A stretch of DNA of 51,951 nucleotides from Helicobacteraceae bacterium (GTDB lineage: Bacteria; Campylobacterota; Campylobacteria; Campylobacterales; Sulfurimonadaceae), in the NCBI GenBank assembly GCA_947498025.1, contig CANMJR010000021.1, forward strand, positions 1 through 51,951. The letters are read 5' to 3'. Numbering within the stretch: position 1 is the first letter of the stretch; every line of letters begins with the position of its first letter. The notes under the pieces were generated by a model. That model did not search any database. It was not told where the DNA came from and was given only the letters and a program-made list of their open reading frames with translations. The position numbers and the translations under genes were made by a program. Below are positions 1 to 51,951 of the stretch, in pieces.

Positions 1-3000
1 AGTTCTATTGCTCAAGGTGAAGAGTGGAGCAAAAAGAGTGCCCCTGAACAAAATAGCTTCATGTCTAAAGTTAGAGACCTTGAAAAGCAGAGCACATTCG
101 GTGGAACTGAAGCAGCTCATGCAGAGATGAGAGAGCACGGAAGTCTTAACAATGCTATTAACGACATGATAACAGGCGGGAAAGAAAAAGGAAAGTCAGC
201 AACAGCTCATGCTGAAAATATGAGAGGTAGCTATGGGGATGATTTAAAGAATGACTTTAAAGGACTCTTTCTATCGGAAACACTTAAAACGATAGACCAA
301 TCTAAAATAGATTCACAGGCAGGGCAGGCAATAGGAGTGTTAGCTAATAAAGGCATAAATTCAGATATGTATGTTGATAATGCAATGTATGGTGAGATGA
401 GTAAACAACAATCAACTTCAGCGGCAATAACAGCTAAAGGCGGAGTTGGTGCAGCGGTTGATATTGATGTTATGGATGCTTCACAAAAAGCGTCTCAACA
501 AAAAGGTGCCGTTAGTGGACTTCAGCAAGAAGCACAAAACATAGGTAAAGAGATTGGAGAGTCGGCAGCGAAAGTAATGGAAAACACAGCTCATACGATG
601 AGCAGGAGCAAGATTAGAGGTGATGTTCAATCAATTGCTACTGCTGGTGATGAAGATAAGTTTGTAGATTTACAAAAAGGAACCGCATCTATCAAGACCG
701 GTCAATCTATGGCTTCAGTAGTTGCAGCAAAGAGTCAATCAACAAATGGCAAATCAATTCTTGATGCAAATGGTAATTTAACTGATGCTGGTCTTTCGGC
801 ATATGGCATTGGTGCCGCAGAACAAGCAGAAACATTAATGAAAAAAGAGCATGTGTTTTCTGACACAAATGCAGGCAAAAATATTGCAGATGAGACCAGA
901 AGAGTAGCAAGAATAGCAAAAGGTTATGATAAAAAAACACCAGAAGAGCAAAAAGAAATAGATGCAGAAATTACCGATTCCATGACTAAATCCGGTTTAA
1001 TAAATCAAGCTGATGATGTTGCAAAAGGGACAAATCTGGCGAGGGCTTTAGCTGGAATGGGAGCTATGAACTTTTCATCATCAAAAGCATTGTCGTTTAT
1101 GGGAATGACTTTAGGTGCAAATATTGATGGGGCAGGAGATGCTAAGGTTGTTAAGGCTGACGGTGGAACCGATGTTAATATACAAGAAAAAACAACCAGT
1201 GGAAAAAATTCATCAGTAGATAATAGTAACAAAATTACAAGCGGAACACATGAAGTAAAAGGTGATGCATTAACACAAGATACGGGAATGTTGGTTGCCG
1301 AAGACATGGTTAGAAAAACATCTGCACTTTCTGGCACAAAGCTAAATGACGAGCAAGTCAGAACGGCAGCAGCTGGGCTGAAACAAAACACAGATTATAT
1401 TGATTATATGACAAGTAAAAAAGGTGTAATTGGTGATGCACAAGGCGCGCAATTAACTAGCTTAGCAATTCTTGATGCAGTTGATGGCGGAAAAAGATTT
1501 CAAGACAAGATAGAATCTCTTCAGCAAAATCAGCACGGGCAACAAGATGCAGGATGGACAATAACAGATACGGCTTTGGTGGCTAGTGCTGGGACGATAT
1601 TAGCCGGAGGGAATAAACTCAGCAAAGAGCTGGCAAGCCCAACGGTTCCACTGCAAGCAACACCAAATCAGCTCAAAGGGACAGAACTCAATGAAAACGG
1701 AGAGTATGAAAGAACAGATAAGGATGGTAAAAAATCAGTTGTAGCCGATAAAGACGGTGTTTTATTAGACTCCAATGGCGACCAGAGAATGATGAAAAAC
1801 CCTAGAAAAGATACAGGTGTAGTTTATGAGAATTTAGTTGAGAAGCCTTGGGATAAGCTCGGAGAAATAAAGGATAGATTATCTGGAGAAAATTTTAACA
1901 AAACCTCTCCAGCCAGTTTTTCCACCAAAGATGAAGCCACCAATTCCAGCCAAAACAAAAATCCCGATAGCCAAAGTAATAGTGCAAGTAACAAGTCCAG
2001 TACACATGATAAATCCTTTAATTCAGATAAAGAGAGTATAACAAATAATAGCGAAACAAACAAGAGCCCGTCCATAAGTCAACAAATTTCCGAGCAATAT
2101 CTAAAAGACAAAGAAGTGCAAGCATCAGCGGATAATAGAAATAAGGAAATGTCTAATTTGTATAAAGAGAGAGACAACAAGTTAGCAGTAGCAAGTTCAC
2201 CAGAAGCAATGGAAAAAATTAACAGTGACTATGCGTCAAAAATAGATGATGTTAGAGAGAAGTATTCTACTCCAATAGAGAGAGAAGCAATGGAAAATGC
2301 AAAGGCTAAAATGGCAGAACCTGACTTAAAAGCACCAAAATCATCATCTTGGCTAAGTAGTGCAAAATCATTATTGGCAGACGGCGCAAAAGGTCTCGGT
2401 GTCGGTGTTCTAACGGATGAGCTAGTGCAAGTAGCTCTTGACAATGGTGCAACAGGAAGAGCAAATACTTATGAGGCTGCTAATAACGCAATGCAAGCCG
2501 TAGGAAAAGGTATTCTTGGTGGCGTTTCTACTGCCCTTGGTAGCGTTGATGCTGTTGCACAAGCGGTAACTGGACATAAGCCAATCGGCAGTGCTATGGC
2601 ATGGGCAGGAATAACAGACAGCAATAATCTGTTTGCAACAGGCACAAAATTAGTAGACAGTGGAGCACAAAATCTTGCGAATGCAACTGTCAATATTGGA
2701 GATGCAATCAATGGTTCTAATCAGGTATATGGAAGAACTCAGGGTGCTGATACTATGGTCGGCTCAATGCTTAATTATGGCTCTTTTGGTCATAGTTCAT
2801 CACATGCAAACAACGCAGCAAATATTCACGCAGCGCAAAGCATTAGTGCGCTCAGTGGTTCTTCTACAAGTGCAGGCAGTTTTGCGGATTCAGGAGGAGG
2901 ACAAGATGCAAATCTAAAATTCCAGTCACAAGTTTCTCAAAATGCTCAGACACAAATCGAAACGAATGCGGGAGGATTTGATAGACTCAACAGACATATT

Positions 3001-3096
3001 GAAAAAATGAACAAGCAACTTAGTGCTCTCGATGGGGGAAATAATGATGCAAAAGAGATAGCAAAAGAAGTCGCTAAAAAAACAGCTAAAGAATAA
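1..3096 (+). CDS. TraG-like conjugation protein, C-terminal part (partial)
   Basis: The frame is open from base 1, with no stop upstream of the ATG at 61, so this is the 3' part of a larger gene. The visible ~1030 residues are rich in Ala, Gly, Ser, Asn and Gln, with hydrophobic stretches near residues 780-870 and a charged C-terminus. F-type TraG proteins pair an N-terminal membrane domain, which would lie off the left edge, with a long periplasmic tail involved in mating-pair stabilisation and entry exclusion. The assignment rests mainly on context: a lipoprotein, TraB, TraV, TraC and TraD follow on the same strand. It could be another large low-complexity surface protein of the apparatus. 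Confidence 0.62.
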   Translation, partial: SSIAQGEEWSKKSAPEQNSFMSKVRDLEKQSTFGGTEAAHAEMREHGSLNNAINDMITGGKEKGKSATAHAENMRGSYGDDLKNDFKGLFLSETLKTIDQSKIDSQAGQAIGVLANKGINSDMYVDNAMYGEMSKQQSTSAAITAKGGVGAAVDIDVMDASQKASQQKGAVSGLQQEAQNIGKEIGESAAKVMENTAHTMSRSKIRGDVQSIATAGDEDKFVDLQKGTASIKTGQSMASVVAAKSQSTNGKSILDANGNLTDAGLSAYGIGAAEQAETLMKKEHVFSDTNAGKNIADETRRVARIAKGYDKKTPEEQKEIDAEITDSMTKSGLINQADDVAKGTNLARALAGMGAMNFSSSKALSFMGMTLGANIDGAGDAKVVKADGGTDVNIQEKTTSGKNSSVDNSNKITSGTHEVKGDALTQDTGMLVAEDMVRKTSALSGTKLNDEQVRTAAAGLKQNTDYIDYMTSKKGVIGDAQGAQLTSLAILDAVDGGKRFQDKIESLQQNQHGQQDAGWTITDTALVASAGTILAGGNKLSKELASPTVPLQATPNQLKGTELNENGEYERTDKDGKKSVVADKDGVLLDSNGDQRMMKNPRKDTGVVYENLVEKPWDKLGEIKDRLSGENFNKTSPASFSTKDEATNSSQNKNPDSQSNSASNKSSTHDKSFNSDKESITNNSETNKSPSISQQISEQYLKDKEVQASADNRNKEMSNLYKERDNKLAVASSPEAMEKINSDYASKIDDVREKYSTPIEREAMENAKAKMAEPDLKAPKSSSWLSSAKSLLADGAKGLGVGVLTDELVQVALDNGATGRANTYEAANNAMQAVGKGILGGVSTALGSVDAVAQAVTGHKPIGSAMAWAGITDSNNLFATGTKLVDSGAQNLANATVNIGDAINGSNQVYGRTQGADTMVGSMLNYGSFGHSSSHANNAANIHAAQSISALSGSSTSAGSFADSGGGQDANLKFQSQVSQNAQTQIETNAGGFDRLNRHIEKMNKQLSALDGGNNDAKEIAKEVAKKTAKE

Positions 3097-3114
3097 TCAA
3101 AAAAAGGAAAAGAA

Positions 3115-3459
3115 ATGAAAAAATATATACTTACAACAACAATAGTGGCGTTACTGGCAGTGATGTTTAGCGGGTGCAGCAACAAAATGCAAGTCACCTC
3201 AATGGACGAGCAATTTAATAGCAGAGCTAGCAGGCAGAATATATCAGATGCATCTATAGTATCCGACACATCAAAAGAAGATATGTTTCTTAATGAGAAA
3301 GAGGATAAGTTTTATTCAGATGCAAAGCTTGCAAAAATATGGGTAGCAACATATAAAACTAAAAGCAATATAAGAGTGAGAAGCCATTTCATTGATGAAT
3401 GGGTGCAAAAAGCAGAATTCAATAATATTGAGTATATGCCAGAGTTTGCGAATCAATAA
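3115..3459 (+). CDS. small conjugation-operon lipoprotein
   Basis: This 114-aa protein begins with a signal peptide ending in a lipobox (FSGC at about residues 19-22), so it should be a lipid-anchored envelope protein. A clear AAAGGA ribosome site precedes the ATG, and the gene starts 18 bases after the TraG-like stop. The mature part is charged, with no domain I recognise. F-like and P-like mating systems carry several small lipoproteins (TraV, TraT, VirB7 types) that support the outer-membrane core or surface exclusion. I cannot tell which role applies. A hairpin with a T-run follows directly, so this gene closes the first transcription unit. Confidence 0.75.
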   Translation: MKKYILTTTIVALLAVMFSGCSNKMQVTSMDEQFNSRASRQNISDASIVSDTSKEDMFLNEKEDKFYSDAKLAKIWVATYKTKSNIRVRSHFIDEWVQKAEFNNIEYMPEFANQ

Positions 3460-3464
3460 GAAGC

Positions 3465-3490
3465 GTCTCATTTCTTGAGACACTTTTTTG
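3465..3490 (+). terminator. rho-independent terminator after the lipoprotein gene
   Basis: GTCTCA and TGAGAC pair around a 5-base loop at 3465-3481, followed by a run of six T. It sits 6 bases after the lipoprotein stop and separates the TraG/lipoprotein unit from the TraB unit. Confidence 0.8.
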
Positions 3491-3758
3491 CATCAAACCA
3501 ACATTGATGTTGCAAATCCCCGCGACACTCTCCTTAAATGAACCTATAATGCGATACCTTGATTTTTAATACACCAATAAATAAAATAAAATACAACTTA
3601 TTGTTTATGCAAAAGTAGATTAGTAATTATACAATTACCCATAATTACGGGATTACAATTGTATTTTTATGATAATATATTCTCTAATACATCGTTAATT
3701 TAATGAAAGATTAAGCCTATAATTGTAAAAATATATCTTTTAGTATTGGGGTATAAAC
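3491..3758 (+). promoter_or_regulatory. promoter region of the traB-topoisomerase operon
   Basis: No gene is seen in this A/T-rich spacer. It holds an imperfect palindrome at 3631-3662, where ACAATTACCC faces GGGATTACAATTGT, plausible as an operator. At 3718-3733 is TATAATTGTAAAAATA, related to a motif repeated upstream of 41023 and 42470. The TraB start follows at 3759. A promoter is expected here because a terminator lies upstream and about 14 kb of tightly packed genes lies downstream. Confidence 0.5.
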
Positions 3759-5261
3759 ATGAACATAAAAGATAAATTATTTAATTTATTTAAGTCACCG
3801 TCAGACGAATTTTATTCAGTTGAGGAAGAGCAAAAAAAGCGCAGAACGAGAGCCATTATTGCTGCTGTCGCTTTTATGCTTGGTCTCCCTGCTATCCCTG
3901 CGTTTATTGATGGTTCTGGAGCAGCATATGAAGCAATTAAAAACAACGCTAAGTTTGAAGATAAGAAAATAGAAAAGGAAGATATTAAACCTATTGATAC
4001 AGAGGTGAACAAACAGTCTCTTTGGAAAACAAAACAGGAAAGACGCACAGATGACCTAAAGCAAGAAATCGTGGATGTATCAAAAAAGACAGACATAGCA
4101 ATAGAAAAAGTTGAAAAGAGTGCAGTAGATACAAAAGTAGCTCTCGACCAAGTTGTAATAGACATCAACAAAATTGTGCAAACCAGCGCATCTGAAAATG
4201 CTAAACAGTTGGAGAGTTATGACGGCAAACTTTCTGATATTAAAAAAGACCTCATGGCTTACACTGATGAAAGCGTAAAAAACACCAGAAGAGGTTCGTT
4301 GAGCGGAACAGTAACCGCTCTTCCACAAGCTCCATTTATAGCGCAAAGCGACTCTAATGGTACTATCGGGGCAAGTATTCCTATGAGAGACCTTAGCGCA
4401 ACCCACCAAGAGCAAGAAGTTGAAATGGTAGAAAAAGAAGTTGAATATAGTATGGATAGCTCAGCTCAATCAACTTCAGAGATTTCCACGCTGGAGAGAT
4501 ATGACCAAAACGACAGCAAAGATTTGGGAGAGTTTATTATCCCAATGGGTGCGGCTAAAGGCGTCGTAGCAACTGGCGGTAATTTGAAAACACTAGGAAG
4601 CGGAGAGTCTAAACCAAAGTCAATATTCATAAAAATTGTTGACGATTTCATAAGCACTAACGACACAAGACTCTCAATGAAGGGTTGCGTAATGGAGGGT
4701 GGAGCAGTAGGTGATTTCGGCACCGGAATAGCGGAAGTAAGAATGAAGTCAATTCAATGTACGGCTATTGGGAGTGACGGACAGGAGTATTTAGCTGTGA
4801 GCGAAAAAGTTCAAGCTTGGGTCTTTGATGAAAGCAATTTATATGGAATCGAGAGCAGGGTCGTTACGAAAGAGGGGGAAATTTTCGCAAAATCTCTCCC
4901 CCTTGCCTTATTGAGCACTGCTATGAACATGGCGGTTGCATCGGCTCAAAACTCAGCAGTTTCAGCGAATAATGGAGGGGTTGCAACGTCATACTCCACA
5001 GGAGGAACAACAACAGTCCCTATGCAGGTTCCTGTGTCGCGCACTGTCACGGCAGAAACACAAACCATCATGGGCAAGATAACCGATTTATGGCTTAAAT
5101 ACCTAGACACATTAACTCCAATTGTTCAATACAGAGCAGGAAGAAAAGTAACTGTTGCATTTTCAGGGATAGTAAAAATGAAATGGCAAAAAGTTGATTT
5201 TTTCGATTCACAAGACCCAATAAATTTGAATGAGCCAAAGGAAGGAAGAAATGCTTTATAG
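3759..5261 (+). CDS. traB: TraB/VirB10-family conjugation core protein
   Basis: This 500-aa protein has a short cytoplasmic N-terminus, one membrane helix near residues 30-51, a charged coiled-coil stretch at about 70-165, and a C-terminal VirB10-like region. That region contains the paired cysteines seen in F-type TraB (MKGCVMEGG and SIQCTAIGSDG, about residues 308-335), followed by a hydrophobic segment near 380-400. TraB/VirB10 proteins span the periplasm and link the inner-membrane ATPases to the outer-membrane TraK/TraV ring. The next gene is TraV-like and overlaps the 3' end, as in F-type operons. Family assignment is firm; it lacks a long Pro-rich linker, which the coiled coil may replace. 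Confidence 0.85.
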   Translation: MNIKDKLFNLFKSPSDEFYSVEEEQKKRRTRAIIAAVAFMLGLPAIPAFIDGSGAAYEAIKNNAKFEDKKIEKEDIKPIDTEVNKQSLWKTKQERRTDDLKQEIVDVSKKTDIAIEKVEKSAVDTKVALDQVVIDINKIVQTSASENAKQLESYDGKLSDIKKDLMAYTDESVKNTRRGSLSGTVTALPQAPFIAQSDSNGTIGASIPMRDLSATHQEQEVEMVEKEVEYSMDSSAQSTSEISTLERYDQNDSKDLGEFIIPMGAAKGVVATGGNLKTLGSGESKPKSIFIKIVDDFISTNDTRLSMKGCVMEGGAVGDFGTGIAEVRMKSIQCTAIGSDGQEYLAVSEKVQAWVFDESNLYGIESRVVTKEGEIFAKSLPLALLSTAMNMAVASAQNSAVSANNGGVATSYSTGGTTTVPMQVPVSRTVTAETQTIMGKITDLWLKYLDTLTPIVQYRAGRKVTVAFSGIVKMKWQKVDFFDSQDPINLNEPKEGRNAL

Positions 5262-5529
5262 AGGACTTATAGTGGCTTTTTTGTTGCTATTGTTAAATGG
5301 ATGCTCATCAGTGATAGGATATTTCAGTATTGGAGAGCAGGAGACTTTTCAAGAGCTTTATGGAAAATCATATAAAAATTGTGGCGTAAACAGCTCATAT
5401 TCAGACCTATTGGAAGATACGGATGCAAATAGTAAGGATGCATATAAAAATTGTATTTTAAACCCACATAGGTCTTGGTTCAAGAAAACATTCAGTGGTG
5501 ACTATGAAGAAAGCGACATGAAAAAATGA
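5251..5529 (+). CDS. TraV-like outer-membrane lipoprotein
   Basis: This 92-aa lipoprotein has signal sequence LLLLLNGCSS with the lipobox cysteine near residue 18 from the chosen start. I chose the ATG at 5251 because AAGGAAGG lies just upstream; an earlier in-frame ATG at 5230 has no ribosome site and would spoil the signal peptide. Cys-containing motifs (KNCGVNSS, KNCILNP) and the position between TraB and TraC match TraV, which forms the outer-membrane pore ring with TraK and TraB. It overlaps the traB stop by 11 bases and the traC start by 4 bases (ATGA), which suggests translational coupling. TraV proteins vary widely, so the name depends on order. Confidence 0.68.
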   Translation: MLYRGLIVAFLLLLLNGCSSVIGYFSIGEQETFQELYGKSYKNCGVNSSYSDLLEDTDANSKDAYKNCILNPHRSWFKKTFSGDYEESDMKK

Positions 5530-8315
5530 GCAAATCCATAGGCGCAATGAGCATAAACATTGGGAAGAAAATACTTGAGATTTTATTAACCCCTACTGGG
5601 GCACTATCAAGAAAGATAGGTTTGAAGTCACAACACTACAAGACATTATATGGTGAAAGAAATCCTAGTGACTTTTTAAACTATAGAAGCTATATAAGAA
5701 ACGAGGGTGATAAATACGGCATCTACAATATGGCTAATTATAGAAAATCCTTTATTTTAGAGGTTAGCCCAGGGCCATATCTGGGAGAAGCGTTAGAAAA
5801 CACAATAAGAGGTCTCTTAAGCGCACTTACGATTGATGATATTGCTATACAGTTTACTACGTACGCAAGCAGTAATATTCAAGATTATATTAGTGCATAT
5901 GAAAAACACCATGACAATATGGAGCATCTCAATATTGACGGAAAAAGAGCAATTAGAGCGCTTTCTAAAAAAAAGATAGAGTATTACGAAAAGTGGACAA
6001 AAGAATCTATGGTTGGCTCTAATTCCGACTTAAGAGCAAGAAATCTTAGAAATTTAGTATCCATATCAGTAAACAAAAAACTCTCTAAAAAGAAAATTGA
6101 TTATTTACACTCTGTTGTAAGTAATGCTCTTGAATCTTTATTGCCAGTCGAGTTTGATGGGGAAAAGCTATTAACCATGGTTCAAGAGATTTTTAACCCA
6201 GTTAAAGAATCCTATAAATTTGAGGATATTGAAACTATTCCGTTAAATCAGATGATGATGTCCGGAACAAAGATTTCTCTCTCAAAAGATGAAGACCTCC
6301 TTAAAGATAATATATCGATAGATGATATATTTGAAAAAGATGGTGTTTTTAGGATTCAAAACACACACGTCAAAACATTCACAACAGAAAGTTTTCCAAG
6401 AAACACATCTCTTCAAGAAGTTCAAGGGGCTATTTTTGACCCACTAGGAAGACATTATCAAATAACCTTGCCTTGTAGATTTATAGCAACCATTACTATA
6501 GCATTTGACAATGTTAAAAAGGATGCCAAGTGGCAATCAAGCAAGGCGGGCTGGAATATTGGTTCATTGGCTTATTTATCGGCAACCGTTGAAGACAAGA
6601 AGCCGGAAATTAAACTAAGACGAGAAGAGTACAGAAGTATAGTGGAGGCAATTGAGGAGTATAGAGAATTCCCATTGCGGGCAATGATTTCATATACGCT
6701 GATTGATGAAGACAGACACAAGCTTGACACATATGGCGAATTACTGAAAAATAGATTTGAAGATTTATCATCGGGTTCGTGGATTTTAAAAGAAGAGAGT
6801 AAGCCGATGGTCTCTTTTTTGAGTCTTGTTTATAGTTTACCGGGGCACTACAGCAAGACCTTTAAGAATAAATTTCACAGATTTAAGATGCTATTCAAAG
6901 TAAATAATTCAAAGATTATTCCACTATATAGCGATTTCAAAGGTTTCGGAAAACCAACGATGCTCCTGTTCGGACGAACAGGACAGATGCAAACACTGTC
7001 AATGCATCCTTGTGACACAAATTCAAATTTCTCCTTAGTTGGGCCTCCGGGTACTGGAAAATCAACTCTTTTGAATGAGCTGATAATGTCCTCCTTAGAC
7101 ACAGGCGATGTTATTCGCTCTATTGACCTTGGTAACTCTCAAAAGAGAACCTGCGAACTTGCTGGAGGCCAATATGAAGAATTTAGTGCTGAAAGCAAAA
7201 AATGCCTTAACTTTTTTACAAACATCAGAACCGAATTCATCACGGACGATGGCGGGGTAGAGATGGAGGTTGTTGCTGCAGAAGAGCTAATAACTATTAT
7301 TCCTATGATTGGAAAGATGGCAGGGGTTAGCGTCTACACGGAATCGGATAAATTATCTGGAGTGACTGAACAGCTAAAAGAAAAACAGCTTCAAATTTTT
7401 CTTGAAAACGCCGTGCAAATAGCTTACGACAGAGAGGGCAGACAAGCGGGCATGCAAGAAGTTTATGAAGCTCTCTTGGATATCAGCAACAGATACAACA
7501 ATTCCAAACATGAGGAATTGGCATCATTGGCCTATGGTATTGCTGTGGCGATTGAAGATTATGTAAGGGTTGACTTAGGTGGAGAACGATTCAAACAGGG
7601 TAAATATTTTGAATACTACAACGGTGCAAATAATCTAGAGATAAACAAGGATTATTTTCTTTTAGAAATGGAAGCAATCAAGAAGAAATCTGCAGAGTTT
7701 GCAACCATTGTCACTATGGGTGTTTTACAAAAAATGGCGGAAGAGGCTTATTCAAGACAAGATGTTTTTAAGTGGTATCTTATTGATGAGGCATCAGACC
7801 CATTGAAAGATTTCCTCTTTGTGAAGTTCCTAGATAACTTCGGACTTAGAATTAGAAAATATGGCGGAGGCGTAGGAATAATTACTCAATTTTTAAGACA
7901 CTTTTTTGTCAACAACGAGGCGAAGTCGCTCTTTGATGCGATGAGTTTTAAAATCTTCTTAGAGCAAGATAAAGAGAATATAGAGCAGGCCGTAAACTCC
8001 GGAAAAGTATCGCTGAATGATTTTCAAGAAGCCTTAATGAAGTCCGTTAAAAAGAGGGGCAATGAATATTCCGAACTGATGGTTCTCCATAGAGGACAAA
8101 CAATGATATCTAGATTGAAACTAGACCCTTATTCTGCTTGGCTTTTTAGGTCAGATATGGATGGGAAAAAGAAAATCAAAGAAGTTAGAAATGCTTATAA
8201 TCTTGGAGAGCTAGAGGCTGTAGAGTTTCTAGTAAATGCTCAAGAAAACCCAGAGCTTGACGCTCAAGAAAATCTTGCACTTGTGCAATCAAGGGGAGAG
8301 AGTGGGACAGTTTGA
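5526..8315 (+). CDS. traC: TraC/VirB4-family conjugation ATPase
   Basis: The protein has 929 aa. The N-terminal half resembles the TraC F-type domain. The C-terminal half is a VirB4-type P-loop ATPase with Walker A GPPGTGKST near residue 506 and Walker B WYLIDEASDP near 750, followed by a QFLRHFF stretch in the sensor region. TraC is the cytoplasmic ATPase needed for pilus assembly and retraction and for powering the channel. The start overlaps the traV-like stop (ATGA), and the C-terminal end overlaps the next gene slightly. Length fits the family (about 800-900 aa). All nucleotide-binding motifs look intact. Confidence 0.9.
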   Translation: MSKSIGAMSINIGKKILEILLTPTGALSRKIGLKSQHYKTLYGERNPSDFLNYRSYIRNEGDKYGIYNMANYRKSFILEVSPGPYLGEALENTIRGLLSALTIDDIAIQFTTYASSNIQDYISAYEKHHDNMEHLNIDGKRAIRALSKKKIEYYEKWTKESMVGSNSDLRARNLRNLVSISVNKKLSKKKIDYLHSVVSNALESLLPVEFDGEKLLTMVQEIFNPVKESYKFEDIETIPLNQMMMSGTKISLSKDEDLLKDNISIDDIFEKDGVFRIQNTHVKTFTTESFPRNTSLQEVQGAIFDPLGRHYQITLPCRFIATITIAFDNVKKDAKWQSSKAGWNIGSLAYLSATVEDKKPEIKLRREEYRSIVEAIEEYREFPLRAMISYTLIDEDRHKLDTYGELLKNRFEDLSSGSWILKEESKPMVSFLSLVYSLPGHYSKTFKNKFHRFKMLFKVNNSKIIPLYSDFKGFGKPTMLLFGRTGQMQTLSMHPCDTNSNFSLVGPPGTGKSTLLNELIMSSLDTGDVIRSIDLGNSQKRTCELAGGQYEEFSAESKKCLNFFTNIRTEFITDDGGVEMEVVAAEELITIIPMIGKMAGVSVYTESDKLSGVTEQLKEKQLQIFLENAVQIAYDREGRQAGMQEVYEALLDISNRYNNSKHEELASLAYGIAVAIEDYVRVDLGGERFKQGKYFEYYNGANNLEINKDYFLLEMEAIKKKSAEFATIVTMGVLQKMAEEAYSRQDVFKWYLIDEASDPLKDFLFVKFLDNFGLRIRKYGGGVGIITQFLRHFFVNNEAKSLFDAMSFKIFLEQDKENIEQAVNSGKVSLNDFQEALMKSVKKRGNEYSELMVLHRGQTMISRLKLDPYSAWLFRSDMDGKKKIKEVRNAYNLGELEAVEFLVNAQENPELDAQENLALVQSRGESGTV

Positions 8316-10341
8316 TAAAATATACGAGTACGTTTTCGGACGCATAAAAGGAAGCCGCAAATATTCTGTTCCAAAGACCAGTCAAGCAAGAACTGAAGAA
8401 CTCTATAAAGTAATCACAGATCAAGTAAGAACTGAAAGAAAAATTGACGCAATGGAAGAAGATATCGTTTATAGATATAACATTAAAAGCGATAAAGATT
8501 ACGATGATTTTCTAGCAAGAGAAGACTTAGAGAAAGAGGTCCCAGAATATGTCGACCTAGTGGGCATATATAAAGAGATAATTTCTAAAAGAGTGATGCT
8601 TGAAGAGGAATTTTTTAATGTTAAAAAAGGAGTCTATTTAGGGCTAGGGGTTGACCTTGAAAAAATAGATTTGACAACACCAAAACAACCCGTATATATT
8701 CCTTGGCAGCATTGGGAAAACCACGCTCAAGTGTTAGGAACTACAAGATATGGAAAAACATATCTACTCGCTCTTATCGCCTACCAAATGATATTAAAGG
8801 GTTGGGATATAGTTCTCATCGACCCCAAAGGCGGCAAAAAACAAGAGCTTCTAAGCTGGATGTTTCAATTTGCGATGAAGACAGGAAGAACGGATGATTT
8901 GATTTTTTGTAATCCGGCATACACCAAATATTGCACTCTTTTAAATCCTCTATTTGGTATGAGTAATAGTGAGGTTTCTTCCGTGATTGCATTATTAAGC
9001 GAAGGCGACGGAGAGAAAAAAGATTCTTTCTTTTCTGATGTTGCTTTTATTGTTGTTTTGGGAATCACTACCTCACTGGAGTACCTTGAGAGAATAATGG
9101 ACCCGACGGGCGAAAAGGCAGAGATGCTAGAATTACAAGAGACTAAAAAATATTTTGACATGATGGAGTTGAGAGGCTCAAAACTTGAAGATTACAATGT
9201 GAAAACTAAAGTCGCTACTCCTGATGCGTCTGCTAGAATGAATCGACCTAGAGATAACCACTCAAGCAATGTTGGAAGCATAAATTTTAAATTCAACAGA
9301 AGTCTTATGACTTTTAGAGAAATTGAATATTACTCTAATTACGAAAACCTGCAAACACTTCTAGGATTCGTCAAAGGAACAGAGCCTCCGACCCCAGAAA
9401 ATTACTCAGAAAATGAGTATAAAAGAATAATCACACTACGAGAGGAAGCGCTCAGCCTATTAGGACATGTTGCAACTCTTGGAGAGTTTTATATGAAGAT
9501 AAGCATGTCTCTTACAGCACTTGTTGCCAAGCTGTCTACAGGAGAGATTGGAGAGTTGTTTTGCACAGTAAGAATTAATCCTGTTCTAAACAGAGTGTAT
9601 CGAGAAGATAAAGGCTTGATTGCAATAATTCAGCCAGCGCCTCTAAAGTTTCAAAAAACGTCAGACATGGTAAATAAGGTTTTCATAAAAATGTTTGAAT
9701 CTCTATTTGGAACCGTGAGCGTCACCGGTCGTGGATTCCAAAGAAGAATAGGATTTTTGATTGATGAGGCAAAAGTGGCACTCTTTCCAGGAATAGAAGA
9801 GATATACAATAAAGCCGGCGGTATGGGTATGACTATTATTACTTTTATGCAATCTGATAAAGATAGGATTTTGAAAGTAGGCGAAGTGGTTAGTGAAATC
9901 ATTGAGGACAACACAAATACTCATATATCTATGAAGGTAAACAACTTTGCTTCCAAAGAAAATATTGTAAAAAACTTTGGAACAAGAAGAATTCACAAAA
10001 GAAATACGATGGGTACGGATACCGGCACTAAGACAATGGTTATAACAGAAGAGGAGTATCTATTGGATACAACTGCGATTGACAGACTCGGAAAAGGGGA
10101 AGCATTCGTTTCGTCGTATGGCAAAAAATACCGTGTTAAATTTGCTTTTGTTGAACCTCCAGAGGGTGAGATAATAATGCCGGAGATAAAAGAAGAGGGT
10201 ATTTTAAGAAGCATAGTTGAAAAAGAGATAAATCTTGAGGAGATGAACTCATCTATTTCAAGAGCGGCCAAAGAAGAGCTTGGGGAATATGTTATGAATA
10301 GTTTTTCCACAGAAAGAGCAACAAGAAATGGAGCTATGTGA
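8302..10341 (+). CDS. TraD/TraG-like coupling ATPase without membrane anchor
   Basis: With the GTG at 8302, preceded by AAGGGGAG, the protein has 679 aa; an upstream in-frame ATG at 8236 has no ribosome site. It carries Walker A GTTRYGKT near residue 146, the IDPKGG motif after the first strand, and Walker B FLIDEAK near 485, followed by MTIITFMQS, typical of VirD4/TraD coupling proteins. These bring the DNA-relaxase complex to the secretion channel. No N-terminal transmembrane hairpin is visible, unlike F TraD and TrwB, so it must reach the membrane through a partner or act in the cytosol. It is tightly coupled to traC and to the downstream AAA+ gene. Confidence 0.8.
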   Translation: MGQFDKIYEYVFGRIKGSRKYSVPKTSQARTEELYKVITDQVRTERKIDAMEEDIVYRYNIKSDKDYDDFLAREDLEKEVPEYVDLVGIYKEIISKRVMLEEEFFNVKKGVYLGLGVDLEKIDLTTPKQPVYIPWQHWENHAQVLGTTRYGKTYLLALIAYQMILKGWDIVLIDPKGGKKQELLSWMFQFAMKTGRTDDLIFCNPAYTKYCTLLNPLFGMSNSEVSSVIALLSEGDGEKKDSFFSDVAFIVVLGITTSLEYLERIMDPTGEKAEMLELQETKKYFDMMELRGSKLEDYNVKTKVATPDASARMNRPRDNHSSNVGSINFKFNRSLMTFREIEYYSNYENLQTLLGFVKGTEPPTPENYSENEYKRIITLREEALSLLGHVATLGEFYMKISMSLTALVAKLSTGEIGELFCTVRINPVLNRVYREDKGLIAIIQPAPLKFQKTSDMVNKVFIKMFESLFGTVSVTGRGFQRRIGFLIDEAKVALFPGIEEIYNKAGGMGMTIITFMQSDKDRILKVGEVVSEIIEDNTNTHISMKVNNFASKENIVKNFGTRRIHKRNTMGTDTGTKTMVITEEEYLLDTTAIDRLGKGEAFVSSYGKKYRVKFAFVEPPEGEIIMPEIKEEGILRSIVEKEINLEEMNSSISRAAKEELGEYVMNSFSTERATRNGAM

Positions 10342-11663
10342 TGGCGTTAACCCAAGAAGAATATAAGCCAAAACTCAATGCTTTGATTGCTGATATAAAC
10401 AGCAAGTTTATAGAGAGGGACGAGCTCGCAAGAATTCTAGTGTTAACTGTGTTTAGCAAGCAGCACATATTTCTAATTGGTGAGCCGGGTGTTGGTAAGA
10501 CCGACATAACGAGCACTATTGCCTCCATGATAAGAAATACTACATTCTGGGAGAAGGTTGTCGACTATGATACCAAAAAGCACGAACTTTTTGGAGATGC
10601 GAGCATCCCTTATCTGGAATTGGATAAAAGTGAAACCATTCTAGGAAATCACTTCGTTTTTCTTGATGAGATGTTTAAGGCACCTTCAGAACCACTAAAT
10701 GCTTGTCTTCCTGTAATGAATGAGAGAGTATTTCAAGATAAGGGCAAAAAGCACAAGGTCGACTTATTAAGCATGTTTGGTGCATCAAACGAAATGCCAC
10801 ATGGAGAGAAGATAGCACCCTTTGATGACAGACTTATTTTCAGATATGACGTCTTAAGAATTCAAAAACCTGAAAACTTTATTCGCTTTGCCAAGAAAGA
10901 TTTTGATACAAGCCGTGTATTAAATGTTCAGTTTGATATCGAAGATTTAGATTTCGTGGGAGCACAATCAAAGCTTTTAAATGTGGATGATTTTTTCTTT
11001 ACAGAGTTTAATAATCTGAAAATGAAAATAGTGCAGTCGAGCATCAAAGTGAGTGATAGAAAGTTTGGTAGAGCTATAGACATTTTGAGGGTATCAGCTT
11101 TTTTAAACAATAGACAAACCATGGATTATTCAGATTTCTTCATATTAAACCATATAGCGTGGTCGAAAATAGAAGAGAAAAAAAGAATAAAGAAAATTAC
11201 ATATGAATATTGCTTTAGTTCCAAAGATGAAATAGATGCCGTCTTGATTGGAGGTCAAAAAGAGTTTAAAAAACTAGAAGGCGAGATGCAAGAGCAGCTT
11301 GCGGATTTTCTAAACTATAATTTTTCACAAGATGATTTTGGGCAAGTGTTAGAGTTCAAATTTAATGTATTGGTAGATACGACTACGGATAGCTTTTTAA
11401 AACAAATTGAAAAAATATGTGAACCGTTTTTTAAAATACAAGAGAGAAAAAAATTCGCAGATATGGTCGCAGAGCAGATAAGCAATAATATATTTGTACC
11501 GGATGTGAAAGATAGAACCTTTACTGTTGATATTGTTTCGCAGTACGAAGGGACTGTTTCAAATCTAGGAAGAGTATATGAAAAAATTAAACAATGGAGC
11601 GAGGATAATAAAGATTATTTCTCATTTCAGCAGCACTGTCTTTTAAATAGCAAAAGGTCATAA
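10341..11663 (+). CDS. MoxR/RavA-type AAA+ ATPase
   Basis: The chosen ATG at 10341 overlaps the previous stop as TGATG; a GTG one codon earlier is also possible. The 440-aa product has Walker A GEPGVGKT near residue 47, Walker B FVFLDEMFKA near 105, sensor 1 GASNEMP and an arginine-rich DDRLIFRYDV stretch. This is the MoxR/RavA pattern of chaperone-like AAA+ proteins, often paired with a von Willebrand A-domain protein. No VWA partner is seen here. Its place between the coupling ATPase and the topoisomerase-GGDEF gene suggests a role in assembly or remodelling of the transfer machinery, which is inference. Such a gene is not part of the standard F operon. Confidence 0.82.
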   Translation: MALTQEEYKPKLNALIADINSKFIERDELARILVLTVFSKQHIFLIGEPGVGKTDITSTIASMIRNTTFWEKVVDYDTKKHELFGDASIPYLELDKSETILGNHFVFLDEMFKAPSEPLNACLPVMNERVFQDKGKKHKVDLLSMFGASNEMPHGEKIAPFDDRLIFRYDVLRIQKPENFIRFAKKDFDTSRVLNVQFDIEDLDFVGAQSKLLNVDDFFFTEFNNLKMKIVQSSIKVSDRKFGRAIDILRVSAFLNNRQTMDYSDFFILNHIAWSKIEEKKRIKKITYEYCFSSKDEIDAVLIGGQKEFKKLEGEMQEQLADFLNYNFSQDDFGQVLEFKFNVLVDTTTDSFLKQIEKICEPFFKIQERKKFADMVAEQISNNIFVPDVKDRTFTVDIVSQYEGTVSNLGRVYEKIKQWSEDNKDYFSFQQHCLLNSKRS

Positions 11664-11665
11664 GT

Positions 11666-14600
11666 ATGGATGCGACAAAAAACTTTGACACAATTATGAT
11701 TGTTGATGAAGATAAGAAAAAAGAGTTCCTTCTTCGCTCAGTAGATGACACTGTTTTTGTTCTCTCTATCGAGAGCATAATAAAGAGTGTGGATGTATGT
11801 CTCTCAGACGCCTTTAGCGGTATCAAATTTATGCAGAAATACATATCTAATGCTAGTGTAACATATGTGGTTCCTTGTGATCTCAACAGCGACAACAGCC
11901 TTCTATTAGCTGTACTGGAATATATAGGCGTTGAAGAGTATTACTCGCTCGAATATGACATTAATGACACCAAGGTAGTCAATGATGCTCTTAAGCACGC
12001 AAGATTAGTAAGCAGAAATGAGGTAAGGGCGCTATATGCCGAATATGCAGTTATAAAATTCTTCAAGTGCAGAATAACAAAAGTCCTTCAGTGGTACTTC
12101 GATAAAGAAGAACTTGCCACCAACAGTGAAATTGCTGAGCTAAATGTAACTCTTCCCGCACTTACGGCACTAAGCAAGATAGTAATAACAGAAGAGAGTA
12201 TAGAAAACTTTGTACCGGAAGAGTTTCAAAAAGTCGGAATAGTTTATCAATATGCTGATATTCAATTTACCGTAAGAAACAGCAAGAAGTTTGGAAAAAA
12301 ATTAGAGAGCGAACTAGAGCTGTTTATAAGACAATTAAACAATCCTAAAAATCTCCACATAGTAAAAGATTTCAAAAGAGAGGCTAAGAATCTAAAGCCA
12401 CCGCCGCCTCTCACTATAAACACACTTGAAAGAGTCGGTGTTACCAGATTCGGCTTCTCTATAGATTACTTAGTGAAAGTAGCAACAGAGCTAAGAAAAG
12501 GAGAGTTTACTATTGCCGGTAAATACATAGGCCCGCTTATTACGCCAATATATACGACAACGCAAAAAATTAATTCAGATGCTACATTAGAGATAAACAA
12601 TCTGATCATTAATACATATGGAAGTAAGTATATCTCTCCGGGCAATAGAGAGTATGCAAAAACAGATGAAGATAAAAATAGCCATAAAGAAGCAATCCGT
12701 CCTCTCTATTTTAGTGAAGAGTTTTTTCCAAAGAACATAAGACCCTATTTATCAGAAGACCAGTTTAAAATATACAGCGTAATCTTCTATCGCTCAATAG
12801 CAGCCTTTATGGCGGATGCAGTAATAAATGTAAGCGAATTGATTGTGGCAGTGGAGGGTATAGAGTTCAAGGCAGTCTCTAAAATAGTAAGCAAAGATGA
12901 AATCGGCAATGTCTATGATGGTTGGTTAAAAATCGGAACGTTCCTTGGAAGCGACGAAGCGGATCAAATCAACGAGAATACCGTTCTACCAGAATCGCTC
13001 TATCCAGGGCAAGAGTTTACCGGAGAGTCAAGAGAGATACTAGAGTTTAAGACATTCACTTCCAACGAGAGAAATCCTGCAAGATGGGGGGAGGGGAGAC
13101 TAAAGGCAAGTCTAATCAAGGATGGCTTAGTTGCAGAACTTAGCGACTCTTCCAGTATTAATCAGCTCAAAGAACAAAAGCTGGCATTCCCGGCACATGG
13201 AACTCTTCACCCATCCGGATTAGGAAAAAAAGTGTACTACACACTTGAGGAGTATGCTGATTGGATTTTCAATGAAGATTTCGCGAAAGCTTATGTCGAC
13301 AGTCTTGATATGATTGCTGAGGGCAACTATACAAAAGAGTCCATGATGGAAAGCTTCTATCTAAATGAGGGGATATTCAAAAAGAATATAGGCTATAAAG
13401 AATCAATCAATAGAAATGCTCCTGAAGAGTGGTTAGTCAACAAGGCAAAAAGAGTAGCGAACCAAATAGGGGCGACCCTTCCGGATACGACATTAGGCAG
13501 TAGAAACCTTCTCTTTGCATACATAGAGCAAAACAATCCAGAGTTAGAGAAGCTTGGCAAATGTGTAGACTGTAGAAACGGAGAGATTTACGAGCAGGAT
13601 AAGGGCTTTTTTTGCAACAATAGTAATTGCAACTTTGCACTATGGAAAGACGGCATTGATAGGTTTTTTAAATATTTCAAAAAACACATTCCAATGCATG
13701 ATTATAAAGAGGTCGTAAGAGTAATATTATCAAATAAAAAGTGCCAAATAGACGGGCTTTATAATAACAAGGAAGATAAAAACTTTAGTGCATACATAAC
13801 AATCAGTCTTGATGATAAATACAGAAAATGGAAGATAGATTTTTATACAGAGAAGAGAGCGACAGCCGAAGAGGAGCCGGCACTTGGTGACGATAGTAGC
13901 CAGAGTGAAGATGGATATGAAGCTAGAGAGAGTGACTATATAGAAGAAGATAGAGACAGAGAAGATAATAGATATGAAGACCATGATGAGAGTAGTTATG
14001 AGCACTTTGAAAATGTTTACGAAAATGAGGTTAATGATGCTTTCTACGCGGCACAAGAGTATGAGCAGACAGATAGTGTTTCACTGAGTGAAATTAACAA
14101 TGCCTTTGATGTCGCACAGGAGCAAGCAGAGAGCGTACAGCCTGTATGCGAAAAAGAAATAATGGCAAGAGAAAATGAAGAGCTGTTGAGGAAAATAAAG
14201 AGAGGAGAAGAGGAGAAGAGACTGCTAGCTGACAAGGCGACAAAGGATGAACTCACAAGAGCCTATAATAAGGGTTGTTTTATCGATGATATGAACAAGC
14301 ACTGGGCAAGTGGAAGCTCGGATTCTCTCGTTCTTGCTTTCGTTGACGCTGACAAATTTAAAAATGTAAACGATACATATGGTCACAAGTGCGGAGATAC
14401 GGTGCTGGTGGAACTCTCAAATTTGATGCACGATTCAATAAGAAGCTTAAATGCAAAACTCTATCGATATGGTGGGGAAGAGTTCTGCATAGTATCGCAA
14501 GAGAGCCAAGAGGAGAGCTTACAACTCTTTGCGGGAATTAGAAAAGCCATGGAAAGCAAAGTCATCCATTTTGAAGAGCATTCAATTACTGTCACGATTA

Positions 14601-15661
14601 GTATCGGGGTTGCTTTTGGAATCAACAAGAAACTTCCGTCAGACCTAATTAAGAAAGCCGACTCATTTGTTTATATGGCAAAAGAGCAGGGAAGAAACAG
14701 AATGCTAAGTGAGACTATGTTGGAGATAAAAAATCAAATCCTCAAAGAGAGAATTGAATCAATAGATAAGGAGAAAGCGGCACTCTACTCTAAGGCCACA
14801 ATAGATGATATGACAAAGGCATACAATCGAGCACAATTTAATATTGATATGGAGGTAATAGAAGAGGAAGGTTTGCTGCCACGGGCGACATTGGCATTCA
14901 TAGATGCTGATAAATTTAAAAATGTAAATGATACATATGGTCATGAGTGTGGGGATATGGTATTGATTACACTTGTCAGCACAATACATGGATGTATAGA
15001 AGGGTTAGAATTAAAACTCTATCGATACGGCGGGGAAGAGTTCTGCATTGTATCGCTTGAGAGCCAAGAGAAGAGCTTAAAAGTCTTTGAAGAGATTAGA
15101 AGAGCTATGGAGAGCAAAGTCATTCATTACGAAGAGCATTCAATTACTGTCACGATTAGTATCGGGGTTGCTTTTGGAGAAGATGAGGTAACAAGTAGTG
15201 GATTGACCGAGAAAGCAGATTTGATGGTCTTTGCAGCAAAAGACCAAGGAAGAAACAGAATTGTTACTACAAGGGTGGTAGAGATGACTTGTGATATTGA
15301 GGATAAACCTAAGCAGAATGATGAGTCGCTAGAATCATTTTGGAAAGAGCACTCAAATATAGGACGCACTTTTGCAATTCTTCCTTTAATTGAAGACTAT
15401 GAGATAATTAAATTTATTGATGAGGCTGAGGTAAGCTATAGACACTATGCTGATTGTACATTTTTAGTGATGAAGATTGATATGAGGCAAGGCACAGCAC
15501 TGATTGAAAATATCAATAATCTTTTCCCGCAAGCCCCATTAGCATTTGGTGTTGTAGTTTCGCTCGAAGTTTTTACCTATGATGAGCAAATTATTCAATA
15601 CACCTTGAAGCTCTATGAAGATGCAAAAGAAAAAAACAAATTTATATATAAGAGGATGTAA
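11666..15661 (+). CDS. degenerate type IA topoisomerase fused to two GGDEF domains
   Basis: The first ~700 of 1331 aa follow a type IA topoisomerase. There is a Toprim-like start (MIVDEDKKKE; then VVPCDLNSD where DxDxE is expected), the tyrosine region LITPIYTTTQ (Y296), SHKEAIRP at 339-346, PARWGEGRL at 471-479, and a zinc ribbon with C633, C636, C650 and C655. An acidic linker (about 730-800) and coiled coil (about 830-855) lead to two GGDEF domains. Each has DADKFKNVND and an intact GGEEF (about 936 and 1122), with no RxxD inhibitory site. A ~130-aa tail follows. GGEEF enzymes normally make cyclic-di-GMP. The topoisomerase part looks catalytically weakened and may only bind DNA. I know of no such fusion. 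Confidence 0.82.
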   Translation: MDATKNFDTIMIVDEDKKKEFLLRSVDDTVFVLSIESIIKSVDVCLSDAFSGIKFMQKYISNASVTYVVPCDLNSDNSLLLAVLEYIGVEEYYSLEYDINDTKVVNDALKHARLVSRNEVRALYAEYAVIKFFKCRITKVLQWYFDKEELATNSEIAELNVTLPALTALSKIVITEESIENFVPEEFQKVGIVYQYADIQFTVRNSKKFGKKLESELELFIRQLNNPKNLHIVKDFKREAKNLKPPPPLTINTLERVGVTRFGFSIDYLVKVATELRKGEFTIAGKYIGPLITPIYTTTQKINSDATLEINNLIINTYGSKYISPGNREYAKTDEDKNSHKEAIRPLYFSEEFFPKNIRPYLSEDQFKIYSVIFYRSIAAFMADAVINVSELIVAVEGIEFKAVSKIVSKDEIGNVYDGWLKIGTFLGSDEADQINENTVLPESLYPGQEFTGESREILEFKTFTSNERNPARWGEGRLKASLIKDGLVAELSDSSSINQLKEQKLAFPAHGTLHPSGLGKKVYYTLEEYADWIFNEDFAKAYVDSLDMIAEGNYTKESMMESFYLNEGIFKKNIGYKESINRNAPEEWLVNKAKRVANQIGATLPDTTLGSRNLLFAYIEQNNPELEKLGKCVDCRNGEIYEQDKGFFCNNSNCNFALWKDGIDRFFKYFKKHIPMHDYKEVVRVILSNKKCQIDGLYNNKEDKNFSAYITISLDDKYRKWKIDFYTEKRATAEEEPALGDDSSQSEDGYEARESDYIEEDRDREDNRYEDHDESSYEHFENVYENEVNDAFYAAQEYEQTDSVSLSEINNAFDVAQEQAESVQPVCEKEIMARENEELLRKIKRGEEEKRLLADKATKDELTRAYNKGCFIDDMNKHWASGSSDSLVLAFVDADKFKNVNDTYGHKCGDTVLVELSNLMHDSIRSLNAKLYRYGGEEFCIVSQESQEESLQLFAGIRKAMESKVIHFEEHSITVTISIGVAFGINKKLPSDLIKKADSFVYMAKEQGRNRMLSETMLEIKNQILKERIESIDKEKAALYSKATIDDMTKAYNRAQFNIDMEVIEEEGLLPRATLAFIDADKFKNVNDTYGHECGDMVLITLVSTIHGCIEGLELKLYRYGGEEFCIVSLESQEKSLKVFEEIRRAMESKVIHYEEHSITVTISIGVAFGEDEVTSSGLTEKADLMVFAAKDQGRNRIVTTRVVEMTCDIEDKPKQNDESLESFWKEHSNIGRTFAILPLIEDYEIIKFIDEAEVSYRHYADCTFLVMKIDMRQGTALIENINNLFPQAPLAFGVVVSLEVFTYDEQIIQYTLKLYEDAKEKNKFIYKRM

Positions 15662-15664
15662 CAA

Positions 15665-16042
15665 ATGCGAAACATAACAATATCACTAATCGACGATTCA
15701 CCAAGACAACTAGAACAAATAAAGAGCTTCATAGAGATGGCAGCTATGGGAGTGTGTGAAATAAAAATAAATACCATAAGCGATATAGAAAATTTGCAAA
15801 ATCATATGCCTTTGCTTCTGGAGAGCGACTATATTTTCTGTGACTTGCATTTTAAGGACACCGAGATGACAGGAGATCGTCTCCTGCATTTTATTAGCTT
15901 AGAAGGGTTTTCCGGTAAAGCTTATATTTTAAGCGGAGACCTCGTAGCAATAGATAGCAATATTGACATGTCGATGCGCTATGTGTCAAAGATGAATATC
16001 ATGAAGCCCGCTTTTCTTCTTAAATTATTAGAGATAGAGTAA
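15665..16042 (+). CDS. single-domain response regulator receiver
   Basis: This 125-aa protein is a stand-alone receiver domain. It has the acidic pair (IDDSP, residues 9-10), a likely phospho-accepting Asp in FCDLHF (about residue 59), the switch serine in ILSGD and a lysine in VSKMN. It starts 3 bases after the topoisomerase-GGDEF stop and ends 2 bases before the next ATPase, so it belongs to the transfer operon. No output domain is present. It may pass phosphate-dependent control to the neighbouring GGDEF protein or ATPase. The kinase-like gene at 20864 is the obvious candidate partner. Confidence 0.8.
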   Translation: MRNITISLIDDSPRQLEQIKSFIEMAAMGVCEIKINTISDIENLQNHMPLLLESDYIFCDLHFKDTEMTGDRLLHFISLEGFSGKAYILSGDLVAIDSNIDMSMRYVSKMNIMKPAFLLKLLEIE

Positions 16043-16044
16043 GA

Positions 16045-17493
16045 ATGATAGAGATTCATAATCCTAACCTCGCAAGAACCATCCCAATAGAGGATATGTA
16101 CAAAGGGAAGGCGTTTATTCTAGGAAAAGGCTTTACGAAGCCATCAATGGTTTTTGAGAGAGACTTTGACAAGATGCCTAACGCCCATGTGGCAATTACC
16201 GGAACAAGCGGGAGCGGAAAAACTACCCTTGTGCTTCCTTTGATAACCTACTATGCAAATCTCGGCAAAATTGTCCATGTAATTGACCCTAAAAAAGATG
16301 GGATGAGAACAGACGGAGAGAATCTGTTTTTATTCACCGGCAGAAACAGTCCGTACAGCGTACCAGTATTTGAGTTTGACCACCACAAGGAAAATGGTGG
16401 CATCCACTCTGAGGCGAAGGAGATAGTAAGACTTCTAAAAAAATATTATTTCCCCTCAGCGGGGGAGCACCAAACAGGAGTGCTTCTTCAGTTGATAATT
16501 GATACGTATCGAATGAAAGGATTCATGGAAGAAGACGATACCACTTGGGATAAAGGCTACGATTTAAACAACAGGGATGAGAAGAGAGAGTGGCTTTTAA
16601 CTCTGCCGACCATGGAGGATTTGTTTGATAATCTGCTTGCCCTAATTGAGGTGTGTAAATTTAAAGAAGAAGATGATTTCGGGAAGTTTCATACAATCAA
16701 TAAACAGAAGATTGAAAGACTCCAAGAGCAAGAGGAAAATGACGACAAAGATAACGAAAGCAAGATACTCGCTGTCCAGGAAACAATGATTGAGACATAC
16801 AAGCAATATGTTAACGGTCTTGTGAGAAAAGGTGTTGAAAGAATAAAAATTGCCGAGGATATGTTTAAAGATGTCAGTATGGATTTTTATAATGACCCGA
16901 AAGTGCAAAGAGCACTTGATGGACTAAAGCTAAACCTAAAGCTTGTTGTTAATAGTGGAGTCTTTGGCTCAAAAATTCCACCCGTCACAAGAGGGGTTAA
17001 TAGGTATGACATTTCCGGGCTGCCTCCTGAGACACAATGTTTTATAACTGAGATAATTGCAAACAAGCTTGATAGGTCATTACGCTTTAGGGGAGAGTAT
17101 CTCGATTTGCCTAAAGCATACAGAGATATAAGAGGAGCAAAGTACGATAATGTTTTAGTGATAGATGAAGCCCAGCTGGTTTTGCCCACCGGCAGAGATG
17201 CAAAAGATTCAACAAAAGGTCTTATAAGAATTGCAGCAGAGGGAAGAGGGAGAGGCTTGGCGCTAGTTCTTCTTACTCAATCACCAAACAATATACCAGA
17301 AATTATGCTGAGAAATATAGGAACGAAAATAATACTCAAAACAGAGCCTGTAGATACTAAAAGTGTTTGTAGGTTGTTGGGGGTTAATAAAACTGAACTT
17401 GACAGAATATACGATACCTTTGGGACGTGTATGCTGAATGTTGATAAAGATTATGAAACAGTAGCATTGCCATGGGTGAAGATAAGAGCTTGA
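16045..17493 (+). CDS. second TraD/HerA-like P-loop ATPase
   Basis: The 482-aa protein has Walker A GTSGSGKTT at about residue 53, an IDPKKDG motif after the next strand, Walker B VLVIDEAQ near 373, and the later RGRGLALVLLTQSP sensor stretch. This matches the FtsK/HerA/VirD4 class of hexameric DNA or protein pumps. No membrane segment is present. It is the last gene of the first operon. It could be a second coupling protein, a DNA-processing motor, or a HerA-like partner of the topoisomerase protein. The insertion at about 210-240 is very acidic and probably flexible. Confidence 0.8.
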   Translation: MIEIHNPNLARTIPIEDMYKGKAFILGKGFTKPSMVFERDFDKMPNAHVAITGTSGSGKTTLVLPLITYYANLGKIVHVIDPKKDGMRTDGENLFLFTGRNSPYSVPVFEFDHHKENGGIHSEAKEIVRLLKKYYFPSAGEHQTGVLLQLIIDTYRMKGFMEEDDTTWDKGYDLNNRDEKREWLLTLPTMEDLFDNLLALIEVCKFKEEDDFGKFHTINKQKIERLQEQEENDDKDNESKILAVQETMIETYKQYVNGLVRKGVERIKIAEDMFKDVSMDFYNDPKVQRALDGLKLNLKLVVNSGVFGSKIPPVTRGVNRYDISGLPPETQCFITEIIANKLDRSLRFRGEYLDLPKAYRDIRGAKYDNVLVIDEAQLVLPTGRDAKDSTKGLIRIAAEGRGRGLALVLLTQSPNNIPEIMLRNIGTKIILKTEPVDTKSVCRLLGVNKTELDRIYDTFGTCMLNVDKDYETVALPWVKIRA

Positions 17494-17514
17494 GATGCCG
17501 CCGAAAAAGGTGAT

Positions 17515-17526
17515 GGCTTTTTAGCC
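17515..17526 (+). terminator. weak hairpin between convergent genes
   Basis: GGCT-TTTT-AGCC forms a small stem 20 bases after the ATPase stop, in the short spacer before the convergent gene ending at 17561. It is weak and has no clear T-run, so termination here is uncertain. Confidence 0.3.
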
Positions 17527-17560
17527 AACAACCCCTAGGCGAGTAATATTTACAAAGAGT

Positions 17561-18076
17561 TTACATTTTTGGGATTTTTTGAATAAAATCCACACTGTTT
17601 TCTGCAGCTCTCTTTAGCGTCACATACGGATGTTTTTTAAATTCCGAGAACTCTTCTGAATTACTTCTTAGTGGATATGGATATCCTTTTTCAAGAAGTG
17701 TATTAAATGGTTGGTATCTATATTTAAGAAGTTTATCTTTCATAAAAAAGAAATCATCATCCGCTAGCGAATCCATATGTTTTGTTAATATCTCTTCATA
17801 TAAATTCGCATATTTTTTGACAAGAACATGTATTATGTCAAACTCTGTCTCTATTCTAATAATTAGTTTTTTACCTCTCTTTTTAAAAAGAATATCTTTT
17901 TTCTTTAAGGCAACTGTTTCATTGGCTTTTCCTACTGGCAAAAAAGGAAAAACTAAAAAACATTCAATTAATTTTTTATCCTCTTTCCCTAGGTTGGCAA
18001 AATCCAAATTTTTAATTTCTGCAATTAGAGCTTTTATATTTATATAATCTTTTACAATTACTTCAAATTCTTTCAT
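17561..18076 (-). CDS. hypothetical 171-aa protein
   Basis: I do not recognise this protein. It is soluble, Lys- and Phe-rich, without signal peptide or Cys motifs, and probably mostly alpha-helical. The ATG at 18076 follows AAAAGGA on the minus strand at a workable distance. It runs against the two flanking operons and sits alone between them, a common position for a small regulator or immunity-type gene on mobile elements. There is no direct evidence for either. Confidence 0.6.
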   Translation of the reverse strand: MKEFEVIVKDYINIKALIAEIKNLDFANLGKEDKKLIECFLVFPFLPVGKANETVALKKKDILFKKRGKKLIIRIETEFDIIHVLVKKYANLYEEILTKHMDSLADDDFFFMKDKLLKYRYQPFNTLLEKGYPYPLRSNSEEFSEFKKHPYVTLKRAAENSVDFIQKIPKM

Positions 18077-18430
18077 GATGAAAATCCTTTTTTTTATTAA
18101 CTACCACTCAGTATGTTTATTAATGTAATAATCTTAAATTTTGAAATTATTATAACCTATTATTTGTAAAACTTCAAAGCAAATTATTATGCAATTCTCT
18201 TAATTATTTTAAGATTAAAATAAGAAATATTAACTGTTTATGCTTTTTTGACATTGAGAATATGAACAACTGAAAATCAATGTAATATGATTATAATAGC
18301 CTATTCTTAGGGATTTAGAATTGCTTATAGTGAATAGCTTTATATTGTTTTAAGTTTAAAATTTTAAGAAATTAAATTATATTTTATAATGGTTTAAGCT
18401 AATTTTTGTAAGAATTAACAACTTAATTTA
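18077..18430. promoter_or_regulatory. divergent promoter spacer of the second operon
   Basis: This 354-base A/T-rich spacer separates divergent genes. A good -10 element, TATAAT, lies at 18385-18390, about 40 bases before the transglycosylase start. Repeats of TTTTAAG/TTTAAG occur at about 18346-18375. No gene or RNA was recognised. Confidence 0.5.
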
Positions 18431-18949
18431 ATGGAGAAATCATTGAAACTTTTTCTACTTTTTTTATTCTTTACTGAATTGCTGTTTTCAAACAGTGTTT
18501 GTGTTGTCGAAAAAGATTTATTAGTAGCGTATGCCAAAAATGAAAGACACTCAAATAGGTATGTTGGCTATCCATATATGATAAGTTTTAATGAGCAAAA
18601 AGAATCAAAAATACTTCGAGAAGAAAAGATTCTTGACGGCTATGGAAAATGGTTAGACTCCAGAACGTTTGATTGCAAGAACGAAGCAACATGCAAAGCT
18701 ATCACAACCGCCCTTGTTAAAAATGGAATCAAGAATATGGATTTAGGGCATATGCAGATTTGCTACAAGTGGCATCCTCTTGAGGTTTCGGAATATTTTG
18801 ATATTCAGAAGAGTGAGCAACGAGCCTGTAGATACCTAGTGAGTCTAACCAAACAGTATGGGTGGTCTTGGGAAACTATCGGCAAGTATCATAGCTTCAC
18901 CAAAGACAAAAATGAAGCATATTACAAAAAAATTCAAAAAAACTTATAA
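18431..18949 (+). CDS. lytic transglycosylase-like protein of the transfer system
   Basis: This 172-aa secreted protein has an N-terminal hydrophobic signal (LFLLFLFFTELLFS). The motif MDLGHMQICYKWHP near residues 97-110 matches the conserved NxDxGLMQIN region of SLT-type transglycosylases linked to type IV secretion (VirB1, TrbN and similar). A final YGWSWETIGKYHS segment fits the second half of that fold. Such enzymes open peptidoglycan for the mating channel. The ATG at 18431 has no ribosome site, while a TTG at 18443 is preceded by GGAG at 7 bases and gives a cleaner signal peptide, so the true start may be 18443. It heads the second operon. Confidence 0.72.
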   Translation: MEKSLKLFLLFLFFTELLFSNSVCVVEKDLLVAYAKNERHSNRYVGYPYMISFNEQKESKILREEKILDGYGKWLDSRTFDCKNEATCKAITTALVKNGIKNMDLGHMQICYKWHPLEVSEYFDIQKSEQRACRYLVSLTKQYGWSWETIGKYHSFTKDKNEAYYKKIQKNL

Positions 18950-18962
18950 CAGGAGAGAATAT

Positions 18963-19232
18963 ATGAGGTTTATGCAAAGCACAATTTTCTTTATGGTGCT
19001 ATTTGGTGTTCTAAGTGCTAGTGCTGATGATGGGTATGTTCTAGTGAATAGCGAAAAACTACAAAAAGTATTGAGCAAGATGCAACAAAGAATAGTGCTC
19101 TTAGAGGAAGTAGTCTATAAAGACAATGCTTCATCTGTAAACAATAGTGGAGTAAATGCAATAGGCAAAAAAGATAACGCAATAAAGCTTGATGAAGACT
19201 ATCAAAATCTTTTTCAAGGCATAGAAAAATAA
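18963..19232 (+). CDS. small exported protein
   Basis: This 89-aa protein begins with a clear signal peptide (FFMVLFGVLSASA). A strong AGGAG site precedes the ATG at 18963; longer in-frame starts would overlap the previous gene and lose the signal. The mature part holds a short heptad-like region (VLSKMQQRIVLLEEVVY), so it may oligomerise in the periplasm. I do not recognise a family. It follows the transglycosylase by 13 bases and is probably translated with it. Confidence 0.65.
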   Translation: MRFMQSTIFFMVLFGVLSASADDGYVLVNSEKLQKVLSKMQQRIVLLEEVVYKDNASSVNNSGVNAIGKKDNAIKLDEDYQNLFQGIEK

Positions 19233-19258
19233 AAAACATTAAATCTGGGGAGAAAAAA

Positions 19259-19690
19259 ATGATCAGAATAGTATTGAGTATTGGACTATTAGTAATAGGG
19301 CTAGCTGCAGACGTTGGGTTTAAAGCACCTACGAGCGAATACAGTTTAAAAGATGCGGTTGTTTTGAATCTTAACAATTCTGTATATTTATATTCAGAGA
19401 TTATAAAAGAAAAAAGAGAGATGGAAGAGCTAAAGGCAGAAATAACAAGGATGAATATAAGTAGTGGCGAGCTATTTCAAGAGCTTCAAGCAAATAGGAA
19501 AATGAACGAATCATTAAGTCAAACAATAGAGTCACTAAAAATAAGTGATTCTGCTCTCCTGCATCAACTTGAATTATCCAAAGCCAATAGTGTTGCTATT
19601 AAAAAACCAGAAAAACAACAAGAAGAACCAGATGATGTCATAAAAATAGATGCCTCCATGGCTGAAATGCTTAAAAATATGAGCAAATAA
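19259..19690 (+). CDS. exported coiled-coil protein
   Basis: The 143-aa product has a signal peptide (VLSIGLLVIGLAA) and a long helix at about residues 38-105 with heptad spacing, giving a predicted periplasmic coiled coil. GGGGAGA precedes the ATG. The short N-terminal motif FKAPTSEYSLKDAVVLNLNNSVYLYSEI resembles the C-terminal part of the next gene (KELVLLNAKSTIHLQKEIDTL). The two may therefore be related or interacting parts of one envelope assembly. Function is unknown. Confidence 0.65.
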   Translation: MIRIVLSIGLLVIGLAADVGFKAPTSEYSLKDAVVLNLNNSVYLYSEIIKEKREMEELKAEITRMNISSGELFQELQANRKMNESLSQTIESLKISDSALLHQLELSKANSVAIKKPEKQQEEPDDVIKIDASMAEMLKNMSK

Positions 19691-19692
19691 AA

Positions 19693-20358
19693 ATGAAAAA
19701 AAAATTATTACTCACTCTGGTGTTATTATCACTGCCGCTCTCTATATTAAATGCATCGCCTTCTAAAAGCAAGAGTAACCCAACATTCGCAACAATTGGT
19801 GAGCAAAGCTATAAGGTCGCAAGCAAAATAGCCGTCTTGCGAACAACTCCTATGTCTAGCGCACCTAGAATTAGAACACTGGGTCGCAACGAAAGAGTTA
19901 GCATTATTGCTCATCTTGAAGGAGGCTGGAGCGAGACAAAAGAAGGGGGATATATTCCAACTTTTTTAATAATCCCAGTAGTAAGCAAAGAAACAGCAAA
20001 GCCTTTAGTTAATACAAGCGTTTCTGATATTCCAAATAAGAACCCAGAAAACAATTATTTTGTCAACAAAGCACTTGAAAAAAGAAATGAACCAAATCAA
20101 GAGCTTGAAAAAAAACAATCGGAAAAAATAGAAGAAATTTCACCCACGGCAGCAGCATCGCATGAGAAAATTATAATAAGCACAAAAGAGCTTGTGTTGT
20201 TAAACGCAAAAAGTACAATTCATTTACAAAAAGAAATTGACACTCTACTAAGAAACACTTCTGAGCTTCAAGCAGAGATACGAATTTTCAGAGAAGAATT
20301 ACTTGAAAGAGAAAAAAAACAGGAAAGCGAGATTTTATTATTAAAAGAAAGAAGATAG
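19693..20358 (+). CDS. exported SH3b-domain protein with C-terminal coiled coil
   Basis: This 221-aa protein has a signal peptide (LLLTLVLLSLPLSILNA) and then a bacterial SH3 domain at about residues 38-90, recognised by the LRTTPMSSAPRIRTLGRNE pattern and the GGWSETKEGGYIP end. Bacterial SH3 domains usually bind cell wall. A linker and a helix (about 150-221) with heptad spacing follow. It starts 2 bases after the previous stop. A wall-binding partner of the transglycosylase, placing the mating apparatus in the envelope, is a reasonable inference. Confidence 0.72.
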   Translation: MKKKLLLTLVLLSLPLSILNASPSKSKSNPTFATIGEQSYKVASKIAVLRTTPMSSAPRIRTLGRNERVSIIAHLEGGWSETKEGGYIPTFLIIPVVSKETAKPLVNTSVSDIPNKNPENNYFVNKALEKRNEPNQELEKKQSEKIEEISPTAAASHEKIIISTKELVLLNAKSTIHLQKEIDTLLRNTSELQAEIRIFREELLEREKKQESEILLLKERR

Positions 20359-20468
20359 TTCTTTATATCTCCACCAGCAGATTTGGGAGAGTGTGAATAT
20401 TACAATCTATACCAACTGCGTCATTAGTTATGTGTGAAAATAAATAAAGTAAAAAAAAGGAAAAACAG

Positions 20469-20858
20469 ATGAGAAGAGTTTTAATAGTAGATGATAACAA
20501 AGAAGTAGTAAGGGCACTAAGCGATATGCTAGAAATAAACGACATAATGTCTGACGCTATCCATAATTCCAATGATTTTGCAACACTGCTATCTACAACA
20601 AATTTTAAGGGCTTATCAGCAATAATTATGGACTACAACCTTGAAGATACACGAAACGGGGTAGCACTCCTAGTGGATGCTGATGCCAAAGGCGCTCTTT
20701 TTAAAAAAGAGGTTTTTTTTTACAGTGGAAATATTGACTACATAAAAAAAGAAGAAAGAGACTTTTTAATAAATAAAAAAATTAGAGTTTTTAGTAAAAC
20801 GCAAATGTCCAGTATGGTTGATGATATAGTAATTAAAATATCTCAACAAAGAGCGTAG
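20469..20858 (+). CDS. single-domain response regulator receiver (copy 1)
   Basis: The 129-aa receiver has the acidic pair VDDN (residues 8-9), the phospho-acceptor Asp in IIMDYNLED, the switch serine in FYSGN and the lysine in SKTQM. AAAAAGGAAAAAC precedes the ATG. It is clearly paralogous to the receiver at 23644 (same MDYNLE, FYSGN and KTQMS motifs), and the two flank the kinase-like gene. No output domain is present. It probably takes part in a phosphorelay or acts as a phosphate sink. It starts about 110 bases after the exported-protein genes and 5 bases before the kinase. Confidence 0.85.
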   Translation: MRRVLIVDDNKEVVRALSDMLEINDIMSDAIHNSNDFATLLSTTNFKGLSAIIMDYNLEDTRNGVALLVDADAKGALFKKEVFFYSGNIDYIKKEERDFLINKKIRVFSKTQMSSMVDDIVIKISQQRA

Positions 20859-20863
20859 CAAAA

Positions 20864-23620
20864 GTGATTAATTTTGTAAAAATCACAAAAGCACTTCTTA
20901 AAATTGAAAATCTTCTCCAGAAGCTCCTGCCTATAGATGAATACGAGGAAACATTCAAACAAAGAGAGACTTATTATAATGATGTCTTTACCCCTAATTA
21001 CTCTTTGGCGTATGGATATTTTAGTGTTATAGAAGATGAGCTTCTTTCCACTAGGACTCGCATCATGGAAGATTTAAACGATATTGCATTCTTAATTATT
21101 GAAAAACATTATTTTAACAAAGAGGAATTAATTGATATTCTAAAAAACACTACGACCGCAAAAGAAACATTGGGGCCACTACTTAAAGACAAAGTTTTTT
21201 TTAAAAATATAATTAAAGACATCCGACAAATTAATGAAACTAATATTTTCATACACCAAGCTACAGGAATATTAACTTCGGTTATTCCGACCATAGTGTC
21301 GATCCTCGCAGAAAAAGAAAGTGAGAGTTTCACTGTGATAAAAACAAATCAATTTATTATTGATAAAATATTAATATCTTCTTCAAATATAGAGAGGTTA
21401 CAGAATGATTTAAAGCATCTCTCCAGTGCAAATGGAGATGAATACCAATATCAAATCGATAAGCATCCCCTTTCAGAGTTTTTTAATTTTTTTGAAAGCT
21501 ACAAAGAAAAATTAATCGAATTTTATTATAACGGTAAAAAAAATAAAATCCCACTAGTAGTAACCAATAATGAAGAAATGAATGTATTAATAGACGTGGA
21601 TTTTTATAAAACACTAGAGATAATAGAAGTGATTATTTTTAATGCCGCTGAAGAGCTTTGCAATGCAATCGAAGATGGAGCAATCGAGCAGGGCAGTGGA
21701 ATGATTTCAATATCAACAAGCAAAGAGCTAGATAGGCTACTAAGCAAAGAAATTGTAATTATAAGTATCTCTGATAATGGCAGAGGAGTTAAAAATGTTG
21801 ATAAGATTTTTGACTTAAATTATTCGACCAAGAAATCCAGAGGCGGGAGTGGTCTAGGGCTGGCTGCTGCCAAAAAGATAGCAGACGATGTGGGAATTAT
21901 AATAAAAGTAGAGCAAGGGGAAGAGAGCGGAACTGTGTTCCATCTCAAGATACCATACAACTCTAGCGTATATAAGAAAAAGAAGCTATCTTCTCTGAAT
22001 TTCAACAATAAAGAGCACTTAAAACTTGCTATCTATTCTGATTGTGAGAATGAAGAGCAGACAGCAATAAACAATCTTGCACGAGATGGTTTTACCCTAG
22101 AGAGGATTGAGTCAGCAAACCAGTTTCAGGCAGTCTTTGAGAAATGCTCCGTTTTGCTTGTGAGTATTAAAAATGAAGAGCGATTTCATGAGATGCTAGA
22201 AATCATTAGAACAAAGAAAACCGGACAAATGGTGCTGTTATGTATTGACAAAAATGAAGGTGAACTATTGGAGAAAGCGATAATCTCCAGAGTGGATGAA
22301 ATTGTTTTCAAGCCTCATGATTTCTATACCATTTCCAAAAAAATAAGAAGATATTACAGAAGCTTCTATCTAAATAAGGAAATATATAAAATCAAGGGGC
22401 TTGAAAAAGAGGCGTTAAGTCTTGAATACAAGAGCTTCGTTAAAGATAAAGCTTCGGCTTTTGAAGAAATAGCCTTATTCTATAGAGAACTTATTGTCGG
22501 CAATAGTGATGAATTTTTACATTCGATAATTGCTTCTTTGAAAAGTTGTGAGATTATCTATGATGACGAAAAAATAATAGCACAAACCATAATGGGTTAT
22601 ATTACGGAAATATTCAAACAGTTTGATTTCAATAAGACACTAGCGGAAATAGAAAATCTAAGCCTCTATATCCTACACAGAGTAGTTAACTGTAGAGCGG
22701 AGGATGTGATTTATGAGCAAGTGTTTAATAAACTAATTCACCTTATGAAGCATGGCAATAATATAACACCCTTTAATGAAGGTCATGCAGACACTATAGC
22801 AATTGTTATGGAGTTTGAAAAGCGCTTGCTTGGAGTAAGTTTAAAATACTTGATACAAAACAGTCTTGCGCAAAAAGAGAAAGAATTAAATACAAACTCT
22901 TTGCACTTCTTAATGACCAGTATCTCTCATATACAAAATAATATGCTCTCTCTAGTGGAAGCAAAATGCTCAATGTTGGATCTCTTTATTAAGCTAGACT
23001 TGAATAGAGACGACGAAGAAGCAAACATTAAAAAAGAAAAGGTCATTGAAAAAATCAAAAGAAGACAGTTTCCGCTAAAAGAATATTTGTTATTTGTCAG
23101 ACAAACATCGAATCTGTTCTGCTCCTTCAGTGTCACAAATGAGCACTGCAATATTCAAAATATTGACTTTTTAAAATTTCTATTAGAGCTTGTATTTATC
23201 AACGGAAATCATATAAAAAATCCCGGAATCACAATGAGGGTGAATTGTGAATTGTCAATAAATGAAACGAGCATAAAACGTATCCAACTACATGAAAATA
23301 TTTTAATCGCGTCTATCTACGCAATTGTAGAAAATGCCATAGAAGCAGGTGCAAAAAATATTGAAATCAATATAGTTGATATAAGGAATCAATATATTGA
23401 AATCAATATTATTAACGACGGGAAGCGCATTGAAGAGGAGCTGGTTCCACATCTGTTCGCAGCCCATTTTACAACTAAGAAACAATTGGGTCTCGGACTG
23501 ACAATTGCAAAAAAGTGGCTAAATGCAATCTATTACAATATCAATTACAAAAGAACTTATAGGGATGTTAGCTTTGCAATAAGTATCCCATTTGCCGAAG
23601 TAATTGAGTGCAAAAAATAA
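20864..23620 (+). CDS. cytosolic kinase-like protein with two HATPase domains
   Basis: This 918-aa protein has no membrane segment. A helical N-terminus leads to a first HATPase domain at about 255-365 (N box AAEELCNAIEDG, G1 ISDNGRGV, G2 GGSGLGLAAAKKI). A receiver-like stretch lacking the acidic pair follows at about 385-495, then a helical middle, and a second HATPase domain at about 815-912 (VENAIEAGA, INDGKRI, LGLGLTIAKKW). Possible phospho-accepting histidines lie in NIFIHQATGIL (about 131) and TSISHIQNNML (about 689). Neither is a classic H box. Two ATP sites around a dead receiver is a rare layout. It sits between two paralogous receivers, its likely partners. Confidence 0.78.
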   Translation: MINFVKITKALLKIENLLQKLLPIDEYEETFKQRETYYNDVFTPNYSLAYGYFSVIEDELLSTRTRIMEDLNDIAFLIIEKHYFNKEELIDILKNTTTAKETLGPLLKDKVFFKNIIKDIRQINETNIFIHQATGILTSVIPTIVSILAEKESESFTVIKTNQFIIDKILISSSNIERLQNDLKHLSSANGDEYQYQIDKHPLSEFFNFFESYKEKLIEFYYNGKKNKIPLVVTNNEEMNVLIDVDFYKTLEIIEVIIFNAAEELCNAIEDGAIEQGSGMISISTSKELDRLLSKEIVIISISDNGRGVKNVDKIFDLNYSTKKSRGGSGLGLAAAKKIADDVGIIIKVEQGEESGTVFHLKIPYNSSVYKKKKLSSLNFNNKEHLKLAIYSDCENEEQTAINNLARDGFTLERIESANQFQAVFEKCSVLLVSIKNEERFHEMLEIIRTKKTGQMVLLCIDKNEGELLEKAIISRVDEIVFKPHDFYTISKKIRRYYRSFYLNKEIYKIKGLEKEALSLEYKSFVKDKASAFEEIALFYRELIVGNSDEFLHSIIASLKSCEIIYDDEKIIAQTIMGYITEIFKQFDFNKTLAEIENLSLYILHRVVNCRAEDVIYEQVFNKLIHLMKHGNNITPFNEGHADTIAIVMEFEKRLLGVSLKYLIQNSLAQKEKELNTNSLHFLMTSISHIQNNMLSLVEAKCSMLDLFIKLDLNRDDEEANIKKEKVIEKIKRRQFPLKEYLLFVRQTSNLFCSFSVTNEHCNIQNIDFLKFLLELVFINGNHIKNPGITMRVNCELSINETSIKRIQLHENILIASIYAIVENAIEAGAKNIEINIVDIRNQYIEINIINDGKRIEEELVPHLFAAHFTTKKQLGLGLTIAKKWLNAIYYNINYKRTYRDVSFAISIPFAEVIECKK

Positions 23621-23643
23621 AACACCAAACAGGAGAAAAAAAT

Positions 23644-24027
23644 ATGCTAATGGTTTTAATTGTGGATGATAACAAAAATATGACAGCGGCGCTTGAGGAT
23701 ATTTTGGACTTAGAAGATATAAAAAGCAAAGCGGTTTATGACCCGGAAACCTTTTTAAGATTAATGGATGATAAGGATTTTTTCAACTTCTCTATCATTA
23801 TTATGGATTACAATCTCGAAGCCCCTCTAAATGGAATAAATCTACTAATGAGGGCTGACGAAAGGAATCTATTACATGACAAAAAAGTCTATTTCTATAG
23901 TGGAAATGTTAATTACATAAATGGAGACGAAAGAGAATTTCTTGCGGATAGGAAAATAACTATTTTTGAAAAAACCCAAATGTCTGAGATGATAAGCTCA
24001 ATCATAAAAGATGTCACAAAAGAATGA
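23644..24027 (+). CDS. single-domain response regulator receiver (copy 2)
   Basis: The start at 23644 is chosen because AGGAGA lies 8 bases upstream; a GTG at 23608 inside the kinase gene has no such site. The 127-aa product has VDDN, phospho-acceptor MDYNLE, FYSGN and EKTQMS, and is the paralogue of the receiver at 20469. The phosphorylation residues look intact. It overlaps the HD-GYP gene by ATGA, so the two are probably translated together. It may switch the phosphodiesterase in trans, as the phosphodiesterase has no receiver of its own. Confidence 0.85.
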   Translation: MLMVLIVDDNKNMTAALEDILDLEDIKSKAVYDPETFLRLMDDKDFFNFSIIIMDYNLEAPLNGINLLMRADERNLLHDKKVYFYSGNVNYINGDEREFLADRKITIFEKTQMSEMISSIIKDVTKE

Positions 24028-25556
24028 GAGTATTTTTTGGAAACAGGAAGATTTCAGAGGCTTTTAATCATTTAAAAATTTCCAATAAGATAAATTTTAG
24101 TCTATACAGCTCGTTTGTGATTCTATTGGTGCTGTTTTGGGGGATTCATGGGCAGTATAGTAAAATGGAGACAGAATATAAAGAGATACTAGATAATTCT
24201 AATGATTTTTTGCGCTGTAATCAAGAACTTGTTCGCAAGCTTAACATATTGTTTTCGGAAAATATTGCTTATAGCAGGCAGCACACAGGCAAAAAGCCAG
24301 TACTAAATAGCGATTGCGGTGCTTTATTATTTCATACACAAGAGGGCGACAACCTAAGCAAGCTGTTAAAAAACAACAATATCATGGAGCTTGAAAAAAA
24401 AGTAAAGCAGGGCGTGGAATCATTTTTAGAAACCTCTAAAAACATTCACGATAGCAGACCTTCAGACAGTATGAATGCAGAGGAGATAATCGCATTGCAC
24501 TCTGCACTATCTACTATTTACGACAACATAGAAAGCATCGAAAAAGAGACAAAAAAAGTACACAGTGCCTATATGGATAAACACGAAGCAGGGGCTGAAT
24601 CTTTTAAATATTCAGCACTGATTATTATCTTTTTGTCTTTTGGTGTTTTATTTTATATAAATAGAAAAATAGCAATTTCAATAGTTGAGAATCTAGAGTC
24701 TCTTAATGAAAGTGTAGAATCATTTTTTAATTTCATCAGAAAGAAAGAAAGAAACATAGAAACTATTCAATTGAATTCCAGTGATGAAATAGTGGCAATC
24801 ACTGAAACAATCAATAAGAATATAGTAACAGTAAGAAAAATAATTGATGACGAGAGGGAGTCAAAAGAAAAGTTAGAATCCCTAACTAATTCACTTGTTG
24901 AAAGAGTTGCGTTAGCAACATTAGAAAATATGAAAGCGTATAAAGAAATGGAAAATACACAAAGAGAAATGGTCTTAATCCTTGGCGCCATAGTAGAGGA
25001 GCGCTCAGACGAGACATCTAAACATGTTGTAAGAGTAGCAGAATATTCAATGTTGCTAGGCAGGCTTTTGGGTTTATCCGAAAAGGATTGTTATGAAATA
25101 AAACATGCCTCTCCAATGCATGACGTCGGCAAAATTGGCATACCAGACAGTATCCTAAATAAAGAGGGTCTATTAACAGAGTGTGAATATGTAACGATGA
25201 AAACGCACAGCTGTATAGGCTATGAGATTTTAAGACATAGTGAAAAATCCATTTTAAAAGCTGCAGCAGTAATTGCGCATGAGCACCATGAGAAGTATGA
25301 TGGAACCGGCTATCCTCGTGGTATAAAAGGGGAGGATATTCATATCTTTGCTAGAATTACGGCTGTCGCCGATGTTTTTGATGCTTTACTCTCTGAGCGA
25401 AGATATAAAAACGCATGGCTACTTGATGATGTGTTGGAATACCTTCAAGAACAAAAAAGCAAGCAGTTTGACCCAAAAATTGTTGATATTTTCTTAAGTA
25501 ATCTCAACTTATTTTTAAATGCAAGAGAAAGCATTGATTCAAAGACAGCAGCGTGA
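24024..25556 (+). CDS. membrane sensor with HD-GYP cyclic-di-GMP phosphodiesterase domain
   Basis: The 510-aa protein has a membrane helix near residues 25-40, a mostly helical periplasmic sensor (about 42-190), a second helix near 195-215, a HAMP-like/coiled region, and an HD-GYP domain at about 310-490. Catalytic motifs are complete: HDVGKIGIPD, HxxxGYEIL, AHEHHEKYDGTGYP and ARITAVADVFDAL. HD-GYP enzymes break down cyclic-di-GMP to pGpG or GMP. It ends the signalling operon. The stop codon lies at the edge of the IS200/IS605 right end, so the last residues may be altered by that insertion. Confidence 0.9.
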   Translation: MRVFFGNRKISEAFNHLKISNKINFSLYSSFVILLVLFWGIHGQYSKMETEYKEILDNSNDFLRCNQELVRKLNILFSENIAYSRQHTGKKPVLNSDCGALLFHTQEGDNLSKLLKNNNIMELEKKVKQGVESFLETSKNIHDSRPSDSMNAEEIIALHSALSTIYDNIESIEKETKKVHSAYMDKHEAGAESFKYSALIIIFLSFGVLFYINRKIAISIVENLESLNESVESFFNFIRKKERNIETIQLNSSDEIVAITETINKNIVTVRKIIDDERESKEKLESLTNSLVERVALATLENMKAYKEMENTQREMVLILGAIVEERSDETSKHVVRVAEYSMLLGRLLGLSEKDCYEIKHASPMHDVGKIGIPDSILNKEGLLTECEYVTMKTHSCIGYEILRHSEKSILKAAAVIAHEHHEKYDGTGYPRGIKGEDIHIFARITAVADVFDALLSERRYKNAWLLDDVLEYLQEQKSKQFDPKIVDIFLSNLNLFLNARESIDSKTAA

Positions 25557-25660
25557 ACTACCAACCACCTAAAGAGGTGGTGGCTTCCTAACTAACAACT
25601 CCTTAGAGAGTTGAGCGAAAGGCTTTCGTTTTTAAGTCTGAAAGGCGATACCCGCCTCAA
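25557..25660 (-). ncRNA. omegaRNA (TnpB guide RNA) region
   Basis: Between the tnpB stop and the right end lie at least four stem-loops: ACCACCT/AGGTGGT at 25564-25581, CAACTC/GAGTTG at 25596-25613, CGAAA/TTTCG near 25616-25628, and AGGCG/CGCCT near 25642-25657. TnpB proteins use an RNA from exactly this 3' position as scaffold, with the flanking DNA beyond the right end as guide. Here the guide would be antisense to the end of the HD-GYP gene. The 5' limit inside tnpB is not visible. Confidence 0.6.
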
Positions 25661-27021
25661 GCGACTTTTTCTAATCCTCTTTTTTTAATAGTACACGATG
25701 CCTGAAAATCTGGATTGGTTTGATGATGGCATTTAGTGCACTTAAATTTATCTTGCTGTGGACGATTAGCTTTATCTCTATTTCCGCACTCGCTACACTC
25801 TTGAGAGGTATAGGCGGGATTTACTTTAACAAATAGTTTGTCATTAAGCATGGTTTGTTTATATTGTATCATTGATACAAATTGATAGAATGAAGCCGAA
25901 AGCAGAGACCTGTTTAATCCTGACTTTTGTTTAACTTTTTTACCGTGAACAATCTCATTGCCTTTGGCTGATTTCGTCATTTGGTTTTTTAGTTTTAAAT
26001 CTTCAACTGCTATCAACTCAAACTCTCTTGTTAAAGCTGTAGATATTTTATGATACAAATCTTGTTTTTGATTTGAGAGACTTTTATTTAACTTGTTTAT
26101 TTTATTCTGAGTTTTCCTATGATTTTTCCCTAGTTTCGATTTAGATTTTATTATTTTCAACACTCTTCTTGATTGTTTACGTTCTAGCACTTTTACTGCT
26201 TTTGCGTATTTTAATCCTCTTCTGTTTCTTGAGCCATTTAAAATCAAATGGTCATCTTTAACTTCGGCAATATTTTTCATAAGAAGTGTTATTGGGTTGG
26301 ATACTGCAAAGTTTTCTATATTTAAGTCTACACCGATAGACTTAGTAATATCAAGGTTTCCTTTTGATATTACTAAACCTATTTCTTTTTGAAATTCAAT
26401 ATTGAAACTCACATAATATTTATTTGAGTCTTTTGATATTACGATTGAACACATCTTATGGTTGCTCGGTAGTTCTCTGTGGCTTCTAAATCTAATCTTC
26501 TTTGACATTATTTGTAGTATTTTAAATTTGTCTGTACTGTCTAGAATAGAGTATCCTTGATTGTTCCAAGTAAATGATTGATGTGGTTCTTTTGAGCTCT
26601 GAAATTTTGGAAAGCCAAGCTTTAAAGCTTTGGCTATCTCTTTTGGTGTTTGTGCTTTATCTAGTGCTTTTTGTCGTTCTGCTACGACCTCTTTGCTAAA
26701 AGCTTTTTTAACAGCATTTAAAAAGTTAATTCTGGCTTGTTGCGTGACAACTGTTTTAAAGGAGATTTTTCTTAAACTTAATGCTCTTTTTACAACTGTA
26801 TCATAGCTTGTTGCTTTTCGATATTTTTTCTCCTCTTTTTCAAGATTTCTATTTTTTTCACTCTCTTTTTTCCAAAGATTTAAACAGATGTTGTAAGATT
26901 GGTTGTAAACGAACATTTGATGGCTTAGGAGCTGTTTTTGATGGTCTGTCGGATATAATCTGTATTTGTATCCTAGATTGACAGTTTTAAGAGATATATC
27001 ACTCTTTGACATCTGGTTCAT
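25657..27021 (-). CDS. tnpB: TnpB RNA-guided nuclease (OrfB)
   Basis: This 454-aa protein has the TnpB layout: N-terminal helix-turn-helix (YKYRLYPTDHQKQLLSHQ), RuvC-I Asp in GVDLNIENFAV, RuvC-II Glu in IAVEDLKLKNQM, a four-Cys zinc ribbon (CSECG and CTKCHH), and a RuvC-III Asp in TNPDFQASCTIKKRG. All catalytic acids are present, so it could cleave DNA. Residues after RuvC-III diverge from the common NADxNAA pattern. The start overlaps the tnpA stop. TnpB is not needed for transposition itself but helps keep the element at its donor site. Confidence 0.92.
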   Translation of the reverse strand: MNQMSKSDISLKTVNLGYKYRLYPTDHQKQLLSHQMFVYNQSYNICLNLWKKESEKNRNLEKEEKKYRKATSYDTVVKRALSLRKISFKTVVTQQARINFLNAVKKAFSKEVVAERQKALDKAQTPKEIAKALKLGFPKFQSSKEPHQSFTWNNQGYSILDSTDKFKILQIMSKKIRFRSHRELPSNHKMCSIVISKDSNKYYVSFNIEFQKEIGLVISKGNLDITKSIGVDLNIENFAVSNPITLLMKNIAEVKDDHLILNGSRNRRGLKYAKAVKVLERKQSRRVLKIIKSKSKLGKNHRKTQNKINKLNKSLSNQKQDLYHKISTALTREFELIAVEDLKLKNQMTKSAKGNEIVHGKKVKQKSGLNRSLLSASFYQFVSMIQYKQTMLNDKLFVKVNPAYTSQECSECGNRDKANRPQQDKFKCTKCHHQTNPDFQASCTIKKRGLEKVA

Positions 27022-27434
27022 TTGTTGTTCTTACCTTGATTTTCAACATACTGCATTAAAACTTCTAAAGTTACTCCACCAGTTGTTGCAAGAAAAAAGC
27101 TTCTACTCCAAAACGCCTCTTTCCAAAGTTTTTCTCTAACCTCTGGAAATTCATTTTTAATTAACCGACTACTTGCACTTTTATAGGCGTTTATAAATTT
27201 AGATATTTCACTCTTTGGTTGCGCCTTAAAAAGTATATGTATATGGTCTTCATCATGATTAAATTCAATCACTTCTAACTTATATTGCTCTTTGTCTCCG
27301 ATATAACTAAAAATCTCTTTGAGGCGTTCACATATTGCATTATTAACTGCTTTTCTTCTGTATTTAATAACGAGAATTAAATGGTATTGTAACAGAAAGA
27401 CCGAATGCTTGTTTGTGTCGTGAATTATGCTCAT
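27018..27434 (-). CDS. tnpA: TnpA Y1 transposase (IS200/IS605)
   Basis: The 138-aa protein carries the HUH motif as HIH in DEDHIHILF and the catalytic tyrosine in LMQYVENQ near residue 129, with the FKAQPKSEISKFINAYKSASSRLI helix typical of the family. These enzymes excise and insert single-stranded DNA at hairpin ends. Length is normal and the gene appears intact. Confidence 0.93.
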   Translation of the reverse strand: MSIIHDTNKHSVFLLQYHLILVIKYRRKAVNNAICERLKEIFSYIGDKEQYKLEVIEFNHDEDHIHILFKAQPKSEISKFINAYKSASSRLIKNEFPEVREKLWKEAFWSRSFFLATTGGVTLEVLMQYVENQGKNNK

Positions 27435-27629
27435 ATTGCATTATAATGAATATATGACTGAAAAGCAAGAAAATCTAAAATCTTATGATTTTATTCAATT
27501 CGTCCCCGTCTTAGAGAACGGGGTTTTCTTGAATGTTTAGGGATAAAATTAGAAAAATATAAGATTAAAGTTTTACAATTATTTTATTAAAAATATATAA
27601 AAATTACTTTTTTATTTGTTAGAAATTCG

Positions 27630-27643
27630 ATACAATACTTCCC
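27630..27643 (+). promoter_or_regulatory. promoter of the outer-membrane protein gene
   Basis: GATACAAT gives a -10-like element about 30 bases before the ATG at 27667, in a strongly A/T-rich stretch with no clear -35, as is common in Campylobacterota. Confidence 0.4.
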
Positions 27644-27666
27644 GAACACAAACACGAAGGAATAAA

Positions 27667-28200
27667 ATGATAAAAGCGACATTCTTATCAGCAGCAACAT
27701 TAGGTCTGATATTAACAGCAGTAACGGCTTCGGCATCATCAGAGCTTTACATTGGGGGCGTTTCTGGAACGGTATTAAAAGAGCCGTCGGTAGGCGCAAT
27801 TTTAGGATATGGATTTGAGTCACGCGGAAAAGACTTTATTCTTGGTTTAGAATTTGAGCTAGAGTATGATAGCGTGAAGTACCCAGCAACACCAAGCGCA
27901 ACAGAAGACACTCATGCATATGGTGTAGGTATGCATGTGAAAGCTGGATATAATATATTTAGTAGCTTAAACGCTTACGCTCTCGGTGGACTCAAGACTC
28001 AAATGTTTGGAAATTCTTCAAGTTCAAACTCTGCAGAAAATTCAAATGCAGGTCATGGATTTGGATATGGTGCCGGACTAGAGTATAGTATGAGTAAAAG
28101 TTTTGCCGTTGCTGCTGAATATAGAACGTATTCGATGAGTGCACTTCATCTTGATTACGACGTCAATATGATGGATGTGCTGCTGAAATATAAATTCTAA
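27667..28200 (+). CDS. outer-membrane beta-barrel protein
   Basis: The start at 27667 follows AAGGAATAAA and gives a clear signal peptide ending in TASAS. The mature protein of about 155 aa has alternating hydrophobic strands with Gly and aromatic residues, and ends in YDVNMMDVLLKYKF, a terminal Phe typical of barrels inserted by BamA. It resembles small 8-stranded OmpA/OmpX-like barrels. It has its own promoter and a hairpin after the stop, so it is a single-gene unit. Possible roles are adhesion or surface exclusion; nothing in the sequence decides. Confidence 0.75.
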   Translation: MIKATFLSAATLGLILTAVTASASSELYIGGVSGTVLKEPSVGAILGYGFESRGKDFILGLEFELEYDSVKYPATPSATEDTHAYGVGMHVKAGYNIFSSLNAYALGGLKTQMFGNSSSSNSAENSNAGHGFGYGAGLEYSMSKSFAVAAEYRTYSMSALHLDYDVNMMDVLLKYKF

Positions 28201-28205
28201 TAAGC

Positions 28206-28224
28206 CGCTCTCTTTCTGAGAGCG
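28206..28224. terminator. hairpin between convergent genes
   Basis: CGCTCTC and GAGAGCG pair around TTTCT, 6 bases after the barrel gene and 10 bases before the end of the integrase gene. It could stop transcription from both sides, although the T-runs are weak. Confidence 0.55.
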
Positions 28225-28233
28225 ACAACCCTT

Positions 28234-29502
28234 CTATATTAACCCTTCTATCGCATCTTCTTTAGCCTTTTCTCCGACAGTTGAATATATCATTGTGGTG
28301 TTGATGCTATAATGCCCTAGAAGCTCTTGCAGCACTTTTATATTCCCATTCTTTGATGCAAAATTACTACCAAACTCATGACGAAATGCATGTAGCCCCT
28401 TACTCTTCTCATCAATCATTTCAAACATCCATTCAACATAAGAGTATAAGTTAATTCTATTGAGCTTTCTGTTGTTTATATTCTTGGAGATATAGGCGTT
28501 TGGGTCATTGGTATAGTTCAGCAAAAAATTAAAATGCTCACTAAATAGCTCCTTCCTTATGTATGTGCTTCTTTGCTTATTGCCTTTCCCGTTTCTGATG
28601 TTGATTTTATATACTTTTTTTCCTTCATCTACGATATCGCTAAACTTCAATGCCAGTGCTTCGCTTGCTCTACATCCAGAACCCATCATTAATAACACCA
28701 TGGCAGTATTTCTGTATGCTACATACTGAGAGGTAGCTCTTACTCTTTTTAGAAACTTGCCGGGATTGGAGATATACTCTTCTATGAAAACCATAAGCTT
28801 TTTAATTATGGCCTCATCAAATGACTTAGATGAGTGTAAATAACCTTTTTGCTTCTTATATATCTTCATATTTTTGAGTACATTTTTAAATATGCCACTC
28901 TCTGTCTCTGCGGAGATAAACATAAAGAGCTTATGTAGTACAGCTCGCCTGTGCATCATTGTAGAAACTGCAGCTTTAGGTAAAGACGCTATATACCTCT
29001 TTACATACGCATTGTCAATACTGCCAATAGGAACCTCATCACAATAGTAGTATTCCTCAAAATTGCTGATGCTGTATTGCACGCTATCTCTTTCTAGTGT
29101 GTAGAGCGATAAGAAGTCTTCCCGTTCTTTAACTAGGTCTATTTTTCCTACCTTTTGCATATGTTGAATATAGGCCAACACATAGCCGATTCTTTTTTTG
29201 ACATCTCCATGCTCTTTGTTGATCCGATAATCTTCCATCCAAAGAAGAAAATCATTAGCATCATGCTCCGAAAATTCTGCAATTGTTTTTTTATCTTTTA
29301 GTTTCAATTCACTATATTCAATTAAAGCTTTTAGTACATCATTGTATGAAGAGACAGTATTTATAGAACTCTCTTCTTTAAGCAGGTAATTATTGAATTT
29401 ATCTACCCATTTCAGGAGGTCGTCAAGGTAGGAGACACCAAAAGATAAATTTATAGTTTCTTCTTGTATGTTGTCTTGAAAGATATCGTCTATACTTAAC
29501 AT
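28234..29502 (-). CDS. tyrosine recombinase / integrase
   Basis: The 422-aa protein has an N-terminal core-binding domain and a C-terminal catalytic domain with the R in GSGCRASEAL, a Lys-containing beta-hairpin (GKGNKQRSTYIR), HAFRHEFGS (HxxR), GHYSINTTMIYSTV (His and the nucleophile Tyr). All active-site residues are present. AAGGAG precedes the ATG at 29502. It could integrate the element, resolve dimers or act as a phage-type integrase. Short direct repeats lie just upstream of its start. The N-terminal domain of about 220 aa is longer than in XerC/D, which favours a mobile-element role. Confidence 0.9.
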   Translation of the reverse strand: MLSIDDIFQDNIQEETINLSFGVSYLDDLLKWVDKFNNYLLKEESSINTVSSYNDVLKALIEYSELKLKDKKTIAEFSEHDANDFLLWMEDYRINKEHGDVKKRIGYVLAYIQHMQKVGKIDLVKEREDFLSLYTLERDSVQYSISNFEEYYYCDEVPIGSIDNAYVKRYIASLPKAAVSTMMHRRAVLHKLFMFISAETESGIFKNVLKNMKIYKKQKGYLHSSKSFDEAIIKKLMVFIEEYISNPGKFLKRVRATSQYVAYRNTAMVLLMMGSGCRASEALALKFSDIVDEGKKVYKINIRNGKGNKQRSTYIRKELFSEHFNFLLNYTNDPNAYISKNINNRKLNRINLYSYVEWMFEMIDEKSKGLHAFRHEFGSNFASKNGNIKVLQELLGHYSINTTMIYSTVGEKAKEDAIEGLI

Positions 29503-29552
29503 ATCACTCCTTTTTTAGAAAAGTATAACATAAATAAAATATTATTTGTATG

Positions 29553-29628
29553 CTTAGCGAGAATAAATAGCACTAAGATAGGCTAATACAGGCTTATACG
29601 AAAAAACTTTAGCGGGAATATAAATCAC
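29553..29628. repeat. direct repeats upstream of the integrase (possible att/arm sites)
   Basis: CTTAGCGAGAATAAATAG at 29553-29570 recurs as CTTTAGCGGGAATATAAAT at 29607-29625. Between them AGGCTAATAC and AGGCTTATAC form a tandem pair at 29580-29599. Repeats beside an integrase gene are typical of recombinase binding sites; a regulatory role is also possible. Confidence 0.5.
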
Positions 29629-29739
29629 CAGCACCCACAATGAACATCGATTAATGAGATTGTTGGAGTAAAAATAAAAAACAATTTGGTGATGAAAAAA
29701 AGATATAATATTTGATAAATTATTATTAGGAATTATAGA

Positions 29740-30012
29740 ATGAATTTTTCATATGACGAGATTTTACCTGATTATGGTGATTTAGATAATCAAACAGGAA
29801 GTTGCCCTGGACATAGAGTTGCAATATCTGAGAAAGATGGTGGCATAAATATTGAACTTGAACCTCTTGGACAAAAAACAAACACCATATATGGTGCATT
29901 TATGAATATTGAAGAAGCAAGAGAATTTTCAACGGCACTTCAAGAGTCAATAAAAAGAGCGGCATATAAAAACAAAGATAGAATAGTTCACCCTAGGCGG
30001 GCAAAGTGTTAG
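29740..30012 (+). CDS. hypothetical 90-aa protein
   Basis: This is a small soluble protein, acidic in its first half with a basic C-terminus (HPRRAKC). A TTAGGAATT site precedes the ATG. It resembles no family I can name; the middle (IYGAFMNIEEAREFSTALQESIKRA) looks like a short strand plus helix. It opens the accessory island downstream of the integrase and lies 18 bases before the next gene, so they are probably co-transcribed. Confidence 0.6.
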   Translation: MNFSYDEILPDYGDLDNQTGSCPGHRVAISEKDGGINIELEPLGQKTNTIYGAFMNIEEAREFSTALQESIKRAAYKNKDRIVHPRRAKC

Positions 30013-30030
30013 TTCTCAGGTTCTAATTAA

Positions 30031-30828
30031 ATGCAAAATTACTTAATAAAAGTTTTTAATGAAAGATTTAACCAAGAATATTTAATACAAGATAAAATTT
30101 TGTCAATTGATTTTGAAGATATAGGATATCCACTTCTCAATTGTTTTAAAAGTAATGACATGGGTGTTTTTACTCATATTAGATCTTTTAATAGGGGAGA
30201 AGATTTTAAAAAGTTATTCAATGGCCTAACCAAAAAAAGCGAAGCAGTATGTTCAGAAATTGATATTAAAAAAGTTAGTTCCCTGCGTTCCTCTAAATCT
30301 AAGTCGTCTGGACGGGATTTTAAAACAATGTATCTGTTTGGTAAAGATGTTTATGTAGATAGAGATGATAAATGGGAGTTTGAAGATTGTATATCCCATG
30401 TGATGAACCACTTAGCGAGAGATGAGCCTAGACTTGAGTTATTTCTCTATCAGTGGAATGGTAAGTATCATTGGGATAATTCTGGCGGTTCCCACCATTT
30501 TGCAGTGGCTTCTTTTCATGCGCAAAACAATAAAATAGATTATTCTTTTCAAGCGAATATAATAGAAATATCTATTGATAGGGGTGTTGCAAATAATTTA
30601 TTGGTGAATTATGAAATGTTTATTGTTTGCGAACGAAGCCAGCATGATTTAGAGGAGTGTTTTAATGAAAAAGATATATGCTTATTTGATGTGGGCTACC
30701 TCAATAATGTCTTAGTGGTATTTGATAAAAACAATAACTCCATTAAAAAACATATCAATCTTTTAAAAAATTTAGATTCTAAAAAAGTGTTGCATTTCAA
30801 TCGATATTTAAAAGAAAGATTGGTCTAA
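30031..30828 (+). CDS. hypothetical 265-aa protein
   Basis: I do not recognise this protein with confidence. It lacks signal peptide and membrane helices. Notable segments are YLFGKDVYVDRDDKWEFEDCISHVMNH near residues 98-125, SGGSHHFAVASFHAQ near 152-166, and a mixed alpha/beta C-terminus. The Gly-rich HH motif could be a metal or catalytic site, which is only a guess. Weak ribosome site. It lies in the accessory island next to other unknown genes. Confidence 0.6.
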   Translation: MQNYLIKVFNERFNQEYLIQDKILSIDFEDIGYPLLNCFKSNDMGVFTHIRSFNRGEDFKKLFNGLTKKSEAVCSEIDIKKVSSLRSSKSKSSGRDFKTMYLFGKDVYVDRDDKWEFEDCISHVMNHLARDEPRLELFLYQWNGKYHWDNSGGSHHFAVASFHAQNNKIDYSFQANIIEISIDRGVANNLLVNYEMFIVCERSQHDLEECFNEKDICLFDVGYLNNVLVVFDKNNNSIKKHINLLKNLDSKKVLHFNRYLKERLV

Positions 30829-30870
30829 AATCATTTCGTATTAATATAGCCTTGTGTAGAACCACCTCGT

Positions 30871-30930
30871 TCACTGATGCAGGCGCTATGAGCCACTCCT
30901 GTCAAAGACGATTAGTGGCTTAATTATAGT
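30871..30930 (+). repeat. hairpin-forming spacer sequence with a second, divergent copy at 49930-49990
   Basis: AGCCACT and AGTGGCT pair around a 16-base loop containing AAAGACGATT at 30890-30919. A similar arrangement, GCCCAAC...AAAGACGATTGGGA, occurs at 49957-49982, and both are followed by AGTTATTA. It may be a structured RNA or a recombination site. Confidence 0.4.
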
Positions 30931-30982
30931 TATTATTTGTCATTTACAACAACAAATGATATTTTAAAAGGATGAGATCCCA

Positions 30983-31570
30983 ATGAGTATAATTGAGTTT
31001 TGTATAATATTTTTGTCAATCTATTTTGTTAGTATTTTACTTCATGAAGTTGGTCATGTTATTGCCTATAGAGCACACGGGAAGAAAGTTGAGTTTTGTA
31101 TTGTAGGTACGTCAAAAGAATTTAGATTAAGTTTTCTGAATCCCGAATACTCTTTCAAGTTTGCTGGAACCACTTTTATTTTAACCCCTTGGTTGTTTTC
31201 TGGCGTCACACTCAGTAGTGATTTTACAGGACTTGATAAAAAAGAGTTGTTCAAAATTGCAGCATCTGGTCCGGTAGTGAATATCTTTCTTTTTTTAAGT
31301 TCCGCATCTGTTTTGATTTATGGATATACATATTTAATATTTCATGAATCTATTTTCATAATATTAATAAGCGTAGCTGCTTTGAATTTTTCTCTCAGTG
31401 TTGTCAACTTATATCCAATCGTTAAAGACAACTTTTACAATGATGGTGCAATTATAAAAGCAGGCAAATTTCCATATGATACTGAGCAACTACAAGAGTT
31501 AGTATTACAATGTGCCGCTAGAGTAAATAATGAAAAACACAAAAACGACATATCATCTCTATACAAATAA
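30983..31570 (+). CDS. M50-family membrane zinc protease
   Basis: The 195-aa integral membrane protein has HEVGH at residues 21-25 within the first helix and NLYPIVKDNFYNDGAII near 148-164. Together these form the zinc site of site-2 proteases (HExxH plus an NxxPxxxxDG-type motif). Four or so helices are visible. M50 proteases cut substrates within membranes, often releasing regulators. It lacks PDZ and CBS domains, so it is a minimal type. An AAAAGGATGAGA site precedes the ATG. The substrate is unknown. Confidence 0.8.
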   Translation: MSIIEFCIIFLSIYFVSILLHEVGHVIAYRAHGKKVEFCIVGTSKEFRLSFLNPEYSFKFAGTTFILTPWLFSGVTLSSDFTGLDKKELFKIAASGPVVNIFLFLSSASVLIYGYTYLIFHESIFIILISVAALNFSLSVVNLYPIVKDNFYNDGAIIKAGKFPYDTEQLQELVLQCAARVNNEKHKNDISSLYK

Positions 31571-31606
31571 TTTACATCAACAAATAAAACGAACATACTA
31601 GTACGA

Positions 31607-31612
31607 TATAAT
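31607..31612 (+). promoter_or_regulatory. -10 element of the CoiA-like gene
   Basis: A perfect TATAAT lies 31 bases before the GTG start at 31643, with no other gene between. It supports independent transcription. Confidence 0.5.
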
Positions 31613-31642
31613 AACAATAAACATCACATAAGGATGCAAATA

Positions 31643-32641
31643 GTGTCACTCATTCCTTTTGCCTATTCTAATGCATCCAAAAAGCTTGTCGATGTAAATG
31701 AAGTGCCAAGAGGTCTCGCATGTGATTGTAAATGCCCTTCATGCAATATGAGACTGCAAGCGCGTCAAGGTGAAGTTAACGAGCACCATTTTAGCCATTA
31801 TGATAAAGCTGAGAGTGAATGTATGTATTCTTACTGGGTGTCAGTGAGAGATATGACAAAACAGATTCTGCGTGAAGTAAAATATCTCAAAATCAAACAA
31901 CACAATACTTCCAATCTGCAATCTATTCCATATAGGCTCGCTTCACTCGTTGTTGAAATATTTCATACATCTAAAAAAAATAATAATTTTGATCTTGTTT
32001 TACAGACCTCTATAGGAGAACTAAACATCTCTTTGCTAACACCGGAAATAAGTCGATTAGACTATGTACATCCAAAAGAAGGTTTTTTTGATAAATTGGT
32101 ACTTCAAATCAATCTTGAAGGGATGATAACAGGCAGTGCGCTTTCCAAAAAAGAGCAGCTTAGAAAATTGATTATAGAAGATTTAAAATCAAAACGGTTT
32201 CTATGCTCCTTTTTTGAGTTTTTCGAAGAAGACGAGGAAGAAATCGAGGAAACAATAGAGACAAGAAGCAGCTACTCCACAATGAAGAATAAACCAGGAC
32301 CGACTACTACTGAAGAGATAGCGAGATGTTTATACTTAGATGCCCGGAGCCTCAACTATAGACAAATAGATGCCATTGGAAGAATGGAAGAATTTTTTAC
32401 TACATGCACAAAGAAACATTTTGAGGCTCTATTCCCCCAAGAATATACCGTTTGCTATACAGAACTCGGATTCGAATATATATCATACGAAAATGAGTTT
32501 TATGCATTGGCTAATATTGACGGAATATATGTAATGTATCGCTTTGAGAACTTCTTCGAGAAAGTGTTTAGCACAAGAGATTATAAAAATGTCTATCAGC
32601 TACTTAAAAGAGTACATAGTGACGCAGAAAACGCTTTTTAA
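31643..32641 (+). CDS. competence protein CoiA-like zinc-finger protein
   Basis: The start is taken as GTG 31643, because AAGGA lies 9 bases before it and directly against the ATG at 31634. The N-terminal part has CDCKCPSCNMRLQARQGEVNEHHFSH, the Cys cluster and HHF(A/S)H motif of the CoiA-like family, followed by ECMYSYW and a middle domain with acidic residues. CoiA is linked to processing of incoming DNA in transformable bacteria, and relatives are frequent on plasmids and phages. An acidic stretch (FFEEDEEEIEET) splits the protein. A role in handling single-stranded DNA during transfer or in defence is possible. Confidence 0.75.
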   Translation: MSLIPFAYSNASKKLVDVNEVPRGLACDCKCPSCNMRLQARQGEVNEHHFSHYDKAESECMYSYWVSVRDMTKQILREVKYLKIKQHNTSNLQSIPYRLASLVVEIFHTSKKNNNFDLVLQTSIGELNISLLTPEISRLDYVHPKEGFFDKLVLQINLEGMITGSALSKKEQLRKLIIEDLKSKRFLCSFFEFFEEDEEEIEETIETRSSYSTMKNKPGPTTTEEIARCLYLDARSLNYRQIDAIGRMEEFFTTCTKKHFEALFPQEYTVCYTELGFEYISYENEFYALANIDGIYVMYRFENFFEKVFSTRDYKNVYQLLKRVHSDAENAF

Positions 32642-32649
32642 TATTATAT

Positions 32650-33459
32650 TTAAGCGGACGTCTTTTGTCTACTAAATCCGAGATTTCTCTCATCTTCTAA
32701 TAAGAACTCTCCATGTCTAATTGCTTTTGCGGCATCAACAGCTTTCTTGAGACAATTATTTTTGAGATTTACTTTATATGCCAAAAAAAGAATAAGCAAA
32801 TAAATAATCAATATAATTGTTGATGAAAAATATAATACTCCGCCGTCTTGCTTGCCTGTTGTGTGCATAAACATTAAAGCAGGACCGATGCCAATCAGCA
32901 CGACTATCCATGAAATAATTTTATGTGTTCGCACTTTTGTTGTATATATTTCTTGGTCTACTTTACTGAATTTGCCGATAATGTCATCCGGTGTAAGATT
33001 TGGCGCTATTTGAGCCAAACTGTTTCTAAGATTACTCAGTGCAATGTCGTCTGTCGTATTGGGGCGTTCCAAAATTTTATTCATTGTGGTGTTCAAACCA
33101 TCCATCACATCTTTTAGGGAGTTGAAGATTAATAAAATTAACGGTGCTATTAAATACAGCGTTAAGAGTGTATTTCTGTGTTCAGGGTTAGTAAAAAATA
33201 TATAGTAATCAATTGGTGGGAAATAATTAAAAATAGATATTAAGGTATCTACCCACTCGGCATTAATGAAGCGTATAATGAAGACAAAAGTAGTAAGTAT
33301 TAAAAGAATTCCATATACAACTAATCTTGCAATATTTTTATTCATATTTTTAAGGCGGCTGTTGTTAATGTGGGAATTGAAATCGGTGAGAGATTTTAAA
33401 TGTACGCGTTTTTTGTTCTCATTATATTCTTGGGAGTCAAAATCAATTTTTACTGACAT
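32650..33459 (-). CDS. four-helix membrane protein
   Basis: This is about 269 aa from the ATG at 33459; an upstream in-frame ATG at 33504 would overlap the preceding gene. A charged N-terminal tail (about 35 residues) is followed by helices near 40-60, 90-110, 185-205 and 215-238, with a cytosolic loop of about 75 residues between the second and third pairs. No enzyme motif is seen. It follows the gene ending at 33464 by a few bases. Small multi-helix proteins paired with a soluble partner are a frequent effector layout in abortive-infection systems; here that is speculation. Confidence 0.65.
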   Translation of the reverse strand: MSVKIDFDSQEYNENKKRVHLKSLTDFNSHINNSRLKNMNKNIARLVVYGILLILTTFVFIIRFINAEWVDTLISIFNYFPPIDYYIFFTNPEHRNTLLTLYLIAPLILLIFNSLKDVMDGLNTTMNKILERPNTTDDIALSNLRNSLAQIAPNLTPDDIIGKFSKVDQEIYTTKVRTHKIISWIVVLIGIGPALMFMHTTGKQDGGVLYFSSTIILIIYLLILFLAYKVNLKNNCLKKAVDAAKAIRHGEFLLEDERNLGFSRQKTSA

Positions 33460-33463
33460 TTTT

Positions 33464-34024
33464 TTATTGTTGCTTTTCAAAAAAACTTGAAAGAGCTCCT
33501 GCATTTTCTATATCGTTAAAACATGCAATTGCATTCATGTTTGGTCTTGGTTGATTGTGACATTCCTGCATATTTTCTAATGGATAAAGTTCTTGTTCGT
33601 AGCGTAAACCTGTTTTGTCAACAACCATAAAATTGTTTAACTGTTCGTTTTGTGCATCAAATATCTTAACATTTTCAGTAAGCTTAAAGTTATCCATGAA
33701 TATATTGCTATACGTATTTATAGCAGCTCCTAACTTATCTTTTGTGGCAATAGTCTTAACTTCTAATCGCACACCTCTCGTTGAGGCATCTCTTAAAGCT
33801 TCTTTAACTTCTAGTGAATCAAAGATAGTATTACAAAACACTGTAGAGTGAATCTGGATAAGTCCATTATCTTTTGCTGATTTTGCTAATTCGGATATTA
33901 AGGCTTTGGCATGCTCATGTGTGTCGTTGTCAAACAGTACATTGGATTCTTCTAGGCGATATTTTTTTAGGATATCTTTATATATACTTATTGGTAATTT
34001 TGTTAAAATAGAATGTTGTACCAT
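33464..34024 (-). CDS. hypothetical protein, possibly PLD-like fold, partner of the membrane protein
   Basis: The 186-aa soluble protein is preceded by a good AAGGAG at 6 bases. The layout HSTVFCNTIFDSLEVKEALRDASTRGVRLEVKTI followed by NNFMVVDKTGLRYEQEL and NAIACFNDIENAGALSSFFEKQ resembles half of a phospholipase-D-like domain (strand, helix, 'v(k)' strand, FxVVD, NDxxxAxxLxxxF). The catalytic HxK is absent, so it would be inactive or a binding module. I am unsure of the fold. It is co-transcribed with the membrane protein. Confidence 0.6.
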   Translation of the reverse strand: MVQHSILTKLPISIYKDILKKYRLEESNVLFDNDTHEHAKALISELAKSAKDNGLIQIHSTVFCNTIFDSLEVKEALRDASTRGVRLEVKTIATKDKLGAAINTYSNIFMDNFKLTENVKIFDAQNEQLNNFMVVDKTGLRYEQELYPLENMQECHNQPRPNMNAIACFNDIENAGALSSFFEKQQ

Positions 34025-34530
34025 ATAGTCTCCTTAGACATAATTCAAAATAAGAGCAAAGAAAGTTCCATAAACTATATTGGTTTTACTGTACCGCTAC
34101 TCTTAAAGTCGCAGGATTATACTTAAATATATTTAAACCAATAATAAATGTTTATACAAAATGGCATTATTTGCATCTTTTTTAATTAATCATGTAAATA
34201 GGTAACTTAATAAGGTATGCATACAAAATATAGGAACACGGCCATTATATTTTTCATTATTTATTTCGTTTAAAAAGCCGTAATATTACACGATTATCAT
34301 TTATTGATACTGGTCAGATAAACGATAGAGTTGCTTTTTAACATATTATCAATCTTTATTGTTGATTCTCAAACTTTATTGCTTTTGACACCAGCGGTGA
34401 TTGCACCAGCTGATAGGAGCTTTTGCAAATTCGTCTAAAAAATTACAATTACGCACAGTAATTGCTTATTAATATAGGCCGCATAAACGACAGTTAATAT
34501 TCAACCGGAGACAGAAAAATATACATACTC
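34025..34530. other. gene-free spacer
   Basis: This is a 506-base A/T-rich spacer. It should hold the promoter for the minus-strand pair ending at 32650. Around 34391-34425 there is a more G/C-rich patch with repeated ACCAGC (CACCAGCGGTG...CACCAGCTG), able to form small hairpins. I see no gene here. Confidence 0.5.
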
Positions 34531-35325
34531 TCACTCATTTTCTAATTGATTATTGAGAAATTTTGCAATGAAACCCATAGCCATATTAAACACAAAAGCA
34601 AATGCTTCATTAAGGGGCATAGGAACTCTAGGTTGGTCCCATGATTGTTTTCCATGGCGTGCAAATATTCCTAGATAATCAAAATTGTTCGCCGTTTGCG
34701 TAAACCGCTTAAATTCCACTTTGTCTAAATCCAAAAATTTAATAATTTTATCTTCTGCATGTTTTTTGTTTTCTAAACATTCCGGGCAAAAAATTTCAGT
34801 GTAATAAAATACAGTGTCTTTTATTGCATAGAGAATAGTCCAAGTAGAGATATTTCTATGTAGATTTGGTTCATCTATAAAGCATCCGACTTGAAATAAT
34901 ATTTCTCGGATAGGCTGATACATGCTAGCTAAAGTAATTAGATGTGAACGATTAGAAATATTTAATTCGGAAAAATCAATATCAATTTTCTTCAGCCCTT
35001 CAAAAGGATTCATGGAAGGAACAAAATCATTTTTGTAAAAACTAGTTCGTCGACCATCATATAAAATTTGTGAGGTTTTTATATCAATATGTTTTTTCAC
35101 ATCTCTTGTCGCTAAAACATATGCTCCGTTTGCAATAGTTACTAATCCGTAAATAACTGACTGAGCTTCATTTTCATCGCTTGGGGTAATTTTTTCAAAA
35201 CAATCCGAATCAATGCAGTAATATCTTTGTTCATGATAATCATACCCTTCTGATACACAAAAAGAATTTCCACCTATTTGCTGCGTATCGCCTTGAAAAT
35301 AAATATCTATTTTCCATTTGCTCAT
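34531..35325 (-). CDS. hypothetical 264-aa protein
   Basis: No family is recognised. The protein is soluble, has an N-terminal beta-rich part (KWKIDIYFQGD...GGNSFCVSEGYD), a Cys pair FCPECLENKKH near residue 183, and a hydrophobic C-terminal helix (AFAFVFNMAMGFIAKFL). AGGATG precedes the ATG at 35325. It is divergent from the large helicase gene that follows, and a shared 258-base promoter region lies between. The first domain with Gly and Cys residues looks like a small regulatory or sensory module, without proof. Confidence 0.6.
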   Translation of the reverse strand: MSKWKIDIYFQGDTQQIGGNSFCVSEGYDYHEQRYYCIDSDCFEKITPSDENEAQSVIYGLVTIANGAYVLATRDVKKHIDIKTSQILYDGRRTSFYKNDFVPSMNPFEGLKKIDIDFSELNISNRSHLITLASMYQPIREILFQVGCFIDEPNLHRNISTWTILYAIKDTVFYYTEIFCPECLENKKHAEDKIIKFLDLDKVEFKRFTQTANNFDYLGIFARHGKQSWDQPRVPMPLNEAFAFVFNMAMGFIAKFLNNQLENE

Positions 35326-35583
35326 TATTTCACATCCTGGTCGTAAAACATAATGATATCTTTTTAGTCGGTAGTTTTTAGTAAATGCCCTCGCAAAGTC
35401 TTTATTTAATTGTCTAATTTTAAATCAAATATTAAGTAAGTATTCGTAAAAATGTAAAACTTTATTTTGTGATTCTCTTTTCCTGTTAATATAAATTTTT
35501 TTACCCAGAAAGAGGTTTGTATAAAGCACTAGAATATATAAGGTTTAGGCAAGCAAAACTCAACTCAGAATTGGAAATTTAAA

Positions 35584-38500
35584 ATGAATAATGAATTTAT
35601 TGGCAAATTATTAGAGTATTACAAAAAGACATTAGAGACGCAAGAACAAATAAAACAAAAAATCAACAAAAGTAACTTTGTAACAGTAGAAAGTGATATG
35701 AATGAACATAAAAAATTTGTAGTATTTGGTATTAAAAACAAAGACTCATATAATCTCGTTTATAATTTTTGTGAGAGATTTTTGAATGATTATAATAGTA
35801 AAGAGAAGTATGATTTCAATAAAAAAACATTTGGTGAACTTTTTGAAATCACATTTTCTCCATTGATGATTAATGTCGATGACCTATTTATAAATCCTTT
35901 TTATTTGAAAGTTGCAAATTTTGAAAATTTACAAGAAATACTTATAGCTCTTGAAGAAAATGACCTTGAAAAGAATGTTTTTAAAGGTGAGGAAGTTCTC
36001 TTAAATCCCCTTATGCTAATTGAACCGTTCGAGCTTCTTGATTTGGATTTATCAGATCGTTTGTTTAAAACGCTTGATAAAAGAAATAGCAACAATAGAA
36101 TTGATAATGTGAGGCAATTCTTTGAGTTAATTATGGATTCTGTTAACTCATGGCTTGATAAAGAATATAAAATTGAACAGATTGATTTTAAAAGAGCTAT
36201 CGAAGGACTTTTCTACTCTTTGATGCAACTTCAAAATGCACACACAAAAAACAAAGACAAAAATATTAAGAAAATGGAAAACCCTCATGTTGTAATAAAG
36301 CTTTTAACCAACAATGATGATATTAATATAAATGGATTATTGAATGTCTATAAGTCTGTCGAGCAAGCCACCGAGAATGGCAGCTTCAACGAAGACAACC
36401 TGCTATATTACTACCTTGCGGGCTCCAAACATAAACACTCCCCTGTACCTTTTGAAGAAATAAAAGACGACGAGCACTCAGTGGTATTAGACTACAAAAA
36501 AATTAAGAGCTACACAAGGGAACATCTGGGCGCATTGACGAGCGATTATGATTTAACTGATTCACAAAAATATAGTCTTCTTGCCTGTAAGTCACACTTA
36601 AAAGTAATTCCGATAAATGGACCTCCTGGCACAGGGAAAACATCTCTCTTGAGAGCTGTTATTGGAGATATTATTGTTCACAACGCAATAGAGTCATATA
36701 ATCATTTTCTTAAAACGAAAGAGATAAACTTCAATACGCCCATTATCTCATTTTCTTCAATCAACAAAGCATTGTCAAATGTTGCGAAAGGCATTATAGA
36801 AGTTTTTGACAGCCTTGAAAAAGAAAAAGAACTGTTATCGAACGATGCAGATTTCATTCTTCATCAACGATGGATTAACCCAGAAATAAGCTATTTTGAA
36901 AAGATAGAAGGCAAGAACGAGAAGAAAACCATAGATATAAATAAAGGCAGACTTTTTGCTCCGCTTTTTAAATCATCATCAAAAATTGACATCAATATGC
37001 CGTATGAAAGCGAAATAAACTGGAAGTCATTAGAGTATCTCAACAGCTACCTTATAGGTAATTACAATGAACAAATTGCTCAATATCTAAATAACTTTAA
37101 TAGGCTTGAGTTAGGCTTCCGCATGCCCCTTGAAAATTTACTTGAATTCAAAGAGCAATCACTGGAGATGGCTTTAGAGTATATGTACATTAAACTTAAC
37201 GAGTACAAGTTCGCGATAGAAACAAAAGCAGATAAGATTAAAGTCAATAGTGACTATAAAAGGTTTAACAAGCTTCTTGAAGAAATTATTTTATTTCAAA
37301 ATGCTTCTCCTCTTGTGATACAAACGAGAACCCAGTTTGAATCATATTGCAAACATCTTGATTTAAAGTTAAAACTTTTTTATGATAAATACTCCACAGT
37401 AACTAAAAATATTAAATTGATAGAAGAAGAGCTGATCAGGAAGATAAGAGCTCTTGAGCGAGAGAGAGAAGCGGAACGAGAGAATGAAGAAAAGCTTCTG
37501 CTTGAAGAGATGAATGGAATTATATGTACGATTGATAAAGTGGTTGAGTCACTTGAAGAGAGATTAAACAACGACAAACAAGAAGTATTTTTAAACAAAG
37601 AGGATAGGGTTAAAGAGATAGATAAGAATTTTTCCGGAATTATCAATAAGGTAAAAGAGTTTTTTACTCATGAAAGGTCTGCTCTTATTGCTTCTGTCGA
37701 ATCTGACTATCAGGGCAGCATAGAAGATATGGAAAAAACATTTAAAAAGCAAAAAAATGAATTTATCGAAAAAAGCAACTCTCATTTATCAATATTAAGA
37801 GGTAAATTTGATGAAGTAAAAAAACTTACGGAATCAAAATATAAAGATATCATCAATGAAGTCCATAGGGATTTCTCGGTTTTAATTAAAGAAGAAAAAG
37901 AAAAATATAGTGAAGCTACGGTTTTATTCCAGCTACATGAACTAGAGCACAATAAAGCCTTCTCGCAAGTAGAAAAGTTCAGTAAGACAATTGCTGAGTT
38001 TAGAAATATAGATATTGAATTTTTTAATGAATTCACGAAAAGACTTAATGGTGATTTTATAGGAGATGACTTAAAAATCAGAACAAAGGCTATGTTTCTG
38101 TCGTTACACATTCTTGAAGGTCTTCTATTGCTTGAAATCACAAGGGAGTCTGACATCACAAGAAAACAGCAAATCCAGAGATGTTTTTCATGCAGCAAGC
38201 AAACTCTTACAAATATTTCAACCAAAGACACAGACAAATATAAATGTGGCAGTTGTGGAGCAATCTTTGTTAATCATAATCTTCAGAAACTCGGAAGACC
38301 TTTATCGAAACAAGAAGTGGTGCAGGTTCTTACATTTAAAAAAGTGATTGTCAACGGGGAGATGTATTCGTTGCGAAGAAATACATCCGAGGGTAAAGAA
38401 CAATTCTGGAATGTTGTTCAATCTGATTATATGACAAACGATACAAAATTACATATATTAAAAAAAGCAAGCGTACTATTTCCTGTTTTAAACACAACTT

Positions 38501-39462
38501 GCCATTCTTTTGGAACAATGTTTAGCATCTCTAGTGATAAGACAATACCTAGCAGCTTTATTGAACATCTTTTTGTTGATGAAGCAGGAATGATGCTGGC
38601 TCCTTATTTGGTAAACCTATTTGCCGGAAAAAAAGTTTTTCTTTTTGGAGATGAACTACAGATAGAACCTATTTATCCATTCTCGGAGAATCCAATAATT
38701 TATCAGTATCTTTTAAATAGATATTTTCGCAAAGATGAAGATAGAAAAAAAGTACAAGACCTTTATTCAATTGAAAGCTCTAATGCAATGAAAATTGCCA
38801 ACAGTGCAGTAACTATCCATAATCCTATGTATAAAATTGATTTGCCTGGAGATGTATGGCTGCTGGATCACTTTAGATGCAGAAGAAGTATTATTGAATA
38901 CAGCAATAAAGAATTTTATAATAATTATATGATTCCAATGGTGGACGATAAACAAGGTGCTCATCATCTTCGTTTGCTAAATCATGACTTTAATTCCGAA
39001 AAAGACGGCACGAGCAGAATCAATAAGGATGAGGCCAGCTTGATTGTAAGTGAAATTTTAAAAGACATAAAAGATATAAAACGCCCAACGGAAGATGAGA
39101 TTAAGTATCTGAGAAGTATTGGAATAATCACGCCATATAAGGCGCAATCAGCCATACTGAAACAAAAGTTGGTGGAACACAAACTTGTAGAATATATACG
39201 GACAGGCACGGTTCACACCTTTCAAGGTTCAGAACAAGATATTATCTATTTCTCAACAACCGTTGGTATAAACAATAGGTCGTCTAATGATACATATATG
39301 ATAAATGTGAGCCAGCCGAATGTTATTAATGTTGCTATCACTAGAGCAAAGGAGAAATTTATTTTAGTTGGAAATACATTGAATTTACAGCTCACTAATG
39401 GGAGTTATACGAGTAAGCTTGTGGAGCATATTGAAAGCGTACATAGCAATAAAATGTTATAA
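35584..39462 (+). CDS. large SF1 (Upf1/DNA2-like) helicase with coiled coil and zinc ribbon
   Basis: The 1292-aa protein has Walker A GPPGTGKTS near residue 346, then a ~500-residue insertion with long coiled coil (about 600-800), a zinc ribbon (CFSC near 867, CGSC near 887), Walker B FVDEAGM near 998, FGDELQIEPI, the HFRCRRSI motif, GIITPYKAQ, HTFQGSEQD near 1210 and NVAITRAKE near 1270. This is the full SF1B motif set. Such helicases with large insertions occur in several anti-phage systems. The N-terminal ~320 residues are unrecognised. It is transcribed alone, with neighbours that look like accessory cargo. Confidence 0.88.
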   Translation: MNNEFIGKLLEYYKKTLETQEQIKQKINKSNFVTVESDMNEHKKFVVFGIKNKDSYNLVYNFCERFLNDYNSKEKYDFNKKTFGELFEITFSPLMINVDDLFINPFYLKVANFENLQEILIALEENDLEKNVFKGEEVLLNPLMLIEPFELLDLDLSDRLFKTLDKRNSNNRIDNVRQFFELIMDSVNSWLDKEYKIEQIDFKRAIEGLFYSLMQLQNAHTKNKDKNIKKMENPHVVIKLLTNNDDININGLLNVYKSVEQATENGSFNEDNLLYYYLAGSKHKHSPVPFEEIKDDEHSVVLDYKKIKSYTREHLGALTSDYDLTDSQKYSLLACKSHLKVIPINGPPGTGKTSLLRAVIGDIIVHNAIESYNHFLKTKEINFNTPIISFSSINKALSNVAKGIIEVFDSLEKEKELLSNDADFILHQRWINPEISYFEKIEGKNEKKTIDINKGRLFAPLFKSSSKIDINMPYESEINWKSLEYLNSYLIGNYNEQIAQYLNNFNRLELGFRMPLENLLEFKEQSLEMALEYMYIKLNEYKFAIETKADKIKVNSDYKRFNKLLEEIILFQNASPLVIQTRTQFESYCKHLDLKLKLFYDKYSTVTKNIKLIEEELIRKIRALEREREAERENEEKLLLEEMNGIICTIDKVVESLEERLNNDKQEVFLNKEDRVKEIDKNFSGIINKVKEFFTHERSALIASVESDYQGSIEDMEKTFKKQKNEFIEKSNSHLSILRGKFDEVKKLTESKYKDIINEVHRDFSVLIKEEKEKYSEATVLFQLHELEHNKAFSQVEKFSKTIAEFRNIDIEFFNEFTKRLNGDFIGDDLKIRTKAMFLSLHILEGLLLLEITRESDITRKQQIQRCFSCSKQTLTNISTKDTDKYKCGSCGAIFVNHNLQKLGRPLSKQEVVQVLTFKKVIVNGEMYSLRRNTSEGKEQFWNVVQSDYMTNDTKLHILKKASVLFPVLNTTCHSFGTMFSISSDKTIPSSFIEHLFVDEAGMMLAPYLVNLFAGKKVFLFGDELQIEPIYPFSENPIIYQYLLNRYFRKDEDRKKVQDLYSIESSNAMKIANSAVTIHNPMYKIDLPGDVWLLDHFRCRRSIIEYSNKEFYNNYMIPMVDDKQGAHHLRLLNHDFNSEKDGTSRINKDEASLIVSEILKDIKDIKRPTEDEIKYLRSIGIITPYKAQSAILKQKLVEHKLVEYIRTGTVHTFQGSEQDIIYFSTTVGINNRSSNDTYMINVSQPNVINVAITRAKEKFILVGNTLNLQLTNGSYTSKLVEHIESVHSNKML

Positions 39463-39463
39463 T
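39458..39463 (+). promoter_or_regulatory. -10 element overlapping the helicase stop
   Basis: TATAAT covers the helicase stop codon and lies 37 bases upstream of the lipoprotein ATG at 39500, giving that gene its own promoter. Confidence 0.5.
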
Positions 39464-39499
39464 ACGAGATAGTTAAAAACTAGACAAACGGAGAAATCA

Positions 39500-39832
39500 A
39501 TGAAGAAAATATTTTGCAGCATCCTGCTCATAGCAGGAATGATTACATTAACAGGTTGTGGCTCAAAACAAGTAGAGCCGGCACAGGAGATACCATATTT
39601 GAGTTTTGACAAAGGCACGGTAGTTAATTCGCAAAAAGTTTTAATAGACGGCTCTCATCAAACTCTATTAGCAGGTGAGACAACAGCAGAAAAAGGTCAA
39701 ACTTCTCTATATAAAACAACAATCTTTTTCAAAGATAAAAGTTATGTTATCTTCATAAGTAAAGAAGCAAAAACCGGAAGCATTATTGAATTCGTTTTAA
39801 AAGATGATAAGTTGACGAATATTCAATACTGA
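39500..39832 (+). CDS. small lipoprotein
   Basis: This 110-aa protein has a lipobox at residues 17-20 (LTGC), and the mature part reads as a compact beta-rich domain (QKVLIDGSHQTLLAG..., KTTIFFKDKSYVIFISK). A CGGAG site precedes the ATG. Single small lipoproteins on conjugative elements can act in surface exclusion. The sequence gives no specific clue. Confidence 0.72.
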   Translation: MKKIFCSILLIAGMITLTGCGSKQVEPAQEIPYLSFDKGTVVNSQKVLIDGSHQTLLAGETTAEKGQTSLYKTTIFFKDKSYVIFISKEAKTGSIIEFVLKDDKLTNIQY

Positions 39833-39875
39833 TGATGCATTCGTTTTAATCACCTTTTACCCTATAAGCAAATTT

Positions 39876-39904
39876 AAACCCTGTGTAGTTTTTTTACACA
39901 GGGT
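39876..39904. terminator. strong hairpin after the lipoprotein gene
   Basis: AACCCTGTGTA and TACACAGGGTT form an 11-bp perfect stem with a 7-base T-rich loop, 43 bases after the lipoprotein stop. It has the position of a terminator, although no T-run follows the stem. Confidence 0.6.
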
Positions 39905-39964
39905 TCTGTCAACTAAAGCTCCCACAAGAAAAACTTAATTAGATTGTGTCAATTAAGCACCTCA

Positions 39965-40027
39965 ACAATAGCCCTTGTTCTATTGTAATTATTAACCATA
40001 ACATAATACTATATTATGTTATGGTTA
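39965..40027. repeat. two adjacent perfect inverted repeats
   Basis: ACAATAG/CTATTGT at 39965-39986 is followed by a longer palindrome at 39993-40027, where TAACCATAACATAATA faces its exact complement across CTA (16-bp arms). This is stronger than expected by chance, even in A/T-rich DNA. It could be a protein-binding site, a small RNA hairpin or a recombination site. Confidence 0.7.
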
Positions 40028-40325
40028 CTAAAATGCTTTTTATGAATCAATCAGCCATTTGCACCAATACGATGCAATTCTAAATTATTGCTAGACAACT
40101 AATATTTTCAAGCTCAGTAACAAATAGTGAAACTCTCTTGATAACGAACTATGACCTTCCCCTCACAAATTAAAGAGCATACAATAAGCAATGAAACCAT
40201 TATGTTTTTAGTATTATGTTCAAAACATAATTTTCCATTGTAGTAATTAATAGATTTAAAGTTTCATTATTTGTTTATAGGGTTTAGAATCATCGAAGCG
40301 TGCCGCTTGAATTATGCCGAAGTTT

Positions 40326-40684
40326 TTATATAACTATAGACTCTAGTTCTCTATCAATTAGAATGGTTAGTCTTTCTGATAATGCTCTCATGGTAATCTT
40401 CTTGTATTGGAGGTTAAAATACAACAAAGCTATAGAAGAACTAAAAAAAATAAACGCAGACAGAATAACCAAAAGAGGGTTGTCGTGCCATATCAGAATA
40501 TATAGAAAGTTGGACACAGCATAGAGACCAAGAAAACCAACAAATATGGAAGCACCAGTAGGTCTTCCGTAATACGCCCTCCTAGAGGATGCTTATATGT
40601 AAACATCACAAGATGATAAAGCCTTTCTATACTATCTATTTTCTCTACTTCATCTCTAATTTTCTTTGCAAAAAATAACTCCAC
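40326..40684 (-). pseudogene. frameshifted small membrane protein gene
   Basis: Two overlapping reading frames fit one protein. The first (GTG 40684) reads VELFFAKKIRDEV...MFTYKHPL. Near 40575 the sensible sequence moves to the -1 frame, RRAYYGRPTGASIFVGFLG, and continues to the stop at 40326 with two membrane helices. Read straight, the first frame runs on to a stop at 40493 and the second has only a GTG at 40517. The joined protein would be about 120 aa. A mutation, a sequencing error in CTCTAGGAGGG, or a programmed shift could explain it. Confidence 0.5.
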
Positions 40685-41022
40685 TTCTTTCCCTTTACTT
40701 CAATATTAAATCATCCCTCTAGCCCTACTCTATTTATTGTGGAATTCCTCATTCCTTTACATTGTAAATACAGTATTGTAAATACAGTTTCGATACAACT
40801 AATTATACAAAAATTATTCGCAATATTCATACTTTTTATACTCAATTTAATATTATTGTAAGTAAATAGTTGTAAAAATAAGCATACTATATTCCAACTA
40901 CTGACGTGGCAGTTCAAACTGCTGTTTGGTTCCCTTTATCAGGGGATGCAACACATATACAGTATATATATGTCGATAAGGAATTTTGTAGAATTGTCCA
41001 ATAAGGAGAGAAGACAAAACTA
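40685..41022 (+). promoter_or_regulatory. promoter region with repeated motif, upstream of 41023
   Basis: This 338-base spacer has no gene. AAGTAAATAGTTGTAAAAA at 40860-40878 nearly repeats the sequence at 42379-42397. GCAGTT-CA-AACTGC at 40909-40922 is a perfect hairpin, and a tandem AATACAGT/AATACAG pair lies near 40767-40788. AAGGAGAG at the end is the ribosome site of the next gene. Confidence 0.5.
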
Positions 41023-41565
41023 ATGATTGTTACTTCTAATGATATAGCTAACATATTCGGCAAAGAGTATAAGCTAAGAGCGTTGAATCACGGCAGAGTA
41101 GTAGGATTGAATATCGTAGGCGGAATGTCACATATAAGCGCAGAACGCTATCCAAATGGAATATTAGCATCTGTTAATATTTTTAACATCGATGAGTTCA
41201 TAGAGTTACTTGAAAAAAGAAAGAATGATTTAGAAAGCAAAAAGGATGGCGGAGTAAGAACAGCAAAATGGCTCTCTTGTACACAAGAACATTTAAGTAA
41301 AATGCAAATGATGAGAGAAATAGCAAGACTTAAAGCAATTGCCTACTACTTTAGGAAGCTGGAAAAAGGACTTCAGGCTAACGACAATAACGGTGAGATT
41401 GTACGTCTTAGCGATAAGTTTAGAAATAATCTCTCTTTGTATTACAAGGGTTCCGACAAAGAAACCCTAATAAAATTACTAGATAGCTATATTAATATTT
41501 TAAACAACGACAAAGAGAAGAGTTTGGAATATTTTAACGCGTTTAAAAAAGAATATCGAGCATGA
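41023..41565 (+). CDS. hypothetical 180-aa protein
   Basis: The start has a strong AAGGAGAG site. The protein is soluble and mostly helical after residue 60, with an N-terminal beta-like part (YKLRALNHGRVVGLNIVGGMSHISAERYP). It resembles no family I can name. It shares the TAGTTGTAAAAATA upstream motif with the taxis operon at 42470, so the two may be co-regulated. Confidence 0.65.
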   Translation: MIVTSNDIANIFGKEYKLRALNHGRVVGLNIVGGMSHISAERYPNGILASVNIFNIDEFIELLEKRKNDLESKKDGGVRTAKWLSCTQEHLSKMQMMREIARLKAIAYYFRKLEKGLQANDNNGEIVRLSDKFRNNLSLYYKGSDKETLIKLLDSYINILNNDKEKSLEYFNAFKKEYRA

Positions 41566-41660
41566 GTAACAACAGGTCTATTTGAAAAATATTCACTATA
41601 GGCTTGATAATTTCGCTTTTTTTTGTTAAATTACATAGATATATTTAAAGGGTAAGAAAA

Positions 41661-42230
41661 ATGGCAAAATATAATAAGAAGCAAAAAGATAAGAATAGAA
41701 TCGTCTATGAACTCACTATCCTCTTACCTGCGTTTAGTTATATGTTTTCTCAATATCAGGCCACAATAGAAGAGAGAAGAGAGCTTATGAATAAAGAGGA
41801 AATAAAAGAGCTTATACCAAAAGAGCTGGAAGAAGAAGTTGCTCTTGCTGGAAAAATAACAAAAGAGATAGCTCAGGTCTTAAAGATGTTTCGCTCACTT
41901 CACCTTGAAGCAATCAAGATTAACAATCTCATAATTGACGAGATTGATACCACGAAAACTAATGCGTTTCACTTAGGATTAGCATTATTTCAGCTACATA
42001 GTGAGCAAAGGGGCAATCGGCTTATATTTAAACTAAAGAGTGAAATCACTGATCTAGAATCTCTGATTTGCAACGAACTAGATAGCAAAACAATAAACAG
42101 AACCTTTGATGTTGCACAGGAAATTGTTAAGAAAATCCAACAGCGTTTTGGTTACGAGAACGAAGTAGAGAATGAAAACATCGTCAGTTTATCCACACTC
42201 TTTGAGTCAAGAAGTCTAAAAACAGCTTAA
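41661..42230 (+). CDS. hypothetical 189-aa helical protein
   Basis: It starts after AAAGGGTAAG, 95 bases downstream of the previous gene. The product is almost entirely alpha-helical and charged, with no signal or membrane segment, and could form a helical bundle. No family recognised. It lies before the taxis genes, so a role in that group is possible but not shown. Confidence 0.62.
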   Translation: MAKYNKKQKDKNRIVYELTILLPAFSYMFSQYQATIEERRELMNKEEIKELIPKELEEEVALAGKITKEIAQVLKMFRSLHLEAIKINNLIIDEIDTTKTNAFHLGLALFQLHSEQRGNRLIFKLKSEITDLESLICNELDSKTINRTFDVAQEIVKKIQQRFGYENEVENENIVSLSTLFESRSLKTA

Positions 42231-42378
42231 TTACACTCCTTATGGGGTGCAGTAAACATACCCTCTTCCCTTATTATTTAAGATGATTCATTATAAATAA
42301 ATTACAAGTTAATATAAAATATAAATGCCGAATTATCGAAATAAACTACACTTATATTAAATAATTTAATTATACTTT

Positions 42379-42425
42379 AAGTTAATAGTTGTAAAAATAT
42401 AGATTATATTTAATGCTTATAATTA
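42379..42425 (+). promoter_or_regulatory. promoter of the cetB-cetA-like operon
   Basis: AAGTTAATAGTTGTAAAAA at 42379-42397 matches the upstream motif of 41023 except for one base. TTATAAT follows at about 42417-42424, some 46 bases before the ATG at 42470. The arrangement suggests a common promoter or operator type. Confidence 0.55.
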
Positions 42426-42469
42426 TGTTGTAGCAAATATACAATCTGCACGGCTTGGAGAGGTTATAA

Positions 42470-42946
42470 ATGAAAGAGGTTTTCTTTGAGAAAGAAGAGC
42501 ATATAGTATCAAAAACGGATACGAGAGGGATGATAACCTACTGTAATCCTTTGTTTATCAAAATGAGTGGTTACACAAAAAAGGAGCTTGTCGGCAAGCC
42601 GCACAACATAATTAGGCATCAAGATATGCCCAAGACCGTTTTTAAGATACTATGGGATACTTTAGCTCAAGGCAAAGAGGTGTTTGCCTACGTGAAGAAC
42701 AAAACAAAATGCGGAAACTACTACTGGGTATATGCTAACGTAACCCCATCCTTTGATTCATCCAATAGAGTCATAGGATACTTCTCTGTCAGACGCTCTC
42801 CGGATAAAAACAAAGTTAAAACGATAGAACAAGTCTATTCAAAACTCTCAAGAATTGAAAAGATGCAGGGAGTGGATGCTGCACTTAAAGAGCTAGCAGT
42901 TATGACAGGAGGAGTGCCGTATGAAAACTTTATCCAACAGATATAA
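42470..42946 (+). CDS. cetB: CetB/Aer-type PAS-domain energy-taxis protein
   Basis: The 158-aa protein is a single PAS domain of the FAD-binding Aer/CetB class, shown by TDTRGMITYCNPLFIKMSGY and the hallmark HNIIRHQDMPKTVFKILWDT, followed by GNYYWVYANVTP. A helical tail follows. In Campylobacter, CetB senses redox state through FAD and passes the signal to the membrane partner CetA. GGAGAGG precedes the start, and the end overlaps the cetA-like start by 26 bases, the usual bicistronic order. The partner is broken by a transposon here, so this protein may now have no target unless the host supplies one. Confidence 0.87.
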   Translation: MKEVFFEKEEHIVSKTDTRGMITYCNPLFIKMSGYTKKELVGKPHNIIRHQDMPKTVFKILWDTLAQGKEVFAYVKNKTKCGNYYWVYANVTPSFDSSNRVIGYFSVRRSPDKNKVKTIEQVYSKLSRIEKMQGVDAALKELAVMTGGVPYENFIQQI

Positions 42947-43092
42947 CATACCATATCTTACTAGAGCGAGATATATCGGTTTTACCTTGATGTTTCTTTT
43001 CCTTTTTGACTTTAGTGAATCGGTTGCTAATGGTGGGTTCCAACTAGGAGGCGCAATTAGATTTGCTGTATTTATAGTGTCTGGGATTTTTC

Positions 43093-43100
43093 TAAATATA
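43093..43100. repeat. target-site duplication, left copy (TAAATATA)
   Basis: The 8-bp sequence immediately outside the left inverted repeat is identical to 47228-47235. Eight-bp duplication is normal for IS1595-family insertion. Confidence 0.9.
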
Positions 43101-43126
43101 CGATATTATGTAGCAACCGCACAAAA
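43101..43126 (+). repeat. left terminal inverted repeat
   Basis: 26 bp, exact reverse complement of 47202-47227. The match ends inside the element at ACAAAA. Confidence 0.92.
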
Positions 43127-43186
43127 CTAATCCCGCAATTTTAGCTAAAATTTTCTCTATAAATTATCATTTTATGGAGTTTTACT

Positions 43187-43627
43187 ATGGCAGAATCACA
43201 TGTTATTTCAGCACTTGTATCAAAGAGAAGTGAAATTTTAGGTGAGGTAGAGTATCACGAAGCACTCCTCAGAGAGTATAAAGAGAATCTTGCGAGTATA
43301 GATAGAACAATCCATATCTTTGACACTTCCTACGACCTCAGAACTATAAAATCTAAAAGAGTTTCAAGAGATAGATATTTTAAAAATGGTGAAACGGTTG
43401 TTTTGATTTTAGATGCACTAAGAAAAAGCAATAAGCCGATGAAAACCGATGAAATATGCAGTACTATCGCTTCAAGAAAAGCTTTAGTTTTAGGAAGTGA
43501 GCAAGAAAAAGCAACTTTTCAAAAAGCTATAGTTGCCTCTTTAAGTAGAACAGTAGATAATAATCTAGTTGAGAGAGTTGGTCGTGACGGCTTAACTATG
43601 ATTTGGCAGATAAAAGCTGTGGTTTAA
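43187..43627 (+). CDS. passenger protein with coiled coil and winged-helix-like C-terminus
   Basis: This 146-aa protein has GGAG at a good distance before the ATG. Residues 5-45 form a coiled coil (ILGEVEYHEALLREYKENLASIDRTI). The rest (ETVVLILDALRKSNKPMKTDEICSTIAS...TVDNNLVERVGRDGLTMIWQI) has the helix-helix-helix-wing arrangement of a winged-helix DNA-binding domain. It is the first cargo gene inside the left end. It could regulate transposition or the restriction genes; no direct proof. Confidence 0.68.
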   Translation: MAESHVISALVSKRSEILGEVEYHEALLREYKENLASIDRTIHIFDTSYDLRTIKSKRVSRDRYFKNGETVVLILDALRKSNKPMKTDEICSTIASRKALVLGSEQEKATFQKAIVASLSRTVDNNLVERVGRDGLTMIWQIKAVV

Positions 43628-43641
43628 TTGTTTTACAGTGC

Positions 43642-43647
43642 TATAAT
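43642..43647 (+). promoter_or_regulatory. -10 element for the 40-aa gene
   Basis: TATAAT within GTGCTATAATG, an extended -10 form, lies 31 bases before the ATG at 43679. Confidence 0.5.
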
Positions 43648-43678
43648 GTAATTAAATTTAAACTAAAGGAAGTGTTAA

Positions 43679-43801
43679 ATGTCACAAGAAACATGTAAAC
43701 CAAAATGCGAAAAAGATGATGGTGGTCAAGACCATAGATGTAATTCTGGAAAAGATAGAACTCCTGCACAAAAAGAAGGTGATAAAAAAAAGAGTAAATA
43801 A
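43679..43801 (+). CDS. 40-aa Cys- and Lys-rich small protein
   Basis: This short gene has its own -10 element and an AAAGGAAG ribosome site. It encodes a hydrophilic protein with CKPKC near the start, a third Cys in HRCN and a basic tail ending KKKSK. The cysteines might bind a metal. Codon use looks ordinary. No family recognised. It lies between two cargo genes of the transposon and ends 69 bases from the convergent transposase end. Confidence 0.6.
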   Translation: MSQETCKPKCEKDDGGQDHRCNSGKDRTPAQKEGDKKKSK

Positions 43802-43870
43802 GAGAACCGAACACTAAGTCTCTTGATTATTCTCTTTTAGTCCTCGTCAGTATTTCAGCCAATAAAAGAG

Positions 43871-44887
43871 TTATGCGCCGAGTCTCTCGGCAGCTCTCTT
43901 ATTCCCCTGCCAGTAACCGCAAAACTCATTACTTACAGGCGTTGATAAACATTTTGAAAATATGTCATTAAAAATTGCACCGTTGCTCATTCTTCTTGTA
44001 TCTTCACGGTAAGCGATTTCATTTGCATAGTTTGAAAGATATAAGTTAGAGATTTTATGGCATTGTCCGTACTGCATTCTTCTAAATCTTGAATTATAGC
44101 TCTCAGATTGATTATTACATGCACCCTCTTTGCTTTTATACTCTACACCGTGATTTACTCTTTTCATATCGTAGTGAGCGTGAAAGTGGTCATAACCAAC
44201 ATGCTCGTCTGCATGGATAGTTGAACCTAGCTCTACGCTGTTATAAATAACCTCTTTGATGTCAGAAGTGTTCTCACCTTTTGTGATAAAAGTTTTTGTT
44301 CTTACAGAGCCTACATTCTCAGAACCCTCTTCAGCTCTTTGTCTGATTGAGATTACAGTTCTTTTATTTGGTTTATAAGCCGTTCTTCTATCAATTCTAT
44401 CTTCAATTTTATTCGCTGGTTTGATATAGTTTCCAACATAAACACCGTCCACTTCACATATTCCGCTAAGTTTTGAATCGTCTTGATTTAAAAAGAGTGA
44501 TTCTCTGATTTTATGAGATAAAACCCACGCAGTTTTATATTGAACATCAAGGTCACGACTGAATTGTAAAGCACTTATTGATTTTACAGCGTTTGTGAAT
44601 ATTGCGATTGCAATCAAGTAAACTTTTAGGGGTTTTTTGTGACTTGCGAAGATTGTTCCGCTTGTGACTGAAAAAGTATGATTACATGCCTTACATCTGA
44701 ATTGCTTTCTAGCACTGATAAAGTAAGGGGTATGACAACTTCCGCATGAAGGGCAAACAGGTTCACCGTCTGTATCACTCCATCTTACAGCTTTAAAAGT
44801 CTCAAAGGCTTCATTCTCACTCATATTAAAGAGCTTCATAAGTGATAAATCTCTCGCTGATGCTGAGAGTAAGAAGTGTTGTGCCAT
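43871..44887 (-). CDS. IS1595-family (ISXO2-like) transposase
   Basis: The 338-aa protein has an N-terminal zinc ribbon (CPSCGSCH ... FRCKACNHTFSVTSGTIF) typical of IS1595, then a DDE-type core: Asp in CEVDGVYVG (about 145), Asp in HADEHVGYDHF (about 225), and the CNNQSESYNSRFRR region that supplies the third acidic/Asn residue. All parts look intact, so it may still be active. Its start faces the DUF6471-like gene across a spacer with several palindromes, a likely control point. Confidence 0.93.
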   Translation of the reverse strand: MAQHFLLSASARDLSLMKLFNMSENEAFETFKAVRWSDTDGEPVCPSCGSCHTPYFISARKQFRCKACNHTFSVTSGTIFASHKKPLKVYLIAIAIFTNAVKSISALQFSRDLDVQYKTAWVLSHKIRESLFLNQDDSKLSGICEVDGVYVGNYIKPANKIEDRIDRRTAYKPNKRTVISIRQRAEEGSENVGSVRTKTFITKGENTSDIKEVIYNSVELGSTIHADEHVGYDHFHAHYDMKRVNHGVEYKSKEGACNNQSESYNSRFRRMQYGQCHKISNLYLSNYANEIAYREDTRRMSNGAIFNDIFSKCLSTPVSNEFCGYWQGNKRAAERLGA

Positions 44888-44923
44888 TTTGAAATCCTTT
44901 GTATGTTTTCTTACCTATATTAT

Positions 44924-45018
44924 ACTCATTTATGAGTAGTTTGTCAAGATTATTACTACTCTTTTGAGAGTAGTAATATATTTATTTAAGAGTATTTTTA
45001 TACTATATAAGATATAAT
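44924..45018. promoter_or_regulatory. divergent promoter with ACTC/GAGT palindromes
   Basis: Two palindromes lie between the divergent transposase and DUF6471-like genes: ACTCAT-TT-ATGAGT at 44924-44937 and ATTACTACTCT/AGAGTAGTAAT at 44952-44977. A half-site AAGAGTA follows at about 44988-44994, and TATAAT at 45013-45018 gives the rightward -10. The shared ACTC/GAGT core suggests operators for one repressor, perhaps the adjacent small HTH protein. Confidence 0.6.
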
Positions 45019-45050
45019 GATTAAAATATATGGTGAGGGTAGGTATTTTG

Positions 45051-45299
45051 ATGAAAATGGAAAAATATGCGAGTTCTAAGCTCAGAGGTGAAATGAAAGA
45101 AAAAAAAGTCACCACGAAAGAGATGTGTGAGCTTCTGAAAGAAAAACTCGATATTTCATTAAATATACAATCCTTTAACAATAAGATTGGCAGAGCTAAT
45201 TTTAGTGCTACTTTCTTTTTTCAATGTATGTATGTGTTGAATGTTAGACTTATCAATTTTGATATTGATAATATAGAGATAAAGAGTAAAAAAGCTTAG
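45051..45299 (+). CDS. DUF6471-type small HTH-like protein
   Basis: The chosen ATG at 45051 follows an AGGTA site; a GTG at 45030 is the alternative. The 82-aa protein KYASSKLRGEMKEKKVTTKEMCELLKEKL...SFNNKIGRANFSATFFFQCMYVLNV follows the DUF6471 pattern, a short HTH-like family often found beside IS1595-type transposases. The second and third helices resemble a Cro/C1 fold. It probably binds the palindromes in front of it and controls transposase expression. Confidence 0.75.
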   Translation: MKMEKYASSKLRGEMKEKKVTTKEMCELLKEKLDISLNIQSFNNKIGRANFSATFFFQCMYVLNVRLINFDIDNIEIKSKKA

Positions 45300-45351
45300 A
45301 GTTGGAGTGGCTTTTGCTTATGTATCAAAAAGTTACTTAGATTAAATACTG

Positions 45352-45400
45352 TATGACAAATTGTCATATAAATCTCAAAAGCTGTAATTTTATTTTACAG
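45352..45400 (+). promoter_or_regulatory. operator-like palindromes before the methyltransferase gene
   Basis: TATGACA-AAT-TGTCATA at 45352-45368 is a perfect palindrome. CTGTAA/TTACAG at 45382-45400 follows, and TTTGACATA at 45401-45409 repeats part of the first. These lie 20-70 bases before the ATG at 45423. They could be controller sites timing methylase and nuclease expression. Confidence 0.5.
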
Positions 45401-45422
45401 TTTGACATAAAAAGGATTAAAG

Positions 45423-46235
45423 ATGAATGCACCAATAAATTTTATAGACATTGAAAAATATGGATTAAAAACTAATAGAGTCTATAACGAAGATTGTCTT
45501 GAGGGAATGAAAAAAATAAATGACAAGTCTATTGATATGATACTTTGTGATTTACCTTATGGGACTACTGAATGTAAGTGGGATTCTATTATTCCTCTTG
45601 ATAAACTATGGGAACAGTATGAGAGAATTATAAAAGATGACGGTGCAATCGTTTTAACTGCTACACAACCTTTCGCCAGCTTATTAATATCTAGTAATCT
45701 AAAAATGTTTAAATACGATTGGATATGGGAAAAAGACCAAGGTGCCAATTTTGTTAATGTTAACAATGAACCTCTAAAGAAGCATGAGAGTATATTAGTA
45801 TTTAGTAAAGGTACGATAGCAAATAGAAGTCCTAGACGAATGGTTTATAATCCACAAGGCTTGATTTCTTGTGAAATTGATAAGACTAATGCCAATAAAA
45901 GAAAGAAAGATGGTTTTATTGGGGAAAGAAAAAGTTTTCAAGGTGAATATAAACAAAAGTTTAAAAACTATCCAACATCAATATTAAATTATTCAAGAGA
46001 TAGAGGTCTTCACCCAACGCAAAAGCCAGTTGAATTGTTTAAATATCTTATAGAGACCTATACAGACGAAGGGGATATAGTTTTGGATAATTGTATGGGA
46101 AGTGGAACTACGGCAATTGCTTGTATAAAATCTGAAAGAAATTATATTGGTTTTGAGAATGACAAAACACACGGATACTACAATATTATATTGGAAAGAA
46201 TTATGGAGTGCGAAGATGTCAAAATTGCAGTATGA
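45423..46235 (+). CDS. DNA methyltransferase (DPPY-type, adenine-N6 or cytosine-N4)
   Basis: The 270-aa enzyme has motif IV first (DLPYGTTECKWD, residues 43-54) and the AdoMet-binding motif I near the C-terminus (LDNCMGSGTTAIAC, about 219-232), the beta-class order. HPTQKPVEL marks motif X-like residues. Leu replaces Pro in DPPY, a tolerated variant. It overlaps the next gene by 20 bases and should protect sites cut by that enzyme. The length fits a short target-recognition region of about 100 residues in the middle. Confidence 0.92.
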   Translation: MNAPINFIDIEKYGLKTNRVYNEDCLEGMKKINDKSIDMILCDLPYGTTECKWDSIIPLDKLWEQYERIIKDDGAIVLTATQPFASLLISSNLKMFKYDWIWEKDQGANFVNVNNEPLKKHESILVFSKGTIANRSPRRMVYNPQGLISCEIDKTNANKRKKDGFIGERKSFQGEYKQKFKNYPTSILNYSRDRGLHPTQKPVELFKYLIETYTDEGDIVLDNCMGSGTTAIACIKSERNYIGFENDKTHGYYNIILERIMECEDVKIAV

Positions 46236-46962
46236 GTTAATAAATTGTAAAATTCAAACTAATCCAAAAGAAAATATTGACTACAATATTAATAGAACAT
46301 ACACGGTTGTTAAATGTACCTTTGATAATACCAATGAAAATGATAGAAAATATTTTCATGAAAAAGCATTTGAACTTGCAAAAAATGTCAATCCCGCTCA
46401 AGCAAATGATTCCATTAATGATAGAGATAAAACAAGATTGATAAATGATGCACTAGGTGGAGTTTTAGCAGAGCAAGGTTGGTTATGGTTTATTAATAGC
46501 GAATATGGAGACAATACTGCTTCTTTTACGGATTTTAAAGGTGCTGTAGGACAAATTGATATTCTTCTGAGTAATAATAAAACAATAGAAGTAAGGTCGT
46601 CTTTTCCTAGAAATGGTACAAAATTTGCAATTTGCAATAATAAAAATAATTTTAGAAATATCTGTAAGTACAATAATTTTTACAAGCCAGAAGAAGCTAA
46701 TAAAGACTTTTTTGCTTCCGTATTGTTTGAAACATCAAAAGTTCAATTAATGACTAATAGAGAGATTATTTTCTATCTAATAGGCGGTTCAACTAGACAG
46801 ATGATGGGAAGTTCAATTTGTTATGATGCAGACTTAACAGCAGAAGATGATTTAACGCAAGTAAGAACTAAATATAAAGTTATTGATTTAAAAAATGCTT
46901 TAGATATAAATGGTTTTATGGGCTATATGAGCGCTTTGGGTTATAAAAGAAAGAATGCCTAA
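46216..46962 (+). CDS. putative type II restriction endonuclease
   Basis: The ATG at 46216 follows GGAG, and the gene overlaps the methyltransferase. The 248-aa protein has a likely PD-(D/E)xK core: GAVGQIDILLSNNKTIEVRSS (Asp then ExR, residues about 112-133), in which Arg replaces the usual Lys. An N-terminal helical domain precedes it. The identification rests on coupling to a methyltransferase plus this core. Type II enzymes are hard to classify by sequence, so the recognition site cannot be inferred. Confidence 0.72.
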   Translation: MSKLQYELINCKIQTNPKENIDYNINRTYTVVKCTFDNTNENDRKYFHEKAFELAKNVNPAQANDSINDRDKTRLINDALGGVLAEQGWLWFINSEYGDNTASFTDFKGAVGQIDILLSNNKTIEVRSSFPRNGTKFAICNNKNNFRNICKYNNFYKPEEANKDFFASVLFETSKVQLMTNREIIFYLIGGSTRQMMGSSICYDADLTAEDDLTQVRTKYKVIDLKNALDINGFMGYMSALGYKRKNA

Positions 46963-47182
46963 AACATCTCAAACCTTAGAATACAACAAAGAAACAGGTC
47001 AAATCACTAGCTGTGAATATGATGAGGGCTTCCTAGTAAGTTCAAACGATATTACTACCGCTGTAATGACTTTAGCTCTTGAAAAGCTCTATGATGATTA
47101 TGGCTTAGATATTGGGGATGAAGTTGTAATTACAAAGAAAAAGAGTTTAGACAAAGTTACTAAATTTCAAGTGAAAAAGTAG
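46955..47182 (+). CDS. 75-aa passenger protein
   Basis: It overlaps the restriction gene by 8 bases and ends 19 bases before the right inverted repeat. The protein ([61 protein letters not shown]) has a beta-hairpin, a helix and a barrel-like end, reminiscent of small AbrB-like or accessory proteins. No family assigned. It may be a third member of the restriction-modification operon. Confidence 0.6.
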
Positions 47183-47201
47183 CTTTTTTTATTTTTCAAG
47201 C

Positions 47202-47227
47202 TTTTGTGCGGTTGCTACATAATATCG
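47202..47227 (-). repeat. right terminal inverted repeat
   Basis: 26 bp, exact reverse complement of 43101-43126. A fortuitous GTG at 47206 lies inside it and is in frame with the receptor fragment. Confidence 0.92.
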
Positions 47228-47235
47228 TAAATATA
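47228..47235. repeat. target-site duplication, right copy (TAAATATA)
   Basis: Identical to 43093-43100 and directly adjoining the right inverted repeat. Confidence 0.9.
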
Positions 47236-48510
47236 GTGCTAATGAAGATTTACACAACACTGGAAGATTATGATAAAAAACTTAAAAATATAAAAAATGG
47301 CATTCTAGAAGAAAGAATAGGTGAAATTATTGATGATGGCACTGTGGGACATATAGGCGAAAGCATTAATGCCCTTACTGATCAGATAGAAGCATTTATG
47401 AGAGAGACCGGCACAGTCATTAATAACGCATCGCAAGATAAGTATGATAGAAAATTTCATACTGATGGGTTTAATGATGCTTTTACGACTGTTGGAAAAA
47501 GAATCAATGATGCTATTGAGACAATGAGACAGGGACATAAGTTGAAAGAAAAAAACAACTTAAACATTGAAATACATGCAGAAAATAAAAACAATGAACA
47601 GCTAAAAGTGATACAGCAAAGCTTTGCGGAAGATAGCGAGCGATTAAACCATATTATTGTTGAGGTTGGAAAAATTAGAGAGGGACAGATGAAAACGGCG
47701 CATGAGGCAAAAGACCTATTGCACATACAAATCCCGCAACTTAACCAATCAACGGTCAGAAGCGTTGAATCTGCAGATAATCTCAATATACGTCTTACTG
47801 ATATCAAACATGTAGTGCAACTAATTGATGATATCGCAGACCAGACAAATCTGCTCGCTTTGAATGCGGCAATTGAAGCGGCAAGAGCGGGCGAGTATGG
47901 CAGAGGCTTTGCAGTTGTTGCGGATGAAGTCCGTAAGCTTGCAGAGAGAACGCAAAAAGCAACAGGCGAAATCTCTATCGTTGTCCAATCTCTTCAGCAA
48001 GATGGAACCGGAATATATGAGTCGTCAAGAGATATAGAAAGGGAAGTTGCGCTTTTAAATAAGTTTCTTGAAGGTTCTGCAAACACCACGGATGAGCTTG
48101 TCGCAAGTACAGAGGTAATTGATGAAGAGCTTCACAATATTCAAAATCGTATCTTTATAGGATTAGTAAAGATTGACCATGTTCTTTTTAAGGCGGGTGC
48201 ATACTCTGCAATAAGCACTGGGCACTTAGCGGCTCCTTTTTCAAATCACCACAATTGCAGATTAGGTAAGTGGTACTCAGGCGAAGGTAAAAGAATATTT
48301 GGTGACACAAAAAGCTATAAACTGCTCGACTCTCCGCATAGTGTTGTTCATGACATGGCAATTGAGAACGCTAAGTGCCTTGAGGGCGGTGATTTTTGTG
48401 TGGTTAATATAAAAAATATTGTTCAGAATTTCAAAAATATGGAAATCGCGAGTGCTCAATTATTCGATATCGCCGATGGAATGCTTAAAGAAAAAAGCTC
48501 AAGAGCTTAG
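47236..48510 (+). pseudogene. cetA: CetA-like chemoreceptor, 3' fragment with MCP and CZB domains
   Basis: The fragment has 424 codons of the receptor. It includes a HAMP-like region ([13 protein letters not shown]...IGEII), coiled coil, the signalling tip with the highly conserved [18 protein letters not shown] and [16 protein letters not shown], and a C-terminal CZB zinc-binding domain ([24 protein letters not shown]). The membrane hairpin is on the other side of the transposon. A cytosolic version could still be made from ATG 47242 or GTG 47206, though no ribosome site is evident. Without membrane helices and CetB contact it would be uncoupled, or might form soluble arrays. Confidence 0.88.
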
Positions 48511-48511
48511 C

Positions 48512-49384
48512 ATGAAGCAGATAGATAATGCTTCTTTCTCTCATGCGTGTTGTAATGGACTCAAAGAAAAAGCAATTAAGCTTATCAAAGAAGGAGTAGA
48601 TACCTCGTTTCATCAGCACCACGCCTTTCGTTGCGCTTGCGCCAATGGGCACAAAGAGATTGTAGAAATACTTTACCCACATGTAACATGTGGAGATGCG
48701 CTAGGGAGTGGACTGATAATGGCGTCCGATAAAGGACACATAGAGACAGTAAGATTCTTACTTTCTGAAAAAGTAAATGTAGAAGCAAAGAATGGAGCAC
48801 CGCTACTCAAAGCCTGTGCGAGTAAACAATACGCTGTTGTAGAGTTTCTTGTCAAGCAAGGAGCAAACATAGAGGCGAGGAATGGGCATGCGTTTTTACA
48901 CTCTGTTAAAACCGGGAACTTTAAGATGATGCAACTGCTTATTGATAATGGAGCAGATTTCTACACAAGAGACGGCCTTGCAATAGAGCTAGCAAGAAAA
49001 TTAGACAATAGTGCGATTCATAATGCATGTCTTGAATATTTAAGGCTCTCAAAGCTTCTCATGGAGAGCTGCACTCTGGGAAACATCCATCTTCTGCAAG
49101 AATTGATTGATAAAAAAACGAATGTAAACTCAATGAATGGCAGAGCCGCAATGCTTGCCGCCAGACGTTCCAGCAGCGATATACTAGAAATACTAATCAA
49201 CAATGGACTATCTGAAGCAAATAAGAACAGGGCGATGGAGTTCCATCTTTCATGGAAAGATGAATTAGCAAAAATAGGATATGTGAATAATAAAGACAGA
49301 GTTAGTGTAGATGAACTTATATCTATATGGCAACAAACGACAACAAAAGAGACACAGGAAACGATAGAATGCAAAAAGAATTAG
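48512..49384 (+). CDS. ankyrin-repeat protein downstream of the receptor
   Basis: From the ATG at 48512, one base after the receptor stop, the protein has 290 aa. It is built of about 6-7 ankyrin-like repeats, for example GHKEIVEILYPH, GHIETVRFLLSEKVNVEAKNG, KQYAVVEFLVKQGANIEARNG and GNFKMMQLLIDNGADFYTRDG. Ankyrin arrays mediate protein binding. Its tight linkage to a chemoreceptor gene is unusual and suggests an adaptor for the receptor. The transposon upstream may reduce its transcription. Confidence 0.82.
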   Translation: MKQIDNASFSHACCNGLKEKAIKLIKEGVDTSFHQHHAFRCACANGHKEIVEILYPHVTCGDALGSGLIMASDKGHIETVRFLLSEKVNVEAKNGAPLLKACASKQYAVVEFLVKQGANIEARNGHAFLHSVKTGNFKMMQLLIDNGADFYTRDGLAIELARKLDNSAIHNACLEYLRLSKLLMESCTLGNIHLLQELIDKKTNVNSMNGRAAMLAARRSSSDILEILINNGLSEANKNRAMEFHLSWKDELAKIGYVNNKDRVSVDELISIWQQTTTKETQETIECKKN

Positions 49385-49719
49385 TAAAAGAAGTCGCATC
49401 TATTTTTGAATGTAACAAGGAAGTTGTAGAACAGGCAATCCAAGAGGTGCAGATTAAAAAAACAAAGATTACAGCACTGGAGCCACTGGAAATTAATAAA
49501 CTTTGCTCAAAGATAGTCAACATATTAAAGTGCAGAGATATAAAAGAAAAGTATAAAGATGTTAGCAAATATCTTATTTCACAATTAGCTGACAACCCTA
49601 GTGAAAACCAGCTGGAAGAAGCCGTGCATAAACTAAAGAGTCATCGCATTATTTCAACGCCACATGAGTTACGATTTTGGCTAGATAATGTTGCAGCACA
49701 AGCTTCACAAAACACATAA
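49369..49719 (+). CDS. hypothetical 116-aa helical protein
   Basis: The start at 49369 is preferred because AGGAAAC precedes it; an upstream ATG at 49327 lacks a ribosome site. The gene overlaps the ankyrin gene by 16 bases. The product is soluble and helical (ELVKEVASIFECNKEVVEQAIQEV...NQLEEAVHKLKSHRIISTPHELRFWL) and looks like a pair of small helical domains. No family recognised. It is the last gene of the taxis operon. Confidence 0.6.
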   Translation: MQKELVKEVASIFECNKEVVEQAIQEVQIKKTKITALEPLEINKLCSKIVNILKCRDIKEKYKDVSKYLISQLADNPSENQLEEAVHKLKSHRIISTPHELRFWLDNVAAQASQNT

Positions 49720-49992
49720 GTTGTAAAAAAACCTACTTAAATAAATACAATGTGAAATAAAGAAAAAAACACCAACTTGGCTATTTGCGACTAATTTTAT
49801 AATAATTCTTAGATTATTTCTAAAATATAGTTGTAAAACACTTGCATTATTAGTTTTATACAATCATTTTACCCAGAAGGAGTTTGGCTCTACTGGTCTT
49901 CTAATCTTGACTCAAAGCAATTATTCCCTCTGACCCACATCATCTGCATAGCTTTCAGCCCAACTGCTAAAGACGATTGGGATTTCAGCTAT
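49720..49992. other. spacer with promoter-like motif and structured repeat
   Basis: ATATAGTTGTAAAACACTTG at 49824-49843 resembles the motif upstream of 41023 and 42470. TTTTACCCAGAAGGAGTTTG at about 49868-49887 resembles TTTTACCCAGAAAGAGGTTT near 35500-35519. The hairpin GCCCAAC...GATTGGGA at 49957-49982 is the second copy of the sequence at 30871-30930. No gene seen. Confidence 0.45.
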
Positions 49993-50250
49993 TTAGTTAT
50001 TAAACGGATTAGCAACCGTCTCAGCCTCAACTATCTTGATATGTTCAGGTAGATTTTCATTTTTCAACACTTCAATTGCGGCATCTACAACACGCTTAAG
50101 TTCATAAGCGTATTTCAATCCCTCTTTATCTTTTGTGATATCAACTGAACCGTAAATGGAGATTCTATCGAGTCTGTTTTCAACAGTAAGGTCGCTTCCT
50201 ATTGTTAAAGAATCACTTTCATTTGCGTATGCTAAGAATCCTTTTTTCAT
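49993..50250 (-). CDS. hypothetical 85-aa protein, partner of the nuclease
   Basis: It starts at the ATG at 50250, overlapping the nuclease stop as TGATG, with AAAGGA just upstream. The product (KKGFLAYANESDSLTIGSDLTVENRLDRISIYGSVDITKDKEGLKYAYELKRVVDAAIEVLKNE) reads as a beta-rich fold plus a C-terminal helix, without signal peptide. Tight coupling to a secreted nuclease might mean an immunity-like role, but the small size and lack of known motifs leave this open. Confidence 0.65.
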   Translation of the reverse strand: MKKGFLAYANESDSLTIGSDLTVENRLDRISIYGSVDITKDKEGLKYAYELKRVVDAAIEVLKNENLPEHIKIVEAETVANPFNN

Positions 50251-51104
50251 CAATGTCCTTTATAATAATTGTTTACTTTTTTGTTAATTTTATCGATAAA
50301 ACTATCGCCACCACTATCACTTTGACTGTTGCTGCCTTGGGATTTTTTATCGTTATATGGCTTGGGTACTGGCAAGTCCATAGGAGTTTCTTTTGCTGAT
50401 TTACTCATCTTTGGAAACATATCTATTCCAGACATCTTTTCAATTTCAGCTATGCTTATTACTTTGTAATCAGTCCCCGGTGCGTTATCGGTAATATAAG
50501 CGGCTCCCTTTCCTGTAGAAGGAACATAGATTACTTTAAATATCTGGGTAGGCACTAAGACTTTACCTATACGTTTAAGGTCATTTCCTACAAACAGGGG
50601 ACCAGTAATTACATATACCTCTCCATCTTTTTTAGCTAAGTAGCGTGCTGCTCCCTCTATGCTTGCCCAGATTCCTGCATTATTGTTGTGGTTTTGAGGA
50701 ACCATGTTGGCTAGAGAAAAGCACTCCTCATTGCTTTGCGTATCAGAAAAATCAGCGGATGGACTCATATGCCCTCTATCATAGCCTGAGCGTGCATAAT
50801 CTTTTAGTTCAGCTCTTTCGTCAGGATTAAGACGCTCTTCCGCATGAAAGCTGTCTGTTCTCTCAGCTTTTTTTGCAAGCATCTCTTTTGTGAGATGTTC
50901 AGCACTCCATAGAGGTGTGCGTGATACTCCTGAGTGCATAACTGCAAAGTCTTTGTAGCAGAGTTCTTTCGTTTTAGAAGTGAGCTTGGAATTCGTGATA
51001 TCAGGAGCTTCATTATTATAATAGATATTGCTACATGATGTTGAAGCAGCTGAAAGAGACAATGCCACTGCGAATGAAAGCAAGAGTAGTTTAAATGGTT
51101 TCAA
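50250..51104 (-). CDS. secreted DNA/RNA non-specific endonuclease
   Basis: The start is TTG at 51104, preceded by AAGGA. The 284-aa protein has a signal peptide (LLLLSFAVALSLSAAS), then the beta-beta-alpha metal nuclease motif DRGHMSPSADF (about 115-125) and NMVPQNHNNNAGIW (about 137-150), where His of DRGH is the general base and the Asn set binds Mg. The C-terminal ~60 residues are Ser/Gln-rich and unrelated to the catalytic core. These NucA/EndG-like enzymes are exported and degrade free DNA. Some conjugative elements carry them, possibly to block competing DNA or to feed. Confidence 0.9.
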   Translation of the reverse strand: MKPFKLLLLSFAVALSLSAASTSCSNIYYNNEAPDITNSKLTSKTKELCYKDFAVMHSGVSRTPLWSAEHLTKEMLAKKAERTDSFHAEERLNPDERAELKDYARSGYDRGHMSPSADFSDTQSNEECFSLANMVPQNHNNNAGIWASIEGAARYLAKKDGEVYVITGPLFVGNDLKRIGKVLVPTQIFKVIYVPSTGKGAAYITDNAPGTDYKVISIAEIEKMSGIDMFPKMSKSAKETPMDLPVPKPYNDKKSQGSNSQSDSGGDSFIDKINKKVNNYYKGH

Positions 51105-51814
51105 GTAGATTCCTTTTATTAATTGAGATTGACATTATACTTTATTTCGAATCGCTACTGAAAAACCGAAAAGGATTTCTAATCTCTATTGCCCGATAGG
51201 GCACTAGAGTAAACCACCCTATTTCCGCACCTCTCTCCTATTAATATACAAATACTGTCATAAGTAATATAACATCAAACTAACGCCCTCTTTACCAGCC
51301 TCCCACCTTTCTCGCCAAAAAGAATACACAAGCACCCCATATAAACTCCTCATTGCCCCCTCTCCCCCCTCTCTCCTCTCTTGCCCCAAAAGGAGGGGGG
51401 GGATTAGTGAGTATTGCGAAATCTGGCGATTGTCGTGTGCGAGATGTCTGATGAATGGATGGATAGGATAAGTGGATAGGTTCTTTTGATTTGCAGAGGA
51501 CAAAGAGGGTTCTTTTTTGTTTTTGAAACAAGAGCGATGTTGGGGTTTGACTCTGAAATGCCCTGCTCTTTTTTTTGCACATCTGGTTTTGTTGAACAAT
51601 TGGGAGCGTTTGGCGGAAGATAAGAAGGAGCATTTGCGCCCTGCTTTTTGGTCAAAAAAATCGGCATGCAAGAGGGAGAAACGAGGCGAAAGCGGGCAAA
51701 GGGGCTGGCAGAAATCTTTTGTGGGGTTTTGAGTGGATGGTTCAGGAGTGTCGGTGGGCGTGGGGTTTGTATTTGTTGGGTGTCATATTACTTAAAACAG
51801 TAATCACGGCTGTT
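51105..51814. other. gene-free region with abrupt strand-composition switch
   Basis: Positions 51280-51388 are strongly pyrimidine-rich on the plus strand (CCCTCTCCCCCCTCTCTCCT type). At 51389-51403 the pattern turns into AAAAGGAGGGGGGGG, and G/T- and purine-rich sequence continues to about 51780, including GGATGGATAGGATAAGTGG. A small hairpin TGCCC-GATA-GGGCA lies at 51190-51203. Open frames occur on both strands but look like chance results of skew. Confidence 0.6.
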
Positions 51815-51951
51815 TCATACTAAAATATTACATAACTTCTGAATATTTCCGCCAATCATACGAATAGCTTGAGGAAAATTAATAAAGTTTTCTCTTCTAA
51901 GCACATTCATTGCAATATTTCTAACAATCGAAAAATTAGTCGGGGCATTGC
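51815..51951 (-). pseudogene. transposase C-terminal end (partial, cut by window)
   Basis: Reading on the minus strand from the window edge, the open frame NAPTNFSIVRNIAMNVLRRE then NFINFPQAIRMIGGNIQKLC ends with TGA at 51815. The pattern NAPxNFxxxRxIAxNxLRRE is characteristic of the end of ISAs1-type DDE transposases. The rest lies beyond the right edge, so intactness is unknown. A repeated insertion sequence could explain why the contig stops here. Confidence 0.68.

Follow-up and report, generated by a model that had tools for sequence, protein, structure and literature searches.

A topoisomerase-derived protein with two GGDEF domains encoded among conjugation genes in the Campylobacterota

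Why should a protein resembling a type IA topoisomerase carry two putative diguanylate cyclase domains and be encoded among genes for conjugative DNA transfer? The question arose from a first-pass annotation of a 51,951 nucleotide stretch of DNA from a Helicobacteraceae bacterium, here called the window, which placed a type IA topoisomerase, a zinc ribbon and two GGDEF domains in one reading frame of a conjugation operon. That domain order is borne out by sequence comparison, Pfam searches and structure prediction (Table 1). The annotation also named TraE of RP4 as an example of a topoisomerase carried by a conjugative element.

Table 1. Features of the fusion gene and its neighbours in the window
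Feature	Position	Strand	Basis or remark
TraB/VirB10-like protein	3759..5261	+	family scores below curated cut-offs
TraC/VirB4-type ATPase, without reported EAL	5526..8315	+	Pfam above cut-off
TraD-type coupling protein	8236..10341	+	Pfam above cut-off
MoxR/RavA-type AAA ATPase	10338..11663	+	homologues behind TraD in L032, L033, L083
Fusion gene, 1331 aa: pseudo-topoisomerase IA, zinc ribbon, acidic linker, GGDEF1, GGDEF2, tail	11666..15661	+
TOPRIM-like domain, residues 7-113	11684..12004	+	acidic catalytic residues lost; fold retained in model
Type IA topoisomerase gate domains, residues 114-579	12005..13402	+	Pfam Topoisom_bac, model, structure match
Pro294 codon, column of catalytic tyrosine	12545..12547	+	alignments
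Zinc ribbon C633-C636-C650-C655	13562..13630	+	invariant in family alignments
Acidic linker, about residues 735-830	13868..14155	+	sequence
GGDEF1, residues 859-1012, with catalytic motifs	14240..14701	+	Pfam and alignment
GGDEF2, about residues 1044-1200, tandem duplicate of GGDEF1	14795..15265	+	Pfam, alignments, tree
C-terminal tail, residues 1201-1331	15266..15658	+	poor model
Receiver-like small protein	15665..16042	+	weak Response_reg, E 0.025, below cut-off
HerA/DUF87-like ATPase, conserved partner of topoisomerase-like gene	16045..17493	+
HD-GYP protein (HDVGK, HHE, GYP), candidate c-di-GMP phosphodiesterase	24024..25556	+	motifs in sequence

The frame starts with ATG and encodes a single chain without internal stops. 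It contains the motifs SHKEAIRP and PARWGEGRL and a CxxC...C...C ribbon, whose four cysteines show no variation across nine aligned rows of the family described below and are also present in the tenth member, G625b. The assembly is a draft of 102 contigs, which might raise the suspicion of an assembly or frame artefact uniting two genes. However, besides the stop-free chain, the fusion recurs with one GGDEF domain in three other Campylobacterota genomes, which together encode four such proteins: P. ostreae (L037), G625, which carries two (L077 and L078), and G171 (L010). These further fusions rule out an assembly error, and we attach virtually no weight to an artefact of any kind.

The N-terminal part was matched by Pfam Topoisom_bac (residues 168-561, E 6e-31). 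Pfam Toprim matched the P. ostreae relative (E 7e-18); in the window protein it gave no match even with E values of up to 1 allowed. In the predicted structure, residues 4-579 adopt a type IA topoisomerase fold, as the first-pass annotation had anticipated, with E. coli TopA (1ecl) aligning over 512 residues at Z 26.2 and 6z2b matching the TOPRIM part at Z 9.5. The toroidal arrangement of TOPRIM and gate domains was recovered with Z 19.5-27.6 over 46 topoisomerase and reverse gyrase rows, two of which were 30-kDa fragments, although the type IA fold is partly expected because the model input held 46 topoisomerase rows beside the window protein. By sequence the protein is closer to topoisomerase I (2gai, E 3e-17) than to topoisomerase III (1d6m, E 0.01). 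The host genome also encodes an ordinary TopA on contig C19, the fusion gene being an additional gene. Further along the chain, pLDDT falls below 50 in residues 728-745, up to which the linker was modelled; it is 87-98 over most of GGDEF2 and 31-55 in the tail, where the model is too poor to read and a third, degenerate GGDEF domain was considered.

A "DNA topology enzyme" joined to GGDEF domains had been proposed; the fusion stands, but an enzyme is not supported for this protein. The column of the catalytic tyrosine is occupied by Pro294 in three alignments. Tyr296, which had been taken as the landmark, aligns to a conserved Arg column two residues past the nucleophile. Moreover, the TOPRIM Glu is replaced by Asp14, and C71, L73 and S75 stand in place of the D, D and E of the DxDxE motif. 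To work as a topoisomerase still, the protein would need a rebuilt metal site and a nucleophile in Tyr296 or some other residue. The complete model fold and the proximity of Tyr296 to the usual position would fit such an enzyme, as would the best alternative alignment, a gapless register that gives D-x-N-x-D at DxDxE. However, six other family members lacking the tyrosine carry Leu, Ser, Ser, Glu, Asn and Ser at that column, with no tyrosine near it in the family alignment, the window protein's conserved Arg and TOPRIM Glu are changed as well, and three members have lost the TOPRIM domain. Because the catalytic residues are lost, we consider an active topoisomerase very improbable, and the window protein is better read, on its sequence, as a topoisomerase-derived pseudoenzyme serving as a scaffold with two cyclase domains.

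The topoisomerase parts of the family form a single clade with support of 100/100 against 12 other topoisomerases. The family has ten members, that of the window included. Three members retain an intact topoisomerase together with GGDEF, two are dead with GGDEF, two are dead without it, and the remaining three lack both TOPRIM and GGDEF; judged by their sequences they form a decay series. The seven members lacking the tyrosine constitute a single clade (80/96), which gives moderate support for one single loss. The alignments and trees support a history in which an ancestral, intact topoisomerase I acquired a C-terminal GGDEF domain, and in which the window lineage lost the strand-cleavage residues, retained the clamp and zinc ribbon and duplicated the GGDEF domain. 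GGDEF is missing from 5 of the 10 members, and c-di-GMP synthesis on this protein must therefore be dispensable for the core role of the gene.

This stepwise loss of tyrosine, TOPRIM and GGDEF across members could also reflect a gene in decay, in which loss of topoisomerase activity came first, the remainder now drifting the same way. Against this, all ten frames are open and long, seven members keep the gene's place before the HerA-like ATPase, and pN lies below pS both between GGDEF1 and GGDEF2 (0.26 versus 0.61) and between G636 and G549 (0.29 versus 0.77), although synonymous sites in both comparisons are close to saturation or already saturated. We consider such drift improbable.

Relatives were sought in several searches. 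Scans of genome contigs with a few short peptide patterns yielded no relative when the patterns came from a single sequence, and P. ostreae as the sole relative when they came from an alignment. A scan of viral contigs with a three-row family alignment found no relative, rows from further viral-contig scans being used to deepen the structure alignments, and PLSDB plasmids held no near-identical DNA. At a cut-off of 1e-25, matches occurred in 20 of 398 genomes; 17 of these (E 1e-25 to 1e-31) were assigned to ordinary TopA and used only as TopA rows. Two further searches gave many matches (386 of 397 and 200 of 228), again mostly ordinary TopA. Among 104 G164-family genomes, a P. ostreae query at 1e-15 matched one, at 100% and taken as P. 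ostreae itself, and this search was not sensitive because it missed the known pAMYT member. A further match, G573 (E 3e-20), has the appearance of an eleventh member and is not counted among the ten.

The GGDEF domains present a different picture. Pfam GGDEF matched two stretches (E 6e-66, 221.7 bits versus a curated cut-off of 23.8), and YRYGGEEF occurs twice. Both copies carry GGEEF and FxDADKFKNVNDTYGHxCGD, including what we take to be the metal-site Asp and the substrate Asn/Asp motifs, and both appear catalytically intact as putative c-di-GMP synthases. In the alignment, the RxxD I-site is absent from what is presumably its usual place relative to GGDEF, leaving I-site control unsupported. 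The GGDEF domains of the fusions form one clade (100/98) against 30 others, of which the window genome supplied 27. As 44 other places in that genome match the GGDEF part, a signal made locally would face competition from a global c-di-GMP pool.

The surrounding genes agree with the conjugation operon originally proposed. TraC and TraD score above Pfam cut-offs and lie beside MoxR-type and HerA-like ATPases, and the TraB-like protein (TrbI E 2e-6, below cut-off) is supported by tblastn matches to TrbI/TraB genes of relatives. The TraB, TraC and TraD homologues share one gene row as in F-type (MPF_F) systems, the TraB-like assignment being below curated cut-offs, and the operon's partner genes are conserved in relatives. 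The TraD frame overlaps TraC by 80 bases, and its true start probably lies downstream of 8236. TraH and TraU families gave no match in the draft genome, the E. coli control matching, nor did a pAMYT TraU query; the element may therefore be incomplete or divergent, and TraH and TraU may themselves be divergent or outside the draft assembly. About 8 kb downstream of the fusion gene lies a two-component-like cassette with an HD-GYP protein, named from HDVGK, HHE and GYP, which we take to be the motifs of that family. Neither PilZ nor EAL appeared among the matches listed for 32 distinct window proteins (one list giving the best 25 of 30 families).

All three sister elements examined encode TraC-EAL fusions that score above cut-off (G171, E 2e-23; pAMYT, E 4e-20; G076, E 3e-15). 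In each, Asn replaces the second Asp of DDFG and the Glu of AExVE is missing; this EAL is degenerate by sequence and likely a receptor domain. Candidate EAL phosphodiesterases are encoded by the relatives' elements, whereas the window has the HD-GYP protein instead.

We tentatively favour an account in which the fusion serves as a DNA-clamp scaffold and brings a c-di-GMP synthase to the conjugation machine. The clamp would hold DNA at, or dock on, the adjoining TraC, TraD, MoxR and HerA-like ATPases, thereby positioning the cyclase, which the two GGDEF domains may form by pairing within one chain. Effectors of the same machine, such as the degenerate EAL on TraC of the sister elements, would sense the local c-di-GMP, and phosphodiesterases encoded by the element itself would degrade it (HD-GYP in the window, an EAL protein in relatives), with pilus and DNA-transfer activity licensed or paused by DNA occupancy. 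The coupling of DNA handling to second-messenger synthesis proposed in the first-pass annotation remains plausible, and the TraC EAL of the sister elements adds support. The HD-GYP protein counts for such a local circuit; points against it are the window's own TraC, lacking EAL in Pfam, the lack of PilZ or EAL among the matches listed for the window proteins, the five family members without GGDEF, the many other GGDEF-like places in the genome and the missing TraH and TraU matches. More speculatively, the retired topoisomerase might act as a DNA-occupancy sensor that switches the attached cyclase, its output being read in sister elements by the TraC/VirB4 motor through the non-catalytic EAL; we hold this to be possible rather than likely, and if true it would link DNA engagement and pilus or motor activity via a second messenger within one apparatus.

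Alternatively, the GGDEF domains may feed the general c-di-GMP pool, favouring an attached, mating-friendly donor, with the topoisomerase part an anchor or relic and no local coupling; cyclases borne by SXT/R391 elements similarly contribute to c-di-GMP signalling of their hosts. Intact cyclase motifs lacking the I-site would suit this, as would the downstream HD-GYP cassette and the separate hotspot 3 cyclases of three SXT/R391 ICEs described in PMC2791158. However, the window cyclase is fused inside the transfer gene row rather than being separate cargo, and related elements place EAL on TraC itself; we judge a purely global role somewhat unlikely.

Direct action of second messengers on a conjugation apparatus thereby becomes testable, with a putative synthase on a transfer-row protein and a likely receptor domain on the TraC motor of sister elements. 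The fusion suggests that conjugative gene transfer is tied to bacterial lifestyle signalling. Moreover, a topoisomerase appears to have given up catalysis for a partner role with its fold preserved, along a path documented by intact relatives that are still extant. In the accessible open-access texts we found no description of topoisomerase-GGDEF or VirB4/TraC-EAL fusions.

Among known systems, bacterial TopA shares with the window protein the predicted fold over residues 4-579, the gate domains and the C-terminal zinc ribbon, whereas the window protein has altered the tyrosine, the Arg that follows it and the acidic TOPRIM residues and adds a C-terminal GGDEF pair. Diguanylate cyclases of the PleD/DgcA type share the GGEEF, metal-site Asp and Asn motifs and a score well above the Pfam cut-off, but the window pair sits in tandem on a topoisomerase-derived protein without the I-site motif at the usual place. 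Polyvalent proteins of mobile elements likewise combine GGDEF with DNA-related enzymes, a topoisomerase-GGDEF fusion not being described in the available part of that source (PMC5512222). SXT/R391 elements also supply their own c-di-GMP synthesis (Bordeleau et al. 2010, as cited in PMC2791158 and PMC4542580), but there the cyclase is a separate cargo gene in hotspot 3, whereas that of the window is fused within the tra gene row. A related arrangement occurs in pTHEAM01, from another phylum, in which GGDEF, EAL, TraD-type (TraM-recognition) and topA genes lie in a row within the transfer region, an analogy that counts for the scaffold account; its genes are separate, however, and its TopA retains the catalytic motifs and falls outside the family clade.

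The frame at 11666–15661 proposed in the first-pass annotation was borne out as an ATG-initiated gene for a protein of 1331 aa. The window spans one complete contig (G000:C21); the draft genome to which it belongs measures 2.93 Mb and falls in the order of Malaciobacter mytili, and hence in Campylobacterota. The proposed composition also held: Topoisom_bac and both GGDEF domains exceeded their Pfam cut-offs by a wide margin; no Toprim domain was reported by Pfam for this protein, and its score against the NCBIfam model topA_bact, 136 bits, fell well below the cut-off of 456. The structure prediction that had been suggested was run with AlphaFold2 on residues 1–745 and yielded a model with mean pLDDT 82.9 and pTM 0.71. 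Residues 4–579 matched type IA topoisomerases and reverse gyrases (46 rows, Z 19.5–27.6), including E. coli TopA (1ecl; Z 26.2, rmsd 4.5, 512 aligned), a fold that was partly to be expected because the alignment used, with 46 other sequences, contained many true topoisomerases. The N-terminus resembled TOPRIM proteins (four rows, Z 9.1–9.5), among them 6z2b over residues 7–113.

The topoisomerase part appears, from the model and the aligned residues, to have the fold but not the chemistry. Catalytic columns were transferred by alignment from the intact P. ostreae relative, in which the following residues are the catalytic ones. The nucleophile Tyr309 corresponds to Pro294 and Arg311 to Tyr296, and therefore the Y296 landmark of the first-pass annotation does not lie at the nucleophile's place; the change from Tyr to Pro was also seen when phmmer aligned the protein to TopA of Thermotoga and of E. 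coli. TOPRIM Glu8 is replaced by Asp14, and Asp82/Asp84/Glu86 by Cys71/Leu73/Ser75 or, with a one-residue register shift, Asp72/Asn74/Asp76. His356 aligned with Lys341 in one alignment and His340 in another, and Lys18 and Arg345 are unchanged in the window protein. A separate, ordinary TopA is encoded on contig C19 of the same genome.

The GGDEF part looks active. GGDEF1 and GGDEF2 both carry FxDADKFKNVNDTYGHxCGD and YRYGGEEF, the catalytic motifs of such domains, and inspection of the two copies revealed no RxxD at the usual inhibitory position. They are 58% identical, are sisters in the tree (99/95, or 97/90 with fewer rows) and differ with a pN (0.26) less than half of pS (0.61): the pair is a tandem duplication maintained by selection and no assembly repeat. 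With two GGDEFs on one chain, a single protein could supply the dimeric active unit by itself. In a tree with 30 other GGDEFs, 27 of which come from the window genome, the six fusion GGDEFs group as a single clade (100/98), and closer GGDEFs could exist beyond this sample.

Ten family members were analysed, including that of the window and omitting a further match, G573.

Members of the topoisomerase-like family (G, genome; C, contig; pAMYT, plasmid of Malaciobacter mytili)
Member	Length	Topoisomerase part	GGDEF
P. ostreae	985 aa from ATG	catalytic residues intact	one
G625 C378	980 aa	catalytic residues intact	one
G625 C357	890 aa	catalytic residues intact	one
Window	1331 aa	residues changed	two
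G171	978 aa from ATG	residues changed	one
pAMYT	808 aa	residues changed	without
G631	881 aa	residues changed	without
G636, G549, G076	644–657 aa	without TOPRIM	without

The search advised for the same fusion in other Campylobacterota thus recovered it in P. ostreae, twice in G625 and in G171. The catalytic tyrosine is retained in three of the ten. By Pfam, Topoisom_bac exceeded the cut-off in all ten and GGDEF in five, with none reported for the other five; Toprim did so in the three intact members only, G171 falling below (20.0 vs 23.1 bits) and the remaining six having no Toprim reported. In a tree with 12 other topoisomerases the family forms a single clade (100/100); the Persephonella branch in this tree is long, and the composition of both pAMYT and Thermovibrio is odd. 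Support is moderate (80/96) for a clade of the seven members lacking the tyrosine, and the closest kin of the window topoisomerase part is pAMYT (99/98). In the simplest history, a single GGDEF fusion onto an active topoisomerase would have been followed by one loss of the tyrosine; GGDEF, whose label changes at least twice on the tree, and TOPRIM would have been lost later, and the lineage of the window would have duplicated its GGDEF. In all six pairs compared, nonsynonymous change was lower than synonymous change, with synonymous sites near or at saturation. Among 228 genomes of the window's family, 7 matched the zinc-ribbon profile (eight places, G573 included), as did 1 of the 44 genomes in the family of G171; in 398 genomes sampled across the order, there were two strong matches besides the window, G171 and G164, the latter taken to be the genome carrying pAMYT.

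TraC, TraD, MoxR and the topoisomerase-like gene are consecutive in the window, G171 and G076; pAMYT has the first three together and the topoisomerase-like gene elsewhere. Behind the topoisomerase-like gene comes a HerA/DUF87-like ATPase gene in P. ostreae, G625 C378, pAMYT, G636, G549 and G076 and also in the window, where a small receiver-like gene lies between the two; no HerA-like match was found beside it in G171, G631 or the short contig G625 C357. The window genome contains TraB-like, TraC and TraD genes; a Pfam search across the entire draft found neither TraH nor TraU, and the element is therefore perhaps incomplete, or else divergent.

Features of the window and of related elements (L, extracted locus)
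Feature	Position	Strand	Remark
1011-aa protein, contig's left end	61–3096	+	no Pfam match; may be C-terminal part of a TraG-like protein, from a position before TraB/TraC
Receiver protein, 918-aa protein, receiver protein (one receiver below Pfam cut-off)	20469–20858, 20864–23620, 23608–24027		918-aa protein histidine-kinase-like, with two histidine-kinase-type ATPase stretches
HD-GYP protein	24024–25556	+	with preceding row, compact two-component/c-di-GMP cassette downstream of tra genes
TnpB-like (Cas12f1-like TNB domain), adjoining IS200-type Y1 transposase (E 1e-41)	25657–27021, 27018–27434	-	IS200/IS605-type element
Tyrosine-recombinase integrase	28234–29502	-	Phage_integrase E 1e-20; possibly that of the element
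IS1595-family transposase	43871–44887	-	
Chemoreceptor signalling domain with zinc-binding CZB domain, then ankyrin-repeat protein	47206–48510, 48419–49384	+	
VirB4/TraC ATPases with C-terminal EAL	L033:10681–14151, L032:26282–29773, L083:484–3897		three Campylobacterota elements
Adjacent GGDEF, EAL, TraD-type and topA genes	L030:9191–13857		pTHEAM01, Thermovibrio plasmid

Further c-di-GMP components accompany these elements. Pfam reported a C-terminal EAL domain on TraC in all three sister elements examined (G171, pAMYT and G076) and none on the window's own TraC. In all three, the DDFG motif has Asn in place of its second Asp and the AExVE segment lacks its Glu; both the DDFG Asp and the AExVE Glu are kept in a GGDEF-EAL protein encoded inside the tra genes of pAMYT and in a stand-alone EAL protein encoded directly after the ATPase gene of G076. 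In known EAL proteins, loss of such residues points to binding and not hydrolysis, which suggests by analogy that the TraC domains bind c-di-GMP rather than hydrolyse it and are probably non-catalytic. G625 C378 carries a second GGDEF gene after its ATPase gene. The pTHEAM01 gene row associates the same functions in another phylum, and its TopA falls outside the ten-member family.

The predicted fold, residue loss, fusion ancestry and gene neighbours of the window protein find support in these analyses. From known families, its GGDEF domains would be expected to make c-di-GMP and its topoisomerase-derived clamp still to hold DNA; conceivably, the protein docks at the transfer ATPases, DNA controls the attached cyclase and TraC reads the c-di-GMP signal. 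Since half of the family is without GGDEF, the core role of the topoisomerase-like protein cannot, on domain content, be c-di-GMP synthesis alone.

No description of topoisomerase-GGDEF or VirB4/TraC-EAL fusions was found in the portions searched of the open-access literature, including parts of PMC4542580, PMC2791158, PMC5512222 and PMC7824862. Cyclases on conjugative elements are already known from SXT/R391, according to PMC4542580 and PMC2791158, and it is therefore not new for a conjugative element to make c-di-GMP; what appears new is that the synthesis is placed on a pseudoenzyme encoded within the transfer gene row.
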